This document shows, piece after piece, positions 1 through 64,000 of a DNA stretch of 64,000 bases. The stretch's first letter is position 1, and each line of letters starts with the position of its first letter. Origin of the DNA: Chromobacterium violaceum ATCC 12472 (lineage in GTDB: Bacteria; Pseudomonadota; Gammaproteobacteria; Burkholderiales; Chromobacteriaceae). The stretch is from NCBI RefSeq assembly GCF_000007705.1, contig NC_005085.1, positions 1,435,752-1,499,751 of the forward strand, in the 5' to 3' direction. Under the pieces are notes generated by a model. That model ran no database searches and was not told where the DNA came from. It worked only from the letters and a program-made list of their open reading frames with translations. The translations under genes were made by a program, and so were the position numbers.

Positions 1-1320
1 CGGATGTTCCATTACCTGGCTGAGTATGCCAAGTGGCAATATATAAGAAATTATCAACCGGATGAGGTATTTTGGCTGAATGTGAATCAGCTGTATCGAT
101 TCGCCGAGCAGCGCGGCTGGGATAGCCATCCGGTTTTTCTGTTTGGCGAGAAGAGCGCCGCGACCACGGTGCAGGATTTGTATCTGGCATTGCAAATGAT
201 GTCGGTGCTGAGCAATGGCAATCTCAATGCGCGCCAGGTCAATTTTTCCTATGAGTTGCTGGCCTTGCTCAGCAATCGGATGACGATCAGCAAATCCCAC
301 TTCGCCGATGCCAGTTTTTACGTTTCCCTGGTCGACCCCAAGCCGGCGTCGCGGGCAAAGGGCGAGGTGGCCAGCGAAAGCGCGCGTTACTGGAGCACGG
401 CGGAACTGGTGGAAATTCTGCACGGCTGGGCGGTCGTGATGGAGGCGGGACGAATCCCTCCCGAATTGAAGCGGCTGATCGAGCCGGGCATAGACGCGTC
501 TCTGCTGCGCGTGTTGACGCGGGAGTGGGCGGCCAAGCCGGTGCTGTTCGAGCGCGCCGAGCGGGTGGCGGTCAGCAACCGCCAGGTGGAGGTCGCGCAC
601 CGCTTGCATCTTCTGCACAAATTGATCCGCAAGCCGGACGAGGAGCAGATGCAGAGCCAGCGCGGCGTGGACAAGGACAGTTACGAGGATGCGGCCAATA
701 TCCGCATCTATGGCTTTGTCACCAGCCGCAAGCGGGACAAGACGTCATCGCCGCTGCCGGCGACCAGTTCGTTGTCCTTGTCGGGTGAAACCGCAGAGGC
801 TGCGTTGCCGCAGGAGTTCCAGAAGTGGTCGCTGGAGAATGTCAGCCAGACGGGCCTGGGCGTGACGCTGGACGTGATGGGCAACGAGTGGGTGGGTCTG
901 GGCAGCCTGATCGGTTTTCGCGAGCCGGAGCAGGAGGGTTGGAGCCTCGGCATCATACGCCGCGTCAAGCGCACCAGCAGGGAGCGCATCTATCTGGGGG
1001 TGGAGACGCTGAGCACGCGGCCTTTGGCGGCTTCGTTGCGGCCGACCGACGCCCGCCTGATCGATCCCACGCTGCCGCCTGACCAAGTGTGGCTGGCCGG
1101 GCACATCAGCCTGTTCATGCCGTACCGGAAGGCGGGCAAGCTGATCAACGCGCTCATCCTGCCGCTGTCGCTGTATATGCTGGGTAAGCAGTTCTACATG
1201 ACCGCGCGCGGCAAGCATTTCCAGATTGCGCTGGGCAAGGTGATGGAAAAGGGCAGCGACTGGTGCATGGCCGAGGTGGAGCTGGTCAAGACGCTGGACA
1301 AGCTTCCCGTGGCGATGTGA
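1..1320 (+). CDS. PilZ-like hypothetical protein, 5' end probably cut by window edge
   Basis: The frame is open to the first base of the window. The first ATG is at position 4 with no room for a visible ribosome binding site, so the true start may lie upstream. About 438 residues are visible. The N-terminal two thirds is mostly helical and matches no family I recognise. Around residues 275-345 a stretch with W-x-x-E-N-x-S-x-x-G-x-G recalls the beta-barrel of PilZ-type c-di-GMP effectors, but the classical RxxxR motif is not obvious. No signal peptide or membrane segment is seen. A bidirectional terminator follows directly. The PilZ reading is tentative. Confidence 0.55.
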   Translation, partial: RMFHYLAEYAKWQYIRNYQPDEVFWLNVNQLYRFAEQRGWDSHPVFLFGEKSAATTVQDLYLALQMMSVLSNGNLNARQVNFSYELLALLSNRMTISKSHFADASFYVSLVDPKPASRAKGEVASESARYWSTAELVEILHGWAVVMEAGRIPPELKRLIEPGIDASLLRVLTREWAAKPVLFERAERVAVSNRQVEVAHRLHLLHKLIRKPDEEQMQSQRGVDKDSYEDAANIRIYGFVTSRKRDKTSSPLPATSSLSLSGETAEAALPQEFQKWSLENVSQTGLGVTLDVMGNEWVGLGSLIGFREPEQEGWSLGIIRRVKRTSRERIYLGVETLSTRPLAASLRPTDARLIDPTLPPDQVWLAGHISLFMPYRKAGKLINALILPLSLYMLGKQFYMTARGKHFQIALGKVMEKGSDWCMAEVELVKTLDKLPVAM

Positions 1321-1333
1321 GTCGAGTGGCATG

Positions 1334-1361
1334 AAAAAAGCCGGCGAATGCCGGCTTTTTT
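1334..1361. terminator. bidirectional rho-independent terminator
   Basis: An AGCCGGC-GAAT-GCCGGCT hairpin is flanked by A6 on the left and T6 on the right. It sits between the convergent stops at 1320 (plus) and 1373 (minus), so it can serve both genes. Confidence 0.85.
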
Positions 1362-1372
1362 GATCGAGGCGA

Positions 1373-2509
1373 TTATTCGCCGCGGGCCAGGTCGTTCAGC
1401 ACCGCGTAGATCGGGCTAAGCGCGGATTCGCCGAGGCGCAGGCTGCGTTGGCCGTTCCAGCCGAAGTCGTCGTCCGGCAGGTTGTGGTTGTCCTTGAACG
1501 GCATCTCCAGCGTGAAGGCCAGGCAGCCGAACTGTTCGCAGACCCAGTTGGTGGCGATGCCGGGATTGGCCTTGCCCGGTTCGTTGCGCGGGTAGCCGTG
1601 CTCGGTCTGGAAGTCGGGGCTGGCCAGCAGGAAATGGTGGCGGAAACTGTCGGCCAGCTTTTCCAGCCTTGCGTTCCAGGACGGCACGCCTTCGGTTCCG
1701 GCCAGGAATACGTAAGGGATGTTCTCGTCGCCGTGGATGTCCAGGAACAGGTCCACCCCGGTTTCCAGCATCTTCTGGCGCACCACCAGCACTTCCGGAC
1801 TGGTTTCCGCGCTGGGGTTGGCCCATTCCCGATTGAGGTTGGCGCCGGCCGCGTTGGTGCGCAGGTTGCCGAGCACCGAGCCGTCGGGATTCATGTTCGG
1901 CACCACGTAGAAGGTCGCGCGGTCCAGCAGCGCGCGGCTGGTCGGATCTTGCGGATCCAGCAGGCGATTGAGGAGGCCCTCGATGAACCACTCCGCCATC
2001 GTTTCGCCGGGGTGCTGGCGTGCGGTGATCCAGATCTTCAGGTCCGACTCCACCTCATGGCCTATGGTCAGCAGGTTCATGTCGCGGCCTTGCACCGTGG
2101 AGCCGAGGTCGGACACCTGGCACAGGCCGGAGCCCTGGGCCTGGCCGATCAGGTTGAGGTGCTGATCGTAGGAATACGGCTCGAAGTAGGCGTAGTAGAT
2201 GCTGCCGGACAACGGCACGTGTTCGATCACCATCACGCCGTCTTCGTAGCGGGTCGGGACGCGGAACCAGTTGACGCGGTCGTAGGAGGCCATCGCTTGG
2301 TAGTCGACCCAGCCTTGCGGGTACGCGCATTCTGCCGCATTGAGGAAGCGGAAGGTGCAGTGTTGGTAGGCAGCCCCTTGCACGCGGAAGTAGAACCACT
2401 GCGCGAATTCGGCCGCGTTGTCGCGGCGGATGCGCAGTTGGATGTCTTCAAGGCTGTCGGCGGAGACGATCTCGATGCTGCCTGCGTCGAAGTTGCTGCT
2501 GATTTTCAT
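1373..2509 (-). CDS. M14-family zinc carboxypeptidase
   Basis: This 378-residue protein belongs to the M14 metallocarboxypeptidase family (the M14_6/AGBL-like group with an N-terminal beta-sandwich). The zinc ligands are visible: HPGE around residue 165 gives the first His and Glu, and the His of LDIHGDE gives the third. The Glu in FTLEMPF fits the general base. It probably trims C-terminal residues from peptides in the cytosol, because no signal peptide is present. I chose the ATG at 2509 (MKISSNFDAG) over an in-frame start 23 codons upstream, since homologues begin near this motif. It stands alone, convergent with the preceding gene. The substrate is unknown. Confidence 0.85.
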   Translation of the reverse strand: MKISSNFDAGSIEIVSADSLEDIQLRIRRDNAAEFAQWFYFRVQGAAYQHCTFRFLNAAECAYPQGWVDYQAMASYDRVNWFRVPTRYEDGVMVIEHVPLSGSIYYAYFEPYSYDQHLNLIGQAQGSGLCQVSDLGSTVQGRDMNLLTIGHEVESDLKIWITARQHPGETMAEWFIEGLLNRLLDPQDPTSRALLDRATFYVVPNMNPDGSVLGNLRTNAAGANLNREWANPSAETSPEVLVVRQKMLETGVDLFLDIHGDENIPYVFLAGTEGVPSWNARLEKLADSFRHHFLLASPDFQTEHGYPRNEPGKANPGIATNWVCEQFGCLAFTLEMPFKDNHNLPDDDFGWNGQRSLRLGESALSPIYAVLNDLARGE

Positions 2510-2589
2510 GCGGGAAACCTGTGGTGCTTGCTCAATCTGGTAAAACGGGATTGTACCGCCGCAGCCGGGGACGCGCACCCGTTAATGCG

Positions 2590-2613
2590 AAAACCCCGCC
2601 TCGTGGCGGGGTT
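2590..2613 (-). terminator. rho-independent terminator of phaP
   Basis: An AACCCCGCC-ACGA-GGCGGGGTT stem on the minus strand is followed by a T tract (A4 on the plus strand at its left edge). It lies 22 bases past the phaP stop. Confidence 0.8.
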
Positions 2614-2634
2614 GCGGCGACGGGCGCGGGCCGT

Positions 2635-3189
2635 TCAGACGGTGGCGCCGCGCTTGGCGGAGTTCTTCACCGCGTCGGCGGTGGCGCTGGTGGCGGCCTT
2701 GACGCTGCTGTCGGTGAATTCGGCCACTTGCTGGGCGGCCTTGCTGAAGGTGTTGACCGCGGCGGCGGCGGCGGCGACCGAGGTTTTCACCGCGTTCAGC
2801 GTGGCGTCGGAGCCGGCGGGGGCGTTCTTCGCCACGGACTCGATCGAGCTGATCAGCGACTTGTTGAACTGGCCCACGCTGTCTTCGACCAGCTTGCTCA
2901 GTTCGCTCTGCGCGCCGGACACCACCTCGTACAGATTGCGGGAGTGGCTGACGAGCTTGTCGACCGACTGGGTGGCCAGCTTGTTCAGGTGGTTGATCGC
3001 TTCCTGGGAGTCCTTGAACTCGGTCAGTTGCTTGGCGGCCTTGGTATGGTCTTCCAGCGACTGCTTGGACGCTTCCAGTTGCAGCTTGATCAGGCGCTCG
3101 GTGCTGTCCAGCGCGATCTGGGCGAAGCGCAGCGTGGACTCGATGCCGGTCAGGGAAAGCTTATTCAGCTGTTCGTTGTTGTAGGACAT
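2635..3189 (-). CDS. phaP: phasin family protein (PHA granule coat)
   Basis: This 184-residue phasin coats polyhydroxyalkanoate granules and controls their number and size. It is mostly amphipathic helix, with the typical N-terminal phasin segment (LSLTGIESTLRFAQIALDST), a Leu/Lys heptad-like middle, and an Ala/Ser/Lys-rich tail ending NSAKRGATV. There is no signal peptide. The length is usual for phasins. It is transcribed away from phaR, and the shared 187-base spacer contains a perfect inverted repeat that fits autoregulated repression by PhaR. The PHA synthase gene is not in this window. Confidence 0.9.
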   Translation of the reverse strand: MSYNNEQLNKLSLTGIESTLRFAQIALDSTERLIKLQLEASKQSLEDHTKAAKQLTEFKDSQEAINHLNKLATQSVDKLVSHSRNLYEVVSGAQSELSKLVEDSVGQFNKSLISSIESVAKNAPAGSDATLNAVKTSVAAAAAAVNTFSKAAQQVAEFTDSSVKAATSATADAVKNSAKRGATV

Positions 3190-3245
3190 GGTGTAAAACC
3201 TCCATTACGTGGAAAATGGGGTCCGACTGTGTTCCGTTGAGGGGT

Positions 3246-3262
3246 ATTGTGCGCCGCACAAT
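3246..3262. promoter_or_regulatory. inverted repeat, probable PhaR operator of phaP
   Basis: ATTGTGCG-C-CGCACAAT has perfect 8-base arms around one base. It lies 57 bases upstream of phaP, between phaP and phaR. A half copy (GCGCACAA at 3341-3348) lies just ahead of phaR. PhaR regulators are known to repress phaP through TGC/GCA-rich sites, so the assignment is reasonable but inferred. Confidence 0.6.
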
Positions 3263-3376
3263 GACGCGTAAATGTAGCACAGGGCGCTGAGGGGGGGTAG
3301 AAGATTTGCTCTAGTCTGTTGTATTTATGTTAGATTGCCAGCGCACAACACCACGAAGATAAACCAGGAGCGTTAA

Positions 3377-3937
3377 ATGAGTGTTGAGAAACGGGTCATC
3401 AAGAAGTACCCGAACCGCCGTCTGTACGATACCGCCACCAGTTCCTACATTACTTTGGGGGATGTCAAACAGTTGGTTCTGGACAATGTTGACATCCAGG
3501 TGCTGGACGCCAAGACCCAGGAAGACATCACCCGCAGCGTGCTGCTGCAGATCATTCTGGAAGAGGAAAACGGCGGCATGCCGATGTTCAGCTATGAAGT
3601 GCTGACCCAGTTCATCCGCTACTATGGCCAGGCCATGCAGGGCATGATGGGGCCTTTCCTGGAAAAGAATCTCCAGCTGTTCTCGCAGCTGCAGCAGAAA
3701 ATGCAGGAGCAGACCCGCGCGATGTACGGCGACAACGCGATGCTGAACACCACGCTGTGGGGCGAGTTCATGAAGCTGCAGGGGCCGGCGATCCAGAACA
3801 TGATGGCCAACTACATGGAGCAGAGCACCGGCATGTTCCTGGAAATGCAGAACCGCATGCAGGAGCAAACCAAGCAGCTGTTCGGCGGTTTCGGTTTTCC
3901 CGGCTATCCGGGGGCGGAAGACAAGGACAAATCCTGA
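3377..3937 (+). CDS. phaR: polyhydroxyalkanoate synthesis repressor PhaR
   Basis: This 186-residue regulator carries the conserved PHA-accumulation DNA-binding domain at its start (RVIKKYPNRRLYDTATSSYI, residues 6-25). The PHB-binding repeats follow (LTQFIRYYGQAMQGMMGPFLE and similar). The Gln/Met-rich C-terminal half is predicted helical. PhaR binds nascent PHA granules; when polymer is scarce it represses phaP and its own gene. The ATG has a good ribosome binding site (CAGGAG, 8 bases upstream). It is divergent from phaP. Confidence 0.93.
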   Translation: MSVEKRVIKKYPNRRLYDTATSSYITLGDVKQLVLDNVDIQVLDAKTQEDITRSVLLQIILEEENGGMPMFSYEVLTQFIRYYGQAMQGMMGPFLEKNLQLFSQLQQKMQEQTRAMYGDNAMLNTTLWGEFMKLQGPAIQNMMANYMEQSTGMFLEMQNRMQEQTKQLFGGFGFPGYPGAEDKDKS

Positions 3938-3961
3938 GCGGCGCGCGTTCGGGATGCGATA

Positions 3962-3996
3962 GGGCCGGGGATGCCATTCCCCGGCCTTGTTTTTTC
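3962..3996 (+). terminator. rho-independent terminator of phaR
   Basis: GGCCGGGG-ATGCCATT-CCCCGGCC is followed by TTGTTTTTT. It starts 25 bases past the phaR stop and ends before the next gene's ribosome binding site. Confidence 0.85.
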
Positions 3997-4025
3997 CCGC
4001 GGGCAGAATGGGTAGGGAGGCGCGC

Positions 4026-5330
4026 ATGAGCGCGGATCACGACGAAGGCCTGCGCCGCGCCCAGCGGCTGCACCTGTCCGGCGATGCCGACGGCGCGGAG
4101 CGGGCCTACCGCGCCTTGCTGGACGACGCGGCGCTTGGCGCGCCTGCCGCGCATTGGCTGGGCTTCCTGCTGATGCAGCAAGGCCGGCTGGACGAGGCGC
4201 TGGCCTGGCTGGAACGGGTGGTGGCGGCGGATGACGGCCATGCGGAGTGGCATTTCAACCTGGGCCTCGTCCGCGCCAGGCTTGGGCGTTCGGAGGAGGC
4301 GGTCTTCGCATTGCGGGAAGCCGCGCGGCGCGACCCGTCACGCTATTTCTACTGGACCAATCTGGGCGCGCAGCTGATGCGCGGCGGACAGGATGCCGAG
4401 GCCGAGCAGGCATTGCGCCGCGCGGCGTCCCTGGACCCGCACTGTCCGGATGCCTTTTACCTGCTGACTGAAATGCTGCTGAGGCAGGGACGGCATGCCG
4501 AAGCCCGGCGCTGCAACGCGCAAGGCGTGCTGGCGGAGCCGCCGGGGAAGATGGCGCCGATCGCGGTGGGGCAGGCGTTGTGCGAATTGGGCCGGTCAGA
4601 AGAGGCCAGGTCGCTCGCCCAAAGCTGGCTGCTGGCGCAGCCCGGCCACCCAGTCGCGCGGCATATGCTGGCGGCGTTCGGCGGCGGCGATGCGCCTGCT
4701 GACGGCGACGACGAATACGTGGGCTGCGCCTTCGATGCGGCGGCGGCCAGCTTCGACCAGGATCTGTCCCGCCTGCGCTACCAGGGGCCGTCGTGGACGG
4801 CGGCCTGTCTGGCCGGGCTCTCCCTTGCGCCGAAGTCGTTGTCCGCGCTGGACCTGGGCTGCGGCACGGGCTTGATCGGCGAGGTTCTGCAACCTTGGGC
4901 GAGCAGGCTGGACGGCGTGGACCTGAGCGCAGGCATGCTGGCGCGCGCCGGGGCCAAGGGAATATACGATAGCCTGGAGCAGGCGGAACTGCGCGCCTTT
5001 CTCCGCCAGACGGACAGGACATACCAGTTGATCGCCTGCATGGACACGCTGCCTTACCTGGGCGAACTGGATGCGCTGTTCATGTTGCTGGCCGAGAGGA
5101 TGGCGCCCGGCGGCCTGCTGCTGTTCTGCACCGAGAGCCTGGAGGATGGCGAGGCCGGGGATGGCCGGCTGCATCACAGCGGGCGCTACCGCCATCATTC
5201 CCGCTACCTGGACCGTCTGCTGGCGGTCGGCTGGGATGTGCTGGAAAGAGCGCGCATGCCGGTCCGGGACGAGGCGGGCTGTCCGGTATGGGGCGATTTC
5301 GTCTGCGCGAGAAAGGTTTTTGCCGCTTAG
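4026..5330 (+). CDS. TPR-repeat SAM-dependent methyltransferase
   Basis: This protein has 434 residues. Residues 1-215 are tetratricopeptide repeats (motifs such as AERAYRALLDDAALGAPAAHWLGF and HAEWHFNLGLVRARLGRSEEAVFALREAAR style units). Residues 230-434 are a class I methyltransferase with motif I LDLGCGTGLIGE (Asp276), an acidic DGVDLSAGMLARA strand and a PGGLLLFCTE strand. It resembles proteobacterial TPR-methyltransferases whose targets are unknown. I prefer the ATG at 4026 because GGTAGGGAGG lies just upstream; the longer frame from 3987 runs through the phaR terminator. It looks monocistronic. Confidence 0.8.
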   Translation: MSADHDEGLRRAQRLHLSGDADGAERAYRALLDDAALGAPAAHWLGFLLMQQGRLDEALAWLERVVAADDGHAEWHFNLGLVRARLGRSEEAVFALREAARRDPSRYFYWTNLGAQLMRGGQDAEAEQALRRAASLDPHCPDAFYLLTEMLLRQGRHAEARRCNAQGVLAEPPGKMAPIAVGQALCELGRSEEARSLAQSWLLAQPGHPVARHMLAAFGGGDAPADGDDEYVGCAFDAAAASFDQDLSRLRYQGPSWTAACLAGLSLAPKSLSALDLGCGTGLIGEVLQPWASRLDGVDLSAGMLARAGAKGIYDSLEQAELRAFLRQTDRTYQLIACMDTLPYLGELDALFMLLAERMAPGGLLLFCTESLEDGEAGDGRLHHSGRYRHHSRYLDRLLAVGWDVLERARMPVRDEAGCPVWGDFVCARKVFAA

Positions 5331-5460
5331 TTGCCACTATTTAAAATGAATTTCTATTGTATTTAACTGTTATTTGTAATTAATTTATATTGATTAATTG
5401 CTCTATTTTGGATATTCATAAAGTCATCGCCATGCGCCGGCGAGCGGCATCGCCCGCGCG
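5331..5460. other. AT-rich intergenic stretch upstream of the secreted lectin
   Basis: This short spacer is unusually AT-rich for the window (runs such as TTATTTGTAATTAATTTATATTG). No gene is seen. It may hold the promoter of the gene at 5494 or mark an H-NS-type silenced, horizontally acquired locus. Confidence 0.4.
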
Positions 5461-5493
5461 CGCTTTCCGTCAATCTAGGCAAGGATGACCGCG

Positions 5494-6579
5494 ATGACCG
5501 CCAAAAACACGCTTCCCCTGTTGTTGCTGCTTTCCCTATCCCCGTTGGCCCATTCCATGGGCAAGACGCCGGGCACCTATACCCACTACCGCTTTCCCGC
5601 ATCGGCATCCGCGGGGCTGGACGCCGTCGACTTCACCATCACGGTGAACCGCGATCCGGGTTATTCCGCCAATGTCTACTGGGCCAACCAGTTCGACCTG
5701 GTCGGCACGTCCGGCGCCTATACCGGCATGCAGAGCAATGGCGGCGGCAAGCGCACTTTCCTTTTTTCCGCCTGGGACACCACCGATGCCAGGGCCGGCA
5801 GCGCAGGCAGCTATTGCACCACCTTCTCCGGCGAGGGCACCGGCCGCAGCTGCCGCATCCACGTGGATTGGACGGAGGGGCACAGCTACCGCTTCCACGT
5901 CGCCTACGAGGCCGGCGGCTGGCTGGGCGTGACCGTCACCGATCAGACCAGCGGCGCAGCGTTCAAGCTGGGCAGCATCAAGACCGCGGCCAGCAAGATC
6001 TCGCCGCACAATATGGTCAACTGGGCCGAGTACTTCGAATGGAACAGCGACCGGGCAAGCTGCCTGGGCCAACCCTACAGCAAGGCGACCTTCGGCGTGC
6101 CGGCCGGCAGCGTCGGCGGCAAGCGGGTGCCGGCCAGCATCAGCGGCACTTCCGTCAGCAAGGCCTGCCCGGCTTTTTCCAAGGTCGCCGCCTATAGCCT
6201 GAGCAGCGTGCAGGAGAACGGCATCGGCAACTGCGCGCGCGGCCCGATCGCCAATGGCGGCCAGTGCCTGGACGCCAGCGGCGGGGTCGGCGAAGGCGCG
6301 GCCGCCATCACCTACGGCTGCCATGGCGGCGGCAACCAGGCCTGGGTGCATGCGCAGGATGGCTCGCTGCAACTGAAGGACAACTATTGCCTGGAGGAGC
6401 ACGCAGGCGGCGCGGACGTCCGCACTTGCAGCGGCGCATCCGCCTGGACCCGCAGCGGCGATGCGATACGCAGCGCCAAGAGCGGCTTGTGCCTGAGCGC
6501 CAATCGTTCAGGCCAGTCCGTCAGCCTGCTGCAATGCAGCGGCTCGGCCAGCCAGCGCTGGAGCCTGCCGCCGCGCTGA
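5494..6579 (+). CDS. secreted DUF3472-like protein with C-terminal ricin-type lectin domain
   Basis: This 361-residue protein has a clear signal peptide (MTAKNTLPLLLLLSLSPLAHS). Residues 22-210 resemble the DUF3472 beta-rich domain (ANVYWANQFDLVG, YTGMQ, FLFSAWDTTDAR, VNWAEYFEWN), often found with carbohydrate-binding modules. Residues 230-361 form a ricin-B lectin-type trefoil with Q-x-W elements (NQAW, SQRW) and paired Cys. AAGGA lies 8 bases ahead of the ATG at 5494, which therefore beats the ATG at 5485. The preceding 160 bases are strongly AT-rich. A paralogue lies at 8088. It may be an extracellular glycan-binding protein or effector; the function is unknown. Confidence 0.8.
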   Translation: MTAKNTLPLLLLLSLSPLAHSMGKTPGTYTHYRFPASASAGLDAVDFTITVNRDPGYSANVYWANQFDLVGTSGAYTGMQSNGGGKRTFLFSAWDTTDARAGSAGSYCTTFSGEGTGRSCRIHVDWTEGHSYRFHVAYEAGGWLGVTVTDQTSGAAFKLGSIKTAASKISPHNMVNWAEYFEWNSDRASCLGQPYSKATFGVPAGSVGGKRVPASISGTSVSKACPAFSKVAAYSLSSVQENGIGNCARGPIANGGQCLDASGGVGEGAAAITYGCHGGGNQAWVHAQDGSLQLKDNYCLEEHAGGADVRTCSGASAWTRSGDAIRSAKSGLCLSANRSGQSVSLLQCSGSASQRWSLPPR

Positions 6580-6645
6580 TGCCGCCGGGCCTCGGCCGCG
6601 CCTGGATGGCAGAGGCGGGAGGCCCAATTCGGGCCGGAAGGGCGC

Positions 6646-7749
6646 TCAGCCCTTGGCGGCCTTGTAAAGCTGGTCGAATACGGCCGGACCATTGGGACCC
6701 AGCAACGCGATCTTCACCGGCGTCCACACTTCGTTGGCGTGTCCGAACGCATGGACCAGCGCGGCGTGCTCCTGTTTCGACGGCGCATAGATCTTCACGC
6801 CAAGTTTGGCGAACTCCTGTTCGCAATATTTCCTGGCGTTCTGATAGGCGTCGAATTGCGCCGCCTGAATGGCCAGGAAGGCGTCGAGAAACTGGGTGCG
6901 GGTCGAGGCGTCGAGCGACTCGATGAAGTCGGTGCTGGAAATGGCCACCCAGCCGTCGTGAACCAGGCCGATGTCCGAAATGACGCCGATTTCGTTCTTG
7001 AGATTGTCCGGTCCTGAATAAAGCCCGACGATCGCGGGATCCAGCGCGTCGAACCGGCCGGCGCGCGCCGTCGCCGCGGTGAGGTTCCAGGGAATGGCGC
7101 GCGGAATGGCCTTGGCCAGCTTGTAGAACGTGCCCAGCGTTTTCGAATTCGGAATCCGGTACTGCACGCCGGCAAAGTCTTCGGGGGACCGTATCAATTT
7201 TCCGTAATGCCTGACCGTCGTCGCGGTTCTGGCGCCGATCACGTAGTGAAACAGGATTTTTATCCTGTGGGGGGCGGTTTTGGACAGGATGTATTTGTTC
7301 CAGGCATGGGAGCCTACCAGGCGCAGATAGCTGGCGTCATCGGCGGCCCAGAACGGGATGTTGATGATGTCGAACTCGTTCACCAGCGGGGACAGGTTGG
7401 CAATCGACAGCAGGCCGCCCTGCATAGCCTGATATTTGACGGCGTTGGCCAGCTGGGACTCGGAACCCCTGGCGCCTTTGTCATGGATTTTCACATACAC
7501 CTTGTTATTGGTGCTTTTCTCGACGATCTGCTTGATCTGCAAATGGACGTGGGGAGTGGTCAGGTAGTTTTCCGTCGCATAGACGGAGCCGAAGTTGAAT
7601 ACATATTTGGCCGCTCGTTCTTTCGCGATCTCTTCCGGGGCGGGCAGGGCTTCTTCCGCCCGCGATGTTTGCATCAGATTGGGCACGCACAAGCCCGCGC
7701 CTGCGGCTAGGGAGGCTTTCAACAGCGTTCGCCTGCTGAGCTTGTCCAT
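6646..7749 (-). CDS. TRAP-type solute-binding protein (DctP family), Tat signal
   Basis: This 367-residue protein begins with a twin-arginine signal (KLSRRTLLKASLAAGAGLCV), so it is probably exported folded to the periplasm. The body matches DctP-like TRAP solute-binding proteins: a VNEFDIINIPFWAADD strand, a RIPNSKTLGTFYKLAKAIPRAIPWN ligand-pocket segment with the conserved Arg, and a C-terminal helix. These proteins usually bind organic acids and hand them to DctQ/DctM permeases. No permease subunit is encoded nearby, so the protein is orphaned here. It sits between two lectin paralogues on the opposite strand. Confidence 0.8.
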   Translation of the reverse strand: MDKLSRRTLLKASLAAGAGLCVPNLMQTSRAEEALPAPEEIAKERAAKYVFNFGSVYATENYLTTPHVHLQIKQIVEKSTNNKVYVKIHDKGARGSESQLANAVKYQAMQGGLLSIANLSPLVNEFDIINIPFWAADDASYLRLVGSHAWNKYILSKTAPHRIKILFHYVIGARTATTVRHYGKLIRSPEDFAGVQYRIPNSKTLGTFYKLAKAIPRAIPWNLTAATARAGRFDALDPAIVGLYSGPDNLKNEIGVISDIGLVHDGWVAISSTDFIESLDASTRTQFLDAFLAIQAAQFDAYQNARKYCEQEFAKLGVKIYAPSKQEHAALVHAFGHANEVWTPVKIALLGPNGPAVFDQLYKAAKG

Positions 7750-8087
7750 GATGTCTATCTGTCCATTGCGCGGATGCCGTCGGCCAGTTTGAGGCGGGAC
7801 TGGGCCATCGAGGCAGCCTGGCTCGGTTCGCGGGGGGCGACGACAGGTCGCGGCGCCCGGCGCGCATTCGGCTTATTGTTGATAGCCCGTTTTGTGCGGA
7901 TGCACAAATGGTTCGCACGCGGAGCGTCGGCCGCCCGGAGGAAGACGGCTGGCATGAGCCACCGCCAGCTACGCCCCAGTCTGGCATAAGAGTTGACCGA
8001 ATTTGACCCCGCCGGATCAGTGCGGCCGCACGATGGCGCTTAGAGTCCAACGCGGCGGTATTCATTTTCAGATCGTCGGAGACGCGT
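7750..8087. other. divergent intergenic region without a gene
   Basis: These 338 bases separate the TRAP binding protein (minus) from the second lectin (plus). Short frames here look random. The one structured element is the palindrome at 7891-7908. GTTGACC at about 7992 could be a -35 for the lectin, but no convincing -10 follows. Confidence 0.4.
7891..7908. promoter_or_regulatory. operator-like inverted repeat
   Basis: TTTGTGC-GGAT-GCACAAA has perfect 7-base arms. It sits about 140 bases upstream of the TRAP binding protein and 180 upstream of the lectin. The arms resemble those of the phaP/phaR palindrome but the spacing differs. The regulator is unknown. Confidence 0.45.
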
Positions 8088-9335
8088 ATGCGGAACACTT
8101 CATACTGGATGCTTTTCCTTGGATTCACCAGCTTGTCCCAGATGGCCGCTGCGGGAGCGGTGGGGCAAACCCCGGGCATGACGAGCGGCACCACGCTGCC
8201 GACGGCTGCCCATCGCTTGGATATGTTCATCACCCCGGGAGCGGATCCGGGGCCCGCTTCCAATGTTTTCTGGTCGAACCAGCTCGACAGCCTGGGCGGG
8301 TACACCGGCATGCAGACCACCGAGCTGTCCGATGCCGAAGGCCATGGCAGGCAGTTCCTGTTCAGCCTGTGGGGGGCGACCGACGCGAGGCCGGGCACGC
8401 CGGCGAGCGCCGGGGTCGGCGCGGGCAGCTATTGCACCGTCAGCAAGACCGCCACCGACGGGGACAAGGGCGCGCAATGCCGTTATCGCTACGAATGGCA
8501 GGTCGGGCATACCTACCGCTTCCGCGTCACGCCCGACGAGAAACTGGGCAAGGGCTGGTACAAGAGCAATGTCACCGATGTCACGCCTGACGGCGACGGC
8601 GCCAGCTTCGACATCGGCAGCATCTACAAGCCTGCGTTTCCCGCCGACATACCAAGCGGCGACATCAAGCAATGGGTGGAGTATTTCGACTGGGGCAACC
8701 CTCGGACCACTTGCCTGTCCGTCGCCCGCAGCGATGTGAGGATGTCGGCCGAGGCTTTCGACGCTCAAGGCCGTCCGATCTATCTGCCGGCATACGCGAT
8801 GAGCGGGCAAAACAGCTGCCAGGACCAGCCGATGGCGATCAGGCCGACCTTTACCCGCATCGCCAGAGACGGCAGCGGCGTCAGAATGGAAGGTGCGACG
8901 AGCCAGACTGCCGAAGGATTCATCCGTTCTGCCGGCGGCTGCCTGATTTCTTCGCTGCCGCAGGGGGGAGTCGATCAGACCGTATCGATCGGCGCCTGCC
9001 CGACGAAACGAATGGTGGAGCAGAAAGGCGGCCGCTATTTCAGCCAGTACTTCTGGGTGCTGGCCGCCGATGGCTCCATCCAGCAGAAATCCAGTCAATG
9101 TCTGACCGCGAAGACCGGAAGCCGGGCGATCGTCGTCAGCGCTTGCGCGCCGGGCCAGGCCGCGCAGCGCTGGCGGGTTGCCGGGTCGACGGACGGCGAC
9201 GGGCAAAGCGTCCGCCTCGTTTCCGGCCTGTCCGGTTTGTGCCTGGGGCGGGAGGGCAGTGGGCTGGCCGGCATGAGCGCGTGCACGGACAAGGATGTCT
9301 TGTGGACCGTGCCGGGCAAGAGTTTCCAGTACTAA
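8088..9335 (+). CDS. secreted DUF3472-like/ricin-lectin protein, paralogue of the 5494 gene
   Basis: This 415-residue protein has an N-terminal signal peptide (about residues 1-22). Its architecture repeats that of the first lectin: NVFWSNQLDSLGGYTGMQ, FLFSLWGATDARPG, GSYCTVS, VEYFDWGNPRTTCLS, then a Cys-rich ricin-type trefoil with AAQRW near the end. Identity looks moderate, so the pair is an old duplication. The C-terminal half is longer than in the first copy. It is followed by a small secreted protein on the same strand, possibly co-transcribed. An exported glycan-binding role is inferred; no catalytic motif is visible. Confidence 0.78.
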   Translation: MRNTSYWMLFLGFTSLSQMAAAGAVGQTPGMTSGTTLPTAAHRLDMFITPGADPGPASNVFWSNQLDSLGGYTGMQTTELSDAEGHGRQFLFSLWGATDARPGTPASAGVGAGSYCTVSKTATDGDKGAQCRYRYEWQVGHTYRFRVTPDEKLGKGWYKSNVTDVTPDGDGASFDIGSIYKPAFPADIPSGDIKQWVEYFDWGNPRTTCLSVARSDVRMSAEAFDAQGRPIYLPAYAMSGQNSCQDQPMAIRPTFTRIARDGSGVRMEGATSQTAEGFIRSAGGCLISSLPQGGVDQTVSIGACPTKRMVEQKGGRYFSQYFWVLAADGSIQQKSSQCLTAKTGSRAIVVSACAPGQAAQRWRVAGSTDGDGQSVRLVSGLSGLCLGREGSGLAGMSACTDKDVLWTVPGKSFQY

Positions 9336-9409
9336 AACCTTCGGCATCAAGCCGCCCGTGGCGCGCCGAGCCGGCGCGCTCCCTTTTGCCAACGCCATGG
9401 AGTCCATCA

Positions 9410-9820
9410 ATGAAAACACCGATCGCCAGCCTGCTGGCCATCCTGAGCCTTCCCGCCGCCGCGTGCAGCCTTCCCCAGCAGTTGGACGGCAAAACGTTCA
9501 TCAATGTGGCGGACCCGGCGTTCTCGCCCGGCAATCCCAACGCGGGGACCATCATGAAGCTGAGATTTTCGAAAGACGACTATGAGAACAAGATCCTGAC
9601 CCGAAACCTGGTCGTCCACGGGCAGTACCGGTATCGCAGGCTTCATGACACGGTCGGTTTCGTTGAGGCCAGCGAAAACTATGGCGGGCAGCCCACCCGC
9701 TACACGCTGGTGTTGACCTGCTTGAACGACTATTCCGGCACCGCGGTGTTTACCCAAACGCAGGGCGCCGTTCCACCGGACAACCGCCAGAACACGGTGC
9801 GCTACACGATAGAACAATAA
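9410..9820 (+). CDS. small secreted protein or lipoprotein of unknown function
   Basis: This 136-residue protein starts at ATG 9410. The first 19 residues are a signal peptide ending LPAAAC, which could be a weak lipobox (Cys acylation) or a signal-peptidase I site. The mature part (about 117 residues) is predicted beta-rich, with a second Cys in LVLTCLND and a charged [12 protein letters not shown] segment. I recognise no family. It lies 74 bases after the second lectin with no terminator between them, so the two may be expressed together. A longer in-frame reading from upstream overlaps the lectin and is not credible. Confidence 0.65.
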
Positions 9821-9959
9821 CGGACCCGAGCGCGGCATGGGCGATGCCAGCCGCCGGCCGGCGGCTGGATGCGGGCAGACGGGATAATTCGCCGATGCCG
9901 CGGGCGACGCCTGATCGATGCGCGCCGAAGACAGATGCGTATCGCGAGGCAAACCGTTG

Positions 9960-9965
9960 TATAAT
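9960..9965 (+). promoter_or_regulatory. putative -10 element for rimO
   Basis: A perfect TATAAT lies 34 bases ahead of the preferred rimO start. No good -35 is seen at the right spacing, so this is a weak call. Confidence 0.35.
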
Positions 9966-9999
9966 CGCGCGATTTTGTTTTCGCCCCAAGATGTTGAAC

Positions 10000-11316
10000 A
10001 TGAACAAGACTCCCCGCGTCGGATTCGTTTCGCTTGGCTGTCCCAAGGCCGCCAGCGATTCCGAGCAGATCCTGACCCGCCTTCGCGCCGAAGGCTATGA
10101 AATCGCGCCCTCCTACGATGGCGCCGACCTGGTGGTGGTGAACACCTGCGGCTTCATCGATTCCGCCGTCGAGGAGTCGCTGGACGCCATCGGCGAAGCG
10201 CTGAACGAGAACGGCAAAGTGATCGTCACCGGCTGTCTGGGGGCCAAGGGCGACGTGGTGCGCGACGTGCATCCGTCGGTCTTGGCCGTGACCGGACCGC
10301 ATGCCACCGAGGAAGTGATGAGCGCGGTGCATACCCACCTGCCCAAGCCGCACGACCCCTTCGTCGACCTGGTGCCGGACATCGGCGTGCGCCTGACGCC
10401 CAAGCATTACGCCTACCTGAAGATTTCCGAGGGCTGCAACCACCGCTGCACCTTCTGCATCATCCCGTCGATGCGCGGCGATCTGGAAAGCCGCCCCATC
10501 CATGACGTGCTGCGCGAGGCCGAAAGCCTGGCCAAGGCCGGCGTGAAAGAGATCCTGGTGATTTCGCAGGACACCTCGGCCTACGGCGTGGACACCAAGT
10601 ACAAGCTGGGCTTCCACAACGGCCGCCCGGTGAAGACCCGCATGACCGAGCTGTGCGAGGAGCTGGGCCGCCACGGCATCTGGGTGCGCCTGCATTACGT
10701 TTACCCGTACCCGCACGTGGACGAGGTGATTCCGCTGATGCGCGACGGCAAGATCCTGCCGTATCTCGACATCCCGTTCCAGCACGCCAGCCAGAAAGTG
10801 CTGAAGCTGATGAAGCGGCCGGCCAACAGCGACAACGTGCTGGCCCGCATCAAGAAGTGGCGCGAGATCTGCCCGGAACTGGTGATCCGCTCCACCTTCA
10901 TCGTCGGCTTCCCCGGCGAGACCGAGGAAGACTTCGAAGAATTGCTGGCGTTCATCCGCGAAGCGGAGCTGGACCGCGTCGGCTGCTTCACTTACTCCCC
11001 GGTCGAAGGCGCCACCGCCAACGAGTTGCCGAACCCGGTGCCGGAAGACGTGAAGGAAGCGCGCAAGGAGCGCTTCATGGCCGTGCAGGCCGAAATCAGC
11101 GCGCGCCGCCTGGAGCGCCGCGTCGGCCAGACCCTGCAAGTGCTGGTGGACGAGATCGACGACGAAGGCACCGCCGTTTGCCGCAGCTATGCCGACGCGC
11201 CGGAGATCGACGGCCTGGTGTTCGTCGAGGACGCCGCCGGCATGCAGCCGGGCGAGTTCTACCAGGTGGAAATCGTCGACTGCAGCGAGCACGACCTGTG
11301 GGGCGAGCGCCGCTGA
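10000..11316 (+). CDS. rimO: ribosomal protein uS12 methylthiotransferase RimO
   Basis: RimO is a radical-SAM enzyme that methylthiolates the conserved Asp of ribosomal protein S12. Its 438 residues show the UPF0004 domain with three cluster Cys ([30 protein letters not shown]), the radical-SAM CNHRCTFC motif near residue 146 followed by IIPSMRG, and a C-terminal TRAM domain. Length is typical. The start is either ATG 10000 ([10 protein letters not shown]) or ATG 9991 three codons earlier; neither has a strong ribosome binding site. It is monocistronic, with a terminator directly after it. Confidence 0.95.
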
Positions 11317-11340
11317 GGCGCGGCTCGCTGGCAGGCCAAG

Positions 11341-11370
11341 GCGCCGGGTTTCGACCCGGCGCTTTTTTTT
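11341..11370 (+). terminator. rho-independent terminator of rimO
   Basis: GCGCCGGGT-TTCG-ACCCGGCGC is followed by eight T. Confidence 0.9.
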
Positions 11371-11466
11371 ATTTCGGATGCGGTAGATTTTTTGACATTC
11401 CAGCCCTTGTCGCGGAAGGGTTGACGGTATAATGGCCGACAGCTTATGACGAGGCCATGTTTGTCA

Positions 11467-13974
11467 ATGTCCTATCCGATTCAAACCCTGGCCGGCATCG
11501 CCTCTTGCGATCTCCTGTGCTGCCCCCCGTCTCTGCCCATCCGCGAAGCCGCCAGCCGGATGATGGCGGCCGCCTGCAGCTCCATCGTGGTGCGGGACGA
11601 GAAGGGCGCGGTGCTGGGGCTGTGGACCGAGTCCGACGCGCTGGAGGCCTCGCTGGGGCGGCGCGACCCCGACCTGCCGGTGGGACAGGCGGTCAGCGCG
11701 CAGCTGGCCAGCCTGCCGCACGACATGCCGCTGCAGGACGCGGTGGAAGCATTCCGCCGCCGCCAGCTGCGCCACGCGCTGGTGTGGAAAGGCGGCCAGC
11801 CGCTGGGGATCGTCACCCTGACCGACATCGTCCGCAATCAGGGTCTGGAATCTTTCCTGCTGGTCAAGCGCATCCGCGATCTGCCCGGGCCGCCGGCGCG
11901 CGCGCTGCCGGCCGCGGCCGGGCCGCGCGAGGCGATGAGCCTGATGCGCGAGCAGGGCCTGTCGGCGCTGGCCGTGGCGCTGGACGACGGCGGGCACGGC
12001 ATCGTCACCCAGCGCGACGTGCTGCGCTGGCTGGCTTCCGACCAGTTGCCCCCCACGCTGGGCGAGGGATGCCGCCGGCCGTTGATCGGCGTGTCGGAAT
12101 ACTCCAGCCTCTTGCAGGCGCGGCGCCTGCTGCAGCAGCACAATATCCGCCACCTGGCGGTGTTCGGCGACGACGGCGGCCTGCTCAGGCTGCTGGGCTT
12201 CGACGACATCGTGCAGGGCATCGAGCACGAATACCTGCACGAGCTGAACGAGGCGCTGCGCCAGCGCGACGAAGCGCTGCAGCAGTCGCGGCACAGCCTG
12301 CTGCTGGCTGATAAGGTATTCGAGTCGACGATGGAAGGCATCATCATCACCGACCGCAACGGCGTGATCCAGTCGGTGAATCCCGCTTTCGCCCGCATCA
12401 CCGGCTACAGCCGCGAGGAGGCGCTGGGCCAGACGCCGGCCCTGCTGAAGTCCGGCAAGCAGCCGCCCGAGTTCTACCAGCAACTGTGGCGCAGCCTGCT
12501 GCGCGACGGCCGCTGGCAGGGCGAGGTGGTGAACCGGCGCAAGGGCGGACTGCTGTACACCGAGCATCTGAGCATCACCGCCATCCGCGACGCGGCCGGC
12601 GAATGCCTGCATTACGTGGCGGTATTCTCCGACATCACCCAGCGCAAGCAGGCCGAGGAAAGGCTGCACTTCCTGGCCAACCACGACGCCTTGACCAGCC
12701 TGCCCAACCGCACGCTGTTCCTGGAAAAGCTGCAGGGCGCGGTGGAGCGGGCCGGGCTGGGCGGCCAGCGGCTGGCGCTGCTGTTCATCGATCTGGACCG
12801 CTTCAAGCTGGTCAACGACACGCTGGGCCATTACGCCGGCGACCAGCTGCTGATCCACATCGCGCGCCAGCTGCAGTCGCGGCTGCTGCCGGGCGAGACC
12901 GTGGCCAGGCTGGGCGGCGACGAATTCACGCTGCTGCTGGAAGGCGTGGGCGGCGAGGCCCAGGTGGCGGCGCGGGCGCAGGCGATGCTGGACGCGATCA
13001 CCGAGCTGTCCGGCGTGGCCGGCCAGCAGATGTTCATCTCCGCCAGCATAGGCATCAGCATGTTCCCGCTGGACGGCCGCGACGCCGACACGCTGCTGGT
13101 GCACGCCGACACCGCGATGTACCGCGCCAAGGACGGCGGCAAGAACGGTTTCCAGTTCTACACCCCGGACATGAACGCGCGCGCGCTGGAGCGGCTGAAG
13201 CTGGAGTACAGCCTGCACCGCGCGCTGGCGCAGCAGGAGCTGGAGCTGTGGTACCAGCCCAAGGTGGCGCTGGACAGCGGACAGCTGATCGGCGCGGAAG
13301 CGCTGCTGCGCTGGCGGCATCCCGAACTGGGCCTGGTGCCGCCGGACCGTTTCATTCCCATCGCCGAGGAGAGCGCGCTGATCGCGCAGATCGGCGCCTG
13401 GGTGCTGGAGACCGCCTGCGCCGACGCGCGCCGCTGGCGCAACGCCGGCCTGGCGCCGGGCCGGCTGGCGGTGAACGTGTCCGGCCGCCAGCTCAAGCAC
13501 GGCGATTTCGTCGCCGAGCTGGAGCAGGCGCTGGCGCGGCATGGCCTGGACAGCGACGCGCTGGAGCTGGAGATCACCGAAAGCGTGGTGATGGAGGACG
13601 CCGGCGGCATGGTGGACACGTTGTTCCGGCTGCAGAAGCTGGGCATGTATTTGTCCATCGACGACTTCGGCACCGGCTATTCATCGTTGTCTTACCTGAA
13701 GCGCCTGCCGGTGCGCGGACTGAAGATAGACCGCTCCTTCATCGACGACCTGCACTGCGACGGCGACGACGCCGCCATCACCCGCGCCATCATCTCCATC
13801 GCCCGCAGCCTGGGGCTGGACGTGGTGGCGGAGGGGGTGGAGGAGGAGGCGCAGCGGCGCTTTCTGCTGGAGCAGGGCTGCAACTGCGCGCAGGGCTATC
13901 TGTTCAGCAAGCCGCTGCCGCGCGACGCCTACGAGGCGCTGCTGAGCCGCAGCGAGGTGGGCGCGGAGGCGTAA
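11467..13974 (+). CDS. CBS-CBS-CBS-CBS-PAS-GGDEF-EAL c-di-GMP signalling protein
   Basis: About 835 residues. Residues 1-265 hold four CBS modules (typical endings GIVTLTDIV and GIVTQRDVL), which bind adenine nucleotides in other proteins. A short coiled coil and a PAS domain follow (residues 275-395). Next is a GGDEF domain with intact GGDEF at 483-487 and an EAL domain with intact GAEALLRW (Glu611) and DDFGTGYSSL. Both the cyclase and phosphodiesterase signatures are preserved, so either activity is possible. There is no membrane segment. The start is uncertain: ATG 11446 or 11467. A TATAAT lies at 11428. It is monocistronic. Confidence 0.88.
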   Translation: MSYPIQTLAGIASCDLLCCPPSLPIREAASRMMAAACSSIVVRDEKGAVLGLWTESDALEASLGRRDPDLPVGQAVSAQLASLPHDMPLQDAVEAFRRRQLRHALVWKGGQPLGIVTLTDIVRNQGLESFLLVKRIRDLPGPPARALPAAAGPREAMSLMREQGLSALAVALDDGGHGIVTQRDVLRWLASDQLPPTLGEGCRRPLIGVSEYSSLLQARRLLQQHNIRHLAVFGDDGGLLRLLGFDDIVQGIEHEYLHELNEALRQRDEALQQSRHSLLLADKVFESTMEGIIITDRNGVIQSVNPAFARITGYSREEALGQTPALLKSGKQPPEFYQQLWRSLLRDGRWQGEVVNRRKGGLLYTEHLSITAIRDAAGECLHYVAVFSDITQRKQAEERLHFLANHDALTSLPNRTLFLEKLQGAVERAGLGGQRLALLFIDLDRFKLVNDTLGHYAGDQLLIHIARQLQSRLLPGETVARLGGDEFTLLLEGVGGEAQVAARAQAMLDAITELSGVAGQQMFISASIGISMFPLDGRDADTLLVHADTAMYRAKDGGKNGFQFYTPDMNARALERLKLEYSLHRALAQQELELWYQPKVALDSGQLIGAEALLRWRHPELGLVPPDRFIPIAEESALIAQIGAWVLETACADARRWRNAGLAPGRLAVNVSGRQLKHGDFVAELEQALARHGLDSDALELEITESVVMEDAGGMVDTLFRLQKLGMYLSIDDFGTGYSSLSYLKRLPVRGLKIDRSFIDDLHCDGDDAAITRAIISIARSLGLDVVAEGVEEEAQRRFLLEQGCNCAQGYLFSKPLPRDAYEALLSRSEVGAEA

Positions 13975-14002
13975 AAAAACCGGCGCCTTTCGGCGCCGGT
14001 TT
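13973..14002. terminator. bidirectional rho-independent terminator
   Basis: ACCGGCGCC-TTTC-GGCGCCGGT is flanked by A and T runs. It lies between the convergent ends of the GGDEF-EAL gene and serS. Confidence 0.85.
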
Positions 14003-14019
14003 CATCGGCAGGGCCAAGC

Positions 14020-16637
<2,618 letters not shown>

Positions 16638-16897
16638 GGCGCGATTTCGGCGGGATGGGGCGGAGAAACAGTATACCAGTTGGGGACAGGCATGAAAAAA
16701 GCGCCGGCCAGGCGCTTTTTGCTTGCATGTCGATGGAATGAAGGTACGCTATGGCTGCTGACCTAGCCTAAGCCTTGCTGTTGAGGAAGCTTGGCGTTCA
16801 GCATCAGGGGCGAGCAGTGTCGGACCCTTGTGCATGGGACGATTTGCCAAGGCCTGGCGGGGTTTGCCGTGCTGATTTGAACGCCGCTTCATGACTG
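16638..16897. other. intergenic region between rarA and the CRISPR leader
   Basis: No gene is supported here. It holds the rarA promoter region, a stand-alone terminator-like hairpin at 16695-16720 and about 180 bases of featureless sequence before the conserved leader. Confidence 0.5.
16695..16720. terminator. stand-alone bidirectional terminator-like hairpin
   Basis: A6-GCGCC-GGCCA-GGCGC-T5 can terminate in either direction. No gene ends just before it on either strand. It may insulate rarA from the CRISPR locus or be left over from a lost gene. Confidence 0.6.
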
Positions 16898-16959
16898 GGA
16901 AAATCGGTAGAATTTTAGATCGGGTTTTTGTCTTTAAAAATCAGTAGCTTGAAAATGGT
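16898..16959 (+). promoter_or_regulatory. CRISPR leader, array 1
   Basis: This AT-rich stretch directly precedes the first repeat. It is nearly the same as the leader of array 2 (25495-25556), sharing AAAATCGGTAGA, GGGTTTTTGTC and TTTAAAAATCAG blocks. Positions 16939-16951 (AATCAG-TAGC-TTG) match an IHF site with one mismatch; IHF bends the leader during spacer uptake in E. coli type I-E systems. Confidence 0.75.
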
Positions 16960-18273
16960 GTGCTCCCCCACGCACGTGGGGATGAACCAGCAGAAGAAAG
17001 CCGACAAGGCAGCGCCCGCCGCGTGCTCCCCCACGCACGTGGGGATGAACCGGAGGAGTACGAGGCTGCTCGCCGGTCGACGCAGTGCTCCCCACGCACG
17101 TGGGGATGAACCGCCGACCGGATCCCGCGCGGCGTCTGAATCGAGGTGCTCCCCACGCACGTGGGGATGAACCGTCGCCCATCTCCTCGCGGCGATGCTT
17201 CTTGCCGTGCTCCCCACGCACGTGGGGATGAACCGCGCCGGCCTCGCAGCCGGCAAACCGCCGAGTCGTGTTCCCCACGTACGTGGGGATGAACCGGGTG
17301 GGAATCAGCCGGGCGCGATTGTGGGCGTGTGTTCCCCACGTACGTGGGGATGAACCGCTTGAGAGCAATCCGTTGACCTGGAAACCGATGTGTTCCCCAC
17401 GTACGTGGGGATGAACCGCTCCATGGCCTGGCCGTAATCGATGGCATTGAGTGTTCCCCACGTACGTGGGGATGAACCGAAATCCACCACCGCGACCGAT
17501 AGCGCCACCCGGTGTTCCCCACGTACGTGGGGATGAACCGTTCACGGTGAGCACGCCCTCGCAGGTAATCAGGTGTTCCCCACGTACGTGGGGATGAACC
17601 GTGATCCGGGCGGAATACAACCACCACGGCCGGGTGTTCCCCACGTACGTGGGGATGAACCGCTCCAGACTGGTCGTATACACCTGACGGATATGTGTTC
17701 CCCACGTACGTGGGGATGAACCGAGCTCGCTGAGCTGTTCCGCCTCATCCTCGTAGTGTTCCCCACGTACGTGGGGATGAACCGGCTGGCACGACGCTTG
17801 GCGCGATTGTGAAGAAGTGTTCCCCACGTACGTGGGGATGAACCGGTCGTTACTGCAACGGAGGCAAAACAGCATCAGTGTTCCCCACGCACGTGGGGAT
17901 GAACCGTGCGGCAGACCAAGCCGACCGACAAACCGGTCGTGTTCCCCACGCACGTGGGGATGAACCGGCGAGACGATCATCTTGCCGCAACGGCGCGGAA
18001 GTGTTCCCCACGCACGTGGGGATGAACCGGCCTCCCACTCAGCAGGGCCCGCCGGCTCGTGGTGTTCCCCACGCACGTGGGGATGAACCGTCGTCGATCT
18101 CTATCACACCGGTCGCCGTGGCGTGTTCCCCACGCACGTGGGGATGAACCGCAATCGCACCAAGGCGTCGGCCGACAACATCAGTGTTCCCCACGCACGT
18201 GGGGATGAGCCAAAGCCAGTGCCTCAAGGCTTGAGGGTTCGAGAATATTCCCCACGGTTGTGGGGATGAGTGA
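16960..18273 (+). CRISPR. CRISPR array 1, type I-E-like, 22 repeats
   Basis: The repeat is 29 bases, GTGTTCCCCACG-nn-CGTGGGGATGAACCG, on a 61-62 base period with 32-33 base spacers. From the leader: repeats 1-2 have GTGCTC, an extra C (30 bases) and loop CA; repeats 3-5 have GTGCTC and CA; repeats 6-15 have GTGTTC and TA; repeats 16-20 have GTGTTC and CA. Repeat 21 (18184) ends GATGAGCCA and repeat 22 (18245) is badly decayed, marking the old end. Repeat 1 ends in A rather than G. The stem CCCCACG/CGTGGGG and the decay at the right end fix transcription as left to right. I saw no identical spacers. No cas gene is in the window. Confidence 0.97.
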
Positions 18274-18326
18274 CGGGGGACGGCTGGAGTGGCGTCGCGG
18301 CGCTGCCAGTCCGGCCGCGTCCGGCA

Positions 18327-18357
18327 ACAAAAAAGCGCCCCGTGGGGCGCTTTTTTT
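18327..18357. terminator. bidirectional terminator between CRISPR array 1 and efp
   Basis: An A-tract, GCGCCCC-GT-GGGGCGC and T7. It terminates efp (minus) and could also stop CRISPR transcription (plus). Confidence 0.85.
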
Positions 18358-18378
18358 CTGCACAACGAGTAAGAAGGC

Positions 18379-18942
18379 TTAGGCGCGCTTCTTGAATTCG
18401 TTGGTGCGGGTGTCGATTTCGATCTTTTCGCCGGTGTTGACGAAGGCCGGAACCTGAACTTCGAAGGTGGTGCCTACCAGGCGGGCCGGCTTCAGCACTT
18501 TGCCCGAGGTGTCGCCGCGCACGGCCGGCTCGGTGTATTCCACTTCGCGGATCACGGTGGTCGGCAGTTCCACGGAGATGGCCTTGCCGTCGTAGAAGGT
18601 TACCTGGCACACGTCTTCCATGCCGTCGACGATGTAGTTGATGGTGTCGCCCAGGTTGTCGGCTTCCACTTCGTACTGGTTGAATTCGGTGTCCATGAAC
18701 ACGTACATCGGGTCGGCGAAGTAGGAGTAGGTGCAGTCCTTGCGATCCAGCACCACTACGTCGAACTTGTCGTCCGCGCGGTATACGGCTTCGCTGCCGG
18801 CGCCGGTCAGCAGGTTCTTCATCTTCATCTTGACGACGGAGGCGTTGCGGCCGGACTTGCTGAATTCAGCCTTTTGAACAACCATCGGGTCGCTGCCGAC
18901 CATGAATACGTTGCCTGCGCGCAGTTCTTGTGCGGTTTTCAT
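18379..18942 (-). CDS. efp: elongation factor P (Arg32 type)
   Basis: EF-P (187 residues, three beta-barrel domains) relieves ribosome stalling at polyproline. The tip of domain I reads SKSGRNAS, with Arg at residue 32 where E. coli has Lys34. This is the EarP-dependent subclass, modified by rhamnose on Arg32, and earP lies directly upstream on the same strand, 63 bases away. The ATG at 18942 gives the canonical [12 protein letters not shown] start. Confidence 0.97.
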
Positions 18943-19005
18943 GCTTGTCTAATTCCCAAACTCTTGAATTGAAGCCGGGAAAGATTCCCGACAAAACGCG
19001 GTATT

Positions 19006-20151
19006 CTAGCTGATTTCGGCGATGAAGTGCAGCAGTCTGGCCGCCAGATCGCCGTCTTTCAGCAGCCGCTGTTGCCAGTTTGTCGCATGTTCGCGCCAGG
19101 CCGGCAGCCAGCACGCGGCGTCGCGCCAGGCGGCGGCGATGTCGCCGTCTCGGTTCCAGGCCAGGCTCAGCGCGCGCAGCGCGGCCGCCATCTCGGCCGG
19201 CAGGCCGGCGCAGTATTGATCGAGGAAGGCCTCCAGCTTGGCGAGGTGGGCGTCGTCTTCCTGCGGGTAGATGTGCCACAGCATGGGCCGCGCCGCCCAT
19301 TGCGAGCGCACCAGGCTGTCTTCGCCGCGCACGCAGTTGAAATCGCAGCCCCATAGCAGGCGGTCGTAATCGTCCTGATCGCTCATCGGCAGGATGTGCA
19401 GCTCCAGGTTGCCGAGCCGGACATGGTCGCCGGCGCGCAGCGCGCGGCTGAACAGGCCGGCGACATCGGGCAGCACCTTGCCCTCCGGCACCAGGCAGCG
19501 CACCGGCAGCGGGCCGTCGGCCCAGGCTTGCACCAGCCGTACGGCGGCCGGGTTGTGGTAGGCGAACAGGCTGACGCGCAGCTCGCCCGGGCTGCGCGGC
19601 GGCAGGCCGCGGCGCAGCCAGTAGGCGTTTTGCGCGGCTTCGTCCGCTTGCCAGGCGGCGCGCGCGTCTATCAGCCCGTCCTCGCAGATGAGCCCGCCGC
19701 TGGCGGCGTTGAAGCCGGGAAAGAAGAAATGCTTGGTCAGCGGCAGCCTGGGATGGGGCGAGGGCAGCTTGTGATGGCTGAGGGTCCAGTCCTCGGCGGA
19801 CAGGTATTCCAGGTTGATCCACGCCGGCTTGACGGCCCGCGCCGCCATCGCCGCCTCGAAGCTGTCCGGCAGCCGGCAGCCGAAGGCCTCGATCACCGCG
19901 TCGGCGGGGATGACGTCAGCGGGAAAGCCCGCCTGGGGCCAATGGCGGATGTCGATGCCGGCCAGCGTCTGTTGCGGCAGCGCAGGGTCCAGTCCCGGCG
20001 CGATGCGGGCGAAGCTGGCCAGATCATCCACCCACAGCCGCACGGCGTGGCCGCAGTCGCGCGCCAGCCGGCGCGCCAGGCGCCAGGCGACGCCGATGTC
20101 GCCGTAGTTGTCGATGACGGTACAGAAGATATCCCAGCTGCGAGGTGGCAT
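19006..20151 (-). CDS. earP: EF-P arginine-32 rhamnosyltransferase
   Basis: This 381-residue GT-B fold inverting glycosyltransferase (GT104, formerly DUF2331) moves rhamnose from dTDP-rhamnose to EF-P Arg32. Family hallmarks are MPPRSWDIFCTVIDNYGDIGV at the start, with the catalytic Asp in the DNYGDIG loop, and the nucleotide-sugar site RGEDSLVRSQWAARP. The ATG at 20151 fits the family start; the frame stays open further upstream, but that stretch overlaps the divergent kinase. It is followed by efp, and its target carries the matching Arg. dTDP-rhamnose synthesis genes are not in this window. Confidence 0.93.
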   Translation of the reverse strand: MPPRSWDIFCTVIDNYGDIGVAWRLARRLARDCGHAVRLWVDDLASFARIAPGLDPALPQQTLAGIDIRHWPQAGFPADVIPADAVIEAFGCRLPDSFEAAMAARAVKPAWINLEYLSAEDWTLSHHKLPSPHPRLPLTKHFFFPGFNAASGGLICEDGLIDARAAWQADEAAQNAYWLRRGLPPRSPGELRVSLFAYHNPAAVRLVQAWADGPLPVRCLVPEGKVLPDVAGLFSRALRAGDHVRLGNLELHILPMSDQDDYDRLLWGCDFNCVRGEDSLVRSQWAARPMLWHIYPQEDDAHLAKLEAFLDQYCAGLPAEMAAALRALSLAWNRDGDIAAAWRDAACWLPAWREHATNWQQRLLKDGDLAARLLHFIAEIS

Positions 20152-20229
20152 GAGGCGAAACGGATGAATGGACGAACGCCGGCAGCTTACCACGGAAGCC
20201 GCGCGCTGCGGTCTTGGGCCCGCCGGCCT

Positions 20230-20235
20230 TATAAT
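20230..20235 (+). promoter_or_regulatory. -10 element immediately upstream of the sensor kinase
   Basis: A perfect TATAAT ends six bases before the ATG at 20242, so transcription would start at or within a base or two of the start codon. No good -35 is evident. Confidence 0.4.
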
Positions 20236-20241
20236 CCAGCC

Positions 20242-21615
20242 ATGCCGCGCCTTCTCGCCCTGTTTTTGATCGCCCTGAGCCTGCACGCCCGCGCCGACGT
20301 CGCCGCGCTGCAGGCCGCGCTGCGCGCCGCGCGCCCGCAGGCGGAGACGACGGTGGCCGCCTTGCAGCAGCTGGACGCCGCGCTGCTGCGGCCGGATTCG
20401 CTGTACCCGGCGCTGGGCCAGCTTCCCCTTGTCCAATTGCAGGCGCTGTATCGCCACCGCGGCCAGTGCCGCGCGCCGTGGCCGGCGCTGCCGGCCGATG
20501 TATTGCGTTTCGAGCGCGCGCTGTGCGATGGCGAGGCGCTGCCGCCGGCCTGGTTCGCCGCCCATCCCATCCATCCGCTGGGCGGCAGCTATGCCTGGCA
20601 TTATCTACAGCGCCATCCGGAATCGGCACCCGCGCTGCAGCCTTATCTGCACCTCCGGGAACGGCCGGCGGCTTTTGCCGGCATCGGCAAGCTGGGCGAC
20701 GACAACCTGGCCGCGCTGCTGTCCGGCGAGCGCTGGCTGCTGGATGGCGGCGATCTGTGGTGGCGCGACGGCGCGTCCTGGCGACGCTATGGCGCGGAAC
20801 AATGGCGGCCGCTGGCGGAGGCGGCCGGGCTGGCGCTGAGCCCATTGGCCGACGGCGACGCCTGCCCGCAACCGTTGGGCCGGATCTGCGCGCGGCCGCT
20901 GCCGCCGTCGCCGCGTTGGTGGCGGTCGCTGGCCGGCGTTTCGCTGCTGGCGGCGGCCGGCATGCTGGCTTACGGCTGGCTGCAGCGCCGCCGGCTGGAG
21001 CGGGAGCGGCGCTTTGTGCTGCAGATGCTCACCCACGAGCTGCGCACGCCCATCGCCGGGCTGGGCAATGTGGTGGAAGACTTCCGCGCCGGTTTCGATC
21101 AATTGCCGGCCGGCGCGCAGCAAGGCTTCGGCCGGCTGGCCGACGGCGTGCTGCGGCTGCGCCAGCTGGCCGATGCCAGCCGGCATTATCTGGCGGCGGA
21201 CAGCCGGCTGGAAGCGCCGCAGCCGCTGCCTTTGGCTGCTTGGCTGGATAGCGTCGCGGAACGCCACGGTGCGGCTTACTGTCTGGATCAGGATAGAAAG
21301 CTGAACCTGCCGGTCTACTGGCTGGGCCTGTGCCTGGACAATCTGCTGCGCAACGCGCGCCAGCACGGCCGGCCGCCGGTGCGCATCCTGGCCAGCTGGA
21401 AAAACGGCCGGCTGCGGCTGGCGGTCAGCGACGGCGGCGCGCTGCCGCGCTACCGCTTGTCGCTGTTGCGGCGCGAGCTGGGCGCCAGCGCCGGCATGGG
21501 GCTGGGCCTGGCCATCGTGCGGCGGGTGATGGCCAGGCTGGGCGGCCGGCTGACGCTGGAAGGGCCGCCGACCACATTCGCGCTGGAGTTGCCGTGTGAC
21601 GATATTGCTGATTGA
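20242..21615 (+). CDS. sensor histidine kinase, VxrA-like
   Basis: This 457-residue kinase has a signal-anchor or signal peptide (MPRLLALFLIALSLHARA) and a periplasmic sensor region (about 20-230) resembling the VxrA/DUF3404 sensor. One membrane segment follows (SLAGVSLLAAAGMLAYGWL, about 235-253). The dimerisation/phosphoacceptor segment is MLTHELRTPIAGL with His265. The ATP-binding domain has N-box LCLDNLLRNARQHG and a G-box GMGLGLAIV. The gene overlaps the response regulator by 20 bases. In Vibrio cholerae VxrAB controls type VI secretion, biofilm and cell-wall stress; the link here is by resemblance only. Confidence 0.82.
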   Translation: MPRLLALFLIALSLHARADVAALQAALRAARPQAETTVAALQQLDAALLRPDSLYPALGQLPLVQLQALYRHRGQCRAPWPALPADVLRFERALCDGEALPPAWFAAHPIHPLGGSYAWHYLQRHPESAPALQPYLHLRERPAAFAGIGKLGDDNLAALLSGERWLLDGGDLWWRDGASWRRYGAEQWRPLAEAAGLALSPLADGDACPQPLGRICARPLPPSPRWWRSLAGVSLLAAAGMLAYGWLQRRRLERERRFVLQMLTHELRTPIAGLGNVVEDFRAGFDQLPAGAQQGFGRLADGVLRLRQLADASRHYLAADSRLEAPQPLPLAAWLDSVAERHGAAYCLDQDRKLNLPVYWLGLCLDNLLRNARQHGRPPVRILASWKNGRLRLAVSDGGALPRYRLSLLRRELGASAGMGLGLAIVRRVMARLGGRLTLEGPPTTFALELPCDDIAD

Positions 21616-22243
21616 AGACGACGCCGAACTGGGCGCGGGCCTGCGCCAATTCCTGCAGCAGCAGGGCTACGACTGCCTGTGGCTGCGCGACGGCGGCGAA
21701 GTGGCCGCCCACTGGCGGCAGGCCGAGCTGGCGATCCTGGACCGCCAGCTGCCGGACGGCGATTCGCTGCGCCTGTTGCCGCAGTGGCTGGCGCTGAAGG
21801 CGCTGCCGGTGATCGTGCTTACCGCCCGGGTGGAGCTCGATGACCGGGTGGCCGGGCTGGAGGCCGGCGCGCGCGACTACCTGACCAAGCCCTTCGCCCA
21901 TGTCGAGCTGCTGGCCCGCGTGCGCGCCCAATTGCGACCGCTGGGCGAGGGCGCCTTGGCCTGCGGCGAGCTGCAGTTGTTTCCGGCCAGGCAGGCTGCG
22001 GCCTGGCGCGGCGGCGAGGTGGCGCTCACCCGCACCGAGTTCGACCTGCTGGCGATGCTGGCGCGGATGCCGGGCCGGGTGTTCACCCGCGACGAGCTGC
22101 TGAACCAGGTATGGGGCTACCAGCATTTCCCGTCCACCCGCACCGTGGACACCCATGTGCTGCAGCTGCGGCAGAAGCTGCCCGACATCCCGATAGAAAC
22201 CGTGCGCGGCGTCGGCTACCGGCTGAGCGGGGGCGGGGCGTGA
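21596..22243 (+). CDS. OmpR-family response regulator, VxrB-like
   Basis: This 215-residue regulator starts at GTG 21596, inside the end of the kinase gene. The receiver domain has the acidic pair EDD, phospho-acceptor Asp49 (AILDRQLPDG), Thr in VLTA and Lys in YLTKPF. The winged-helix C-terminal domain has the usual RTVDTHVLQLRQKL and VRGVGYRL motifs. It is translationally coupled to the kinase and to the next gene (GTGA overlap). Its targets are unknown; the genes downstream are candidates. Confidence 0.92.
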   Translation: MTILLIEDDAELGAGLRQFLQQQGYDCLWLRDGGEVAAHWRQAELAILDRQLPDGDSLRLLPQWLALKALPVIVLTARVELDDRVAGLEAGARDYLTKPFAHVELLARVRAQLRPLGEGALACGELQLFPARQAAAWRGGEVALTRTEFDLLAMLARMPGRVFTRDELLNQVWGYQHFPSTRTVDTHVLQLRQKLPDIPIETVRGVGYRLSGGGA

Positions 22244-23052
22244 GGCCGCCATTCTGGCTGGCCCTGGCCTGGGCGGCGCAGGCGGCCGCCGCGCCGCTGC
22301 TTCCGGCCACGCCGCTGGAGCCGGCCTATCACGCCTTGCTTTCCGGCGACCGCGCCGGCGCCTGGCGCCAGTTGGACGCGCTGGGCGCCGCGATGTCCAG
22401 CGCCGCGCAGCGCCAAGCCTGGCTCACGCTGCAGCGCGAGCTGGCGTCCGGCCAGTGCGGCCGCGACGCGCCGGCGGCGCCGCCCGCCTGGCTGGGCGAC
22501 CTGGAGCTGGACCTGATCCAGCGCGACATCCCGCTCAGCCGCGTCTACAACGTCAGGCTGAACGGCGTCAGCCCGCGGCGCGACCTGCGCTGGTCGCTGC
22601 GGCTGCCGGACGGCCGCGAACTCTTCGCCGGCGCGAAGACGCGCTACGACGGCCGCCAGTTCGAGCTGGAAAGCGAGGACCAGGCCGCCGCGCTGCCGCC
22701 GGGCGTCTACCGGCTGACCGCGCAAAGCGGCGGCGAAACCTGGCGGCAGGACCTGTCGCTGCCGGGCATGGCCGCGCAGGACTGGCTGCGGCGCGACGGG
22801 CGCAAGCTGGCGCCGCGTCCACCTACCCAGCCATCCGCCTGCCCGCGGCCCTGGCTGGAACAGGCGCTGCTGTCGCAGCCGGATTTCGAACTGCGCTGGT
22901 GGCAGCGGCGCGAGCTGGGCCAGACGCTGCGCTGGCCGGCCAACCCCGGCGAGAAGCTGTGGGCCAGCGTGTCGCTGTTGCGCGCCGAGTTCAGAGGGCC
23001 CATCGCCGTCCGCCAGATCCACCGCGTGGCCGCGCCCTTGAGCCAGTTCTGA
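22240..23052 (+). CDS. secreted hypothetical protein, possible VxrC/DUF2861-like
   Basis: This 270-residue protein begins at GTG 22240, overlapping the regulator stop by four bases (GTGA). It has a signal peptide (MRPPFWLALAWAAQAAAA). The remainder is beta-rich, with Arg/Trp-rich strands and two Cys (about residues 72 and 203). It resembles the third gene of vxrABC loci, annotated DUF2861 in vibrios as far as I recall. It is probably a periplasmic accessory protein of the two-component system. Longer readings starting within the regulator gene are not supported. Confidence 0.65.
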   Translation: MRPPFWLALAWAAQAAAAPLLPATPLEPAYHALLSGDRAGAWRQLDALGAAMSSAAQRQAWLTLQRELASGQCGRDAPAAPPAWLGDLELDLIQRDIPLSRVYNVRLNGVSPRRDLRWSLRLPDGRELFAGAKTRYDGRQFELESEDQAAALPPGVYRLTAQSGGETWRQDLSLPGMAAQDWLRRDGRKLAPRPPTQPSACPRPWLEQALLSQPDFELRWWQRRELGQTLRWPANPGEKLWASVSLLRAEFRGPIAVRQIHRVAAPLSQF

Positions 23053-23127
23053 CATTATCCTGACAATTGCCTGTTCCTTTTGCGCTGCAATGCGGTCTAT
23101 CGAAATGACCGATTTGCAGGAGAGGGC

Positions 23128-25377
23128 ATGACGCGTCTGATCAAAATATTGCCGCTGGCGGCGTGGGGGATATCCCTGCCGGCCTGGGCTGGGCTGGTGT
23201 TGCAGAACCCTGAATGGAAAGTGGAGCTGGAACCGGCCACGCTGGCGCTGAAGGTGACGCCGGCGGGCGAGCCGGCGCGGCGGGTGTCCGACGGCGTGCC
23301 GGCGCGTAAGGTGTCCGCGCTGCGCCAGGACGATCAGTCAGCCGACTGGCAATGGGACGACGGCCGTTACCGCTGGCAGGCCAGGCTGCAAGGCCGGGAC
23401 CTGACGCTGATCCTGAACGCCAAAGCGCCGGGCAGGGTGGAGCTGCTGCGCCAGCCGGCGGCCGCGATGGGCAAGGGCCTGCTGCTGCCCCTGGCCGAGG
23501 GCAGCTACATCCCGGCGGGCAGCAAGCTGTGGCGCGATTTCCTGCCCGGCTTCGCCGGCGACGGCCTGGACACCTCGGAAAACCTCAGCCTGCCGCTGTG
23601 GGGCATGGACTATGGCCGCCGCAGCCTGCACTGGCTGCTGCTGGAGCCGTTCAACAATCAATTGACCATCCGCGCCGACGGTTCGAATCTGGCACTTGGC
23701 CTGAGCCACGAATTCAACCCGCTGAATCAGCAGCGGCCGATGACGCTGCTGCTGCGGCTGGCCGACGACAATCTGCTGGCCGGCGCGCAACGCTATCGGC
23801 AATGGCTGATCGAGCAAGGCCGTTATCAAACGCTGGCCGACAAGATCCAGGCGCAGCCTGACACCGCCAAGCTGATCGGCGCCAGCCACGTCTACCTGTG
23901 GGGCAATAATCTGCTGGATGTGTCCGACGTGCGCGATTGGCCCGCCTTTATCAAGCTGCTGCGTGGCCCGGACCCGCTGGCGGCCAAGCTGCGCGGCCGT
24001 TTCGACGCCGAGGGCGGCAAGGTTTTGCGCCAGGCCGGCGCCAAGCCGGACCATTACCAGCAGCGCGCGCTGATGGAGGCCGTCAACCAGGCGCTGACCG
24101 CCGAGGCCCGCGCCGGCTGGCTGAGCAAGAAGCCGGACTGGGAGCGGATGGCCGCGCCTTATCAGCGGCTGCGCGCGCTGGCGGAGCGGCTGTTCGGCCC
24201 GGCATTGCGGCCGGACGCGTCGCGCTGGGGCGGCGGGCTGTCGCGCAAGACCATCACCGCCTTGCAGGCGGCCGGACTCAAGCGGCTGTGGCTGGGCGCG
24301 GACAACTGGGAGGGCGGGCTGTGGCAGCCGCAGGCGGTGAAGGCCGGCGTGGATGCCGGTTATCTGATGACCGCCTACGACTCCTACGAGACCGCGCTGC
24401 AGCTGGGTTACCGCGAAGACTGGCTCACCGCCCAGCAGGGCGAGGCTATCTACCGCCAATGCGGCGTCACGCTGGCCAGCGGCAAGAAAAAGGCGGGCTT
24501 CCAGCAGTCCGGCTACTACACCAACCCGGACTGCGTGCGCGACACCCTGAAACAGCGCACCCGCGCCTTGCATGCCGCCACCGGCTTCAACAGCTGGTTT
24601 CTGGACGCCTACGCCACCGGCATGGTGTTCGACGACTACACGCCTGGCCGCCAGACCGGCAAGGCGGAGATGGCGGCCGGCTATGAAAAGTCTATGCAAT
24701 GGGTGGCGGACGCCTATCGGCTGCCCGTGGGGTCGGAAATGGGAAATGCCGCCACCAGCCGAGGCATCGCCTTCGCCCACGGCATGCAGGCGCCGGTGAT
24801 GGGCTGGGGCGACGCCGATCTGCAGAAAAACAAGCAGTCGCCGTACTTTCTGGGCCGCTGGTATCCGTCAGACCAGCCGGAAACTTTCTTCAAGAAAGTG
24901 CCGCTGAAGCAGCCGTACCGCGATCTTTACTTCAGCGCGCCATACCGCTTGCCGCTGTACCAGGCGGCCTTCCATGGATCGGTGATCACCACCAACCACT
25001 GGCTGTACGACAACCTGAAATTCAGCAATGCCTACGCCGACAACCTGCTGGCGCAATGGCTGTACAACGTGCCGCCGCTGTTCCACCTGTCCGCCGCCAG
25101 CCTCAGGGCCCGCCTGCCGCAGCTGCAATGCGCCGACCGCGCCTTCCGCCCCTTGCACGAGCAACTGGCCACCCAGGCGCTCACCGGCTTTGCCTGGTTG
25201 AACGCCGAGCATACGCTGCAGCAAACCCGTTTCGCCGACGGCAGCCGGCTCACCGCCAACTTCGGCCCCGCGCCGGTCCGCTACGATAAGCAAACCCTGC
25301 CGCCGCAAAGCCTGCTGGCCGAGCTGGCCGGCCAGCCGCCCAGGCTGCTGCCAGTGGCGGATTGCGCTGGCAAGTAA
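23128..25377 (+). CDS. large secreted glycoside-hydrolase-like protein
   Basis: This 749-residue protein starts at ATG 23128 after CAGGAGAGG. A signal peptide (MTRLIKILPLAAWGISLPAWA) leads into an N-terminal beta-sandwich (about 22-230). A TIM-barrel-like catalytic region follows (about 280-620) with NSWFLDAYATGMVFDDY and GSEMGNAATSRGIAFAHG, whose acidic residues could be catalytic. This layout resembles glycosidases of the GH101/GH129 type, but the match is by eye only. It follows the two-component operon by 75 bases with no terminator visible, so it may be in the regulon. The substrate is unknown. Confidence 0.65.
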   Translation: MTRLIKILPLAAWGISLPAWAGLVLQNPEWKVELEPATLALKVTPAGEPARRVSDGVPARKVSALRQDDQSADWQWDDGRYRWQARLQGRDLTLILNAKAPGRVELLRQPAAAMGKGLLLPLAEGSYIPAGSKLWRDFLPGFAGDGLDTSENLSLPLWGMDYGRRSLHWLLLEPFNNQLTIRADGSNLALGLSHEFNPLNQQRPMTLLLRLADDNLLAGAQRYRQWLIEQGRYQTLADKIQAQPDTAKLIGASHVYLWGNNLLDVSDVRDWPAFIKLLRGPDPLAAKLRGRFDAEGGKVLRQAGAKPDHYQQRALMEAVNQALTAEARAGWLSKKPDWERMAAPYQRLRALAERLFGPALRPDASRWGGGLSRKTITALQAAGLKRLWLGADNWEGGLWQPQAVKAGVDAGYLMTAYDSYETALQLGYREDWLTAQQGEAIYRQCGVTLASGKKKAGFQQSGYYTNPDCVRDTLKQRTRALHAATGFNSWFLDAYATGMVFDDYTPGRQTGKAEMAAGYEKSMQWVADAYRLPVGSEMGNAATSRGIAFAHGMQAPVMGWGDADLQKNKQSPYFLGRWYPSDQPETFFKKVPLKQPYRDLYFSAPYRLPLYQAAFHGSVITTNHWLYDNLKFSNAYADNLLAQWLYNVPPLFHLSAASLRARLPQLQCADRAFRPLHEQLATQALTGFAWLNAEHTLQQTRFADGSRLTANFGPAPVRYDKQTLPPQSLLAELAGQPPRLLPVADCAGK

Positions 25378-25494
25378 GCGGCGGCGATAATGCCGATGTC
25401 GTTTTGCCGGTCGTGGCGCGGCGGTTTCCCATGGCCGGCGAGCGGCATTGCCGAGCGGCATTGCCGAGCGATCGAGATGGTGATTTTTTGAGCG
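25378..25494. other. short spacer between glycosidase and CRISPR leader
   Basis: No gene or terminator with a clear T tract is seen. The segment contains a direct repeat of the GAGCGGCATTGCC unit (about 25440-25467). Confidence 0.35.
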
Positions 25495-25556
25495 GAAAAA
25501 TCGGTAGATTTTTGGGGTGGGTTTTTGTCTTTAAAAATCAGCATCTTGAAATTGGT
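25495..25556 (+). promoter_or_regulatory. CRISPR leader, array 2
   Basis: It matches the leader of array 1 over about 60 bases, including AAAATCGGTAGA, GGGTTTTTGTC and TTTAAAAATCAG. Positions 25536-25548 (AATCAG-CATC-TTG) are an IHF-like site one base from consensus, at the same distance from the first repeat as in array 1. Confidence 0.75.
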
Positions 25557-26749
25557 GTGTTCCCCACATGCGTGGGGATGAACCGTCTGGCCTCAGGGCC
25601 ATCGACATGGCCAAAGCGTGTTCCCCACGTGCGTGGGGATGAACCGATGGGATAGTCGCCCAGGAAATCGAACACCAGGTGTTCCCCACGTGCGTGGGGA
25701 TGAACCGACGTTATTGCCTGGCAGGCCCAGTTCCGCAAAGTGTTCCCCACGTGCGTGGGGATGAACCGCCTAAAGACCTAGTCGGCCAGCCCTGGCGCTT
25801 GTGTTCCCCACGTGCGTGGGGATGAACCGCCATGTGCGCCGTATCGCATCTTTGTCGCTTCGTGTTCCCCACGTGCGTGGGGATGAACCGGCTGATCCGA
25901 GTTTGCCGCCGCCGCATCAAGTGTGTTCCCCACGTGCGTGGGGATGAACCGCGAGAGGACCGTCCCCGCCGAGGCGTTACCTAGTGTTCCCCACGTGCGT
26001 GGGGATGAACCGGGCCGGTTGGAGAGCCTAGGCGTTAGTGTCTTGTGTTCCCCACGTGCGTGGGGATGAACCGGAACCCGGCCTGCACCATCATCAACGA
26101 GACCAGGTGTTCCCCACGTGCGTGGGGATGAACCGACCGGCCACCACCTGGCCGCCAGCCCGGTTCCGTGTTCCCCACGTGCGTGGGGATGAACCGGTTA
26201 CAGATCTTGGTCAGCTGGTGGCAGGCATGTGTTCCCCACGTGCGTGGGGATGAACCGCACTGAGGCTGAAAAACCTTGGCCTACTCTGCTGTGTTCCCCA
26301 CGTGCGTGGGGATGAACCGGTGGAAGCGTCGATCTTGTCGGTCGTTGCGATGTGTTCCCCACGCCCGTGGGGATGAACCGACCTATTTCTACATAGACTG
26401 TATGTAGCAGAGGTGTTCCCCACGCCCGTGGGGATGAACCGTACGCGCTGCCGTGGAACAAACAGCGGGAGGGGTGTTCCCCACGCCCGTGGGGATGAAC
26501 CGCAGCTGGTTCGATACGGCAATTCGGGCCTGACGTGTTCCCCACGCCCGTGGGGATGAACCGTACATCACCATCCACGGCGGCGCGAACGTCGGCGTGT
26601 TCCCCACGCCCGTGGGGATGAACCGTAGTAATGGCCATCTGGTGCTCTGGGAACAAGAGTGTTCCCCACGCCCGTGGGGATGAACCGGGCATGACCGGAT
26701 TTCGCATCGACAGCCGGCGCGTGTTCCCCACGCCCGTGGGAATGTGCTT
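25557..26749 (+). CRISPR. CRISPR array 2, type I-E-like, 20 repeats
   Basis: Same 29-base repeat family as array 1 but with other loop dinucleotides. Repeats 1-13 read GTGTTCCCCACG-TG-CGTGGGGATGAACCG; repeat 1 has ACA in place of ACG, breaking one stem pair. Repeats 14-20 read CC at the loop. Repeat 20 (26721) decays after GTGGG and marks the old end. Spacers are 32 or 33 bases; the 33-base ones cluster toward the old end. Orientation matches array 1. No cas gene lies on either side. The next gene starts 129 bases after the last repeat. Confidence 0.97.
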
Positions 26750-26878
26750 CTGCCCGTCTATCGCTTGCTTAATCCACGGCCGTCGCGTTGCCCGATGCGC
26801 TTGCGATCGACGCGCCGCGGCTTGCCGTCCGAGGAGGGCGCTTCCTATGCTGCAAGAATCGATGTCAGAGGAATCGCC

Positions 26879-28153
26879 ATGCAGCAGTTAAGAGTGAGTG
26901 TTCTGGTTGCCGCGCTGTTTCTCGTCGTCGCCGTGGTGTCCAAGACGCTGGCCAGCTCCGTCACGGAGACCGTGCCGGTGTGGCTGGGCAGCGGGGTGAC
27001 TTTTTCCGCGTTGCTGATTTCTCCGCGCTGGCGCTGGCCGGCCATTCTCGCCGGTGTGTGGCTGGCGTCGGCGATATGGGGGATGTCCGCGCATGGCCTG
27101 GGGCTGGCCGGCGCGGCAGCGTTCGCGGGGATAGAGGTGGTCAGCGGAGCCGTCGGCTGCTGGGTGGCCGGACTGGGGCGCAACGATCCGGATTCCCCGA
27201 TCGGCATGGCCTTGCTTCTTTGCGGCGCGGCGCTGGCGTCCTGCCTGGGCGGCGCAATGGCCATGGCGCTGTGGCAGTGGCAGCGGCCCAGCCTGGATGT
27301 GACGCTGGAGGGCGTGGCCTGGGTGTTGTCCACCATGGTCGGCATTCTGCTGGTGACGCCGGTGGCCACCGCGTTCCGGGGGTTCCGGCTGAAACGGTCC
27401 GGCGGGATGACGATGGCCCAGTTCCTGGGCGGCGGCGCGGCCTTCCTGTTGTTCCTGGGCGCGGTGGCGCTGGTTTTCATCGATCACAGCGCCGCGCGTT
27501 ACGGCCACGTGGCCGCGACCCTGGCTTATCTTCCCATGCCTTTCCTGTTGATCGCCGCGGCGCTGTGGGGGCCGCGCGGCGGCGCGCTGGCGTTGCTGCT
27601 GGGCGGCTTGCTGATCATCGGCCGGACCGCGCAGGGCGGGGGGCCGTTTGCGGTGGACGAGGGCTTCTCCGGCGAGGCGGTGATCGAGGTTCAGGGCTTC
27701 GTCACGATATGGGCCGCGGTGATGATCGCGGTGCGGGCGCTGTCCGGCGCGCGGCGTCAGGCATTGATCGACGCCCAGTCCTGGCGCCTGCGTTACGAGC
27801 GCATCATGCGCGAAGTAGGCGTGGCGACGGTGGAGTACGAAGCGGCCAGCGGGCGGGCCACCTGGGGCATGGGGGCGGGCAAGGTGCTGGGGGAGGACGT
27901 CGCCCGCATTTCCAGCCTGGACGAATGGCTCGAGCATATCGCGCCGGACGAACGCGGCCTGGTGGAGGCGACGTGGAGCAGCGTGGCCAGCGGCGAGACC
28001 TGGGCCAGCGAGCAAAGCTATACCTTGATGCGGACCGATGGCGAGCCCTTGCGGGTGCGGGAGCGGCTGGCTTGCGTGCGCGGCGCGGACGATTCGGTGG
28101 AAATGGTGGTGGGCATGTTGCGGCCGGAGCCTCTGGAGAGCGGCGATGGCTGA
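26879..28153 (+). CDS. MASE1-domain membrane sensor with PAS domain, no output domain
   Basis: This 424-residue protein starts at ATG 26879 after AGAGGA. Residues 5-300 are a MASE1-type sensor with about eight membrane segments. MASE1 is normally the input domain of histidine kinases or GGDEF/EAL proteins. Residues 305-420 form a PAS-like domain (YERIMREVGVATVEYEAASG, EWLEHIAPDERGLVEATW, RVRERLACVRG). The protein stops there, with no kinase, GGDEF or EAL module. Its stop overlaps the next start by eight bases, so expression is coupled to the alpha/beta-hydrolase. A longer start in the last CRISPR repeat is rejected. Confidence 0.75.
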   Translation: MQQLRVSVLVAALFLVVAVVSKTLASSVTETVPVWLGSGVTFSALLISPRWRWPAILAGVWLASAIWGMSAHGLGLAGAAAFAGIEVVSGAVGCWVAGLGRNDPDSPIGMALLLCGAALASCLGGAMAMALWQWQRPSLDVTLEGVAWVLSTMVGILLVTPVATAFRGFRLKRSGGMTMAQFLGGGAAFLLFLGAVALVFIDHSAARYGHVAATLAYLPMPFLLIAAALWGPRGGALALLLGGLLIIGRTAQGGGPFAVDEGFSGEAVIEVQGFVTIWAAVMIAVRALSGARRQALIDAQSWRLRYERIMREVGVATVEYEAASGRATWGMGAGKVLGEDVARISSLDEWLEHIAPDERGLVEATWSSVASGETWASEQSYTLMRTDGEPLRVRERLACVRGADDSVEMVVGMLRPEPLESGDG

Positions 28154-29624
28154 GCCCGGGGTGTTCCTGATCCATGGATTGGGCGGCACCCAGTACGATC
28201 TGGGCTCCATGCACAAACGTCTGAAAAACGCGGGCTTCGTCACCCATGCGCTGACGCTGCCGGGCCACGGCACGCGGCCGGAGGATCTGGCCGGCGTCAG
28301 GATGGAAGACTGGCTGGACGCGGCGCGCGCCAAGTACCGCGAGATCGTCGGCCAGCACGAGGTGCTGCACGTGATGGGCATGTGCATGGGCGCTCTGTTG
28401 GCGCTGGAACTGGTCAAGCTCGAGCGCCATGACAAGGGCCGGCTGGTGGCGCTGGCGCCGCCGGTGTACATAGACGGCTGGGCCACGCCCTGGTACCGGG
28501 GCCTGCGCCCCTTGCTATACCGGGTGCCGGGTTTGCCCGAGCGGATGAAGGTGGAGGAAGAGGAGCCTTACGGCATCAAGAACGAGCAGCTGCGCGCCAT
28601 CGTCAAGGCCAAGTTCGAGCGTGGCGAGAATTTCCACTATGGCTGGGTGCCATTGGCCTGCATCCGCGAAGTGGACCGGCTGCGCGCGGCGGTGATGCGC
28701 GGGCTGGACAGGATCGCCTGCCCCACCCTGGTGGTGCATGCGCGCGAGGACGAGCTGACCAGCCTGCGCTCCGCGCACTTTCTGGTTGAGCGCATCGGCA
28801 GCGGCAAGCGCGCCGGCCTGGCGCGCATGGTGGTGCTGGAAGACAGCTATCACATGGTGTGCGTGGACAACGACAGGGAAATCGTCGGCAAGCACGTGCT
28901 GGAGTTTTTCAACGCCAACGTCGCAGGCGGTTTCGGCATGGGCATGGTCGATCCGGCGATGGCGCCGGCGGAAATGGCGGCGCTGCTGGCCGCGGCGCGG
29001 CGCGCGCTGGAGCAGGGCGACTTCGCCGCCCTGTACCGGCTGGGGATACCGGATTTCGTCTGGCTGCAGCCGGGCCGCAACCGCAGCAGCGGCGCGTTTC
29101 CGGGACGCAAGGGGCTGCGGCGGCTGCAGGGCTGGGCGGGTGAGGGAGCGAGCTTCGCCGCTTTCGGCGCCGCCGTGATCAACGCCGGCATGGCGGTGCA
29201 GCCCGCCACGCTGCTGCATCGCGGCCTGGCTTCCCCAGGCGTGCTGGCGCTGCAGCTGCGCAGGGGCAAGCTGCTGGAGGCCCGATGGTTTCCGGACGAT
29301 CTGGACGCCGAGGATGCCCACTTCGGCGGCGAGCCGCTGCCGGACGGACCCAGCGAGCAGGAAAAGGCTTTCGAAGCCGCCGCCGCGTTGTCGCGCACGT
29401 TGCGCAAGGCGCCGGACAACGCCACGCTGCTGAACTTGTACGCCTTGTACAAGCAAGGGGCGATGGGCGATGCCACAGGCGAGCGTCCAAGCGTGATGGA
29501 CATGGTGGGGCGCGCCAAGCACGATGCCTGGATGGCCAGGCGAGGCATGAGCCGGGAGCAGGCGATGGCGGATTACGTGGCCTTGGTGAATCGGCTGAAA
29601 GCCGAGGAGAGCCTGGAGGCGTGA
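28146..29624 (+). CDS. alpha/beta-hydrolase (Cys nucleophile) fused to an acyl-CoA-binding domain
   Basis: This 492-residue protein has three parts. Residues 1-260 are an alpha/beta-hydrolase with oxyanion region LIHGLGG. The nucleophile elbow GMCMG has Cys80 where esterases have Ser; the likely triad partners are Asp in HAREDELTS and His in DSYHMV. A Cys elbow is typical of PHA synthases. Residues 275-395 look like a SnoaL/NTF2-type domain. Residues 405-490 match acyl-CoA-binding protein: LYALYKQGAMGD, ERPSVMDMVGRAKHDAW, GMSREQAMADYVALV, with the conserved Tyr, Lys, Lys and Tyr of the CoA pocket. It probably acts on acyl-CoA or acyl esters in the cytosol. The start overlaps the MASE1 gene. 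Confidence 0.82.
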   Translation: MAEPGVFLIHGLGGTQYDLGSMHKRLKNAGFVTHALTLPGHGTRPEDLAGVRMEDWLDAARAKYREIVGQHEVLHVMGMCMGALLALELVKLERHDKGRLVALAPPVYIDGWATPWYRGLRPLLYRVPGLPERMKVEEEEPYGIKNEQLRAIVKAKFERGENFHYGWVPLACIREVDRLRAAVMRGLDRIACPTLVVHAREDELTSLRSAHFLVERIGSGKRAGLARMVVLEDSYHMVCVDNDREIVGKHVLEFFNANVAGGFGMGMVDPAMAPAEMAALLAAARRALEQGDFAALYRLGIPDFVWLQPGRNRSSGAFPGRKGLRRLQGWAGEGASFAAFGAAVINAGMAVQPATLLHRGLASPGVLALQLRRGKLLEARWFPDDLDAEDAHFGGEPLPDGPSEQEKAFEAAAALSRTLRKAPDNATLLNLYALYKQGAMGDATGERPSVMDMVGRAKHDAWMARRGMSREQAMADYVALVNRLKAEESLEA

Positions 29625-29661
29625 GCGCCATCGATGGCCGGCGCACGGGTTGGCGGCCTTG

Positions 29662-29772
29662 GAGTGGCTAACAAAATTCCTGATGCGGCGTTGCGCCGAC
29701 TTGTCGTACTCAAGTACTGCCTGCGTCGGCGCGCCTTGCCTCAGCCGTGAAACTGATTTTTGTTAGCCGCTC
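29662..29772. mobile_element. MITE-like element (about 111 bases)
   Basis: Terminal inverted repeats GAGTGGCTAACAAAAT and (complement) GAGCGGCTAACAAAAAT bound the segment. The interior has its own dyad (TTGCGCCGAC against GTCGGCGCG, around GTCGTACTCAAGTAC). It encodes nothing. This is the structure of a non-autonomous IS-derived element. No target-site duplication is obvious and no second copy was noticed in this window. Confidence 0.6.
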
Positions 29773-29863
29773 TTAGTGTGAGCCGTTCGCCTAAGTAATG
29801 TCACATATTGAAGCGCTTTTCCCTGGCTGCCAGTCTGAAGCGTCAGACCATCAGGAGAGACGC

Positions 29864-30190
29864 ATGGCCTTCCCCACCGCAGTCAACAGCCAGATCACCG
29901 ACGCCGTCACTCAGTCCAACGTCAAAGTGGTGGGAGAGGCGCCCGCCATGGCGATGGGTTCCATCTATCAGAGCCTGGCCCATTCCACCGGCATCCTGTT
30001 CGAGAACGCCGTTTCGGCCCAGCAGCAGCAAACCGCGTTGGCGCAGGCGGTGGCGAACATGGGCGTGATGCAGGTCTACAGCCTGGACACCATCGCTGCG
30101 GCGACAGCCGGCGCGAAGGTGTCCCAGGGCGGCGCCGGAGAGGATCTGTCCAGCTTGTTGGCGGCGCTGCGGAGCTTGCGCGGCCAATAG
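29864..30190 (+). CDS. rebB: RebB-family R-body protein
   Basis: This 108-residue protein matches RebB almost motif for motif at its start (MAFPTAVNSQITDAVTQSNV, then VVGEAPAMAMGSIYQ). A Gln/Ala-rich helix (NAVSAQQQQTALAQAVANMG) follows. R-bodies are coiled protein ribbons built of several RebB-like subunits; they unroll at low pH and can rupture membranes or deliver toxins. AGGAGAG precedes the ATG. Only one reb gene is here, with no RebA/RebD partners, and the two membrane proteins downstream are not known Reb proteins. Confidence 0.88.
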   Translation: MAFPTAVNSQITDAVTQSNVKVVGEAPAMAMGSIYQSLAHSTGILFENAVSAQQQQTALAQAVANMGVMQVYSLDTIAAATAGAKVSQGGAGEDLSSLLAALRSLRGQ

Positions 30191-30410
30191 CCCCCTCTCG
30201 GCCCGCCGCCTGTCCATTCTGCTCGATCGCCGTCCGCTCCAGTTTTATAGGATCAGCTCTTTGTTTTGATGGATGAAAATGGAGTTGGGTCCGATTTATT
30301 GTTCTCGATCAAGCCCGGTCTGTTCTGCCCGGGCGACGGGCGCCGCATTCGCCTATGTTGGGAGCGGATGCCGTTCCGAAATGGCTCGACGCATGCGGAG
30401 GAGGTGGAGC

Positions 30411-30869
30411 ATGGACTATCTGTTGTTGTCGCACCCGACTTTCGGCGCGCTGGGCATCATCGCGGCGGTGTGGGTGCTGGTGGAGACCCTGAACGCGTCG
30501 GCGGGCAATGCCGCGCGGATCAGGCTGGCGTCGCGGGCGACGGCGCTGTGCATGGGCCTGTCCTGGATGCTGGGGGGCTACTGGTATGTCCATTTTTACG
30601 GACACGACAAGGCGCTGATCCTGAAAGGCCCGCTGCCCTACGCCCACAACCTGGTGATGGAGACCAAGGAGCATCTGTTCTTCATCGTGCTGATCCTGGC
30701 GTTTTACCTGCCCATCGTCGCGGCCGACAGGCTGCACGAGAACCCCGCCGCGCGGCGGATGACGGCGGCGACGGCGGCCTTGCTGGCGCTGACCGCGTTC
30801 GCGGTGGAGGGCGGCGGAGCCATCATCAGCTACGGCGTCAAGGCGGCGCTGCTGCAGCACGGAGGCTAG
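30411..30869 (+). CDS. small multi-span membrane protein, unknown
   Basis: This 152-residue protein has four predicted membrane segments: about 8-26 (FGALGIIAAVWVLVETLN), 45-65 (CMGLSWMLGGYWYVHFYG), 88-108 (HLFFIVLILAFYLPIVA) and 120-142. His and Tyr residues flank the second and third segments (HFYGHD, KEHLFF), which might bind a metal or haem, but no family is recognised. GGAGGTGG precedes the ATG. It is two bases ahead of another small membrane protein. Confidence 0.6.
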   Translation: MDYLLLSHPTFGALGIIAAVWVLVETLNASAGNAARIRLASRATALCMGLSWMLGGYWYVHFYGHDKALILKGPLPYAHNLVMETKEHLFFIVLILAFYLPIVAADRLHENPAARRMTAATAALLALTAFAVEGGGAIISYGVKAALLQHGG

Positions 30870-30871
30870 CG

Positions 30872-31180
30872 ATGGACAACACCCTGAACCGATACGCCGG
30901 CGGTTTCGCGCTCTCGGCCAGCACCGCCATTTTGTTCAACACCCTATTGGCCTGGCTGAAGGACAGCCTGCCGGCGCTGAACGGCTGGATGGCGTCGCTG
31001 ACCGGGCACCACTGGACCACGCACGGCTTGTTCGACCTGGCGGTGTTTTTCCTGCTGGGCCTGGCCTTCGCCCGAGGCGGCGCGGCGGACCGGCTGGGCG
31101 GCGACGCGCCGATGAAGCTGCTGGCGGGCTGTACCGTGGCGGCGGGCCTGGGCCTGCTGCTGTGGTTTTTGTTCGTTTAG
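30872..31180 (+). CDS. small membrane protein, unknown
   Basis: This 102-residue protein has three hydrophobic segments (about 10-28, 52-68 and 82-101). It follows the previous membrane protein by two bases, and GGAGG lies inside that gene's end, so the two probably form a complex or at least an operon. No family is recognised. Confidence 0.6.
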   Translation: MDNTLNRYAGGFALSASTAILFNTLLAWLKDSLPALNGWMASLTGHHWTTHGLFDLAVFFLLGLAFARGGAADRLGGDAPMKLLAGCTVAAGLGLLLWFLFV

Positions 31181-31199
31181 TCCGGCCAGCGGCGCGGCG

Positions 31200-31538
31200 T
31201 CAGGCGCCGCCGCGCAGCCGCTCCAGCTGCAAGGCCAGGTCCAGCCCTTTTTGCTGGACCTGGGCCTGTTTTGCGCGCCAGGCCGGGGTATCCGGCTCCA
31301 GCGCGGCAAGCTCCGCCCGCAGGGCGGCGAGTTCCCGCATCGCTTCCACCTCGGCCGGCACGCAGCCGGCGTCCTTCAATATCTTGTATGACATCCTCAG
31401 CTCCGCCGGCGTGGCGGCATAGCCGTCGTCCAGCGCCAGCGGCTTGCCCCATCCCTTCGCGCGTTGCAGCTCGCCGCTTTGTTCGCTGGCGCGAATGCCG
31501 GCGGCGATCGCCGCGTCGAGGTCGCGTGGATTCTGCAT
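31200..31538 (-). CDS. DUF1992 (DnaJ-homologue-subfamily-C-28-like) protein
   Basis: This 112-residue protein matches DUF1992: an N-terminal AIAAGIRASEQSGELQRAKGWGKPL block and MSYKILKDAGCVPAEVEAMRE, then a helical tail rich in Leu and Gln. Human DNAJC28 shares this domain; the bacterial role is unknown. No J-domain is present. It is soluble, single-gene, and convergent with the membrane-protein pair. Confidence 0.8.
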   Translation of the reverse strand: MQNPRDLDAAIAAGIRASEQSGELQRAKGWGKPLALDDGYAATPAELRMSYKILKDAGCVPAEVEAMRELAALRAELAALEPDTPAWRAKQAQVQQKGLDLALQLERLRGGA

Positions 31539-31588
31539 GGTTTGCCTCCCAGGGCATTGAATGCTGAATTATGACATTGCAATAAATA

Positions 31589-32476
31589 TCATTGATGTGG
31601 CGGGAGCTCGGCCAGGAAACGGACCAGGCGCAGCGTCAGGCTTTCCCGCGCGGCGTTGGCGGGCCAGACGGCGTAGACGCCCAGCGCTTCCACCTGGCAG
31701 TCGGGGAGGACGACGCGCAGCTGTCCCGCGGCCAATTCGTTTTCCACCAAGAACGCTGGCGGCGTGGCCAGGCCACAGCCCGCGATGGCTAGCTGGCAGG
31801 CGGCATCGACGCTGTTGGCGGTGATGCGCGGCTGGATGGCGAAGTCGTGGCGTCGGCCGGCGGCGTCGATCAGGGTTTTGCGTTTGGCTCGCATCCGTAT
31901 GCCCAGCCAAGGCCAGTCTGCCAGTTCTGCGGGAGAGGCGGGCTCGCCGCGCGCGTCCAGCAAGCTGGGCGCGGCCACCAGCAGGCGCGGCATGTCGAAC
32001 AGGCGGCGCGATTTCAGCGCGCTGTCCTGCAGTTCGCCGATGCGGATGGCCAGGTCGATGCCATCCCGGATCAGATCGCGTTTCTCGTCGCTGTAATCCA
32101 ATTCCAGCTCCACCTTGGGATGGCATCGGGAGAACGCCGCCAGGCTGGTGGTGAGCGGGCCGCGGGCGAAGAAGGCGGGCAGGCTCAGCCTGAGCGTGCC
32201 GGCGGGCTCGGCCGCGCGTCCCGCCAGCTCGTTGAGTCCGGTTTCGGCCGCTTGCAGCATCGCCTGGGCGTGGCCGTAAAGCGCCTGGCCATCCGGCGTC
32301 AGCGACAGCCGCCGGGTGGAGCGGTACAGCAAGGCGACCCCCAGCCGGCTTTCCAGCTGCGAGACGTGATGGCTGACCACCGATGGCGCCAGGCCCAGCG
32401 CGCGGGCGGCGGCGCGGAAAGAGCCGGTTTCGGTGGTCTTGGCGAATACGGCCAACGCGCGTAGTTCGTCTATCAT
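31589..32476 (-). CDS. LysR-family transcriptional regulator
   Basis: This 295-residue regulator has an N-terminal winged helix-turn-helix (MIDELRALAVFAKTTETGSF, RAAARALGLAPSVVSHHVSQLE) and a periplasmic-binding-like effector domain. I chose ATG 32476 because LysR proteins of this group begin MIDEL; ten extra codons upstream are possible. It is divergent from a DUF2000-LysE operon, and the 101-base spacer contains an ATTGAA-T-TTCAAT palindrome. It probably controls that operon and itself. Confidence 0.9.
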   Translation of the reverse strand: MIDELRALAVFAKTTETGSFRAAARALGLAPSVVSHHVSQLESRLGVALLYRSTRRLSLTPDGQALYGHAQAMLQAAETGLNELAGRAAEPAGTLRLSLPAFFARGPLTTSLAAFSRCHPKVELELDYSDEKRDLIRDGIDLAIRIGELQDSALKSRRLFDMPRLLVAAPSLLDARGEPASPAELADWPWLGIRMRAKRKTLIDAAGRRHDFAIQPRITANSVDAACQLAIAGCGLATPPAFLVENELAAGQLRVVLPDCQVEALGVYAVWPANAARESLTLRLVRFLAELPPHQ

Positions 32477-32494
32477 TGTTCGGTTTTTTCGATT

Positions 32495-32507
32495 ATTGAA
32501 TTTCAAT
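32495..32507. promoter_or_regulatory. palindrome in LysR/DUF2000 divergent spacer
   Basis: ATTGAA-T-TTCAAT is a perfect 13-base dyad, of the T-N11-A kind used by LysR proteins. It lies between the divergent starts at 32476 and 32578. Confidence 0.5.
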
Positions 32508-32577
32508 TGTACTTAATTGTGGATCATTTGGCGGCGGCGCATAGTGGACCGGTTCTTTTCGTGTTCAGGAGCCATTC

Positions 32578-32985
32578 ATGGACGACATCCGCTGCGCCAT
32601 CATCATTGATCCCGATCTGCCGCCCGGCGTCATTGCCAATACCGCCGCCGTGCTGGCGATGTCGCTGGGCAAACGCCACCCGGAACTGGTGGGGCAGGAT
32701 TTGCCGGACGCGCGCGGCCAGCCTCGGCAGGGCATCACGACGGTGCCGATTCCGGTGCTCAAAGGCGGCGCGGACCAGTTGCGCGCGCTGCGCGCGGCTG
32801 CTAGCGAAACCGGACTGACCCTGGTGGAGCTGACCAGCGCCACCCGCTTCACCCGCAGCTACCAGGAATACGCGGCCGCGCTGGCGGCCACGCCGGAAGA
32901 GATGGTCGAGTATCAGGGCCTGGCATTGTGCGGACCGGGCAAGCGGGTGCGGCAACTGACCGGCAGCCTGGGCCTGTTGCGCTGA
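32578..32985 (+). CDS. DUF2000 domain protein
   Basis: This 135-residue protein matches DUF2000 (PTH2-like fold): RCAIIIDPDLPPGVIANTAAVLA and a central VPIPVLKGGADQLRALR block. The function is unknown. It sits nine bases ahead of a LysE-type exporter and divergent from a LysR regulator. This common arrangement suggests control of amino-acid or analogue export. CAGGAG lies close ahead of the start. Confidence 0.8.
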   Translation: MDDIRCAIIIDPDLPPGVIANTAAVLAMSLGKRHPELVGQDLPDARGQPRQGITTVPIPVLKGGADQLRALRAAASETGLTLVELTSATRFTRSYQEYAAALAATPEEMVEYQGLALCGPGKRVRQLTGSLGLLR

Positions 32986-32994
32986 GGAGGCGGC

Positions 32995-33573
32995 ATGATC
33001 TGGAACTTCATCGCGGCCACCGCGCTGGTCACCCTGATGCCAGGGCCGTCGCTGCTGCTGATCGTCGGGGCTTCGATGCGGAGAGGGTGGCGCGCCGGCG
33101 CGGCTGTCACGCTGGGCGTGGTTCTGGCTGACGCCGTTCTGTTATTGGCGGTGCTGGGCGGGTTGGGGACGTTGGCGAGAGCGGCTCCTGTCGCGCTGTC
33201 ATGCTTGAAATGGCTGGGGGCGGCTTACTTGTTGTATCTGGGAGCGGCGCAGTGGCGCTCGGCGGGACTGGCGCCGGCAAGCGACGGGACCGGCGGTTTC
33301 CGCCGCGGACTGGCCACCACGCTGCTCAACCCCAAGATCATCGTTTTCCTGGCGCTGTATTTCCCGCAGTTCATCCGGCCGGGTGAGGATGCTGGGCGGC
33401 AGATGCTGCTGCTGGGACCGCTGTTCCTGCTGACGGTGCTGGCTGTGTTCCTGCTGTGCGCGGCCGCCGCGCGAGGATTGCGCGGCATCGCGTCGGGGAG
33501 GGGCGGCGTTTGGCTGGAGCGGGGCAGCGCTTGCTGCTTGATCGCCTGCGGCCTGTATTCCGCTGTCGGCTAG
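32995..33573 (+). CDS. LysE-family exporter
   Basis: This 192-residue membrane protein of the LysE/RhtB family has about six membrane segments. The N-terminal signature is ALVTLMPGPSLLLIVGASMRRGWRAG, and the mid-protein LLNPKIIVFLALYFPQF motif is conserved in RhtB proteins. It likely exports an amino acid or related compound. GAGGAGG precedes the ATG. Its end overlaps the convergent HAD gene by four bases. Confidence 0.88.
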   Translation: MIWNFIAATALVTLMPGPSLLLIVGASMRRGWRAGAAVTLGVVLADAVLLLAVLGGLGTLARAAPVALSCLKWLGAAYLLYLGAAQWRSAGLAPASDGTGGFRRGLATTLLNPKIIVFLALYFPQFIRPGEDAGRQMLLLGPLFLLTVLAVFLLCAAAARGLRGIASGRGGVWLERGSACCLIACGLYSAVG

Positions 33574-34286
33574 AGGCGGCGATTCGCATTCAGGACATGG
33601 CCAAGCCTTCCATTCAAGGATGCGGTGGCGGAGGCCCTTTCCAGCCATTGCCATAGTTCGGGGGAGTTGAAATCGGCGATGACCGAGTCGGCGCCGGCTT
33701 CGCGCAGCGCGACCTCGGGCAGCATGCCGGCGATGGCGAAGGTGCGCAGGCCGGCCTGCTTGGCCGCGCGGATGCCGGATGGAGAGTCTTCGAACGCGCA
33801 CGCGCGTTCGGCCCGCCCTCCCACTCGGGCGAGTCCGGCGAGATAGGGCAGCGGGTGAGGTTTGCCGTAAGCCAGCTCGTCGCCTATCACCAGCGCGTCC
33901 ACCCGGGAAGCCAGGCCCAGGCCGTCCAGCATCAGCTCGGCGTTGGCGCGCGGCGCGTTGGTGACGACGGCGACGGCCGCGCCTTTGGCCTGGGCCCAAT
34001 CGAACAGCCGCAGCGCGCCCGGGGTGGGGCGCAATTGGCCGACCGAGGCGCGGAACAGTTGCTCCTTGCGCTCGGCCAGCTCCCGGTGCCGCTCGGGAAT
34101 GCCCGGCAGCAGCGCGCGCATGATGGCTTCGTTGGTGGAGCCGTGGACATGCCGCAGATAGCCGTCATGGTCCAGTTCCCGGCCGTGCTCGGCCAGCAAC
34201 GCGCGGAAGGCGCGGAAATGCAGTTCGTCGGTATCGGTCAGGGTGCCGTCCAGATCGAACAGCAGGGTGAAATCGGCTTGGGGCAT
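33570..34286 (-). CDS. HAD-family hydrolase (beta-phosphoglucomutase-like), last gene of the cluster
   Basis: This 238-residue HAD enzyme has motif I FDLDGTLTDTD (nucleophile Asp about residue 11), motif II VVTNAPRAN, the conserved Lys in YGKPHPLPY and motif III FEDSPSGIRAA. The cap is the helical subclass I type of phosphosugar phosphatases and mutases. It is clearly paralogous to the HAD at 36406 (shared RHREL/RRLAERKEELFRA, TPGALALF and PLPYL blocks). It sits 78 bases beyond galM on the same strand. Likely substrates are sugar phosphates. Confidence 0.85.
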   Translation of the reverse strand: MPQADFTLLFDLDGTLTDTDELHFRAFRALLAEHGRELDHDGYLRHVHGSTNEAIMRALLPGIPERHRELAERKEQLFRASVGQLRPTPGALRLFDWAQAKGAAVAVVTNAPRANAELMLDGLGLASRVDALVIGDELAYGKPHPLPYLAGLARVGGRAERACAFEDSPSGIRAAKQAGLRTFAIAGMLPEVALREAGADSVIADFNSPELWQWLERASATASLNGRLGHVLNANRRL

Positions 34287-34364
34287 GGCGGAGAGTTGTG
34301 TTCGGGTTTCGCGCCCATGGTAGGCGGCTTGCCGCCGCCGGGCAAGCCGCCCGGCGGTTTGCGC

Positions 34365-35438
34365 TCAGCGGGGCGGGGCGATGCCCAAGCGGTAGATGGT
34401 GGTGCTGCGGTAAGGCTGCTCTGGCCGCAATACCGAGCTGGGGAAGTGGGGGACGTTGGGCGCGTTGGGAAAGTGCTGGGCTTCCAGGCAGAAGCCATCG
34501 GATTGCCGGTAGGCGCGTCCGGACGCGCCGTTGTAGCGACCGGTGAGCACGTTGCCGCTGTGCAGCTGGAGGCCGGGTTCGGTGGTGAGCACGTCCAGCA
34601 GGCGACCGCGGCTATCTTCCACCACGCGCGCGGCCAGCCGCGGGTAGGGCTCGGCGCCGTCGCGCGATAACGCGTAGCAATGGTCGTAGCCGCGTCCCAG
34701 CCGGATTTGCGGGTCGTCGGCCCGTATGTCCCGGCCCAGCGGCTTGGGTTCGCGGAAATCGAATACCGTACCCTGCACGCTGCGGATTTCGCCGGTGGGG
34801 ATCAGCGCTTCCGTCACCGGCAGGAAGTGGTCGGCCAAAATGGCCAGCCTGTGGTCCAGCGCGCTGCCGCTGCCTTCTCCCGCCAGGTTGAAATAGGCGT
34901 GGTTGGTGGTGTTGAACACGGTGGGGCGGTCGCAGCTGGCCTCGCAGCTGATCACCAGGTCGCCGGGCGGCTTCAGCGCGTAGCTGACGGTCAGGGTCAG
35001 CCGCCCGGGGAAGCCCTGGTCGCCATCCGGGCTTTCCAGCCGCAACAGCACTTCTGGATGGTCGGGCGCATCGGCCACGGCGGCCACCTGCCACAGCCGG
35101 CGGTCGAAGCCTTCCGGCCCGCCGTGTATGGCGTGGCTGCCCTCGTTCAGGTCCACCTGGTGCCAGCGGCCGTCCAGCTGGAAGCGGCCGTTTTCTATCC
35201 GGTTGGCGTAGCGGCCCATGGTGGCGCCCAGGCGGCCGCCGGCCTGGCGGTAGTCGTCCAGCCGGGTGTAGCCCAGCACCACCGAGTCGAAGTGGCCGTG
35301 GCGGTCGGGGCTGCGCAGCGACTGCAAGGTGGCACCCCAGGCCAGGATGGCGGCGCTGACGCCGTTGCTCAGCGTCAGCTCCACTTTCTCGACGGTTTCG
35401 CCGCCTGGCAGGGTGCCGAATGCGGAACGGGTGATCAT
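34365..35438 (-). CDS. galM: galactose mutarotase (aldose 1-epimerase)
   Basis: This 357-residue enzyme interconverts alpha and beta anomers of aldoses. Family motifs are MGRYANRIENGRF, the catalytic His in NTTNHAYFNLAG and the Glu in GFCLEAQHFPNAPN. No signal peptide is present, so it is cytosolic. The ATG at 35438 overlaps the preceding gene's stop by four bases, so it is translationally coupled to the binding-fold protein and the HAD. Inside this operon it points to a free sugar as substrate or product. Confidence 0.9.
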   Translation of the reverse strand: MITRSAFGTLPGGETVEKVELTLSNGVSAAILAWGATLQSLRSPDRHGHFDSVVLGYTRLDDYRQAGGRLGATMGRYANRIENGRFQLDGRWHQVDLNEGSHAIHGGPEGFDRRLWQVAAVADAPDHPEVLLRLESPDGDQGFPGRLTLTVSYALKPPGDLVISCEASCDRPTVFNTTNHAYFNLAGEGSGSALDHRLAILADHFLPVTEALIPTGEIRSVQGTVFDFREPKPLGRDIRADDPQIRLGRGYDHCYALSRDGAEPYPRLAARVVEDSRGRLLDVLTTEPGLQLHSGNVLTGRYNGASGRAYRQSDGFCLEAQHFPNAPNVPHFPSSVLRPEQPYRSTTIYRLGIAPPR

Positions 35439-36409
35439 GGGGTTTTCTCCGGTTTGGGCGCGCGCGCGGCGCGCAGCCGCATCAGCGCGTCGAAGCGTTG
35501 CAGGACGGCGGGCCGCTCGCGGCTGGCCCGCTCCGGATTGATGGGGAACAAGGCCGGCTCGCGTTCGCCGCGCAGCAAGAGCTTGGCGTGGTGGCGGAAC
35601 AGGTCGGCGGCCTCTTCGGACATCACCCAGTCCAGCGCCCGGCGCGCCAGCGCCTGCTGGCGGCTGCCGGCCAAAATGCCGTAGACCTCGGCCTCCGCGC
35701 CTATCGCATCCTGCGGCAGCGCCTGGACCAGCGCAGGGTTGTCGCTCAGCCGGCGCCGCGCCGCTACGCGCACGGTGACGCCCAGCGCCGCGCCGCCATC
35801 GCCGACGCGCGCGGCCGGTTCCCAGGCCGAGCCGGGGTAGTCGATCACGTTGCGGTCTATCTCCACCATCAGGCGCCAGCCGTCTTCCGGCCCGTAATAC
35901 TGGAGGATGGTGGTCAGCGCCAGGTAGCCGGCGCCGGAGCGGCGCGGGTCGGGGAACAGCAGGGATTGGCGGAGCGTCGGCGAGGCCAGATCGGACCAGC
36001 GTGCAGGAAGGACCGCGCCGCGCGCCTGCAACAGGGCGGGGTCGGCGACGAAGGCGAGGGAAAAGCCGGTGGGCCGGCAGAAGCCGTCGGCGTCGCAGCC
36101 GCCGCCTGGGGCCGGCGGCGCGATCCGGGTGGCGATGCCGGGGCTTTGCGCGGCGGTGTCGGCCCAGCCCAGCACCAGGTCGCCCTCCGGACCGGACAGC
36201 AGAAAGGCGGTCAGGCTGGAGGTGGGCATTCTCCACACGGTGATGGCGACATCGGGCATCAGCCGGCTCAGCGCTTCCAGATAGTCGGCCAGTTCGTAGG
36301 GTTCGAAGGCGCTGTAGGCGATCAGATGGCCGCCTGCGCCGCTGCCGGTGGCGGCCTCGATGCGGACCGCGTCGGCGGGCAGGCCGGGGGGAGGCGCGGA
36401 CGGGCTCAT
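35435..36409 (-). CDS. periplasmic-binding-fold protein (AfuA/Fe3+-SBP-like) lacking a signal peptide
   Basis: This 324-residue protein resembles type II ABC solute-binding proteins of the Fe(III)/phosphonate group (AYSAFEPYELADYLEALSR, WSDLASPTLRQSLLFPDPRRSGAGYLAL, EEAADLF). It starts MSPSAPPPGLPADAVRIE, with no signal peptide or lipobox, and no ABC permease or ATPase is nearby. It overlaps both neighbours by four bases. A cytosolic binding or enzymatic role within the pathway is more likely than transport. A longer 5' reading would run into the HAD gene. Confidence 0.7.
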   Translation of the reverse strand: MSPSAPPPGLPADAVRIEAATGSGAGGHLIAYSAFEPYELADYLEALSRLMPDVAITVWRMPTSSLTAFLLSGPEGDLVLGWADTAAQSPGIATRIAPPAPGGGCDADGFCRPTGFSLAFVADPALLQARGAVLPARWSDLASPTLRQSLLFPDPRRSGAGYLALTTILQYYGPEDGWRLMVEIDRNVIDYPGSAWEPAARVGDGGAALGVTVRVAARRRLSDNPALVQALPQDAIGAEAEVYGILAGSRQQALARRALDWVMSEEAADLFRHHAKLLLRGEREPALFPINPERASRERPAVLQRFDALMRLRAARAPKPEKTP

Positions 36410-37098
36410 GCTCCGGACTCCTCGGCCGCGGCGCTCAATTCCAGCGCATCCAGCCGCCGCCACAGCTCGGCGGCGGTGAAGTCGGCGATCACTTCGTCGG
36501 CGCCGGCGCCGCGCAGCGATTCGGCAGGCAGCGCGGCGCCGACGCCGAAGGTGTGGATGCCGGCGGCGCTGGCCGCTCGCACGCCGGACAGCGAGTCCTC
36601 GAAGGCCAGCGCGCGCTCGGGGCGGCCGTTCAGCCGCTGCAGGCCGGTCAGGTAGGGCAGCGGATCCGGCTTGCCGCGCGGCAGCTCCTCGCCTATCACC
36701 AGCGCGTCTATCCGTCCCAGCAGATCCAGTCCGGCCAGCATGCGCTCGGCGTTGGTGCGCGGCGCGTTGGTCACCACCGCGATCGGCACCCGGCGCGCCT
36801 CCGCCCATTCGAACAGCGCCAGCGCGCCGGGCGTCGGCTCCAGCTTGCCGATGGCGGCGCGGAACAGTTCTTCCTTGCGTTCGGCCAGGCGGCGGTGCGA
36901 GTCCTTGGACAGGTCGGGAAACAGTTCGCGCATGATCGCGTCGTTGGGCGCGCCCATGATGCGTTCCTTGTAGATCTGCATGGTGATGCTGCGTTTATGG
37001 TCGGCCAGCAAGGTCTGGTAGGCGCCGAAATGCAGGATGTCGGTGTCCACCAGCGTGCCGTCCAGGTCGAACAGCAGGGAAAAATCGGCTTGGCTCAT
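36406..37098 (-). CDS. HAD-family hydrolase (beta-phosphoglucomutase-like), second copy
   Basis: This 230-residue protein carries motif I FDLDGTLVDTD, motif II VVTNAPRTN, Lys in RGKPDPLPY and motif III FEDSLSGVRAA. It is a paralogue of the HAD at 33570. The ATG at 37098 has AAGGAGAAC upstream. It follows the MFS gene by 26 bases, and its stop overlaps the next start (ATGA). It probably dephosphorylates a sugar or cyclitol phosphate of this pathway, as NtdB does in kanosamine synthesis. Confidence 0.85.
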   Translation of the reverse strand: MSQADFSLLFDLDGTLVDTDILHFGAYQTLLADHKRSITMQIYKERIMGAPNDAIMRELFPDLSKDSHRRLAERKEELFRAAIGKLEPTPGALALFEWAEARRVPIAVVTNAPRTNAERMLAGLDLLGRIDALVIGEELPRGKPDPLPYLTGLQRLNGRPERALAFEDSLSGVRAASAAGIHTFGVGAALPAESLRGAGADEVIADFTAAELWRRLDALELSAAAEESGA

Positions 37099-37124
37099 CG
37101 TTGTTCTCCTTGTTTGCGCAAGTC

Positions 37125-38303
37125 TCAGGCCTTGTGCGGCAGCGCGTGGCGTTGCCCAGCGGCCAGGCAGGCCGCCGCCATCAGCAGCGGCAGGACGACA
37201 AGCATGCCGATCGCATTGACGAGGCCCGCCATTTGGCCGATATAGCCCAATACGATGGGGACCACCAACAGGGAAATGCCGACGGCCTGGGTGGCGCCCA
37301 CGGAAATCAGGCCGACATGGCCGGGTTCGAGCCGGATCGCGTTGCTGATCAACAGCGGGAAGAAATTGCCCAGGCACATGCCGGCCAGCGCCAGCGCGGC
37401 GATGGTGACGGCGGGCAGGGCGCTGGCCCAAAGGCCGAGGATGGCGACGCCGCCCAGCAGAATGACCGCCATCAGCATGTTGCGGCCGTCGAAGCGCGCC
37501 AGCAGCCGGCTGGAAACGAGGCGTCCGAACACGGTGCCGCCGAAGAAGACCGACATCAGGCTGACCGCCTGGGCGGGCCCCAGGCCCAGCCGGCTTTCCA
37601 GGAACTGGGCGCCCCAGAAGCCTATGCCCCATTCCGCGCCTATGCCCAGCAGCACCGAGATCCAGCACAGCGCCACCGCCAGCGGCACGCCGCCGCGCGC
37701 GGCGCTTCGGGTTTCATCCGCCTGTTCCGGCCGGCCGGCAGGGGCCGGCAGCGGCAGGATCAACGCCAACGCCAGCGCCGCCGCCAGCAGCGTCCAGCGC
37801 CAAGGCAGGCCCAAGGCGGCCAGCTGGCCGACCAGCAGCGGGCCGGAGAACACGCCGGCGCCGGCGAAGATGAAGGCCTCCACCATCGCCATGTCGCGGT
37901 GCTCGGTCTGGTGCCAGGCCAGGGCGGCCTGCACCGCGGACTGGAGCACGCCGCCGGTCAGTCCCATGGCGATCGCCGCGGCCAGGGTGCCGGCGAAACC
38001 GCGCGCCTGCGTGATGGACAGCACGGCCAGCACCATGGCCACGGCCGCGCCGCGCACCAGCGGACCCAGGCCCAGCCTGGGCAGCAGCCAGCCGCCCAGC
38101 AGGCCGGACGCGACCAGGCCGCCGGCATAGCTGGTAAAGTGCCAGCCGACCTCGATGGGGTCGTAGCCGAACTCGGCGCGCAGGAAGGGCAGGGTGGAAC
38201 CCAGCACCGACTGCTGAAAACCGAATACCGCCAGCACCAGGTACAGGAACCAGGTGGGGCCGTCGCGGCGGAAGGGCCGGGGGGCGCGGATGCTGTCTGT
38301 CAT
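37125..38303 (-). CDS. MFS transporter
   Basis: This 392-residue permease of the major facilitator superfamily has twelve predicted membrane segments and a central cytoplasmic loop (about 190-210). The LGLG-rich loop between segments 2 and 3 is the expected position for motif A, though degenerate. It resembles FucP/YfkF-type and drug-type MFS proteins. It heads the second half of the cluster (MFS-HAD-SBP-galM-HAD), after a 183-base gap from nudK. It could export the product or import a sugar precursor. Confidence 0.85.
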   Translation of the reverse strand: MTDSIRAPRPFRRDGPTWFLYLVLAVFGFQQSVLGSTLPFLRAEFGYDPIEVGWHFTSYAGGLVASGLLGGWLLPRLGLGPLVRGAAVAMVLAVLSITQARGFAGTLAAAIAMGLTGGVLQSAVQAALAWHQTEHRDMAMVEAFIFAGAGVFSGPLLVGQLAALGLPWRWTLLAAALALALILPLPAPAGRPEQADETRSAARGGVPLAVALCWISVLLGIGAEWGIGFWGAQFLESRLGLGPAQAVSLMSVFFGGTVFGRLVSSRLLARFDGRNMLMAVILLGGVAILGLWASALPAVTIAALALAGMCLGNFFPLLISNAIRLEPGHVGLISVGATQAVGISLLVVPIVLGYIGQMAGLVNAIGMLVVLPLLMAAACLAAGQRHALPHKA

Positions 38304-38447
38304 CGCGGTTCCTTCTGTGTCGAATGGGGCGGCTTGTCGGGCCGCGCCTTGTCAGGTGGAGGGGCTGCGCCGATTCCGCTGCCGGCGGCTGCCGGGTGTT
38401 TTGTGGTCTGCGGCTCTGGGCGACCGGAGGTTTTGAGAGGGGCATCC

Positions 38448-38467
38448 GCGCCGGCTGAAGCCGGCGC
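38448..38467. terminator. strong hairpin after nudK, without T tract
   Basis: GCGCCGGCT-GA-AGCCGGCGC is a perfect 9-base stem, 20 bases past the nudK stop. No T run follows on either strand. It may attenuate transcription into the MFS gene or protect the upstream message. Confidence 0.45.
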
Positions 38468-38486
38468 AGCCTGGCAGCCGGACGCG

Positions 38487-39083
38487 CTAGTCCAGCAGCC
38501 GGTGCAGTTGCGCGTACTGCAGCAGCATGATGGTCTTGCCGTCGGCGATGTCGCCGCAGTCCACCATCGCCAGCGCCTGCTGCAGCGGCAGCTCCAGCAC
38601 CTCCAGCTCCTCGCCGTCCGCCGCTACGCCGCCGCCGTCGCCCACCTTGTCGCGGGCGTGGTATTCGCCGACGAAGAAGAACAGCTTTTCGGTGACCGAT
38701 CCCGGGCTCATGAAGGCCTCGAATATCTTGCGCACATTGTCTATCCGGTAGCCGGTCTCCTCCTCGGTTTCGCGGCGGATGCAGGTTTCCGCGTCGTCCT
38801 GGTCGAGCAGGCCGGCGCAAGCTTCGATCAACATGCCGTCGTGTCCGTTGACGAAGGCTGGAAAGCGGAACTGGCGGGTGAGGATCACCGAGCGGCGCGC
38901 GCGGTTGTACAGCAGGATCACCGCGCCGTTGCCGCGGTCGTAGGTTTCGCGCGACAGCGTCTGCCAGCTGCCGTCGCGGCGCCGGTAGTCGAAAGTGGTC
39001 TTGCGCAGCACGTACCAGTCATCGGACAACACTTCCACTTTCTGGATGCGCACCCGTTCCCGAGTGGCGGCGACATCGCTCAT
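38487..39083 (-). CDS. nudK: NUDIX hydrolase, NudK (GDP-mannose hydrolase)-like
   Basis: This 198-residue protein aligns by eye along its length with E. coli NudK (YDRGNGAVILLYN, RQFRFPAFVNGHDGMLIEACAGLLD, EVLELPLQQALAM, DGKTIMLLQYAQL). The NUDIX box is GLLDQDDAETCIRRETEEETGY, with REtEEEtG complete. NudK splits GDP-mannose or related NDP-sugars into sugar-1-phosphate and NMP. Its start overlaps the stop of the MTA-phosphorylase-like gene (ATGA). In this setting it may process a nucleotide-activated sugar. Confidence 0.82.
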   Translation of the reverse strand: MSDVAATRERVRIQKVEVLSDDWYVLRKTTFDYRRRDGSWQTLSRETYDRGNGAVILLYNRARRSVILTRQFRFPAFVNGHDGMLIEACAGLLDQDDAETCIRRETEEETGYRIDNVRKIFEAFMSPGSVTEKLFFFVGEYHARDKVGDGGGVAADGEELEVLELPLQQALAMVDCGDIADGKTIMLLQYAQLHRLLD

Positions 39084-39988
39084 GAATTTTCCTTTTGCTT
39101 GTTCATCAATCGGTTGGCGTTTGGCGCCACGGTCAACAGTTTCGCGAGCATGGCCGGATCGCGTTGTTCCGGCGCGGTCATGATCGCGGTGTCCAGCGCG
39201 CGGTCGCAGCCGCAGCGGCAGGCGCCGGCGTGGCGTCCCAGGCGTTGCACCGCTTCTTCCACCAGGCGGCGCGCGCTGTCGCCGACTTCGGCCATCCGCT
39301 CCGCCACCAGCGCGGCATTGACCGGTTCCTGCGATTCGAACCAGCAGTCGTAATCGGTGGGGATGGCCACCAGCGCGTAGCACAGCTCGGCTTCGCGGGC
39401 GAGCTTGGCTTCCGGCATTGCGGTCATGCCTATCACGGTGCCTCCCCACTGGCGATAGAGCAGGGATTCGGCGCGGGTGGAGAATTGCGGACCTTCCATC
39501 ACCACGTAGGTGCCGCCGTCGCGGGCCGGCACGCCCGTTGCGCCGACGCTGTCGGCCAGCGTTTCGCGCATCCGTCCGCAGACCGGGTCGCCGAAAGGCA
39601 CGTGGCCGACCAGGCCGGGACCGAAGAAGGTCTTGTCCCGCATCAGCGTGCGGTCGATGAACTGGTCGACCAACACGAAGCGGCCGGGGGGCACATCCTC
39701 GCGCAGGCTGCCCACCGCGCTCAGCGACAGGATCTGGGTGCAGCCGACGCGGCGCAGCGCGGCGATGTTGGCCCTGGCGTTGATGGAGGCGGGCGGGATG
39801 GTATGGCCGGGGCCGTGCCGCTGCAGGAAAGCGACCGGCACGCCGCCGAGATAGCCGGTGGTCACCGGCGACGACGGCGCGCCGAAGGCGGTGGCGCAAT
39901 GGTGGACGCGGGAGTCGGTCAGGCCCAGCAGGCGCTGGAAACCGCTGCCGCCTATGATGCCGATGCGGGCCGGATGGGATTCAGTCAT
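39080..39988 (-). CDS. mtnP: S-methyl-5'-thioadenosine phosphorylase-type nucleoside phosphorylase
   Basis: This 302-residue enzyme belongs to PNP/MTAP family 2: IGIIGGSGFQ (phosphate loop), RHGPGHTIPPASINARANI, MEGPQFSTRAES, GMTAMPEAKLAREAE and ATDYDCW-like TDYDCW. It splits methylthioadenosine or a purine nucleoside with phosphate. The C-terminal CRCGCDRALDTAI segment with three Cys is seen in many bacterial members. It overlaps the desaturase end by eight bases and the nudK start by four. It may be a housekeeping gene caught in the operon or a dedicated pathway step. Confidence 0.85.
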   Translation of the reverse strand: MTESHPARIGIIGGSGFQRLLGLTDSRVHHCATAFGAPSSPVTTGYLGGVPVAFLQRHGPGHTIPPASINARANIAALRRVGCTQILSLSAVGSLREDVPPGRFVLVDQFIDRTLMRDKTFFGPGLVGHVPFGDPVCGRMRETLADSVGATGVPARDGGTYVVMEGPQFSTRAESLLYRQWGGTVIGMTAMPEAKLAREAELCYALVAIPTDYDCWFESQEPVNAALVAERMAEVGDSARRLVEEAVQRLGRHAGACRCGCDRALDTAIMTAPEQRDPAMLAKLLTVAPNANRLMNKQKENS

Positions 39989-41090
39989 GGTGGCTTCCTT
40001 GGGTGGAGAGGCGGCCGGACAAGGGCTGTGCGACCAGCCGCTCGCGCAGCTCGGACAGCGCCGACGGCGCGTTGCCGCGGCGGAACAGCAGGCCCTCGCT
40101 GGCATGCTCGGTGTAGCGCGGGTCGTGAATCTTCAGATGGCGATCTATCGCCGGCAGGTAGTTCCAGCGCACGCCCGGGTACAGCGAGTGGACGAGGTGG
40201 TAGGCGTCCGAGGTGGGGGCGATGAACACCCGCACCAGCCAGCCGGCGACGCCGAAATAATCGGTGGGACGGCCCATCAGGTACTCCAGCTCCAGCCGCT
40301 CCAGCGGGAAGCCGGGCATGAACCAGCGGTGCTCGGCCAGCAGCGATACCCAGGCGAACACCGGGTAGGAAGTGAGCAGCGGCAGCAGCCAGCCGAAAAC
40401 CACGCCTGCCCAGCCGCCGACCCAGTACAGCAGCGCGCCGGTGGCCAGCAGCGTCGCGCAGCGGGCGAACGCCGTCGCGCGCGAGTGGTTGAGCATGCTG
40501 TTTCGGGCCATGGTGGCGAGATTGTTCCAGAAGCCTGCCGGGCTCAACGGGTAAAACAGCCGGGAGAGGAAGGAGAGATCGGACAGCCCGGCCGCGTAGC
40601 CGCCGGCGAACACCCGGGCGCGGTTGGGGTCCAGCTCCGGGTGGTTGGGCTTGCGGTGATGGTCGCCGTGGGTCTTGTGGCGGCTGTGCATGTCGCGCTT
40701 GAACACCGGGAACTGGTAGAAAATATCGCTCAGCCACCATTGCCAGGCATGGGACGGGCACAGCGCGAAGTGGACGGCGTTGTGGCCGAACTCCTGCAGC
40801 GCGCGCATGCGGCCGCCGCTCCACAGCACCACTAGCATCCAGCCCAGCACGGAGTCGGCCAGCGCGGCCGCCATCACCGCGGCGACGATGTCCAGCCAGG
40901 TCCAGACGAAGGGCAGCGGCGCCAGCCAGCCGTCCAGCGGGCGGTAATAGGTTTCCGGATTGTCGTCGATGCGCGGCAGCAGCCTGAGCCTGCGCATCAC
41001 CGGTCCGCTGTCGCGGTAATAGAAGTAGACGACGCCGCGCATCGTCAGCGAGGCGGCCAGTACCGCCAGCAGCGGATAGAGGGTATGCAT
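39981..41090 (-). CDS. fatty-acid-desaturase-like membrane di-iron enzyme
   Basis: This 369-residue membrane protein has three His clusters of the desaturase/hydroxylase superfamily: HNAVH (about 104-108), HKTHGDHH (about 138-145) and HLVHSLYPGVRW (about 299-310). It has four or more membrane segments. It would use O2 and two irons to desaturate or hydroxylate a lipid or lipid-like substrate. Its ATG shares one base with the preceding HAD stop (TGATG). Its place in an aminosugar-type operon suggests a modified acyl chain or a lipidated product. Confidence 0.83.
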   Translation of the reverse strand: MHTLYPLLAVLAASLTMRGVVYFYYRDSGPVMRRLRLLPRIDDNPETYYRPLDGWLAPLPFVWTWLDIVAAVMAAALADSVLGWMLVVLWSGGRMRALQEFGHNAVHFALCPSHAWQWWLSDIFYQFPVFKRDMHSRHKTHGDHHRKPNHPELDPNRARVFAGGYAAGLSDLSFLSRLFYPLSPAGFWNNLATMARNSMLNHSRATAFARCATLLATGALLYWVGGWAGVVFGWLLPLLTSYPVFAWVSLLAEHRWFMPGFPLERLELEYLMGRPTDYFGVAGWLVRVFIAPTSDAYHLVHSLYPGVRWNYLPAIDRHLKIHDPRYTEHASEGLLFRRGNAPSALSELRERLVAQPLSGRLSTQGSHHD

Positions 41091-41761
41091 CAGGGTTCTC
41101 CCGCGGCGGCCAGGGCCGGCAGCAATTGCGACAGGCTGGCGCAGACGGGCGCGTCGCCTTCATCCAGCCGCTTCCGGTCCTGGTGGCCGGTTTCCACCAG
41201 CAGCGCGCGCCAGCCTACCTGGCGCGCCACTTCGCAGTCGTGCAGCGTGTCGCCGATGAACAGCGTGTCTTCCGGCGGCAGGCTTAGCCGGCATTGCAGT
41301 TCCCGCGCTTCCTCCAGCTTTCCCGAGGCGTGGGTGTGGCCCAGTCCGACCACGTGCTGGAAGCGGTCAAGCAGGCGCTTGGCTTCCAGCGTGCGCACCA
41401 GCACGTCGCGCTGGGACGCCGACAACACCGAGACGGCGATGCCGCGCGCGGCGGCGAGTTCCAGCAGTTCGTGCACGCCGTCGTGAATCGGACAGCGCGC
41501 GACATGGGCGTCGAAGTGCTCCAGATAGACGGCGACGATGTCGGCGAATGGGTGGCGGTTGAAGTCGAAGCCCAGCCGGGAATAGAAGCCGGCGATCGGA
41601 AAGCCGAATTCGCGCCGGTAGCGCTCGCGCGTGACCGGTTCCGCGTCGAAGCGCGCGCAGCAGCGGTTTACCGAGGCCACCGCCAGATCGATGTCGTCTA
41701 TCAGGGTGCCGTTCCAGTCGAATACCAGGTGGCGGACACCTGCCAGCCAGGCCGCGCTCAT
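41090..41761 (-). CDS. HAD-family phosphatase (Gph-like)
   Basis: This 223-residue protein has motif I FDWNGTLIDD (nucleophile Asp about residue 15), motif II VSVLSASQ, Lys in HASGKLEEA and motif III FIGDTLHDCEVA. It is closer to phosphoglycolate-type phosphatases than to the two beta-PGM-like HADs of the cluster. It overlaps the flavoprotein stop by four bases and the desaturase start by one. It is the third HAD in the operon and may act on a different phosphorylated intermediate. Confidence 0.85.
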   Translation of the reverse strand: MSAAWLAGVRHLVFDWNGTLIDDIDLAVASVNRCCARFDAEPVTRERYRREFGFPIAGFYSRLGFDFNRHPFADIVAVYLEHFDAHVARCPIHDGVHELLELAAARGIAVSVLSASQRDVLVRTLEAKRLLDRFQHVVGLGHTHASGKLEEARELQCRLSLPPEDTLFIGDTLHDCEVARQVGWRALLVETGHQDRKRLDEGDAPVCASLSQLLPALAAAGEP

Positions 41762-43116
41762 GTTCGCGCCTCTCCGGGCAGCAGCGAGCCGAGCACGATG
41801 CGCGCGGCGATCGGCGGCGCGTACAGCCGGGACGGATTGACGATCAGGTTGCTGACGCCGATCTGCGCCTCCAGCGCGCCGCGGTGATAGGCGGACAGCC
41901 GGGTCAGGCCGGCGCCGTACCAGTGCAGGAAGCGGGTGCGCCAGCCTCGTTCGCCTTCGGTTTCCGGGAAGCGCAGATCCTCGGTGACCGCCATCTGCCA
42001 GGCCGGATCCAGCGCGCGGCACAGCTTTTCCTGCAGTTCCTGGCAACGCAATCCGCCGGCGAGCAGCGCGTCCAGATTCTCGTCCAGGCATTCGGCCTCC
42101 AGCGCGCACAGCGTCATGCCCTGGCTGTACAGCGGGTTCATGCTGGCCAAGGCGTCGCCGACCACCAGCAGGCCGTCCGGCCAGCGCGGCAGTCGGTCGT
42201 AATGGCGGCGCAGGCTGCCCGGCATGCGGAACACCGACACGTCGGACAGCGGTTCGGCATCCCGTATCACTTGGTGGATGTCCGGCATCGGCAGCGCGGC
42301 TAGCGCTTTGAGGAAGGCGTTCGGATCGCGGTCAGGGTAATGGCCGAACCAGCCTCCGGTGGTCACCATCCAGCGGTCGCCCTCTATCGGACTGATCACG
42401 CCCATCGCCCGTTGATGGGGAGGCGTGGCCAGCACCAGCAGCACTTTCCACTGGTTGGCGAACTCGGGCCGGCGCCGGTAGATGCGCGAAGCGTAGCCGA
42501 GGTCGGTCTTGACCATGCTCTTGTCCACCGCGCCGAGGCCGGCGGTTTCCAGCCAGCCGGGCAGGCGGGTGCCGCGGCCGCTGGCGTCCACCAGCGCGTC
42601 GGCGTCCAGCGTCCAGGCATGGTCGTCGTTGCGCAGCCGGACGCCGCCGACCGCCAGCCTGTCGCCGTCTCGGCGGAAGTCCAGGCCTTCCATCTGGGTG
42701 CGCGACAGCACCGTCACCTGCGGCAGCCGCGCGACGCGGCGGCGCAGATGGGTGTCGATCAGCCGGCGGCTGCAGTAGTGGGCGTGGATGCCGCAGCGAT
42801 AACGGTTTTTCCAGCGGCCGGCCTGGTACCACTTGACGTCGTGGCCCAGGTCGGCCACCAGCGCGCCGGCCTGCTCCAGTTCGGACAGGAAGCCAGGGAA
42901 GATGGCTTCCATGATGTCCTTGCCGCGCTGCAGCAGCAGGTGGACGTGGTGTTCCTGCGGCACGCTCTGGCGCGCGCCGGTTTCGTTGTGGAAGTCGCTT
43001 TTTTCCACGATGGTCACGCGCGGATAGCGGCGGGCCAGCACGGCCGCCGCCAGGCAGCCGGCGACGCTGCCGCCCAGCACCACCGCGTGGGCGTTTTCAG
43101 TTGGGGACGTAGTCAT
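41758..43116 (-). CDS. FAD-dependent monooxygenase/oxidoreductase
   Basis: This 452-residue flavoprotein has an N-terminal dinucleotide motif (AVVLGGSVAGCLAAAVLARRY, GxGxxG-like GGSVAG) and a second FAD motif, GLLVVGDALASMNPLYSQGM (GD motif), around residue 310. The HHVHLLLQRGKDIMEAIFPG segment is typical of the halogenase/hydroxylase-like group. The lysine dyad of tryptophan halogenases is not evident. It probably hydroxylates or oxidises a pathway intermediate. Its start overlaps the aminotransferase end by 20 bases. Confidence 0.83.
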   Translation of the reverse strand: MTTSPTENAHAVVLGGSVAGCLAAAVLARRYPRVTIVEKSDFHNETGARQSVPQEHHVHLLLQRGKDIMEAIFPGFLSELEQAGALVADLGHDVKWYQAGRWKNRYRCGIHAHYCSRRLIDTHLRRRVARLPQVTVLSRTQMEGLDFRRDGDRLAVGGVRLRNDDHAWTLDADALVDASGRGTRLPGWLETAGLGAVDKSMVKTDLGYASRIYRRRPEFANQWKVLLVLATPPHQRAMGVISPIEGDRWMVTTGGWFGHYPDRDPNAFLKALAALPMPDIHQVIRDAEPLSDVSVFRMPGSLRRHYDRLPRWPDGLLVVGDALASMNPLYSQGMTLCALEAECLDENLDALLAGGLRCQELQEKLCRALDPAWQMAVTEDLRFPETEGERGWRTRFLHWYGAGLTRLSAYHRGALEAQIGVSNLIVNPSRLYAPPIAARIVLGSLLPGEART

Positions 43117-44200
43117 TCAATGTCCTCGCGATGTAGTCGAGGTCCGCGTTGCCCAGGTCCGGGTGCAGCGGCACCGTGGTCAGCGAGCGCAGCAGCCGGG
43201 CGGCGTTGGGGCACTCCCGGCGGTAGCGCGCCAGCAGCGGCAGCTGGTACAGCGGCTGGTTGTCGTACTTGCCGATGTCGGACGGGATGCCGCGCGCCAT
43301 CTGGTAGCGCACCAGTTGCCGGCCGTCATGGCCGACCGCCTGCAGCAGCAGCGCATAGCCGTTGGCTTGGCCATGCTCGGGCAGCGGCAATTCGCGCAGC
43401 GCCGGGTTGCCCAGCGCGGCCAGCAGCCGCTCGCGGTTGCTCAGACGGATATCCAAGTGCCGCGCCAACTGCCGGCTGCGCGCCAGGCCCAGCGCCGCTT
43501 GCAGGCCGCCCAGCTTCAGGTTGATGCCCACGCTCCGGCCGGTGAGGTTGCCGAAGCGGGTGTAGGCGCGGATGCGCTCGGCTCGCTCCGGATCGGCGGT
43601 CATGACGAAGCCGCCCTCGCCGGTGGACATGAATTTGCAGTCGTGGGTGCTGAAGCAGCAGATCTCGCCGATGCGCGCCAGCCAGTCGCCGTTCAGCCGG
43701 GTCATGTGGCAGTGGGCCAGATCCTGGATCAGCGGAATGCCGCGCGCGCGCAGCAAGGCCCAGGTCCGGTCCGAGGGGACGGGATAGCCCCACATCGGCA
43801 CTTCGATCGCCGCGCGGGTGCGCGGTCCAAGGCAGCGTTGCAGGTCGTCCGGGTCCAGGCCGAAGCTGTCGGGCGCCGTGTCGCAGAACACCGGCACCAG
43901 GCCCTGCGCCAGAATGGGCAGCACGGTGCAGATCGGGCAGGTGGGCGCGAGCACCACTTCGTCGCCGGGGGAGAAGTCGATGCCGGCCAGCGCGGCGTGG
44001 ACCGAGGCGGCGCCGGAGGAAACGGCGATCACGTGCGGGAAACCGTACAGGCTTCCCAGCGCCGCTTCGTATTCCGCGACGACGTCGGCGGTGCCGGACA
44101 GGCCGCCGCGCAGCGCGCGGGCGAGTTCGGCGGCATCGTCCGGCGTGTCGTGGGCGCAGGTTTCGGCGATGTGGCGTGTTTCAAGCGCGATCGTGCTCAT
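43097..44200 (-). CDS. DegT/DnrJ/EryC1/StrS aminotransferase, copy 1
   Basis: This 367-residue PLP enzyme belongs to the sugar aminotransferase family. The internal aldimine lysine is Lys189 in STHDCKFMSTGEGG, and AVSSGAASVHAAL forms the phosphate cup. In place of the family's usual TFxAT stretch it has PTCPICTV, also seen in copy 2. It would transaminate a keto-sugar or keto-cyclitol. ATG 44200 is preferred over 44203 because GGAG lies 7 bases upstream. It is paralogous to the gene at 44712, separated by a NUDIX gene. Confidence 0.88.
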   Translation of the reverse strand: MSTIALETRHIAETCAHDTPDDAAELARALRGGLSGTADVVAEYEAALGSLYGFPHVIAVSSGAASVHAALAGIDFSPGDEVVLAPTCPICTVLPILAQGLVPVFCDTAPDSFGLDPDDLQRCLGPRTRAAIEVPMWGYPVPSDRTWALLRARGIPLIQDLAHCHMTRLNGDWLARIGEICCFSTHDCKFMSTGEGGFVMTADPERAERIRAYTRFGNLTGRSVGINLKLGGLQAALGLARSRQLARHLDIRLSNRERLLAALGNPALRELPLPEHGQANGYALLLQAVGHDGRQLVRYQMARGIPSDIGKYDNQPLYQLPLLARYRRECPNAARLLRSLTTVPLHPDLGNADLDYIARTLNDYVPN

Positions 44201-44715
44201 CATCGGACTCCCTGCTGCACCGCCTGCCATACCGCCTGGTCGTCGTACAGGCCCTCCAGCATGCGGCGGAAATTGGCGAACATCGGCAACGCGTCCAGCC
44301 GTTCGCGCGGGAAGAAGCCGACTTCCACGGCTTCGCGGCCTGGTGGACAGCGCCGTTCCGGCGTCGCGCACAGGTAGATCAGGTCCAGGTGGTAGTGCGG
44401 GGTCTTGGGATCGGCGATGTACTCGCACAGCACCCGGTACGGGCGGTGCAGCGCGGAGACATCGGCCTCTTCATCCTCCAGCGCGAGATCCCGTTCGCCA
44501 AGCAGCCGAGCGTGGATCCCGGTTTCCTCGCGCACTTCGCGCAGCGCCGCCTCATCCGGCGTTTCGTGCCGTTCGACGTGGCCGCCGGGGTACAGCCAGA
44601 CGCCGAGCTTGCGGTGCCGCAGCAGCAGCACCTCATGGTGGGGGTTGAGCACGAAGGCGGAAGCGGTGAAGTGCCGTTCCAACCCGGCGCGCTGCATCGC
44701 GCGGTCGGTGATCAT
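44200..44715 (-). CDS. NUDIX hydrolase
   Basis: This 171-residue protein has a NUDIX box GGHVERHETPDEAALREVREETG (residues 44-66, REVREETG intact). Upstream is LLLRHRKLGVWLYPGGH and downstream an aromatic-rich substrate region. It is not closely related to the NudK-like gene in the same cluster. It overlaps both DegT genes by a few bases, so its expression is tied to theirs. The likely substrate is a nucleotide sugar or other nucleoside diphosphate derivative. Confidence 0.85.
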   Translation of the reverse strand: MITDRAMQRAGLERHFTASAFVLNPHHEVLLLRHRKLGVWLYPGGHVERHETPDEAALREVREETGIHARLLGERDLALEDEEADVSALHRPYRVLCEYIADPKTPHYHLDLIYLCATPERRCPPGREAVEVGFFPRERLDALPMFANFRRMLEGLYDDQAVWQAVQQGVR

Positions 44716-45827
44716 GGCGCCTGGTACCCGTTGATGACGTCCGCCATGTAGTCCAACTCTTCCTCGCCCAGCGCCGGGTGTACCGGCAGCGTGGTCATGC
44801 CGGAGAGCAGCGCTTCGGCATTCGGGCAGTCGCGGCGGTACTGCTCCAGCGCCGGGAAGCGGTACAGCGCCTGGCAGCCGTAGCGCTTGATGTCGGATGG
44901 AATGCCGCGCGCGTCCAGGTAGTCGATGAAGGCGCGGTTGTCGGCGAACCCCAGTTCCAGGTTGAGAAAGTAGTAGTTGGGGTTGCCGCCTTCTATGATC
45001 CGCTTTTCCCGAACCTGGGGGTGGCGCAGCCGTTGCAGCAGATGGCGGGCATGGGTGCGCCGGCGGTCTATCTGCCCGGCGAGCTTGTCCAGCCGGCTGT
45101 GGCCCAGCGCCGCCGGCAGCGCGGCCAGCTTGTAGTTGAGGCCGAAGTCCGCGCCGTTGAGGTTGCCGAAGCGGCTGTAGGAGCGGCAGCGCTCGGCGAG
45201 CTCGGCGTCGTCGGTCAGCAGGAAGCCGCCCTCGCCGGTGGCCAGCGGCTTGCGCTCGTGGGTGCTGAAGCAGGACAGGTGGCCGTAGGACGACAGGTGC
45301 CGGCCGTGCAGCGTGCTGCCGTGCGAGTGGGCCAGGTCCAGAATCAGCTTCAAGTCCAGCGAGTCGGCCAGTCCCCGCAATTCGTCCACTTCAGTGGGGT
45401 AGCCCCACATCGGGATGTCGATCAGCGCCGAGGCTCGGGGGGTGACGCGTTCCCTCACCGAGTCCGGATCGGCGCCGAAACCGTGTTCGCGGGTGTCCAC
45501 AAACACGGGATTGGCGCCGGCGGCGATGATGGGGTAGACCGTGCACAGCGGGCAGCTGGGCGTCAGCAACACGTCATCGCCGGGCTGCACGCCGGCGGCG
45601 AACAGCGCCACGCTCACGGCCGCGCCGCCGGAAGACACGGCGATGGCCTCGGCGGCGCCGAACCAGGCGGCCAGCGCTTGCTCGTAGGCGACGACGGTGT
45701 CGCTGGTGCCGGACAGCGCGCCGCGCAGCGCCCGCTCCAGCGCGGGGAGATCGTCCGGGTATTGCGGACGGTATTTGTCGGAGATCACGCGGCCGGCGGT
45801 CTGGGCCGCGGCGATGGTTGCGGTCAT
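44712..45827 (-). CDS. DegT/DnrJ/EryC1/StrS aminotransferase, copy 2
   Basis: This 371-residue PLP enzyme has aldimine Lys193 in STHERKPLATGEGG, AVSSGGAAVSVAL as the phosphate cup and PSCPLCTV in the position matching copy 1. It aligns along its length with copy 1 at roughly 40-50 percent identity by eye (shared PMWGYP, RFGNLNG, RGIPSDI, YRxxCPNA). Two copies may aminate two positions or form a heterodimer. It starts 17 bases after the dehydrogenase and overlaps the NUDIX gene. Confidence 0.88.
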   Translation of the reverse strand: MTATIAAAQTAGRVISDKYRPQYPDDLPALERALRGALSGTSDTVVAYEQALAAWFGAAEAIAVSSGGAAVSVALFAAGVQPGDDVLLTPSCPLCTVYPIIAAGANPVFVDTREHGFGADPDSVRERVTPRASALIDIPMWGYPTEVDELRGLADSLDLKLILDLAHSHGSTLHGRHLSSYGHLSCFSTHERKPLATGEGGFLLTDDAELAERCRSYSRFGNLNGADFGLNYKLAALPAALGHSRLDKLAGQIDRRRTHARHLLQRLRHPQVREKRIIEGGNPNYYFLNLELGFADNRAFIDYLDARGIPSDIKRYGCQALYRFPALEQYRRDCPNAEALLSGMTTLPVHPALGEEELDYMADVINGYQAP

Positions 45828-45844
45828 GGAGGACTCCCGTTCGG

Positions 45845-46897
45845 TTACAGCGACAGAGATTCGATGCCGGTGCGTATCCGGCTATGGGCGTTTTGCAGGC
45901 CCTGGGCCACGGCGTCGGCCGAGCAGATTTCCTCGATCACGCGGTAGGTGGGCAGCAGGCTGGCGAAGTCCGCCTCGAAGCGGCGGTGCTCGCGTATCGC
46001 CTGGAAGAACTGGTGCAACTCGCCGTGGTAGCCGCTGCGCTCGTAGCCGGAGTCCAGCGGCCCAGGCTGCCAGGCGCCGCGCCAGCGCTTGGCCGCGCCG
46101 GTGGGGCGGGTCGCGTGTTCGGGTTCGTGCAGCGTGATGTTCCACAGGTTGTCGAGCTCCACCAGCGTGGAGCTGGAACTGACCAGCTTCATGTCGAACT
46201 CGAAATAAGGGAAGCTGGTTCCGGCCAGCAGACTGGCGGTGGCGCCGGATGAGAAGGCCATGTCTGCCTTGACGATCAGCGCGTCGTCGTGGCGCTGCAC
46301 GCTGGATTGCACGCGGCGCAGCTCGCCGTCGCCGAAGGTGATGGCCAGGTCTATCGTGTGGATGGCCTGCGCCAGCAGGAAGGAGCGCAGCGTGGAGTCC
46401 AGCCCCCACAGCGGGGCGCGCGGTTTGTTGGCGTAGTGGTTGAGCTGGATGTGCAGGGTCTCGCCGAATTCGTCCACCTGGGTCATCTCGCGCAGTTGGC
46501 GCACCGGGCGGGCGAACTTGAAGTTCATGCCCACGCCGGATACCACGTCGCTGCGGCGCGCGGCATCGATCAGCGTTTCCAGCTCCTCCAGCGTCGCGCA
46601 CGGCGGTTTTTCGACGAACACGTTGACGCCCTTGCTCATCGCCAGCAGCCCCATTTCGAAGTGCAGCTGCGGCGGGCCCGCCATCACCACCGCGTCCAGC
46701 GGGACCTGGTTCAGCATGGCCGGCACGTTGTCGAGCACCGGGATGTCGGAAATGAAGCGGTGGACGCGCCGCGCCCGTTCCAGATCGCTGTCGCACGCGG
46801 CGACGATCCGTATGTCCTGCATCTGCAGAAGAGACGGCAGCAGGTTTTCCTGCATCTGCGCGCCGATGCCGACAAGGCCAACCTTGATCAAGCTCAT
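45845..46897 (-). CDS. Gfo/Idh/MocA-family dehydrogenase, first gene of the cluster
   Basis: This 350-residue oxidoreductase has an N-terminal Rossmann fold (KVGLVGIGAQMQENLLPSL), the family EKPP motif in VNVFVEKPPCATLEE (catalytic Lys), and a C-terminal GFO/IDH alpha/beta domain. Members oxidise sugar or inositol hydroxyls, for example NtdC on glucose-6-phosphate C3. Paired with DegT aminotransferases and HAD phosphatases, it would supply the keto-sugar to be aminated. It is the promoter-proximal gene, preceded by a 433-base spacer. Confidence 0.87.
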   Translation of the reverse strand: MSLIKVGLVGIGAQMQENLLPSLLQMQDIRIVAACDSDLERARRVHRFISDIPVLDNVPAMLNQVPLDAVVMAGPPQLHFEMGLLAMSKGVNVFVEKPPCATLEELETLIDAARRSDVVSGVGMNFKFARPVRQLREMTQVDEFGETLHIQLNHYANKPRAPLWGLDSTLRSFLLAQAIHTIDLAITFGDGELRRVQSSVQRHDDALIVKADMAFSSGATASLLAGTSFPYFEFDMKLVSSSSTLVELDNLWNITLHEPEHATRPTGAAKRWRGAWQPGPLDSGYERSGYHGELHQFFQAIREHRRFEADFASLLPTYRVIEEICSADAVAQGLQNAHSRIRTGIESLSL

Positions 46898-47284
46898 CGT
46901 GAATCTCCATGACCGGCCCCGCGCCAGGCGCGGCGTGCCCGTGTTGCTCTGGATTGATGAAAAGCCTCAGCCCTGCGCAAGGATCAGCGCATGGCCGAGT
47001 CATGCCCCAATGAGGAAAACGACACAGCAGCAAGCGGTTTTTATCGTTGGCATCGGATTCGCGGGACGCGACGCCGGTGCGGGCGGGTAGGCTCTGGCGG
47101 CTTTGCGGGAGACGGTTGTGGGCCGTTCATGCGGCGAGTATGTGCCGCGGGGGGCTGGGGATAGGCGAATACTGATAGAAAAGACAGGTCTGTTTTTGTT
47201 CAAACTGTCAGGCCGGAATGGTCTCCATGTCTGGAGAGTTAGACTGGGCGGAGCTTGCGCCGTGTGGCCATTCGCGCCACATGC
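46898..47284. other. intergenic region upstream of the biosynthetic block
   Basis: No gene is supported in this spacer, which must hold the promoter of the cluster. Two dyads are visible: TCTCCA-TGTC-TGGAGA (47222-47237) and GACAG...CTGTC (47183-47209). I found no convincing sigma-70 promoter and no clear lux-type box. Confidence 0.4.
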
Positions 47285-47312
47285 AAAAACGCCGCCGGAA
47301 ATCCGGCGGCGT
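47285..47312 (-). terminator. rho-independent terminator of sdaA
   Basis: On the minus strand CGCCGCCGGA-TT-TCCGGCGGCG is followed by T5. It starts about 20 bases past the sdaA stop. Confidence 0.85.
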
Positions 47313-47330
47313 CGATGGGAACTCGCGGGC

Positions 47331-48731
47331 TCAGGCCGCGTCGTCGATCCAGCGGATGGCCTGGGTCGGCACCACCTTGTTTTCCGCCTTGATCTGCAGC
47401 GCGAGGCCGCCGCAGGAGGTTTCGCGGTACTTGGCGTCCATGTCCTTGCCGGTTTCGTACATCGCGGCGATCACCTTGTCCAGCGACACCTTGGGGCTGC
47501 TGACGCGGTGCATGGCCATGCGGGCGGCGTTGATGGCCTTGACCGCGGCGATGGCGTTGCGCTCGATGCAGGGGATCTGCACCTGGCCGCCCACCGGGTC
47601 GCAAGTCAGGCCCAGGTTGTGCTCCATGGCGATCTCGGCCGCCATGCATACCTGGGACGGGCTGCCGCCCATCAGTTCGGTCAGGCCGGCGGCCGCCATC
47701 GAACAGGCGACGCCCACCTCGCCCTGGCAGCCGACTTCGGCGCCGGAGATCGACGCGTTCAGCTTGAACAGGCAGCCGATGGCGCCGGAGGACAGGAAGA
47801 AGCGCAGGCAGCTGTCGTCGTCCAGCGGCTGGATGAAGTGGTTGTAGTAGGCGAGCACGGCCGGCACGATGCCGCAGGCGCCGTTGGTCGGCGCGGTGAC
47901 CACGCGGCCGCCGGCCGCGTTTTCCTCGGACATCGCCATCGCGTACATATTGACCCAGTCCATCACGCTCATCGGGTCCTTGGCCACGGTGAGCGAGCTG
48001 GTCAGCATCCGGTGCAGCGCGGGCGCGCGGCGGGGGATGCGCATCGGGCCGGGCAGGTTGCCTTCGGTGCGCATGCCGCGCTCGATGCTGCTCTTCATCA
48101 CTTCCCACACGCGGCGGAAGTGGGCCTGGGTGTCCTTGACGTCGTGGAAGGCTTTCTCGTTTTCCATCACCAGCGCGGCGATGGACAGGCCGGTTTCCTC
48201 GCACATGTCGATCAGCTGCTGGGCGGTGACGAAATGGTAGGGCACCGGGGTGTCGCTGCAGCTGGACTGGTTGAAGTGCTCTTCGTCGACGATGAAGCCG
48301 CCGCCGATCGAATAGTAGGTCTTGGTCAGGACTTTTTCGTCGTCGACGAAGGCGTGGATCTGCATGCCGTTTTCGTGCAGCGGCAGATTGGCGGTGTGGA
48401 AGTCCATGCCGAAGGCCACGCGCTGGTGGGTGCGGCCCAGCGTCAGCTGGCTGGTTTGCTCCACGTCTGCGATCAGGCTGGCGCTGGCGTCCGGGTCCAC
48501 GGTGTCGGGCAGATTGCCGGCGAGGCCGAGGATGATGGCCTGGTCGGTGCAGTGGCCCTTGCCGGTGAGGGCGAGCGAGCCGTAGCAGTCGACATGGACG
48601 CGGTTGACCTGGTTGAACTTGCCGGTTTCCTTGAGCGCGCCGAGGAACTGGTGGCCGGCCTTCATCGGGCCGACGGTGTGGGAGCTGGAGGGGCCTACGC
48701 CGATTTTGTAGATGTCGCTCATGCTGAACAT
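47331..48731 (-). CDS. sdaA: L-serine ammonia-lyase
   Basis: This 466-residue enzyme deaminates L-serine to pyruvate with a [4Fe-4S] cluster. The N-terminal beta domain starts SDIYKIGVGPSSSHTVGPMKAG. The catalytic domain holds NGACGIVPAVLAYY and the cluster Cys in GCQGEVGVACSMAAAGL and LTCDPVGGQVQIPC. It is the single-chain type. It lies downstream of the serine transporter sdaC on the same strand, separated by 210 bases. Pyruvate made here could feed PflB, encoded nearby. Confidence 0.95.
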   Translation of the reverse strand: MFSMSDIYKIGVGPSSSHTVGPMKAGHQFLGALKETGKFNQVNRVHVDCYGSLALTGKGHCTDQAIILGLAGNLPDTVDPDASASLIADVEQTSQLTLGRTHQRVAFGMDFHTANLPLHENGMQIHAFVDDEKVLTKTYYSIGGGFIVDEEHFNQSSCSDTPVPYHFVTAQQLIDMCEETGLSIAALVMENEKAFHDVKDTQAHFRRVWEVMKSSIERGMRTEGNLPGPMRIPRRAPALHRMLTSSLTVAKDPMSVMDWVNMYAMAMSEENAAGGRVVTAPTNGACGIVPAVLAYYNHFIQPLDDDSCLRFFLSSGAIGCLFKLNASISGAEVGCQGEVGVACSMAAAGLTELMGGSPSQVCMAAEIAMEHNLGLTCDPVGGQVQIPCIERNAIAAVKAINAARMAMHRVSSPKVSLDKVIAAMYETGKDMDAKYRETSCGGLALQIKAENKVVPTQAIRWIDDAA

Positions 48732-48818
48732 GATGCTGCCTCTTTGAAGCGGGTGCGGCGGGAAGACAGGCGCGATCCGCGGCCTGTCAGGCTGCCGACA
48801 CGTGAGTGGGGGCGATTC

Positions 48819-48845
48819 CGGAGGGCCCGGCGCGGCCGGGCCTCC
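48819..48845. other. hairpin in the sdaC-sdaA spacer
   Basis: GGAGG-GCCCGG-CGCG-CCGGGC-CTCC-type dyad without a T tract, between sdaC and sdaA. It may set the ratio of the two messages. The rest of the 210-base spacer shows no gene. Confidence 0.35.
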
Positions 48846-48941
48846 TCATGGCTGTGTTCGGGGCCGCGGGAGTCCCTGCTTGTCCGGCAAGACGGTCTCG
48901 CCGGACGGGAGGGAGAGCAGGCGCGGTCCGCTGGCTTACGA

Positions 48942-50240
48942 TCAGGCGATCAGATCGTAGAAGATGGCGGAGATGGCGATCAGGCCGATCAGCGTCACGA
49001 AGATGTTGCTGGCGGCGCCGGAGTACTTCTTCATCGCCGGCACTTTCTGGATCGCGTACATCGGCATCAGGAACAGCAGCATCGCGATCACCGGGCCGCC
49101 CAGGGTTTCGATCATGCCCAGGATGGACGGGTTGATGGTGGCGATGATCCAGCAGGTGACGATCATGAAGATGGCGGTGTAGCGGTCCAGCTTGGACGAT
49201 TCGATGCTCTTGCCGTTCTGGCGCAGCTGCTTGATCACCAGGCCGTTGAAGCCTTCCTTGGCGCCCAGGTAGTGGCCCAGGAAGGACTTGCTGATGGCGA
49301 CCATGGCGATGATCGGGGCAACCCATTCCATCACCGGGTTTTGGAAGTGGTTGGCCAGGTAGGACAGGATGGAGATGTTCTGGGCCTTGGCGGCGGCCAG
49401 GTCGGCCGGGCTCAGGCTGAACACGCAGCTGAACACGAAGAACATCACGGTCAGCACCATCATGGTGTGGGCGCGAATCAGCACGCGGCTGGAGGCCGGC
49501 TCGGCGTCATCGCCGTGAAGCTTGCGCTGGTCGACGGAGAAGGACGAGATGATCGGCGAGTGGTTGAACGAGAACACCATCACCGGGATGGCCAGCCACA
49601 GCGTCTTGTAGAAGGCGCCGCTGGACAGCGCGTCGCCCAGGCTGCCGGCGTGGCGGATGGCGGTATCGCTCCATTGCGGGATCAGGTACAGCGCCAGCAG
49701 CATCAGCACCACCACGAACGGGTACACCAGGATGCTCATCGCCTTGACGATCATCTGGCCGCCCAGGCGCACGATGGACATCAGGCCCAGGATCAGCGCC
49801 AGCGAGAACACGGCGCGGGTGGCGATGCCGGTGCCCACTTCGATGTGCAGCTGGTTGTTCAGGAAGGACAGCACCGTGTTGGTGATGGCCACGCTGTACA
49901 TCAGCAGGATCGGGTAGATGGCGAAGAAGTACAGCAGGGTGATGATCTTGCCGGCGCCGAGACCGAAGTGCTCTTCCACCACCTCGGTGATGTCCGCGCC
50001 TTCCTTGCTGCCGGACAGCACGAAGCGGGTCAGGCCGCGGTGGGCGAAGAAGGTCAGCGGCAGGGCCAGGATGGCCATCAGCATCAGCGGCCACAGGCCG
50101 CCGATGCCGGCGTTGATCGGGAGGAACAGGACGCCGGCGCCGATGGCGGTGCCGTACAGGCCGAGCATCCAGGTGGTGTCGTGCTTGGACCAGCCGGATG
50201 AACCGGAGCGGGAAGCGGTGGAGGCGATTGCTTGAGACAT
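48942..50240 (-). CDS. sdaC: serine/threonine transporter, HAAAP family
   Basis: This 432-residue membrane protein of the SdaC/TdcC group (hydroxy and aromatic amino acid permeases) has eleven predicted membrane segments. Signatures are MLGLYGTAIGAGVLFLPINAG near the N-terminus and VMVFSFNHSPIISSFSVDQR in the middle. It imports L-serine with protons. It lies upstream of sdaA, giving a serine uptake and degradation unit. An FNR-type box lies 195 bases upstream. Confidence 0.92.
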   Translation of the reverse strand: MSQAIASTASRSGSSGWSKHDTTWMLGLYGTAIGAGVLFLPINAGIGGLWPLMLMAILALPLTFFAHRGLTRFVLSGSKEGADITEVVEEHFGLGAGKIITLLYFFAIYPILLMYSVAITNTVLSFLNNQLHIEVGTGIATRAVFSLALILGLMSIVRLGGQMIVKAMSILVYPFVVVLMLLALYLIPQWSDTAIRHAGSLGDALSSGAFYKTLWLAIPVMVFSFNHSPIISSFSVDQRKLHGDDAEPASSRVLIRAHTMMVLTVMFFVFSCVFSLSPADLAAAKAQNISILSYLANHFQNPVMEWVAPIIAMVAISKSFLGHYLGAKEGFNGLVIKQLRQNGKSIESSKLDRYTAIFMIVTCWIIATINPSILGMIETLGGPVIAMLLFLMPMYAIQKVPAMKKYSGAASNIFVTLIGLIAISAIFYDLIA

Positions 50241-50434
50241 GATAGGTGCCTTTTACAAAACGAAATATTCGCAATTACTGGGTCCGATGCCCTGCGCCTT
50301 TGTCGTTGGAAACAGGCCATCGGGAGAAAGCTGTTCTGACCGGTGCGATCCCGAGCGGTGGACGCTTAGCCGGTTGACTTGCCGCTCATCGTAAGTGCTT
50401 TGTAGTTTGGAAGGTACACATTTAAGAACATCAG

Positions 50435-50448
50435 TTGATTCTAATCAA
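50435..50448. promoter_or_regulatory. FNR/ANR-type box upstream of sdaC
   Basis: TTGAT-TCTA-ATCAA is a perfect match to the TTGATNNNNATCAA consensus of FNR regulators. It lies about 195 bases upstream of sdaC. Confidence 0.75.
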
Positions 50449-50875
50449 GATAAATTTGTCATCAAATGAACAAATGAACATGGTTGCCAGGTGTAAATTC
50501 CCTGCTTTTTGGAATGTTTACGGCATTTTGTTGCAGCTAATTGATTTTTTCATGGCATTTATTGGTTTTTAATTTTGGTTTTATTTTAAATTTCAAATTA
50601 AATGCCAATTTTCAGGTTTCGCATTTGATGAAGGCCTTGCTTGGCGCCAACTGTTTTCTGGAGTAATTGCTCTGCAACACCCTTGCGCTGAATTTCGGTG
50701 AGGATGGAGGCGGATCCTTGGGGCGGCGATGGAGAGACGTCCCGATTCCTGAAGGTGTTTTCCAATAGGACTCCTTGGTGCTGTTTTTTTAATGTATTGA
50801 ATTTAAAGGTGTTTGAATTTACGGGTGGGTGATCTGGATTGCGGCGCTGGTATGTTTTTGGCATTTATGGGCGAG

Positions 50876-50995
50876 TGTTCGATTTCTAATAGAATTGTTC
50901 GAAACAGTACTTGTTGCGATGAGTAATCGATAGCTAAATGTTCGAATTCGAAAATAAATAATAACAAAATGAACATTTGTTTTTCGAATTGAATG
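50876..50995. repeat. cluster of TTCGAA-type motifs, upstream group
   Basis: Related dyads occur at 50876 (GTGTTCGATTTCTAATAG), 50895 (TTGTTCGAAACA), 50938 (ATGTTCGAATTCGAAAAT) and 50978 (TGTTTTTCGAATTGAATG). They share the core TGTTCGAWTTCGAA and look like binding sites for one regulator. Confidence 0.5.
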
Positions 50996-51211
50996 ACTCA
51001 CGCCGACCAAGGCAGGCCATCCCATCGCGGCGGCGCGGGTGGCGGGGCCGCCATGCCGCGTGCGCGACGGACCGTCGAGCGCGGAAAGCGTCGGCTTTGA
51101 CTGAATCGGTTTGCAAATCAGCGTCTTGGTATTTCTTGCATCGGCGTGCCGGGAGCAGGGCGGGGGATCACGCGCCTGCGGCAAGGGTTCGGCAGGGTAT
51201 GGACTATTGGC

Positions 51212-51225
51212 TTGATTGTTATCAA
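51212..51225. promoter_or_regulatory. FNR/ANR-type box upstream of focA
   Basis: TTGAT-TGTT-ATCAA matches the FNR consensus exactly and lies 112 bases upstream of the focA start, a reasonable place for a class II site with a longish leader. Confidence 0.8.
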
Positions 51226-51337
51226 ACACAAATTTACTAAAACGAACATAAAATTTTCGTGAAGTCGCATCGGATGCGAACGGCTGGGCCGGCACCGATC
51301 TGCGCCAGCTTACCCACTATTGAAGAGACGAAACGAA

Positions 51338-52120
51338 ATGAGCCACTCCTCTACACTCGCCTACGTGGTCGACGAGGCAGCCAGCAAGCAAAAGGTGCTG
51401 CTGTCCGAGCCGGGCCGCTACCTGCTCAGCGCCGCCATGGCCGGCGCGCTGATCGCCGTGGTGCTCGCGGTCAGCCTGAAACTGGGCCAGGTGTTCTTCG
51501 CCGCCGGCGACGCCGGCTATTACATCGCCACGTCGGGTTTCTTCGGCGTGGCCCTGGTCAGCATCATCGTTTGCAAGGTGGAGCTGTTCACCAGCAATGT
51601 GATGTATTTCACTGTCGGCCGACTGAGCGGCCGCTGCCGCACCTGCAATCTGCTGCGCAGCTGGGCGATGGTATATATAGGCAACCTGATCGGCGTGCTG
51701 CTGTTCGTCGCGGTGCTGGCCGGCGCCGGCGGCATGGGCGCGCTGCCGGCCAACCACCTGCTGTTCAATGTGGTGGAGCACAAGGTGCACGCGTCCACGA
51801 TGGAAATCTTCTGGAAGGGCGTGCTGTGCAACTGGGTGATCTGCCTGGCGGTGTGGGTGCCGATGCGGCTGGCCAACGAGGCGGCGCGCCTGCTGATCAT
51901 CATGCTGCTGGTGTTCGTGTTCTTCTTCTCCGGTTTCGAGCACAGCATCGCCAACATGGCTTTCTTCGCGCTGGCCAAGCTGCAGGGCATGGCCGCGCTG
52001 GAGTGGGGCGACATCCTGCACAATATGCTGCCGGCCACGCTGGGCAACATCGTCGGCGGCGCCGTGGGCGTCGGCCTGGTGGTGTTCCGGCTGGAACGCC
52101 ACACGCTGCAGGCGGTCTGA
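51338..52120 (+). CDS. focA: formate/nitrite-family channel FocA
   Basis: This 260-residue pentameric channel protein of the FNT family exports or imports formate. It has six membrane segments, with the family motifs SGFFGVALVSIIVCKVELFTSNVMYF and NWVICLAVWVPMRLANEAARLL, and FSGFEHSIANM carrying the conserved pore His. ATG 51338 is preferred; a TTG six codons upstream is possible. It precedes pflB, as in E. coli. The 271-base gap to pflB carries its own FNR-type box. Confidence 0.93.
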   Translation: MSHSSTLAYVVDEAASKQKVLLSEPGRYLLSAAMAGALIAVVLAVSLKLGQVFFAAGDAGYYIATSGFFGVALVSIIVCKVELFTSNVMYFTVGRLSGRCRTCNLLRSWAMVYIGNLIGVLLFVAVLAGAGGMGALPANHLLFNVVEHKVHASTMEIFWKGVLCNWVICLAVWVPMRLANEAARLLIIMLLVFVFFFSGFEHSIANMAFFALAKLQGMAALEWGDILHNMLPATLGNIVGGAVGVGLVVFRLERHTLQAV

Positions 52121-52157
52121 TAAGGCAGCAAGGCGTTTGCGCCGGTGAACGGCATGT

Positions 52158-52178
52158 AAATGTTCGATTTCGAATGTA
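52158..52178. promoter_or_regulatory. TTCGAA-type motif in focA-pflB spacer
   Basis: AAATGTTCGATTTCGAATG is a further copy of the motif upstream of focA. It starts 38 bases past the focA stop. Confidence 0.45.
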
Positions 52179-52300
52179 GTCGGCGCGGTACATGGCGTAC
52201 CGCGCCGATTTTGCTATAAACCATTGAGAAAATAAGGAGATTGGACGCATCCGGCATGTTGCGGCGCGGGATCGAAAGCGAGCCGGAAGCGGCGGGCTAC

Positions 52301-52360
52301 TTGACTAAGATCAAGCGAAATTTTCGAATCCGAATGTACGATGTGTTCAATATCTAACAC
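52301..52360. promoter_or_regulatory. pflB upstream regulatory cluster
   Basis: TTGAC-TAAG-ATCAA (52301-52314) is an FNR-type box one base from consensus. TTTTCGAATCCGAATG (52321-52336) is another TTCGAA-type motif. GTGTT-CAATATCT-AACAC (52343-52360) is a dyad resembling the copy at 50876. All lie within 92 bases of the pflB start. Confidence 0.65.
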
Positions 52361-52391
52361 TTACTGGATCAGCCAAGAAGGAGGCACCCAG

Positions 52392-54719
52392 ATGGACGCC
52401 ATCACTCAGAATGCTACCCAAGCCAACCCGTGGCGCGATTTCGTCGCCGGCGACTGGCAGAGCAAGGTCGATGTCCGCAACTTCATCCAGCTGAACTATC
52501 AGCCGTACGAAGGCGACGACAGCTTCCTGGCTGGCGCCACCGAGCGCACCAAGAAGCTGTGGGATACCCTGGGCGAACTGCTGAAGCAGGAACGCGCCAA
52601 GGGCGTGCTGGACGTGTCCGCCGACCGCGGCTCCTCCATCACCGCGCATGACGCCGGCTACATAGACCAGGCCAACGAAGTGATCGTCGGCCTGCAAACC
52701 GACGCCCCGCTGAAGCGCGCCATCATGCCGAACGGCGGCCTGCGCATGGTCGAGAACGGCCTGGAAGCCTTCGGCTTCAAGCTGGACCCGATGATCAAGG
52801 AAGTGTGGGAAAAGTATCGCAAGAGCCACAACCAGGGCGTGTTCGACGTCTACACCCCGGAAATCATGGCTTGCCGCAAGTCCGGCGTGATCACCGGCCT
52901 GCCCGACGCCTACGGCCGCGGCCGCATCATCGGCGACTACCGCCGCGTGGCCCTGTACGGCACCGACTTCCTGCGCGCCGAGCGCCAGCAAGTGTTCCAT
53001 GAACTGGACAACGCTACCTTCACCGACGACGTGATGCGTCTGCGCGAAGAGCTGTCCGAACAATTCCGCGCGCTGGACGAACTGAAGCAGATGGCCGCCA
53101 AGTACGGCTACGACATCAGCCGTCCGGCCGCCAACGCCCGCGAAGCGGTGCAATGGGTGTACTTCGCCTACCTGGCCGCCGTCAAGGAACAGAATGGCGC
53201 CGCCATGTCCTTCGGCCGCGTGTCCACCTTCCTGGACATCTACATCGAGCGCGACATCGCCGCCGGCGTGCTGACCGAAGAGCAAGCCCAGGAAATGATC
53301 GACGACCTGGTGATCAAGCTGCGCATCGTCCGCTTCCTGCGCACGCCGGAATACGATCAGCTGTTCTCCGGCGACCCGACCTGGGTGACCGAATCCATCG
53401 GCGGCATGGGCCAGGACGGCCGCACCCTGGTGACCAAGAACAGCTTCCGCTTCCTGAACACCCTGTACAACCTGGGCCCGGCGCCGGAGCCGAACCTGAC
53501 CGTGCTGTGGTCCACCCGCTTCCCGCAGGGCTTCAAGAACTTCTGCGCCAAGGTGTCCATCGATACCAGCGCCATCCAGTACGAAAACGACGATCTGATG
53601 CTGCCTTACTGGGGCGACGACTACGGCATCGCCTGCTGCGTGTCGGCGATGAAGATCGGCAAGCAGATGCAGTTCTTCGGCGCCCGCGCCAACCTGGCCA
53701 AGGCCCTGCTGTACGCGATCAACGGCGGCCGCGACGAGAAGTCCGGCGCGCTGGTGGCCAAGGGTTTCGAGCCGATCACCAGCGACGTGCTGACCTACGA
53801 CGAGCTGATGCCCAAGTTCGAGAAGATGATGGACTGGCTGGCCGCCACCTACGTCAAGGCGCTGAACTGCATCCACTACATGCACGACAAGTACGCCTAC
53901 GAGCGCATCGAAATGGCGCTGCACGACCGCGACATCGTCCGCACCATGGCTTGCGGCATCGCCGGCCTGTCCGTGGCCGCCGACTCGCTGTCCGCCGTCA
54001 AGTTCGCCAAGGTGCACATCATCCGCAATGAGGAAGGCCTGGCCGTCGACTACAAGATCGAAGGCGACTACCCGGCTTACGGCAACAACGACGACCGCGT
54101 CGACGACATCGCCGTGTGGCTGACCCAGACCTTCATGGATCGCATCAAGGCCCAGCCGTACTTCTACCGCGACTCCAAGCCGACCCAGTCGGTGCTGACC
54201 ATCACCTCCAACGTGGTGTACGGCAAGAAGACCGGCAACACGCCGGACGGCCGCCGCGCCGGCGAACCGTTCTCCCCGGGCGCCAACCCGATGAACGGCC
54301 GCGACGTGAAGGGCTTCGTCGCCGCGGGCGCCTCGGTGGCCAAGCTGCCGTACGACTCCGCGCTGGACGGCATCAGCTGGACCGCTTCGGCCACGCCGGA
54401 CGCGCTGGGCCACACCGCTGAAGAGCGCATCCTGAACCTGGCCAACTGCCTGGATGGCTTCTGCTCCGCGCACCCGACCGAGTTCAGCAGCGCCAACTGC
54501 ACGCCGTTCGACTGCGAAGGCGAGCGCCACATCGCCGGCGGCGGCTTCCACGTCAACGTGAACGTGTTCAAGCGCGAAACCCTGCTGGACGCGATGGAGC
54601 ATCCGGAACTGTACCCGCAGCTGACCATCCGCGTGTCGGGCTACGCCGTGAACTTCATCAAGCTGACCCGCGAACAGCAACTGGACGTGATCAACCGCAC
54701 CTTCCACGGCAAGATGTAA
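52392..54719 (+). CDS. pflB: pyruvate formate-lyase
   Basis: This 775-residue glycyl-radical enzyme converts pyruvate and CoA to acetyl-CoA and formate without oxygen. The active-site Cys pair is Cys415-Cys416 ([12 protein letters not shown]) and the radical glycine is Gly750 in RVSGYAVNF near the C-terminus. AAGGAGG lies ahead of ATG 52392, which beats an upstream in-frame start. Codon use is strongly biased to C/G-ending codons, as for a highly expressed gene. It is followed by a terminator and then pflA. Confidence 0.97.
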
Positions 54720-54745
54720 GCTGATACTGGCCTCAAGCAGCAATG

Positions 54746-54780
54746 GGCGGGGCTTCCTTCCGGAACGCCCCGCCTTTTTC
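54746..54780 (+). terminator. rho-independent terminator between pflB and pflA
   Basis: GGGCGGGGC-TTCCTTCCGGAAC-GCCCCGCC is followed by T5. It would reduce pflA transcription relative to pflB. Confidence 0.8.
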
Positions 54781-54803
54781 ATGGATATACCGGAGATACG
54801 GCA

Positions 54804-55583
54804 ATGACCCCACCCATCGCCGCAGACTACACCGCCCAGGCCGTCAGCACCGACACCATAGGCTATTTGCATTCCACCGAGAGCGGCGCCGGCGTCGACG
54901 GCCCCGGCATGCGCTTCGTGTTTTTCGTTTCGGGCTGTCAATTCCGCTGCCTGTACTGCCACAACCCGGACACCTGGAAGCTGCACAATGGCCGCCAGGT
55001 CAGCGTCGAGCAGGCCTTGTCCGAAGTGGCGCCTTACGCCCGTTTCCTCAAGTTCGCCGGCGGCGTCACCATTTCCGGCGGCGAGCCGCTGATGCAGCAC
55101 GAATTCGTCGGCGAGCTCTTCCACGAGATCAAGCAGCGCTTCGGCCTGCACACCGCGCTGGACACCCAGGGTTTCCTGCACGAGCGCGTGTCTGATGCGT
55201 GGTTCGACGACGTCGATCTGGTGATGCTGGACATCAAGCATTCCGATCCGGAAAAGTACCAGGCGCTGACCGGCCAGCCGCTGCAGCCGACGCTGGATTT
55301 CGCCCTGCGCCTGAAGCGGCTGCGGAAAAAGATGTGGATACGCTACGTGCTGGTGCCCGGCCTGACCGACGGCGACGCCGACATCGAGAAGCTGGCGGAT
55401 TTCGCCGCTTCGCTTGGCGACGTGGTGGAGCGGGTGGAGGTGCTGCCTTTCCATCAACTGGGCAAGGACAAGTGGGCGCAGCTGGGCATGGAGTACCAGT
55501 TGAACGACACCCCGATTCCCACCGCGGAGCAGGCCGCGCATGCGCGCGCGCTGTTCGCCAGCCGCGGGCTGAAAGTTACCTGA
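54804..55583 (+). CDS. pflA: pyruvate formate-lyase-activating enzyme
   Basis: This 259-residue radical-SAM enzyme installs the glycyl radical on PflB. The cluster motif is CQFRCLYC, within FVSGCQFRCLYCHNPDTW, with TISGGEPLMQ following for SAM binding. Length is slightly above E. coli PflA owing to an N-terminal extension of about 15 residues. It starts 84 bases after pflB, beyond a terminator. A weak GC hairpin (about 55608-55630) follows. Confidence 0.95.
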   Translation: MTPPIAADYTAQAVSTDTIGYLHSTESGAGVDGPGMRFVFFVSGCQFRCLYCHNPDTWKLHNGRQVSVEQALSEVAPYARFLKFAGGVTISGGEPLMQHEFVGELFHEIKQRFGLHTALDTQGFLHERVSDAWFDDVDLVMLDIKHSDPEKYQALTGQPLQPTLDFALRLKRLRKKMWIRYVLVPGLTDGDADIEKLADFAASLGDVVERVEVLPFHQLGKDKWAQLGMEYQLNDTPIPTAEQAAHARALFASRGLKVT

Positions 55584-55694
55584 GTTTCGGTTGATCCATG
55601 CTCCCAAACCGCCGCGCGCCTTGCGCCGGCGGTTTTCGCGTTTTTGGGGCACCTTGGCCGCTGGGCATGGTCTGCAGAATGGAGAGGAAGGGAA

Positions 55695-56438
55695 ATGGAC
55701 AAGATTCTGGAGATTTGCGCCGGCTCGCTGGCATCCTGCATCGCCGCTCAGGAGGGCGGCGCGCAAAGAGTGGAGTTGTGCGACAACCTGGGCGAAGGCG
55801 GCACCACGCCGTCCTACGGCGCGCTGGCGATGGCGCGCGGACGGCTGAACATCGCCCTGCACGCGATCATCCGTCCCCGCGGGGGCGACTTCCTGTACTC
55901 CGCGCTGGAGTTCGACGCGATGGCGCACGACGTCGAGGTCTGCCGCAGCTTGGGCCTGGACGGCGTGGTGCTGGGCCTGCTGACCGCGGACGGCGATGTC
56001 GATGTGGCCAGAACCCGCCAGTTGGCCGCGCTGGCCGGGCCGATGGCGGTGACTTTCCATCGCGCCTTCGACCTGGCGCGCGAGCCGGAGCAGGCGCTGG
56101 AGGATGTGATCGCCGCCGGCTGCAGCCGCTTGCTCAGTTCCGGCCAGGCGGCCAGCGCGCCCGAAGGCGCGGCCCTGTTGGCGAGACTGCGCGAGCAGGC
56201 GGGCGGGCGGCTGACGGTGATGCCCGGCGCCGGCGTGCGCCCCGGCAATATCGCCGGGCTGGCGGCGGCGAGCGGCTGCATCGAGTTCCACGCGTCGGCG
56301 CGCGGCCAGGTGGCGAGCGCGATGCGCTACCGGCGCGGCGGCGTCGGCATGGGCGCGTCCGGCGTCGACGAATATGCGCGGCAGGAAACCTCTGCGTCGC
56401 AGGTGAGGGCGTTGCGGGAGGCGCTGGACAAGGCATAG
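55695..56438 (+). CDS. cutC: copper homeostasis protein CutC
   Basis: This 247-residue TIM-barrel protein of the CutC family has conserved motifs LEICAGSLASCIAAQEGGAQRVELCDNL, HAIIRPRGGDFLYS, TFHRAFD and IEFHASAR. It has been linked to copper tolerance, although direct copper binding is debated. ATG 55695 follows GAGAGGAAGGGAA; upstream in-frame ATGs lack a site. It is likely a single gene. Confidence 0.93.
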   Translation: MDKILEICAGSLASCIAAQEGGAQRVELCDNLGEGGTTPSYGALAMARGRLNIALHAIIRPRGGDFLYSALEFDAMAHDVEVCRSLGLDGVVLGLLTADGDVDVARTRQLAALAGPMAVTFHRAFDLAREPEQALEDVIAAGCSRLLSSGQAASAPEGAALLARLREQAGGRLTVMPGAGVRPGNIAGLAAASGCIEFHASARGQVASAMRYRRGGVGMGASGVDEYARQETSASQVRALREALDKA

Positions 56439-56562
56439 ACGCGGCCGTTTGCCATCATCTCGGCATGAAATGTTCCGCAGTCTGAATTTACGTTAAATAT
56501 GTGGCGCACTTTCTTAATAAATGGCATAAGCATCATGTGTCTGCTTACAAAGGAGGTGCGTT

Positions 56563-58227
56563 ATGAATTGGGTTTCCATGTCCCGCAAGGCCTTGGCCGG
56601 CGGCGGCCTGTTGCTGATCGCGCTGCCGGCGCTGGCGGGGCAGGGCGCGGTGGCTGCGCCGGACCAGTACGGCGCCGAAGTCGCCGCCCGTATCCTGAAG
56701 TCGGGCGGCAACGCGGTGGACGCCGCGGTGGCCACCGCCTTCGCCCTGGCCGTCACGTATCCCGAGGCCGGCAATATCGGCGGCGGCGGCTTCATGACCA
56801 TCTACCAGGGCGGCAAACCGTATTTTCTCGACTACCGCGAAGTGGCGCCCAAGGCGGCCAGCCGCGACATGTACCTGGACAAGGACGGCAAGGTGGTGCC
56901 GGACATGAGCCTGGTCGGCGCGCGCGCCGCCGGCGTGCCGGGCACGGTGATGGGCTTGTGGCAGGCGCACCAGCGCTTCGGCAAGCTGCAATGGAAGCAG
57001 CTGCTGGATCCGGCGATAGGCTACGCCGAGCAGGGCTTCACCGTGGCCGCCCGCCAATACCAGTACCGCGACGAGGCGGTGAAGCTGTTCGACGGCAAGA
57101 CCAATTTCGCCCAGTACTTCGGCAAGATGAAGGGCGGCGAAACCTTCCGCCAGCCCGAACTGGCCGCCACGCTGAAACGCATCGCCCGCTACGGCGCGGC
57201 CGAGTTCTACCAGGGCGAGACCGCCAAGCTTCTGGTGGCGCAGATGAAGCGCGACAAGGGCCTGATCACCGCCGACGACCTCAACGACTACCGCGCCAAG
57301 TGGCGGGAGCCGGTCCGGATCAGCTGGCATGACCGTACGGTCTACACCGCGCCGCCGCCCAGCTCCGGCGGCGTCGCGCTGGCCCAGCTGCTGACCATCA
57401 AGCAGGAGCGGGCGTCGGACTTCACCGGCGTGGCGCTGAATTCCGCCCGCTACATCCATTTGCTCGCGGAAATCGAGAAGCGGGTGTTCGCCGACCGCGC
57501 CGACTATCTGGGCGATCCCGACTTCGTCAAGACGCCGGTGGCGCAGCTGATCGATCCGGACTACCTGGCGCGGCGCGCGGCCGAGATCAACCCGACGGCC
57601 ATCTCGCCGACGCCGGACATCAAGCCCGGCCTGGATCCGCGCCAGACCACCCACTTCTCCATCGTCGACCAGTGGGGCAACGCGGTGGCCAATACTTACA
57701 CCCTGAATTTCGACTTCGGCAGCGGCGTGGTGGTCAAGGGCGCCGGCTTCCTGCTCAACGACGAGATGGACGATTTCAGCGCCAAACCCGGCGTGGCCAA
57801 CGCCTTCGGCGTGGTGGGCAAGGACGCCAACGCCATCGCCCCGGGCAAGCGCATGCTGTCGTCGATGTCGCCCACCATCGTCACCCGCGACGGCAAGGTG
57901 GAGCTGGTGATCGGCACGCCCGGCGGCTCGCGCATCTTCACCTCCATCTTCCAGGTGCTGAACAATCTGTACGACTACAAGCTGCCGCTGAAGGAGGCGG
58001 TGGCGGCGCAGCGCGTGCATCACCAGCTGCTGCCCAAGGACACCATTTTCTACGACCAGTACGCGCCGCTGGCCGGCCAGGCCGCCCAGGAATTGAAAGC
58101 GATGGGCTACACGCTGAAGGACCAGGGCTGGCGCATGGGCGACATCCAGGCGGTGAGGGTGGTCGGCGGCAAGACTGAAACCGCGTCCGATCCGCGCGGC
58201 CGCGGCGTCGGCATCGTCGTCGAATGA
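56563..58227 (+). CDS. ggt: gamma-glutamyltranspeptidase
   Basis: This 554-residue periplasmic enzyme has a signal peptide (about residues 1-25, ending ALPALAG). It self-cleaves before the catalytic Thr in the TTHFSIVD motif (Thr362/363) to give large and small subunits. Further motifs are AGNIGGGGFM and SSMSPTIV. It transfers or hydrolyses the gamma-glutamyl group of glutathione. AAGGAGGTG lies ahead of the ATG. Length is normal. Confidence 0.95.
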   Translation: MNWVSMSRKALAGGGLLLIALPALAGQGAVAAPDQYGAEVAARILKSGGNAVDAAVATAFALAVTYPEAGNIGGGGFMTIYQGGKPYFLDYREVAPKAASRDMYLDKDGKVVPDMSLVGARAAGVPGTVMGLWQAHQRFGKLQWKQLLDPAIGYAEQGFTVAARQYQYRDEAVKLFDGKTNFAQYFGKMKGGETFRQPELAATLKRIARYGAAEFYQGETAKLLVAQMKRDKGLITADDLNDYRAKWREPVRISWHDRTVYTAPPPSSGGVALAQLLTIKQERASDFTGVALNSARYIHLLAEIEKRVFADRADYLGDPDFVKTPVAQLIDPDYLARRAAEINPTAISPTPDIKPGLDPRQTTHFSIVDQWGNAVANTYTLNFDFGSGVVVKGAGFLLNDEMDDFSAKPGVANAFGVVGKDANAIAPGKRMLSSMSPTIVTRDGKVELVIGTPGGSRIFTSIFQVLNNLYDYKLPLKEAVAAQRVHHQLLPKDTIFYDQYAPLAGQAAQELKAMGYTLKDQGWRMGDIQAVRVVGGKTETASDPRGRGVGIVVE

Positions 58228-58260
58228 ACGGTTTTCCCAACCACGATAAAACGAGAAAAC

Positions 58261-58686
58261 ATGCAGTACAGAACCGTGTTGAGCGATGCGGCGGAGGCCG
58301 ACACCCGGGCGGCCATCGCCGCCCCCCTGGTGGCTTATAACGACGCGCAAGTCGGGCCTGGCGACCACCGGCCGCTGGTGATCCGGGTGGAGGACGAGGC
58401 GGGCCGGGTGGTCGGCGGCCTGTGGGGCTATACCCGTTACGGCTGGCTGTACACCGAGCTGCTGGCCGCGCCGTCCGGCGCGCGCGGCCTGGGCCTGGGC
58501 CGCCGGCTGATGGAGGCGGCCGAGGCCGAGGCCAGGACGCGCGGCTGCGTCGGCGCCTGGGTCGACACCCACAGCTTCCAGGCGCCGCGCTTTTACGAAA
58601 GCCTGGGTTACCGGCGTTTCGGCGAATTGGACGATTATCCGCCCGGGCACAGCCGCATTTTCTACCAAAAATCGCTGAGAGTCTGA
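58261..58686 (+). CDS. GNAT-family N-acetyltransferase
   Basis: This 141-residue protein has the GNAT acetyl-CoA loop GLGLGRRLMEAAEAEAR and a C-terminal FYESLGYRRFGEL motif. The substrate is unknown. It follows ggt by 33 bases on the same strand and may be co-transcribed. It is soluble and single-domain. Confidence 0.85.
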   Translation: MQYRTVLSDAAEADTRAAIAAPLVAYNDAQVGPGDHRPLVIRVEDEAGRVVGGLWGYTRYGWLYTELLAAPSGARGLGLGRRLMEAAEAEARTRGCVGAWVDTHSFQAPRFYESLGYRRFGELDDYPPGHSRIFYQKSLRV

Positions 58687-58756
58687 CTCCAGAAGCCGGG
58701 CGCTTCGGCGCTCGGCGCCTATGTTGACAATTTTATCGAATCATGTCTGGTGATTG

Positions 58757-58776
58757 GTTTTAGTCTGAACTAAAAC
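58757..58776. promoter_or_regulatory. perfect palindrome upstream of the chemotaxis receptor
   Basis: GTTTTAGT-CTGA-ACTAAAAC has perfect 8-base arms around four bases, 36 bases ahead of the preferred start. TTGACA at 58724-58729 lies just upstream and could be the -35. No T tract follows, so an operator is more likely than a terminator. Confidence 0.55.
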
Positions 58777-58812
58777 GCTATGTGTAACTACCTAAGCAGT
58801 AGGGAGCATAGC

Positions 58813-60462
58813 GTGATCTCATTTCTCGCCCAATTCAGCATCCGCGCCAAGATCTTCGGCCTGATCGTGCTTGGCGTGCTGGCGGCGCTGATCATAGGCT
58901 TCAACGGCATTTCCGGCGCTTCCAGCATGTTCGATCTGACCCGCGACATGCACGACAACGCGCTCAAGCCGGTCTACCTGCTGGGGCAGGCCGCCAAGCA
59001 GGCGGCTTACGTCAACCGCGCCGATTACCGCTACATCGCCGAGAGCGAGAAGAAGGAGATGGACCAGGTGCAGGTCAATCGCGACAAGTTCTCCGCCGCG
59101 ATGAAAGGTTTTCTCGACCAATACCGCCAGACCCAGCTGACGCCGCCGGAGGTAGACGGCCTGAAGCGCTTCGACGCCGCCTGGGCGGCGATGGAGGGGC
59201 CGTGCAAGCAGGTGCGCGACCTCAGCTACACCGATACCGGCAACGGCGAGAATAACAAGAAGGCGCTGGCCATCATGTCCAAGCAGTGCCGGCCTTTGTT
59301 TCAGGCGGCCGATGATGTGCTGACCGAGCTGTCCAATATCAACATCAAGCTGGCTGACAAGTCTCTGGAGGATGCGCAGGGCAAGTACCAGGCGCTGCGC
59401 ACCATGTCGATCACGGTGTTGGTGGTTGGCCTGGTGGTGCTGACCGCGCTGGGCCTGGCGATCCAGAACGGCATCATCGGCAGCCTGAAGGAGGCCTGCC
59501 GGGCGATGGAGAAAATGGGCGGCGGCGACCTGACCGGGGACATCAAGGCGCAGGGCAGGGACGAGGTGGCGGACATGATGCGCTCTCTGTCCGATACCCA
59601 GATCCGGCTGCGCAACACCGTGGGCGAGATCATCCGTTCGGCGGCCAGCGTGGCGGCCACCTCCGAGCAACTGGCCGCCTCCACCGAGCAGGTCAGCGCC
59701 AGCATCGGCCAGCAGGTGAACGCCACCTCCAGCGCCGCGGCGTCGATCGAGGAGCTGACGGTCAGCATAGACCTGTGCGCCAGCAATGCCGGCCAGGCCA
59801 ACGAGCAGGCGGCGGAAGCCGGCCAGCAGGCCAAGGCCGGCAACAAGGACGTGCAGGATTCCACCACCCGGGTGAAGCGCGTCAACGAGAGCGTGACCAG
59901 CTCGGCCGACAGCCTGGAGTCGCTGTCCGACCAGGCGCAGCAGATCGGCAGCATCGCCACCGTGATCAAGGACGTGGCCGATCAGACCAACCTCTTGGCG
60001 CTGAACGCGGCGATCGAGGCGGCGCGGGCCGGCGAACAGGGCCGCGGCTTCGCGGTGGTGGCGGACGAGGTGCGCAAGCTGGCGGAGCGCACCACCAGTT
60101 CGGCGCAGGAAATCACCAATATGATAGGCAAGATCCAGGACGGTGCGCGCGAGGCGGTGGACGGCATGCGCAGCAGCCGCCAGATCGTGGCCGACGTGGT
60201 GGTGGCGGCCGAGAACGCGTCGGCCACCATCAGCACGGTGGAGGAGCGCGCCGCCGGCGTGGTGTCGGTGATCAACGAGATCGCGCTGGCGGTGGGCGAG
60301 CAGCGCCAGGCCAGCACCGAGCTGGCGGGGCGGGTGGAAGCCATCGCCCAGATGTCCAAGGAAAACGGCATCGCGGTGGACGTGTTTTCGCAGGCCACGC
60401 GCGAGCTGGCGATGGTGGCGGAGAAGCTGCAGCAGACCACGCTGGCGTTCCGGATGGAGTGA
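58813..60462 (+). CDS. methyl-accepting chemotaxis protein
   Basis: This 549-residue receptor has a first membrane segment (about 14-34), a periplasmic four-helix-bundle ligand domain (about 35-195), a second membrane segment ([19 protein letters not shown]), a HAMP domain and a signalling domain with the hairpin tip [38 protein letters not shown]. There is no C-terminal CheR-binding pentapeptide. GTG 58813 has AGGGAG six bases upstream and is preferred to ATG 58780, which has none and would overlap the palindrome region. Confidence 0.93.
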
Positions 60463-60521
60463 GGACGCGGCTTAGTTTCCGCCGCGCGGCTGACGCTGTG
60501 CCGCGCCGGGGCGGGAAGCGC

Positions 60522-60558
60522 AAGAAGGGGATGCCGGCATGGCCGTCATCCCCTTCTT
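60522..60558. terminator. long hairpin between convergent genes
   Basis: AAGAAGGGGATG and CATCCCCTTCTT form a perfect 12-base stem around a 13-base loop. It lies between the ends of the receptor gene (plus) and the LytTR regulator (minus) and probably terminates both. Confidence 0.7.
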
Positions 60559-60589
60559 ACTGGATAGCGATCGGCGCGTGCCGGCAAGG

Positions 60590-61339
60590 CTACATTCGCT
60601 GGAACAGGTGGGCGTAGCTGCGGCTCACCTCCAGCGGCTGCGGATAGCCGCGCAGCTGCAGCTGCATGCCGCGCTCGTCGCGCCGCACCTGCTCGATGGC
60701 GGACACCCGCACCAGGGTGGAGCGGTGCACCTGCCAGAATTGGTCCGGGTCCAGCTGCGGCAGCAGCTCCTTGATCGGCATGCGGATCAGCGCCTCGCCG
60801 CCCGCGGTCTGCACCCGGGTGTATTTCTCGTCGGATTGGAAGAACAGCACTTCCTCGGTGGCGATCATCCGCATCGCGCTGCCCACCGACGCGCGTATCC
60901 AGCGCAGGTAGGCGGGTTTCTCCAGCTGCCGGCTCAGTTGCTTCAGCGCGGACTGCCAGTCGGGCGCGGCGGCTTCCGGCGCGCGTTGCTGCCAGCGCTG
61001 GCGGGTGCGCGCCAGCCTGTCGTCCTCCACCGGCTTGAGCAGGTAGTCGATGGCGCCTTCCTCGAAAGCCTGGATCGCGTACTGGTCGTAGGCGGTGACG
61101 AACACCACCGGGCACAGGCCGTCCAGCTCCATCGCGGCGGCGATGCCGCTTTGCACCGGCATGGTGATGTCCAGGAAGGCCAGATCGGGCCGATGCGCGC
61201 GCGCCAGCTCCACCGCCTGGCCGCCGTCGCGGGCTTCGGCGACGATTTCCAGCTCCGGCCAAACCCGTTCCAGCGCCGCGCGCAGCTGCTCGCGCATCAG
61301 GCGTTCGTCGTCGGCGATCAGGGCGGTCAGCGTGCTCAT
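60590..61339 (-). CDS. LytTR-family response regulator
   Basis: This 249-residue regulator has a receiver domain (Asp57 in AFLDITMPVQ, Lys in YLLKPVED) and a LytTR DNA-binding domain (about 140-245, FFQSDEKYTRV and FWQVHRSTLVRVSAIEQV). It resembles AlgR/LytR/BtsR regulators. It is encoded nine bases after the sensor kinase in a three-gene operon. Targets are unknown. Confidence 0.92.
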   Translation of the reverse strand: MSTLTALIADDERLMREQLRAALERVWPELEIVAEARDGGQAVELARAHRPDLAFLDITMPVQSGIAAAMELDGLCPVVFVTAYDQYAIQAFEEGAIDYLLKPVEDDRLARTRQRWQQRAPEAAAPDWQSALKQLSRQLEKPAYLRWIRASVGSAMRMIATEEVLFFQSDEKYTRVQTAGGEALIRMPIKELLPQLDPDQFWQVHRSTLVRVSAIEQVRRDERGMQLQLRGYPQPLEVSRSYAHLFQRM

Positions 61340-61348
61340 GGTTTTCTC

Positions 61349-62257
61349 TCAAGTCAGGGCGAAGGGCAGGGCGATGGTGGCGCGGGTGCCGCCGGACGCC
61401 GGCGCTTCCAGCGTCAGCTCCGCCTGTTGTCCGTACAGCAGGGCCAGCCGTTCGCGGATGTTGGCCAGGCCCATGCCCTGGCCGGGCTGCTCCGGAAAAC
61501 CGGCGCCGTCGTCCCGCACTTCCAGCCTGAGCTTGCCGTCCAGCACCTTGGCGTGGACCTCGATCGAGCCGCCTTCCGCTTTGGGCTCCAGGCCGTGCTT
61601 GATGGCATTCTCCACCAGCGTCTGCAGCATCATCACCGGGAAGCGCGCGGGCAGCAAGGATTCCGGCACCAGAATTCTCACCTGCAGCCGGTCCTCCATC
61701 CGCAGTTGCATGATTTCCAGATAGGCGCGGGACAGCTCCAATTGCTGGCTCAGGCTGGTTTCGCCGGGGGAGTCGCGCCATTCCGGCAGCGAGGAGCGCA
61801 GGTAGCGGATCAGCGCCTTTTGCATGGACAGCGCCTTGACCGGCGACTCCTCCATCAGCTGGCACACCGACGACAGGGTGTTGAACAGGAAGTGCGGCTC
61901 GATCTGCGCCTGCAGCGCGCCCATCCGCGCTTCCGCCAGCTGGCGCTGCAGCGCTTCCAGCTCCGCCTGCTGTTCGGCTTCCTCGCTGCGGGCGATGGCC
62001 TGGTCGGCGGCTTGCTCGGCCTGGTATTTGCCGCCGGCGAGTATCTTCACCAGGATCGACACCAGCACCAGCGTCAATGCCAGCATGTGCAGTTGCAGGA
62101 TGCCGCCGAGGATCATCGCCAGCAGGGAGGCCAGCGCCAGCCGGCCCCAGCCCAGCCGCGCCACCTTGTCTACGAAGCGCCACCAGCACTTTTCCACGGT
62201 TTTCAGAATCATGCCGACGTGGTCCTGGCTCATCGCCGAGCGGTTTTCATTATCCAT
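61349..62257 (-). CDS. LytS-type sensor histidine kinase
   Basis: This 302-residue kinase has two short membrane segments (about 40-56 and 58-73), a coiled coil (75-115) and a His_kinase (PF06580-type) domain with QIEPHFLFNTLSSVCQL (His122). The ATPase part has LVENAIKHGLEP and GXGLANIRERL. There is no large sensor domain, so the signal may come from the small membrane protein encoded just upstream, with which it overlaps by eight bases. It pairs with the LytTR regulator. Confidence 0.9.
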   Translation of the reverse strand: MDNENRSAMSQDHVGMILKTVEKCWWRFVDKVARLGWGRLALASLLAMILGGILQLHMLALTLVLVSILVKILAGGKYQAEQAADQAIARSEEAEQQAELEALQRQLAEARMGALQAQIEPHFLFNTLSSVCQLMEESPVKALSMQKALIRYLRSSLPEWRDSPGETSLSQQLELSRAYLEIMQLRMEDRLQVRILVPESLLPARFPVMMLQTLVENAIKHGLEPKAEGGSIEVHAKVLDGKLRLEVRDDGAGFPEQPGQGMGLANIRERLALLYGQQAELTLEAPASGGTRATIALPFALT

Positions 62258-62522
62258 GCTTGACCTCTTTGTGTACGGACGGCAGCTTGAAGCGGGCCCG
62301 GCGGATCAGCCGCTTGGGCAGGGAAAAGTCCAGCGACAGCCAGACCAGCGCCGCGGGCACCATCACGGCATTGACGGCCAGGATGGTCAGCAGCGCGGAC
62401 GAGACCAGATGTCCCCAGTCCATATTGCCCGCCCAGTCCGTCAACTGCGTCCAGTACGTGGGCATATGATGGCAGAGCTGGATCAGAGCGTCCAACAGCG
62501 AGGCGGTGTCTAAGCTGCTCAT
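62250..62522 (-). CDS. small membrane protein upstream of the LytS-type kinase
   Basis: This 90-residue protein has one clear membrane segment (about 38-64, SALLTILAVNAVMVPAALVWLSL), an acidic/aromatic N-terminus and a very basic C-terminus (PKRLIRRARFKLPSVHKEVKHG). AGGAGAAAC precedes the ATG. It overlaps the kinase by eight bases and is probably its sensing partner or regulator. No family is recognised. Confidence 0.65.
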   Translation of the reverse strand: MSSLDTASLLDALIQLCHHMPTYWTQLTDWAGNMDWGHLVSSALLTILAVNAVMVPAALVWLSLDFSLPKRLIRRARFKLPSVHKEVKHG

Positions 62523-62659
62523 GGCGTTTCTCCTGTTTGGTTTGTGATGTGACTGTAGGAGAGCGCCTCAGGGGATGATATCGACATGCGACGGATTGCC
62601 GAAAGCGTGGGATGAAACGCGTTTGGCGAGGATGAAATGCAGCCGGTTTCGCTGGGAGA

Positions 62660-62710
62660 AAAGAAAACGCCCCGGAAGCCAGCGTCGCCGCGCGGCTTCC
62701 GGGGCGGGGT
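62660..62710 (-). terminator. rho-independent terminator of the ABC-F gene
   Basis: CGCCCCGGAAGCC and GGCTTCCGGGGCG form a 13-base stem. On the minus strand it is followed by TTTTCTTTT. It starts right at the stop of the ABC-F gene. Confidence 0.85.
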
Positions 62711-64000
62711 TTACAGGCCTAGCGCGCGCGCCAGCGCCCGCATTTCATTGCGCCAAGCCTGCTGCAGCTGCGGCTTCTGGTGTCTGGGCTTGCGCGCCAG
62801 GTCGGCCGCCAGCAGCGCCTCCAGCTCGCATAGCCGCTGCCATTGCGCCTCCTCGCCGCCCGGCTCCGCCGGCGCGGGCGCGCCGGATGCCGGGACCGTC
62901 CGCTCAGGCGGGGAGGCGGGCGCGGTGAACAGCGCGGCGTAGGCGCTGTCCGCGTCCGGCCATTCTTGCAGCAGGCCATCGTTCAGCGCCCAGAAGCGGT
63001 TGCAGGCGGCCTCGATCAGTTCGCGGTCATGGGAGACCAGCAGCGCGCCGCCGGGGAAGGCGGCCAGCGCCTCGGCCAGCTCGCGCTTGCCGTCCAGATC
63101 CAGGTGGTTGGTCGGTTCGTCCAGCCACAGCAGGTGGTGGCTGGCCAGCGACAGCGCCAGGAACAGCAGGCGCGCGCGCTCGCCGCCGCTGAGCGAGCCC
63201 ACTTTCTGCTCGTGCCGGGCATAGGCGAAGCCGGCGGCGATCAAGGCCTGCCGGCGCGCGGCCTCCGGCAACGGCGCCAGCGGATAGAGCGCGTCGATCA
63301 GCGTCGCCCCGTCGGCCAGCTGCCGCAGCGACTGGTCGTAATAGGCGACGCTGGCCGCCGGATGCCAGCGCCAGCCGGCGCGCGGCTCTCCTGCCTGAAG
63401 GTCGGCCCAGCACTGGCGCAGCAGCGAGGATTTGCCGGCGCCGTTGGCGCCCAGCAGCGCCACCCGGTCGCCGGGACGCAGCCACAGCCCGGCGGCGGTG
63501 AACAACGGCGGCAGGCCGGGCGCGGCCGACACCGGCAGCGACGCGAAAGCCAGCAGGCTGTCGGCCGACAGCGCCTGGCCTTGCAGGCTGAGCCGCCATG
63601 GGCTGCCGCGGCTGACGAAGGTCTGCTCGTCCTTCAGCCTGTCGACGCGCTTCTCCATGGACTTGGCCTTGCGCACCAGCTTCTCGTTGTCGTGCTCGCG
63701 GCCCCAGATCGCCAGCCGCTTGCTGCTGGCGGCGAGCCGGTCTATCTCCTTCTGCTCGCCGGCGCGGCGGGCGCGGGCGGCTTGGTCGGCCTCGGCCAGC
63801 TCTGCCAGCGCCTGGCTGCACGGCAGCTCGAAACGGTACAGCCGCGCGTCGCGCATCACCCAGCTGTGGCGGGTGGCGCGGTCCAGCAGCCGCGCGTCGT
63901 GCGATACCAGGATGTAGCCGCCTGGCCAGCGGGTGAGGAAGTCCTCCAGCCACAGCAGGGACGGCAGGTCCAGATGGTTGCTGGGTTCGTCCAGCAGCAG
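62711..64000 (-). CDS. ABC-F family ATPase, N-terminal part beyond the window
   Basis: The frame is open to the window edge. The visible 429 residues begin at the Walker B of the first ATPase domain (LLLDEPSNHLDLPSL). They continue through the linker with KSMEKRVDRLKDEQTF and the second domain, with Walker A LLGANGAGKSS, signature LSGGERARL and Walker B LLWLDEPTNHLDLDG. ABC-F proteins act on ribosomes rather than in transport. An apparent start at 63859 is internal. The C-terminal tail is Pro/Ala-rich, then basic. Confidence 0.9.
   Translation of the reverse strand: MLLDEPSNHLDLPSLLWLEDFLTRWPGGYILVSHDARLLDRATRHSWVMRDARLYRFELPCSQALAELAEADQAARARRAGEQKEIDRLAASSKRLAIWGREHDNEKLVRKAKSMEKRVDRLKDEQTFVSRGSPWRLSLQGQALSADSLLAFASLPVSAAPGLPPLFTAAGLWLRPGDRVALLGANGAGKSSLLRQCWADLQAGEPRAGWRWHPAASVAYYDQSLRQLADGATLIDALYPLAPLPEAARRQALIAAGFAYARHEQKVGSLSGGERARLLFLALSLASHHLLWLDEPTNHLDLDGKRELAEALAAFPGGALLVSHDRELIEAACNRFWALNDGLLQEWPDADSAYAALFTAPASPPERTVPASGAPAPAEPGGEEAQWQRLCELEALLAADLARKPRHQKPQLQQAWRNEMRALARALGL

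Follow-up and report, generated by a model that had tools for sequence, protein, structure and literature searches.

A horizontally moving thirteen-gene cluster of Chromobacterium violaceum and its apparent role in the synthesis of a small amino-sugar compound

The window analysed here is a stretch of 64,000 nucleotides from Chromobacterium violaceum ATCC 12472. It contains a compact block of 14 genes (g1 to g14, Table 1), all on the minus strand and running from 46897 to 33570, in which nine of the 13 junctions are overlaps of 1-20 bases each. The first-pass annotation had described this block, and both its layout and its family names are borne out, as each of the 14 proteins has at least one Pfam match above cut-off. 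The dN/dS values, obtained from dN and dS per gene against the orthologues of another Chromobacterium genome (G018), range from 0.10 to 0.29 for all 14, and the genes therefore behave as real genes. A scan of 33000-48000 for sigma-70 promoters found none (0.9 expected from shuffles). Likewise, no CviR/LuxR-type box lies upstream of g1; the whole window holds nine matches against 5.4 expected, a count reached by 8 of 100 shuffles. PADLOC models yielded a single weak match (g3) among the 10 block proteins compared with them. The block harbours no NRPS or PKS gene and is thus easily overlooked.

Table 1. Genes of the block and extent of the insertion, in window coordinates
Feature	Position	Strand	Evidence
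g1, Gfo/Idh/MocA dehydrogenase, first core gene	45845..46897	-	PF01408 E 8.8e-21
g2, DegT aminotransferase, partner of g1	44712..45827	-	PF01041 E 9e-67
g3, MutT-like Nudix hydrolase	44200..44715	-	PF00293 E 1.3e-17; Nudix box kept
g4, second DegT aminotransferase, 48% identity to g2	43097..44203	-	PF01041 E 4.8e-53; PLP Lys kept
g5, FAD monooxygenase, MonCI/Lsd18 epoxidase family	41758..43116	-	PDB MonCI E 9.4e-60
g6, HAD hydrolase, motif I DWNGTL	41090..41761	-	PF13419 E 6e-20
g7, membrane di-iron desaturase/hydroxylase, GntB-like	39981..41090	-	PF00487 E 2.7e-18
g8, adenine-type MTA/nucleoside phosphorylase	39080..39988	-	TIGR01694 291.2 bits, cut-off 274.85
g9, Nudix hydrolase, YffH/AdpP (NudK) type	38487..39083	-	TIGR00052 153.6 bits, cut-off 79.55
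g10, MFS permease, probable exporter	37125..38303	-	PF07690 E 9.1e-30
g11, HAD phosphatase, beta-phosphoglucomutase/sugar phosphatase type	36406..37098	-	PF13419 E 1.1e-29
g12, solute-binding-protein fold, sugar-phosphate-binder type (predicted)	35435..36409	-	AlphaFold model
g13, aldose 1-epimerase (galM)	34365..35438	-	PF01263 E 1.4e-79; PRK11055 308.1 bits, cut-off 240
g14, HAD phosphatase, resident neighbour outside the block	33570..34286	-	adjoins sdaA in six of 13 block-less genomes with sdaA
Insertion, stretch absent from block-less Chromobacterium genomes	34283..47326	.	empty-site comparison

Comparison with six empty sites delimits the insertion: similarity to the window ends at 34277-34282 and resumes at 47326-47338 (five sites) or 47285 (L078). 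In six of the 13 block-less Chromobacterium genomes that possess sdaA, g14 directly adjoins this gene; it is therefore a resident, rejected as a member of the block, and the inserted block comprises g1-g13. The C. sphagni copy of the block was found without g14. The first-pass annotation had recognised no counterpart elsewhere, which proved wrong. In all 17 loci collected with g5 as query (clusters lacking g5 are invisible to this set), which derive from Chromobacterium, nine Pseudomonas, Paraburkholderia, Mycetohabitans and Dyella, g1-g9 are collinear. Homologues scattered singly among unrelated neighbours would have refuted the first-pass reading, which therefore passes this check of its own. 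Pantoea and two further enterobacterial genomes carry the same nine genes in a different arrangement, and a trio of the g1-g2-g3 type (Gfo/Idh, DegT, Nudix) is also present in Pantoea, Rhizobium and G025 loci. Full-length g7 is found in five of 61 genomes of the family, with only weaker matches in others. Relatives of g10 in the Pseudomonas loci are 36-39% identical, and galM was seen only in Chromobacterium and Paraburkholderia sacchari among the loci compared, a distribution bounded by the ends of the fetched stretches (those of Pantoea and G539 end inside the MFS gene). With its patchy spread and its empty site, g1-g13 is best read as a horizontally moving biosynthetic cluster, shared among distantly related soil- and plant-associated proteobacteria; no description of it was found in the open-licence papers searched.

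The Gfo/Idh-type dehydrogenase, an aminotransferase and a Nudix hydrolase lie together as adjacent g1, g2 and g3. The dehydrogenase g1 aligns end to end (residues 1-349) with PDB 3m2t, a 'probable dehydrogenase', at 778.6 bits, while the next PDB chain reaches 61 bits, and its residues E96-K97-P98, H180 and D183 are invariant in eight aligned sequences (g1 and seven relatives). Its best curated relative in NCBIfam is UDP-GlcNAc 3-dehydrogenase, with 65.5 bits far below the cut-off of 450. The motif CFSTHERK..ATGEGG of g2, with the PLP lysine, is kept in 19 of 19 orthologues (those of Pantoea left out), and the Gfo-adjacent DegT proteins of Pantoea, G539 and Rhizobium carry [C/A]FSTHERK..TGEGG. 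Both g2 and g4 score highest against NDP-sugar aminotransferases, their NCBIfam matches (PseC, LegC, ArnB) all being below cut-offs; in the DegT tree, the split between 'Gfo-adjacent' and 'second' proteins has a support of only 83/88 and carries a long-branch warning. The special link to NtdA proposed at first was not recovered: among PDB matches g2 reaches 125.2 bits with 2po3 and 89.4 bits with NtdA (4k2b), which ranks 29-30 among the 60 matches listed.

Two enzymes of which the first-pass annotation made no use, the MutT-like Nudix hydrolase g3 and the MTA phosphorylase g8, suggest a nucleotide or a nucleoside as an intermediate. The relatives of g3 are mostly MutT-like (NCBIfam, all below cut-offs), together with various Nudix structures, and the second Nudix enzyme, g9, scores 232.2 bits with NudK, just below the cut-off of 234. 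By both its score and its adenine-type motif g8 belongs to TIGR01694; this motif, TDYDCW, which reads adenine, aligns with TDYDV or TDFDC in four solved relatives among the matches listed. All 17 loci carry such an adenine-type phosphorylase.

The flavoprotein g5, originally named without a family, can be narrowed to MonCI/Lsd18, the match with MonCI extending over residues 5-383 of 452 and those with Lsd18/LasC having E values of 1.8e-52 to 6e-52. For g7, in which eight histidines are invariant across nine sequences, the sole NCBIfam match is NF041365 (GntB, an L-arginine hydroxylase) at 92 bits against a cut-off of 380, and judged from its sequence it is a relative of GntB, not a member of that family. 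The suggestion of a modified acyl chain is therefore unsupported and was rejected, the more so as none of the 14 block proteins was recognised by Pfam as an acyl carrier protein, an acyl-CoA ligase or an acyltransferase. Phosphatases of the HAD type usually carry a second aspartate in motif I, where g6 has asparagine, and this DWNGTL motif is kept in nine of nine aligned sequences. The second HAD enzyme of the insertion, g11, scores 115.5 bits with TIGR02009, below the cut-off of 153.35.

The binding fold first noted for g12 stands and can be refined to a likeness to sugar-phosphate binders: the AlphaFold model (pLDDT 91.3, pTM 0.88) has AfuA, VcA0625 and P5PA as its top structures, and the AfuA fold is accordingly predicted for g12. 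Judged by eye, g12 has no signal peptide, and Pfam found no ABC permease among the 14 proteins. In a profile alignment read by eye, the AfuA sugar contacts His205/Asp206 are replaced by Val/Ile-Ala in g12, and Glu229 is kept.

A small amino-sugar compound is the apparent product of the cluster g1-g13, and the amino-sugar logic of the first-pass annotation gains support from a Gfo/Idh dehydrogenase, two DegT enzymes, HADs and galM in one dedicated cluster. Our preferred reading, to which we give slightly less than an even chance, is that puromycin/ADG-type logic produces an amino-nucleotide whose adenine is then split off by the MTA-phosphorylase-like enzyme, so that the phosphate of an oxidised amino-pentose is left. 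We infer all substrates and all steps as follows. The 3'-OH of the ribose of ATP, or of another purine nucleotide, would be oxidised by g1 and the ketone aminated by g2, after which g3 would take off pyrophosphate and g6, or another HAD, would dephosphorylate. Oxidation of the sugar could fall to g7 and g5, with g4 either performing a second transamination on a new carbonyl or forming a heterodimer with g2. Phosphorolysis by g8 would then cut adenine away, and the resulting modified aminopentose-1-phosphate may be held in the cytoplasm by g12 until g11 frees the sugar, g13 equilibrates the anomers and g10 exports the product; g9 might clear nucleotidylated side forms. In its fuller form, in which ATP serves as a disposable scaffold and a base-less (di)amino-pentose phosphate, made by g5-/g7-type oxidation and a recruited MTA phosphorylase, is held before dephosphorylation and export by a cytoplasmic binder that lost its transporter, the proposal is rather doubtful. 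Several points run against the nucleotide reading: none of the 14 proteins is a counterpart of Pur3, no role can be assigned firmly to g9, the second aspartate of motif I is missing from g6, the His205/Asp206 contacts of AfuA are not kept in g12, and g8, which passes an ordinary MTAP model, could just salvage MTA.

The best curated relatives of g1, g2 and g4 fit an NDP-hexose route instead, for which RifL/RifK-type kanosamine formation is a precedent. Here g1 would oxidise C3 of a UDP- or ADP-hexose, g2/g4 would aminate it, a Nudix enzyme (g9 or g3) would release amino-hexose-1-phosphate and NMP, a HAD would free the sugar for mutarotation by galM, g5/g7 would tailor it and g8 would act on a by-product. 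The YffH/AdpP membership of g9 and the modelled likeness of g12 to hexose-phosphate binders suit this route, but it leaves unexplained the phosphorylase in all 17 loci and the fact that the Nudix enzyme travelling with g1-g2 is MutT-like and not YffH-like, and the g1 score is far below the UDP-GlcNAc model cut-off; we regard this main rival as possible yet doubtful. The original analogy, an Ntd-type route from glucose-6-phosphate through C3 oxidation, transamination and dephosphorylation to a kanosamine-like amino-hexose, matches in enzyme classes (Gfo/Idh, DegT, HAD) and in the predicted resemblance of g12 to G6P/F6P binders. It is unlikely, given that g2 is at least as close to many other DegTs as to NtdA, that it leaves two Nudix enzymes and a nucleoside phosphorylase without a function, and that the His-Asp sugar contacts of AfuA are missing in g12. 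Similarly improbable is an operon that, instead of making a natural product, degrades or salvages a nutrient containing nucleotide or amino sugar, which g12 would bind and g10 import. Salvage pathways also employ MTAP, HADs, galM, Nudix enzymes and binding-protein folds, and one report describes C. violaceum medium as rich in MTA (PMC7762789), but two biosynthetic-type DegTs and two oxygenases would be atypical, an ABC permease is lacking among the 14 proteins and the spread is patchy. An inositol-derived aminocyclitol (streptidine/fortimicin-like, with inositol oxidised by g1 and inosose aminated by g2/g4), also entertained initially, is very improbable, since the broad fit of one Gfo/Idh, two DegTs and HADs and the second-best PDB match of g2 (7b0d, named glutamine-scyllo-inositol transaminase, 117 bits) are set against 62.4 bits for g1 with the IolG model TIGR04380 (cut-off 355), just 83.6 bits for g2 with the DOI aminotransferase 2c7t, the absence of a cyclase or other cyclitol-forming enzyme from the 14 proteins (Pfam), and unexplained Nudix, MTAP and galM.

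If the nucleotide-scaffold reading is true, puromycin-type amination joined to phosphorolytic release would be a route to base-less amino-pentoses, the block would pair two unusual oxygenases with a predicted cytoplasmic binding protein, and 3m2t would gain a candidate function. With ATP as the scaffold, a class of amino sugars made without glycosyltransferase, NRPS or PKS would be common to plant- and soil-associated proteobacteria.

Among known systems, the puromycin, A201A and ADG clusters (Pur10, Pur4, Pur7, Pur3; adgB-E) have the same set of dehydrogenase, aminotransferase, Nudix and phosphatase, likened here by enzyme class. Pur10, which resembles RifL, is by this likeness presumably of the Gfo/Idh type. 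Pur3 is of the inositol-monophosphatase type, whereas every phosphatase-class protein of the 14 is a HAD. The ADG cluster also has an MFS gene. Relative to these systems the block adds a second DegT, the nucleoside phosphorylase, FAD and di-iron oxygenases, a second Nudix, galM and a signal-less binding protein. The AdgB primer pattern from Photorhabdus ADG genes matched none of 392 genomes, and profile A1 matched two of 384, both with Pantoea-type clusters. The RifL/RifK UDP-kanosamine and NtdCAB routes share Gfo/Idh oxidation followed by DegT amination with the block, but the Ntd system is not known to have a counterpart of its nucleoside phosphorylase and MutT-like Nudix. The MonCI/Lsd18 epoxidases, to which g5 is homologous along the protein, epoxidise polyketide alkenes, while the block has no polyketide genes; from the AfuA, VcA0625 and P5PA binders g12 differs in lacking a signal peptide and ABC partners and in its replaced His205-Asp206. 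Finally, the phosphorylases of salinosporamide (SalT), fluorometabolite (FlB) and caprazamycin-type (LipP) pathways release a modified sugar as 1-phosphate from a nucleoside scaffold, as proposed for the block; their substrates are 5'-halogenated adenosines or 5'-amino-5'-deoxyuridine.

The source genome, that of Chromobacterium violaceum ATCC 12472 and a single contig of 4,751,080 bases, harbours fourteen closely packed genes (g1 to g14; see table) in the window, with overlaps of 1-20 bases at nine of the 13 gene junctions. Against the orthologues in the Chromobacterium genome G018, all fourteen show dN/dS values (computed from dN and dS) of 0.10 to 0.29. GC content is 0.547 at 50001-52000 of the window, compared with 0.60-0.72 in its other 2-kb steps.

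Genes g1 to g14 and related stretches elsewhere
Feature	Position	Class or content
g1 to g14	window 46897 to 33570, minus strand	fourteen genes
g1		Gfo/Idh
g2, g4		DegT
g3, g9		Nudix
g5		FAD monooxygenase
g6	window 41090-41761	HAD
g7		FA_desaturase
g8		phosphorylase
g10		MFS
g11, g14		HAD
g12		solute-binding protein
g13		aldose epimerase (galM)
Second MTAP-like gene, same genome	L088, C1:4199000-4205000	MTAP-like
Third DegT, Pantoea-type clusters	L059:12152-13147; L067:10927-11928	short DegT
Five-gene set, Chromobacterium G025	L039:11452-16748	g1-g2-g3-g4-g6
Trio, Rhizobium sp. BT04 plasmid	L060:9950-12634	Gfo/Idh-DegT-Nudix
g7 relative, Streptomyces plasmid	NZ_CP109291.1 42567-43232

The gene sdaA, next to the cluster, is present in 18 of 19 Chromobacterium genomes, full-length g7 in five of the 19. 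Thirteen genomes have sdaA without the block; g14 directly adjoins sdaA in six of these, and neither g14 nor block genes were found within a 1.5-kb flank in the other seven. In the six empty sites with g14, similarity to the window ends at 34277-34282 on one side and starts again at 47326-47338 (five sites) or 47285 (the sixth). Because g14 adjoins sdaA and similarity breaks off in this manner, these comparisons indicate that g14 is a resident gene and that g1-g13 are an insertion, or else have been lost repeatedly.

A genome scan with g5 as query returned 17 loci (Chromobacterium 3, Pseudomonas 9, Paraburkholderia 2, Mycetohabitans 1, Dyella 2). The first-pass annotation had proposed searching for the same gene order elsewhere, and the order g1 to g9 is indeed kept in all 17, the C. 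vaccinii locus breaking off in g10 at a contig end. Downstream of this core, g12-g10-HAD follow in Pseudomonas, Mycetohabitans and P. humisilvae, with only 32-39% identity for g10 and g12; g10 was not found in either of the two Dyella loci. Among the loci compared, g13 turned up only in Chromobacterium and P. sacchari, the Pantoea and G539 (enterobacterial) stretches ending in the MFS gene. Additional copies are found in Chromobacterium G018, on an M. endofungorum megaplasmid (by annotation) and, with g1-g9 and g12, in the Burkholderiales genome G941. Relatives of g1 and g7 were also detected on three more Mycetohabitans plasmids. On a plasmid of Pantoea ananatis, the nine core genes all have orthologues (32-56% identity), but in a different order, Nudix first; the same holds for two enterobacterial genomes of one genus (G539, G683). 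The distribution is patchy: in genome draws, a g1 orthologue was present in 1/369 genomes of the class at E 1e-40 (the window's own), 2/384 Enterobacteriaceae at E 1e-33 and 2/280 Burkholderiales at E 1e-30 (its own and G941).

Smaller sets also exist. In Chromobacterium G025, a genome with an empty sdaA site, intact reading frames for five genes lie elsewhere, followed by an EntD/PptT-like gene; g5, g8 and g9 are absent from the 19.9-kb stretch read, and g7 from the entire genome at E 0.001. This set is a possible minimal pathway. The Rhizobium trio, 32-35% identical to g1-g3, stands alone, with glycosyltransferases, MFS genes and a protein with a nucleotidyltransferase domain as neighbours, and is perhaps a different cluster sharing the opening steps. 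Gfo/Idh, DegT and Nudix are thus the portion kept together.

The enzyme classes bear out the amino-sugar reading of the first-pass annotation; its analogies fared less well. PDB 3m2t matches g1 end to end (778.6 bits; next solved chain 61). For g2, 2po3 leads the PDB matches with 125 bits, ahead of 7b0d with 117; NtdA (89), AHBA synthase (86) and DOI aminotransferase (84) score lower. The proposed NtdA and inositol links are not supported. The cluster DegTs separate from four same-genome DegTs in the tree (support 100/99). Their division into Gfo-adjacent and second DegTs has weak support (83/88); the tree carries a long-branch warning. Both DegTs keep the PLP lysine, which in the third, short DegT of two Pantoea-type clusters is replaced by Gly or Ser. 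As the latter is thus probably a non-catalytic subunit, there is a hint that the DegTs work as heteromers.

Among the oxygenases, g5 matches MonCI and Lsd18. The suggested acyl-chain link did not hold for g7, which matches GntB, at 92 bits under the NCBIfam cut-off of 380; GntB is described as the transmembrane enzyme making gamma-hydroxy-arginine (PMC10367076). Sequence search gave no PDB relative of g7. Relatives at 32-37% lie on Streptomyces plasmids, under features labelled fatty acid desaturase or dihydrouridine synthase. In g6, HAD motif I reads DWNGTL in 9/9 aligned sequences; phosphatases usually have a second Asp in place of this Asn, and g6 may catalyse something other than plain phosphate hydrolysis. 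The phosphorylase g8 exceeds the MTAP model cut-off and carries TDYDCW. The genome's other MTAP-like protein (37% identical) has SNWAAG instead, is possibly of a thioinosine phosphorylase type, and is encoded near CDP-glucose dehydratase and NeuB-like matches.

Our leading, though tentative, interpretation is amination of the puromycin/ADG type followed by phosphorolytic release of the sugar, a pathway whose substrates we infer throughout. The adenine-type phosphorylase g8 would free the modified sugar as 1-phosphate; g12 would bind sugar phosphate, g11 dephosphorylate, g13 mutarotate and g10 export, while g5 and g7 would introduce oxygen or unsaturation and g4 possibly aminate a second position. 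The main rival, an NDP-hexose route that we consider somewhat less likely, accounts better for g9, nearest to NudK (232.2 bits, NCBIfam cut-off 234), and for the fact that g1, g2 and g4 score like NDP-sugar enzymes, but worse for g8 and for g3, whose NCBIfam relatives, all under cut-off, are mostly MutT-like.

Sugar release following puromycin/ADG-type amination would parallel SalT, FlB and LipP, which release sugar as 1-phosphate in other pathways. In puromycin/ADG synthesis, a purine nucleotide is converted to a 3'-amino-3'-deoxy nucleoside by a set consisting of dehydrogenase (Pur10/AdgB), aminotransferase, Nudix hydrolase and phosphatase (PMC11641026, PMC9239236), and the same enzyme classes open the g1-g13 cluster, a likeness by enzyme class.

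What the first reader, a model, noticed from the sequence alone, without database searches (positions are those of the whole stretch)
33570..46897. Compact 14-gene block with aminosugar/aminocyclitol logic, no recognised counterpart
Seen: a Gfo/Idh/MocA dehydrogenase, two DegT-family aminotransferases, two NUDIX hydrolases, three HAD phosphatases, a flavoprotein, a desaturase-like di-iron enzyme, an MTA-phosphorylase-type enzyme, an MFS permease, a binding-fold protein and galM lie on one strand, most overlapping by 1-20 bases. Known: Bacillus NtdC (Gfo/Idh), NtdA (DegT) and NtdB (HAD) make kanosamine from glucose-6-phosphate. Inference: the block makes an amino-sugar or aminocyclitol, perhaps oxidised and carrying a modified acyl chain. 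No NRPS, PKS or glycosyltransferase is present, so standard cluster finders may miss it.
Basis: partly seen in the sequence, partly recalled or inferred. Interest (0 to 1): 0.8.

Follow-up and report, generated by a model that had tools for sequence, protein, structure and literature searches.

The report
Mobile amino-sugar gene cluster, puromycin-like core
A 13-gene cluster in a Chromobacterium genome, shared with distantly related bacteria, probably puts an amino group on the sugar of a nucleotide as puromycin producers do and then cuts off the adenine, so its unknown product would be an unusual amino-sugar.

Summary
In detail: 14 intact minus-strand genes, 9 of 13 junctions overlapping. Corrections: the last gene (HAD, 33570-34286) is a resident neighbour, so the unit is 13 genes (34365-46897); the binding-fold protein lacks a signal peptide and resembles sugar-phosphate binders.

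The unit is a mobile biosynthetic cluster: its di-iron gene is in 5 of 19 genomes of the genus, three have an empty site, and counterparts lie in Mycetohabitans, Pseudomonas, Paraburkholderia, Chitinivorax, Pantoea (plasmid) and Rhizobium. Partial versions and bare Gfo/Idh-DegT-NUDIX triads expose a core with the enzyme classes of puromycin (Pur10/Pur4/Pur7) and of the Photorhabdus 3'-aminoguanosine operon. The MTA-phosphorylase homologue keeps the adenine-site residues.

Best reading: the ribose of an adenine nucleotide is oxidised and aminated, further oxidised by a MonCI/Lsd18-type flavoenzyme and a di-iron enzyme, freed from adenine by phosphorolysis, dephosphorylated and exported. Direct homology to Pur10/AdgB could not be tested, and no product is known. 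'Amino-sugar' is supported; kanosamine/aminocyclitol and acyl chain are not. Nine literature searches listed no paper on it.

The parts
45845..46897 (-). g1: Gfo/Idh/MocA dehydrogenase, proposed nucleotide 3'-dehydrogenase; near-identical to PDB 3m2t
   Evidence: Pfam 75 bits; 3m2t 778.6 bits; EKP Lys97, His180, Asp183 invariant in 13 of 13 sequences
44712..45827 (-). g2: DegT-I aminotransferase, partner of g1
   Evidence: Pfam 226 bits; catalytic Lys in FSTHERKPLATGEGG
44200..44715 (-). g3: NUDIX-A, proposed nucleotide pyrophosphohydrolase
   Evidence: Pfam 64.5 bits; NUDIX box; NUDIX near g1/g2 type genes in 18 of 19 related loci
43097..44203 (-). g4: DegT-II aminotransferase (second amination or partner step)
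   Evidence: Pfam 180 bits; catalytic Lys kept; own group 98/90
41758..43116 (-). g5: flavin monooxygenase of the MonCI/Lsd18 family
   Evidence: PDB MonCI 206 bits, LasC/Lsd18 182 bits
41090..41761 (-). g6: HAD-A hydrolase; motif DWNGT (Asn where the usual second Asp sits)
   Evidence: Pfam 70.8 bits; motif in 14 of 14 orthologues listed and the window
39981..41090 (-). g7: membrane-type di-iron (FA_desaturase) enzyme
   Evidence: Pfam 67 bits; eight invariant His in 11 sequences
39080..39988 (-). g8: MTA-phosphorylase-family adenine nucleoside phosphorylase
   Evidence: TIGR01694 291 bits, cut-off 275; RHG, SAVG, EGPQFST, IGMTAMPE, TD(Y/F)DCW conserved in 8 of 8 sequences
38487..39083 (-). 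g9: NUDIX-B, NudK/AdpP type
   Evidence: TIGR00052 154 bits, cut-off 79.6; NudK 232 bits, just under its cut-off of 234
37125..38303 (-). g10: MFS transporter, proposed exporter
   Evidence: Pfam 104 bits
36406..37098 (-). g11: HAD-B, beta-phosphoglucomutase-like sugar-phosphate HAD
   Evidence: TIGR02009 115 bits, below its cut-off of 153
35435..36409 (-). g12: solute-binding-protein fold without signal peptide, relative of sugar-phosphate binding proteins
34365..35438 (-). g13: GalM-type aldose 1-epimerase; seen only in the Chromobacterium form
   Evidence: NF008277 308 bits, cut-off 240; no match in L018-L020; L022, L025, L026, L028 end too early to tell
33570..34286 (-). g14: HAD-C, resident gene at the insertion site, not part of the unit
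   Evidence: present at empty sites; groups with resident HADs, 88/87

Best explanation
A horizontally acquired 13-gene biosynthetic cluster. Shown: the gene set, its recurrence, its presence/absence at one site, intact active-site residues. Inferred pathway: (1) g1 oxidises the 3'-OH of a purine nucleotide (most likely ATP); (2) g2 aminates the ketone; (3) NUDIX-A takes off pyrophosphate and HAD-A the last phosphate, giving a 3'-aminonucleoside, as in puromycin and ADG; (4) g4 adds or completes a second nitrogen step, and g5 (flavin) and g7 (di-iron) oxidise the sugar or its amine; (5) g8 phosphorolyses the N-glycosidic bond, releasing adenine and an amino-pentose 1-phosphate; (6) NUDIX-B, HAD-B, GalM and the sugar-phosphate-binding-type protein g12 handle the phosphorylated and free sugar; (7) g10 exports it. 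Adenosine would thus serve as a disposable scaffold. Steps 1-3 are the best supported; the order and sites of step 4 are guesses.
Against: No Pur10, Pur4, Pur7 or AdgB sequence could be reached, so homology to them beyond superfamily level is untested; profile searches gave, at high scores, only the window's own genome of 369 in the class and 2 of 392 genomes of one enterobacterial family (context not examined), and nothing recognisable as Photorhabdus adg. The phosphatases here are HAD; Pur3 is recalled as a different fold. NUDIX-A's best PDB matches do not fix its substrate. DegT-A's PDB relatives are nucleotide-sugar and inositol enzymes. No step explains why two DegT enzymes are needed. 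MTA phosphorylase could be salvage.
Confidence: 0.48

Rival explanations
1. NDP-hexose route: g1/g2 oxidise and aminate C3 of a UDP- or GDP-sugar (as RifL/RifK or WlbA/WlbE do, recalled), a NUDIX enzyme cleaves the nucleotide and HADs dephosphorylate; the phosphorylase acts on something else.
For: DegT-A's PDB relatives are nucleotide-sugar and inositol aminotransferases; NUDIX-B is NudK-like, a GDP-mannose pyrophosphatase type; GalM and sugar-phosphate-type g12 fit a hexose.
Against: It leaves an adenine-type nucleoside phosphorylase, present in every locus that has g7 and g9 (11 of 11), without a role; NUDIX-A's NCBIfam hits are mostly NTP or RNA pyrophosphohydrolase models, all weak.
Confidence: 0.22
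2. The product is an intact aminonucleoside antibiotic, and the phosphorylase, NUDIX-B and spare HADs are self-protection or salvage that destroy misrouted product inside the cell.
For: Clusters without the phosphorylase still carry exporters (L027, L029, L031); the Myxococcus cluster has a CCA/poly(A)-polymerase-like head domain gene, a possible shield against a 3'-amino ATP analogue; ADG itself is a nucleoside (PMC9239236).
Against: The phosphorylase gene lies mid-operon, overlapping its neighbours by 8 and 4 nt, and comes only together with the di-iron enzyme and NUDIX-B; GalM has no obvious use on a nucleoside.
Confidence: 0.2
3. One reading: kanosamine-like or aminocyclitol pathway from glucose-6-phosphate, perhaps acylated.
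For: Shared classes (Gfo/Idh, DegT, HAD) with NtdC/NtdA/NtdB (recalled).
Against: NtdA is a poor match (89 bits, behind 28 PDB sequences); NUDIX and nucleoside phosphorylase unexplained; no cyclase, acyl carrier or acyltransferase match.
Confidence: 0.06

Closest known systems
ADG operon adgA-E of Photorhabdus luminescens (3'-amino-3'-deoxyguanosine)
   Same: MFS pump and homologues of pur10, pur4, pur7 and pur3 in one small operon; Gram-negative host (PMC9239236, passages seen).
   Different: 5 genes; no second aminotransferase, flavoenzyme, di-iron enzyme, phosphorylase, NudK, binding-fold protein or GalM; sequences not compared.
Puromycin / A201A / cystocin nucleoside module (Pur10, Pur4, Pur7, Pur3)
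   Same: NAD-dependent ATP dehydrogenase, aminotransferase, NUDIX, monophosphatase (PMC11641026, passages seen).
   Different: Those clusters keep adenine and add an amino acid and methyl groups (partly recalled); here there is no ligase or methyltransferase match, and a phosphorylase is present.
Nucleoside-phosphorylase steps of fluorometabolite and nucleocidin pathways (FlB recalled; NucPNP from the start of an abstract in a search listing)
   Same: A purine nucleoside phosphorylase gene needed in a secondary pathway; release of the modified pentose is recalled for FlB.
   Different: No fluorinase or SAM chemistry here; the sugar is aminated.
NtdABC kanosamine pathway of Bacillus (recalled)
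   Same: Gfo/Idh + DegT + HAD.
   Different: No NUDIX, no phosphorylase; NtdA only a distant match.
PNP-1, PNP-2, PNP-3 of Pantoea (PMC7744662, passages seen; PMC4010436, term search with no occurrence)
   Same: Small conditional antibiotic clusters that most genome-mining tools tried there missed.
   Different: 7, 6 and 8 genes; none of the marker terms I searched for pointed to this gene set.

Membership tests
Puromycin/ADG-type 3'-aminonucleoside module | Gfo/Idh dehydrogenase, DegT aminotransferase and NUDIX hydrolase encoded side by side | tested here: met
   Window g1-g3; DegT in 19 of 19 and NUDIX in 18 of 19 related loci
Puromycin/ADG-type 3'-aminonucleoside module | Dehydrogenase orthologous to Pur10/AdgB | tested here: inconclusive
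Puromycin/ADG-type 3'-aminonucleoside module | Pur3-type monophosphatase | tested here: inconclusive
   Phosphatase genes are present but HAD; Pur3 sequence not available, its fold recalled only
Puromycin/ADG-type 3'-aminonucleoside module | Dehydrogenase acts on an NTP | not testable with these tools
   Needs enzyme assay
MTA phosphorylase family (g8) | Score above curated MTAP cut-off | tested here: met
   TIGR01694 291.2 bits, cut-off 274.85; narrower MTAP models not reached (for example 385.5 of 437, 294.3 of 453)
MTA phosphorylase family (g8) | Phosphate- and adenine-site residues | tested here: met
   RHG and TD(Y/F)D invariant in 8 of 8 sequences; site assignment recalled from human MTAP
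Guanitoxin GntB arginine hydroxylase (g7) | Score above NCBIfam cut-off | tested here: not met
   92 bits, cut-off 380
MonCI/Lsd18 epoxidase family (g5) | Sequence relation over most of the protein | tested here: met
   206 bits over residues 5-383 of 452; substrate untested
Ntd kanosamine pathway | DegT closest to NtdA | tested here: not met
   NtdA 89.4 bits, 29th of 93 PDB sequences
Periplasmic ABC-transporter binding protein (g12) | Signal peptide and partner ABC genes | tested here: not met
   No signal seen in 11 of 11 sequences by eye; no ABC gene among the 14

The most novel reading that the evidence does not exclude
A 'disposable adenosine' pathway: an adenine nucleotide is the scaffold on which ribose is aminated (perhaps twice) and oxidised, then adenine is discarded by phosphorolysis to give a free amino-pentose antibiotic. 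It would be spread by horizontal transfer through plant- and soil-associated bacteria, with nested simpler versions that still release nucleosides.
Probability: 0.33. Interest if true: 0.8.

Novelty: new variant of a known kind. Interest (0 to 1): 0.62.

Why it matters
Standard cluster finders key on NRPS, PKS, RiPP or similar genes, so this family has probably been overlooked although it occurs in well-studied genera. If the reading is right it adds a new way to make amino-sugars, puts a solved but functionless structure (3m2t) into a pathway, and gives a graded series of natural clusters (triad, +DegT-II, +flavoenzyme, full) in which each added step can be tested one at a time. 3'-Aminonucleosides and amino-pentoses are plausible antibiotic scaffolds against Gram-negatives.

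Tried and rejected
Structure of g7: model poor (mean pLDDT 60), not used. NUDIX-A substrate from PDB relatives: undecided. PDB sequence search for g7: no match at E up to 0.1. g7 in plasmids: 28 of 72,556 records, of which only four Mycetohabitans and one Pantoea cover 80% or more; the rest listed are partial, 32-37%. Rfam on the window: 0 matches at gathering score. tRNA scan: none. A link to Pantoea PNP-1/2/3: rejected on gene numbers and marker terms, without sequence comparison. PMC12648386 (review; passages only): no mention of puromycin or NUDIX. Literature: nine answered searches listed no paper on this cluster; the locus-tag numbers were estimated from position.

Of its 80 loci I examined 21 (L024-L044); L024 is the same contig as L016 and is counted once. 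Of 802 plasmid records matched by g1 (30 listed) I opened five (H1, H3, H5, H6, H8), chosen by me. L022, L025, L026 and L028 end inside their clusters, L013 inside g10.
Full report
What is there. The window lies in a 4,751,080-base single-contig genome, a size I recall as that of Chromobacterium violaceum ATCC 12472. g1 is essentially PDB 3m2t (778.6 bits), recalled as a structural-genomics entry from that species. Fourteen intact minus-strand genes run from 46897 down to 33570; 9 of 13 junctions overlap by 1-20 nt and the gaps are 17, 183, 26 and 78 nt. Families were confirmed by Pfam and NCBIfam.

Limits of the unit. The flanking serine dehydratase has an orthologue (91% identity or more) in 18 of 19 genomes of the genus; G011 has only a 52% paralogue. 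In G007, G017 and G015 the stretch from the LysR/DUF2000/LysE side up to and including a HAD gene is followed directly by the dehydratase (L128, L129, L131). In G008 about 4.4 kb of other DNA lies there, and in G009 a HAD also sits next to the dehydratase. The HAD of these five strains is 61-72% identical to window g14 and 54-63% to g11, and the tree groups it with g14 (88/87). So g14 is resident and the mobile unit is g1-g13, 34365-46897, with 69.0% G+C against 66.6% and 64.5% in the flanks. The di-iron gene g7 is in 5 of 19 genomes of the genus and 0 of 42 others in the family.

Conservation elsewhere. Tblastn of all 14 proteins was run on 31 loci other than the duplicate L024. Nineteen have a Gfo/Idh matching g1 at E below 1e-50 (31-97% identity). 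The last two have a different internal order. Four are partial: L017, L027 (Myxococcus vastator), L029 (Ensifer adhaerens ST2), L031 (Roseibium hamelinense). Three are Gfo/Idh-DegT-NUDIX triads: L021, L032 (Hamadaea), L033 (the archaeon Natrarchaeobius). One, L030, is cut by its contig end. DegT is present in 19 of 19 and NUDIX in 18 of 19. Of the other twelve loci (L023 and L034-L044, E from about 1e-33 to 1e-19; two on contigs of about 4 kb) only L023 and L043 have DegT beside the Gfo/Idh, and both have a NUDIX gene about 9 kb on. They may be cousins of the triad: a profile of these two Gfo/Idh proteins picks up members of the g1 clade at E down to about 1e-45. Close Gfo/Idh relatives were also listed from Pseudomonas cichorii, P. 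viridiflava, P. capsici, Burkholderia cenocepacia, Cystobacter, Dyella, Dickeya and Pectobacterium (no context seen). The family is sporadic: only the window's own of 369 genomes sampled across the class, and 2 of 392 in one enterobacterial family at E below 1e-100; 193 more of those 392 passed the 1e-18 limit with at most 95 bits and look generic.

How it most likely works. Puromycin is built by an NAD-dependent ATP dehydrogenase (Pur10), aminotransferase (Pur4), NUDIX hydrolase (Pur7) and monophosphatase (Pur3) (PMC11641026, passages). Photorhabdus adgB-E, homologous to pur10, pur4, pur7 and pur3, make 3'-amino-3'-deoxyguanosine in E. coli, with an MFS gene beside them (PMC9239236, passages). 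The same enzyme classes stand first here and are the only part shared by the loci. That the base here is adenine is inferred from g8. Phosphorolysis would release an amino-pentose 1-phosphate; HAD-B, GalM and a sugar-phosphate-type binding fold without signal peptide fit a free or phosphorylated sugar afterwards. The flavoenzyme and di-iron enzyme would act on the sugar or its amine; the flavoenzyme at least can act before base removal, because it also occurs in clusters without g8 (L027, L029). Sites and order are guesses.

What speaks against it. Pur10, Pur4, Pur7 and AdgB sequences could not be reached, so the parallel rests on enzyme classes and gene neighbourhood. Pur3 is recalled as a different phosphatase fold from HAD. 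DegT-A's PDB relatives are nucleotide-sugar and inositol enzymes, which leaves an NDP-sugar route open. NUDIX-A relatives do not decide. The second DegT is unexplained.

Amino-sugar logic stands; kanosamine/aminocyclitol and acyl chain do not.

Novelty. No paper on this cluster was listed in nine searches of an open-access library, which does not hold most subscription journals. I call it a new variant of the aminonucleoside-type cluster: a core of known logic inside a gene combination that I found in no described cluster.

Noticed in passing
L029:12154-14037 and L031:12177-14024; L022:12152-14253; L028:12152-14238: A DegT-like protein without the catalytic lysine is fused in one open frame to the active DegT-II in Ensifer and Roseibium, and is encoded just before it in Pantoea (4-nt overlap) and Rhizobium: a likely pseudo-enzyme partner.
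   Followed up: partly
L027:15518-16207: The Myxococcus vastator cluster holds a 229-aa protein with a CCA/poly(A)-polymerase head-domain match (45 bits over 33 residues), possibly protection against a 3'-amino ATP analogue.
   Followed up: no
L021:4176-18457: In Rhizobium sp. BT04 the Gfo/Idh-DegT-NUDIX triad lies next to RtcR, a Ro60-like protein and RtcB (RNA repair), and near a nucleotidyltransferase-domain protein. Neighbourhood may be chance.
   Followed up: no
L033:5760-11044: An archaeon (Natrarchaeobius) carries the same Gfo/Idh-DegT-NUDIX triad with an MFS gene nearby.
   Followed up: no
L032:12175-13626 and L023:8838-9854: An aminoglycoside-phosphotransferase-type (APH) match follows the Hamadaea triad, and a phosphotransferase gene precedes the Gfo/Idh in Kitasatospora.
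   Followed up: no
window 41090-41761: HAD-A has DWNGT in the first HAD motif in 14 of 14 orthologues listed; the usual second Asp (general acid) is Asn.
   Followed up: partly
window 29798-30190: A RebB 'killing trait' (R-body type) protein, 95.7 bits.
   Followed up: no
window 28038-29624: An alpha/beta hydrolase fused to an acyl-CoA-binding-protein domain.
   Followed up: no
window 48942-50240: A 432-aa ORF with strongly coding-like base composition but no Pfam match at E 0.001.
   Followed up: no
window 50001-52000: Local G+C drop to 54.7% around and upstream of a formate/nitrite transporter and a pyruvate-formate-lyase gene.
   Followed up: no
L019:13964-15432 and L020:13669-15143: Both Mycetohabitans clusters opened have a PadR regulator and a siderophore-interacting-type (flavin reductase-like) protein just upstream, a possible electron donor for the oxygenases.
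   Followed up: no
L130:2563-6956 (G008), between the HAD and the serine dehydratase: The same insertion site holds about 4.4 kb of different DNA in another genome of the genus: a possible integration hot spot.
   Followed up: no
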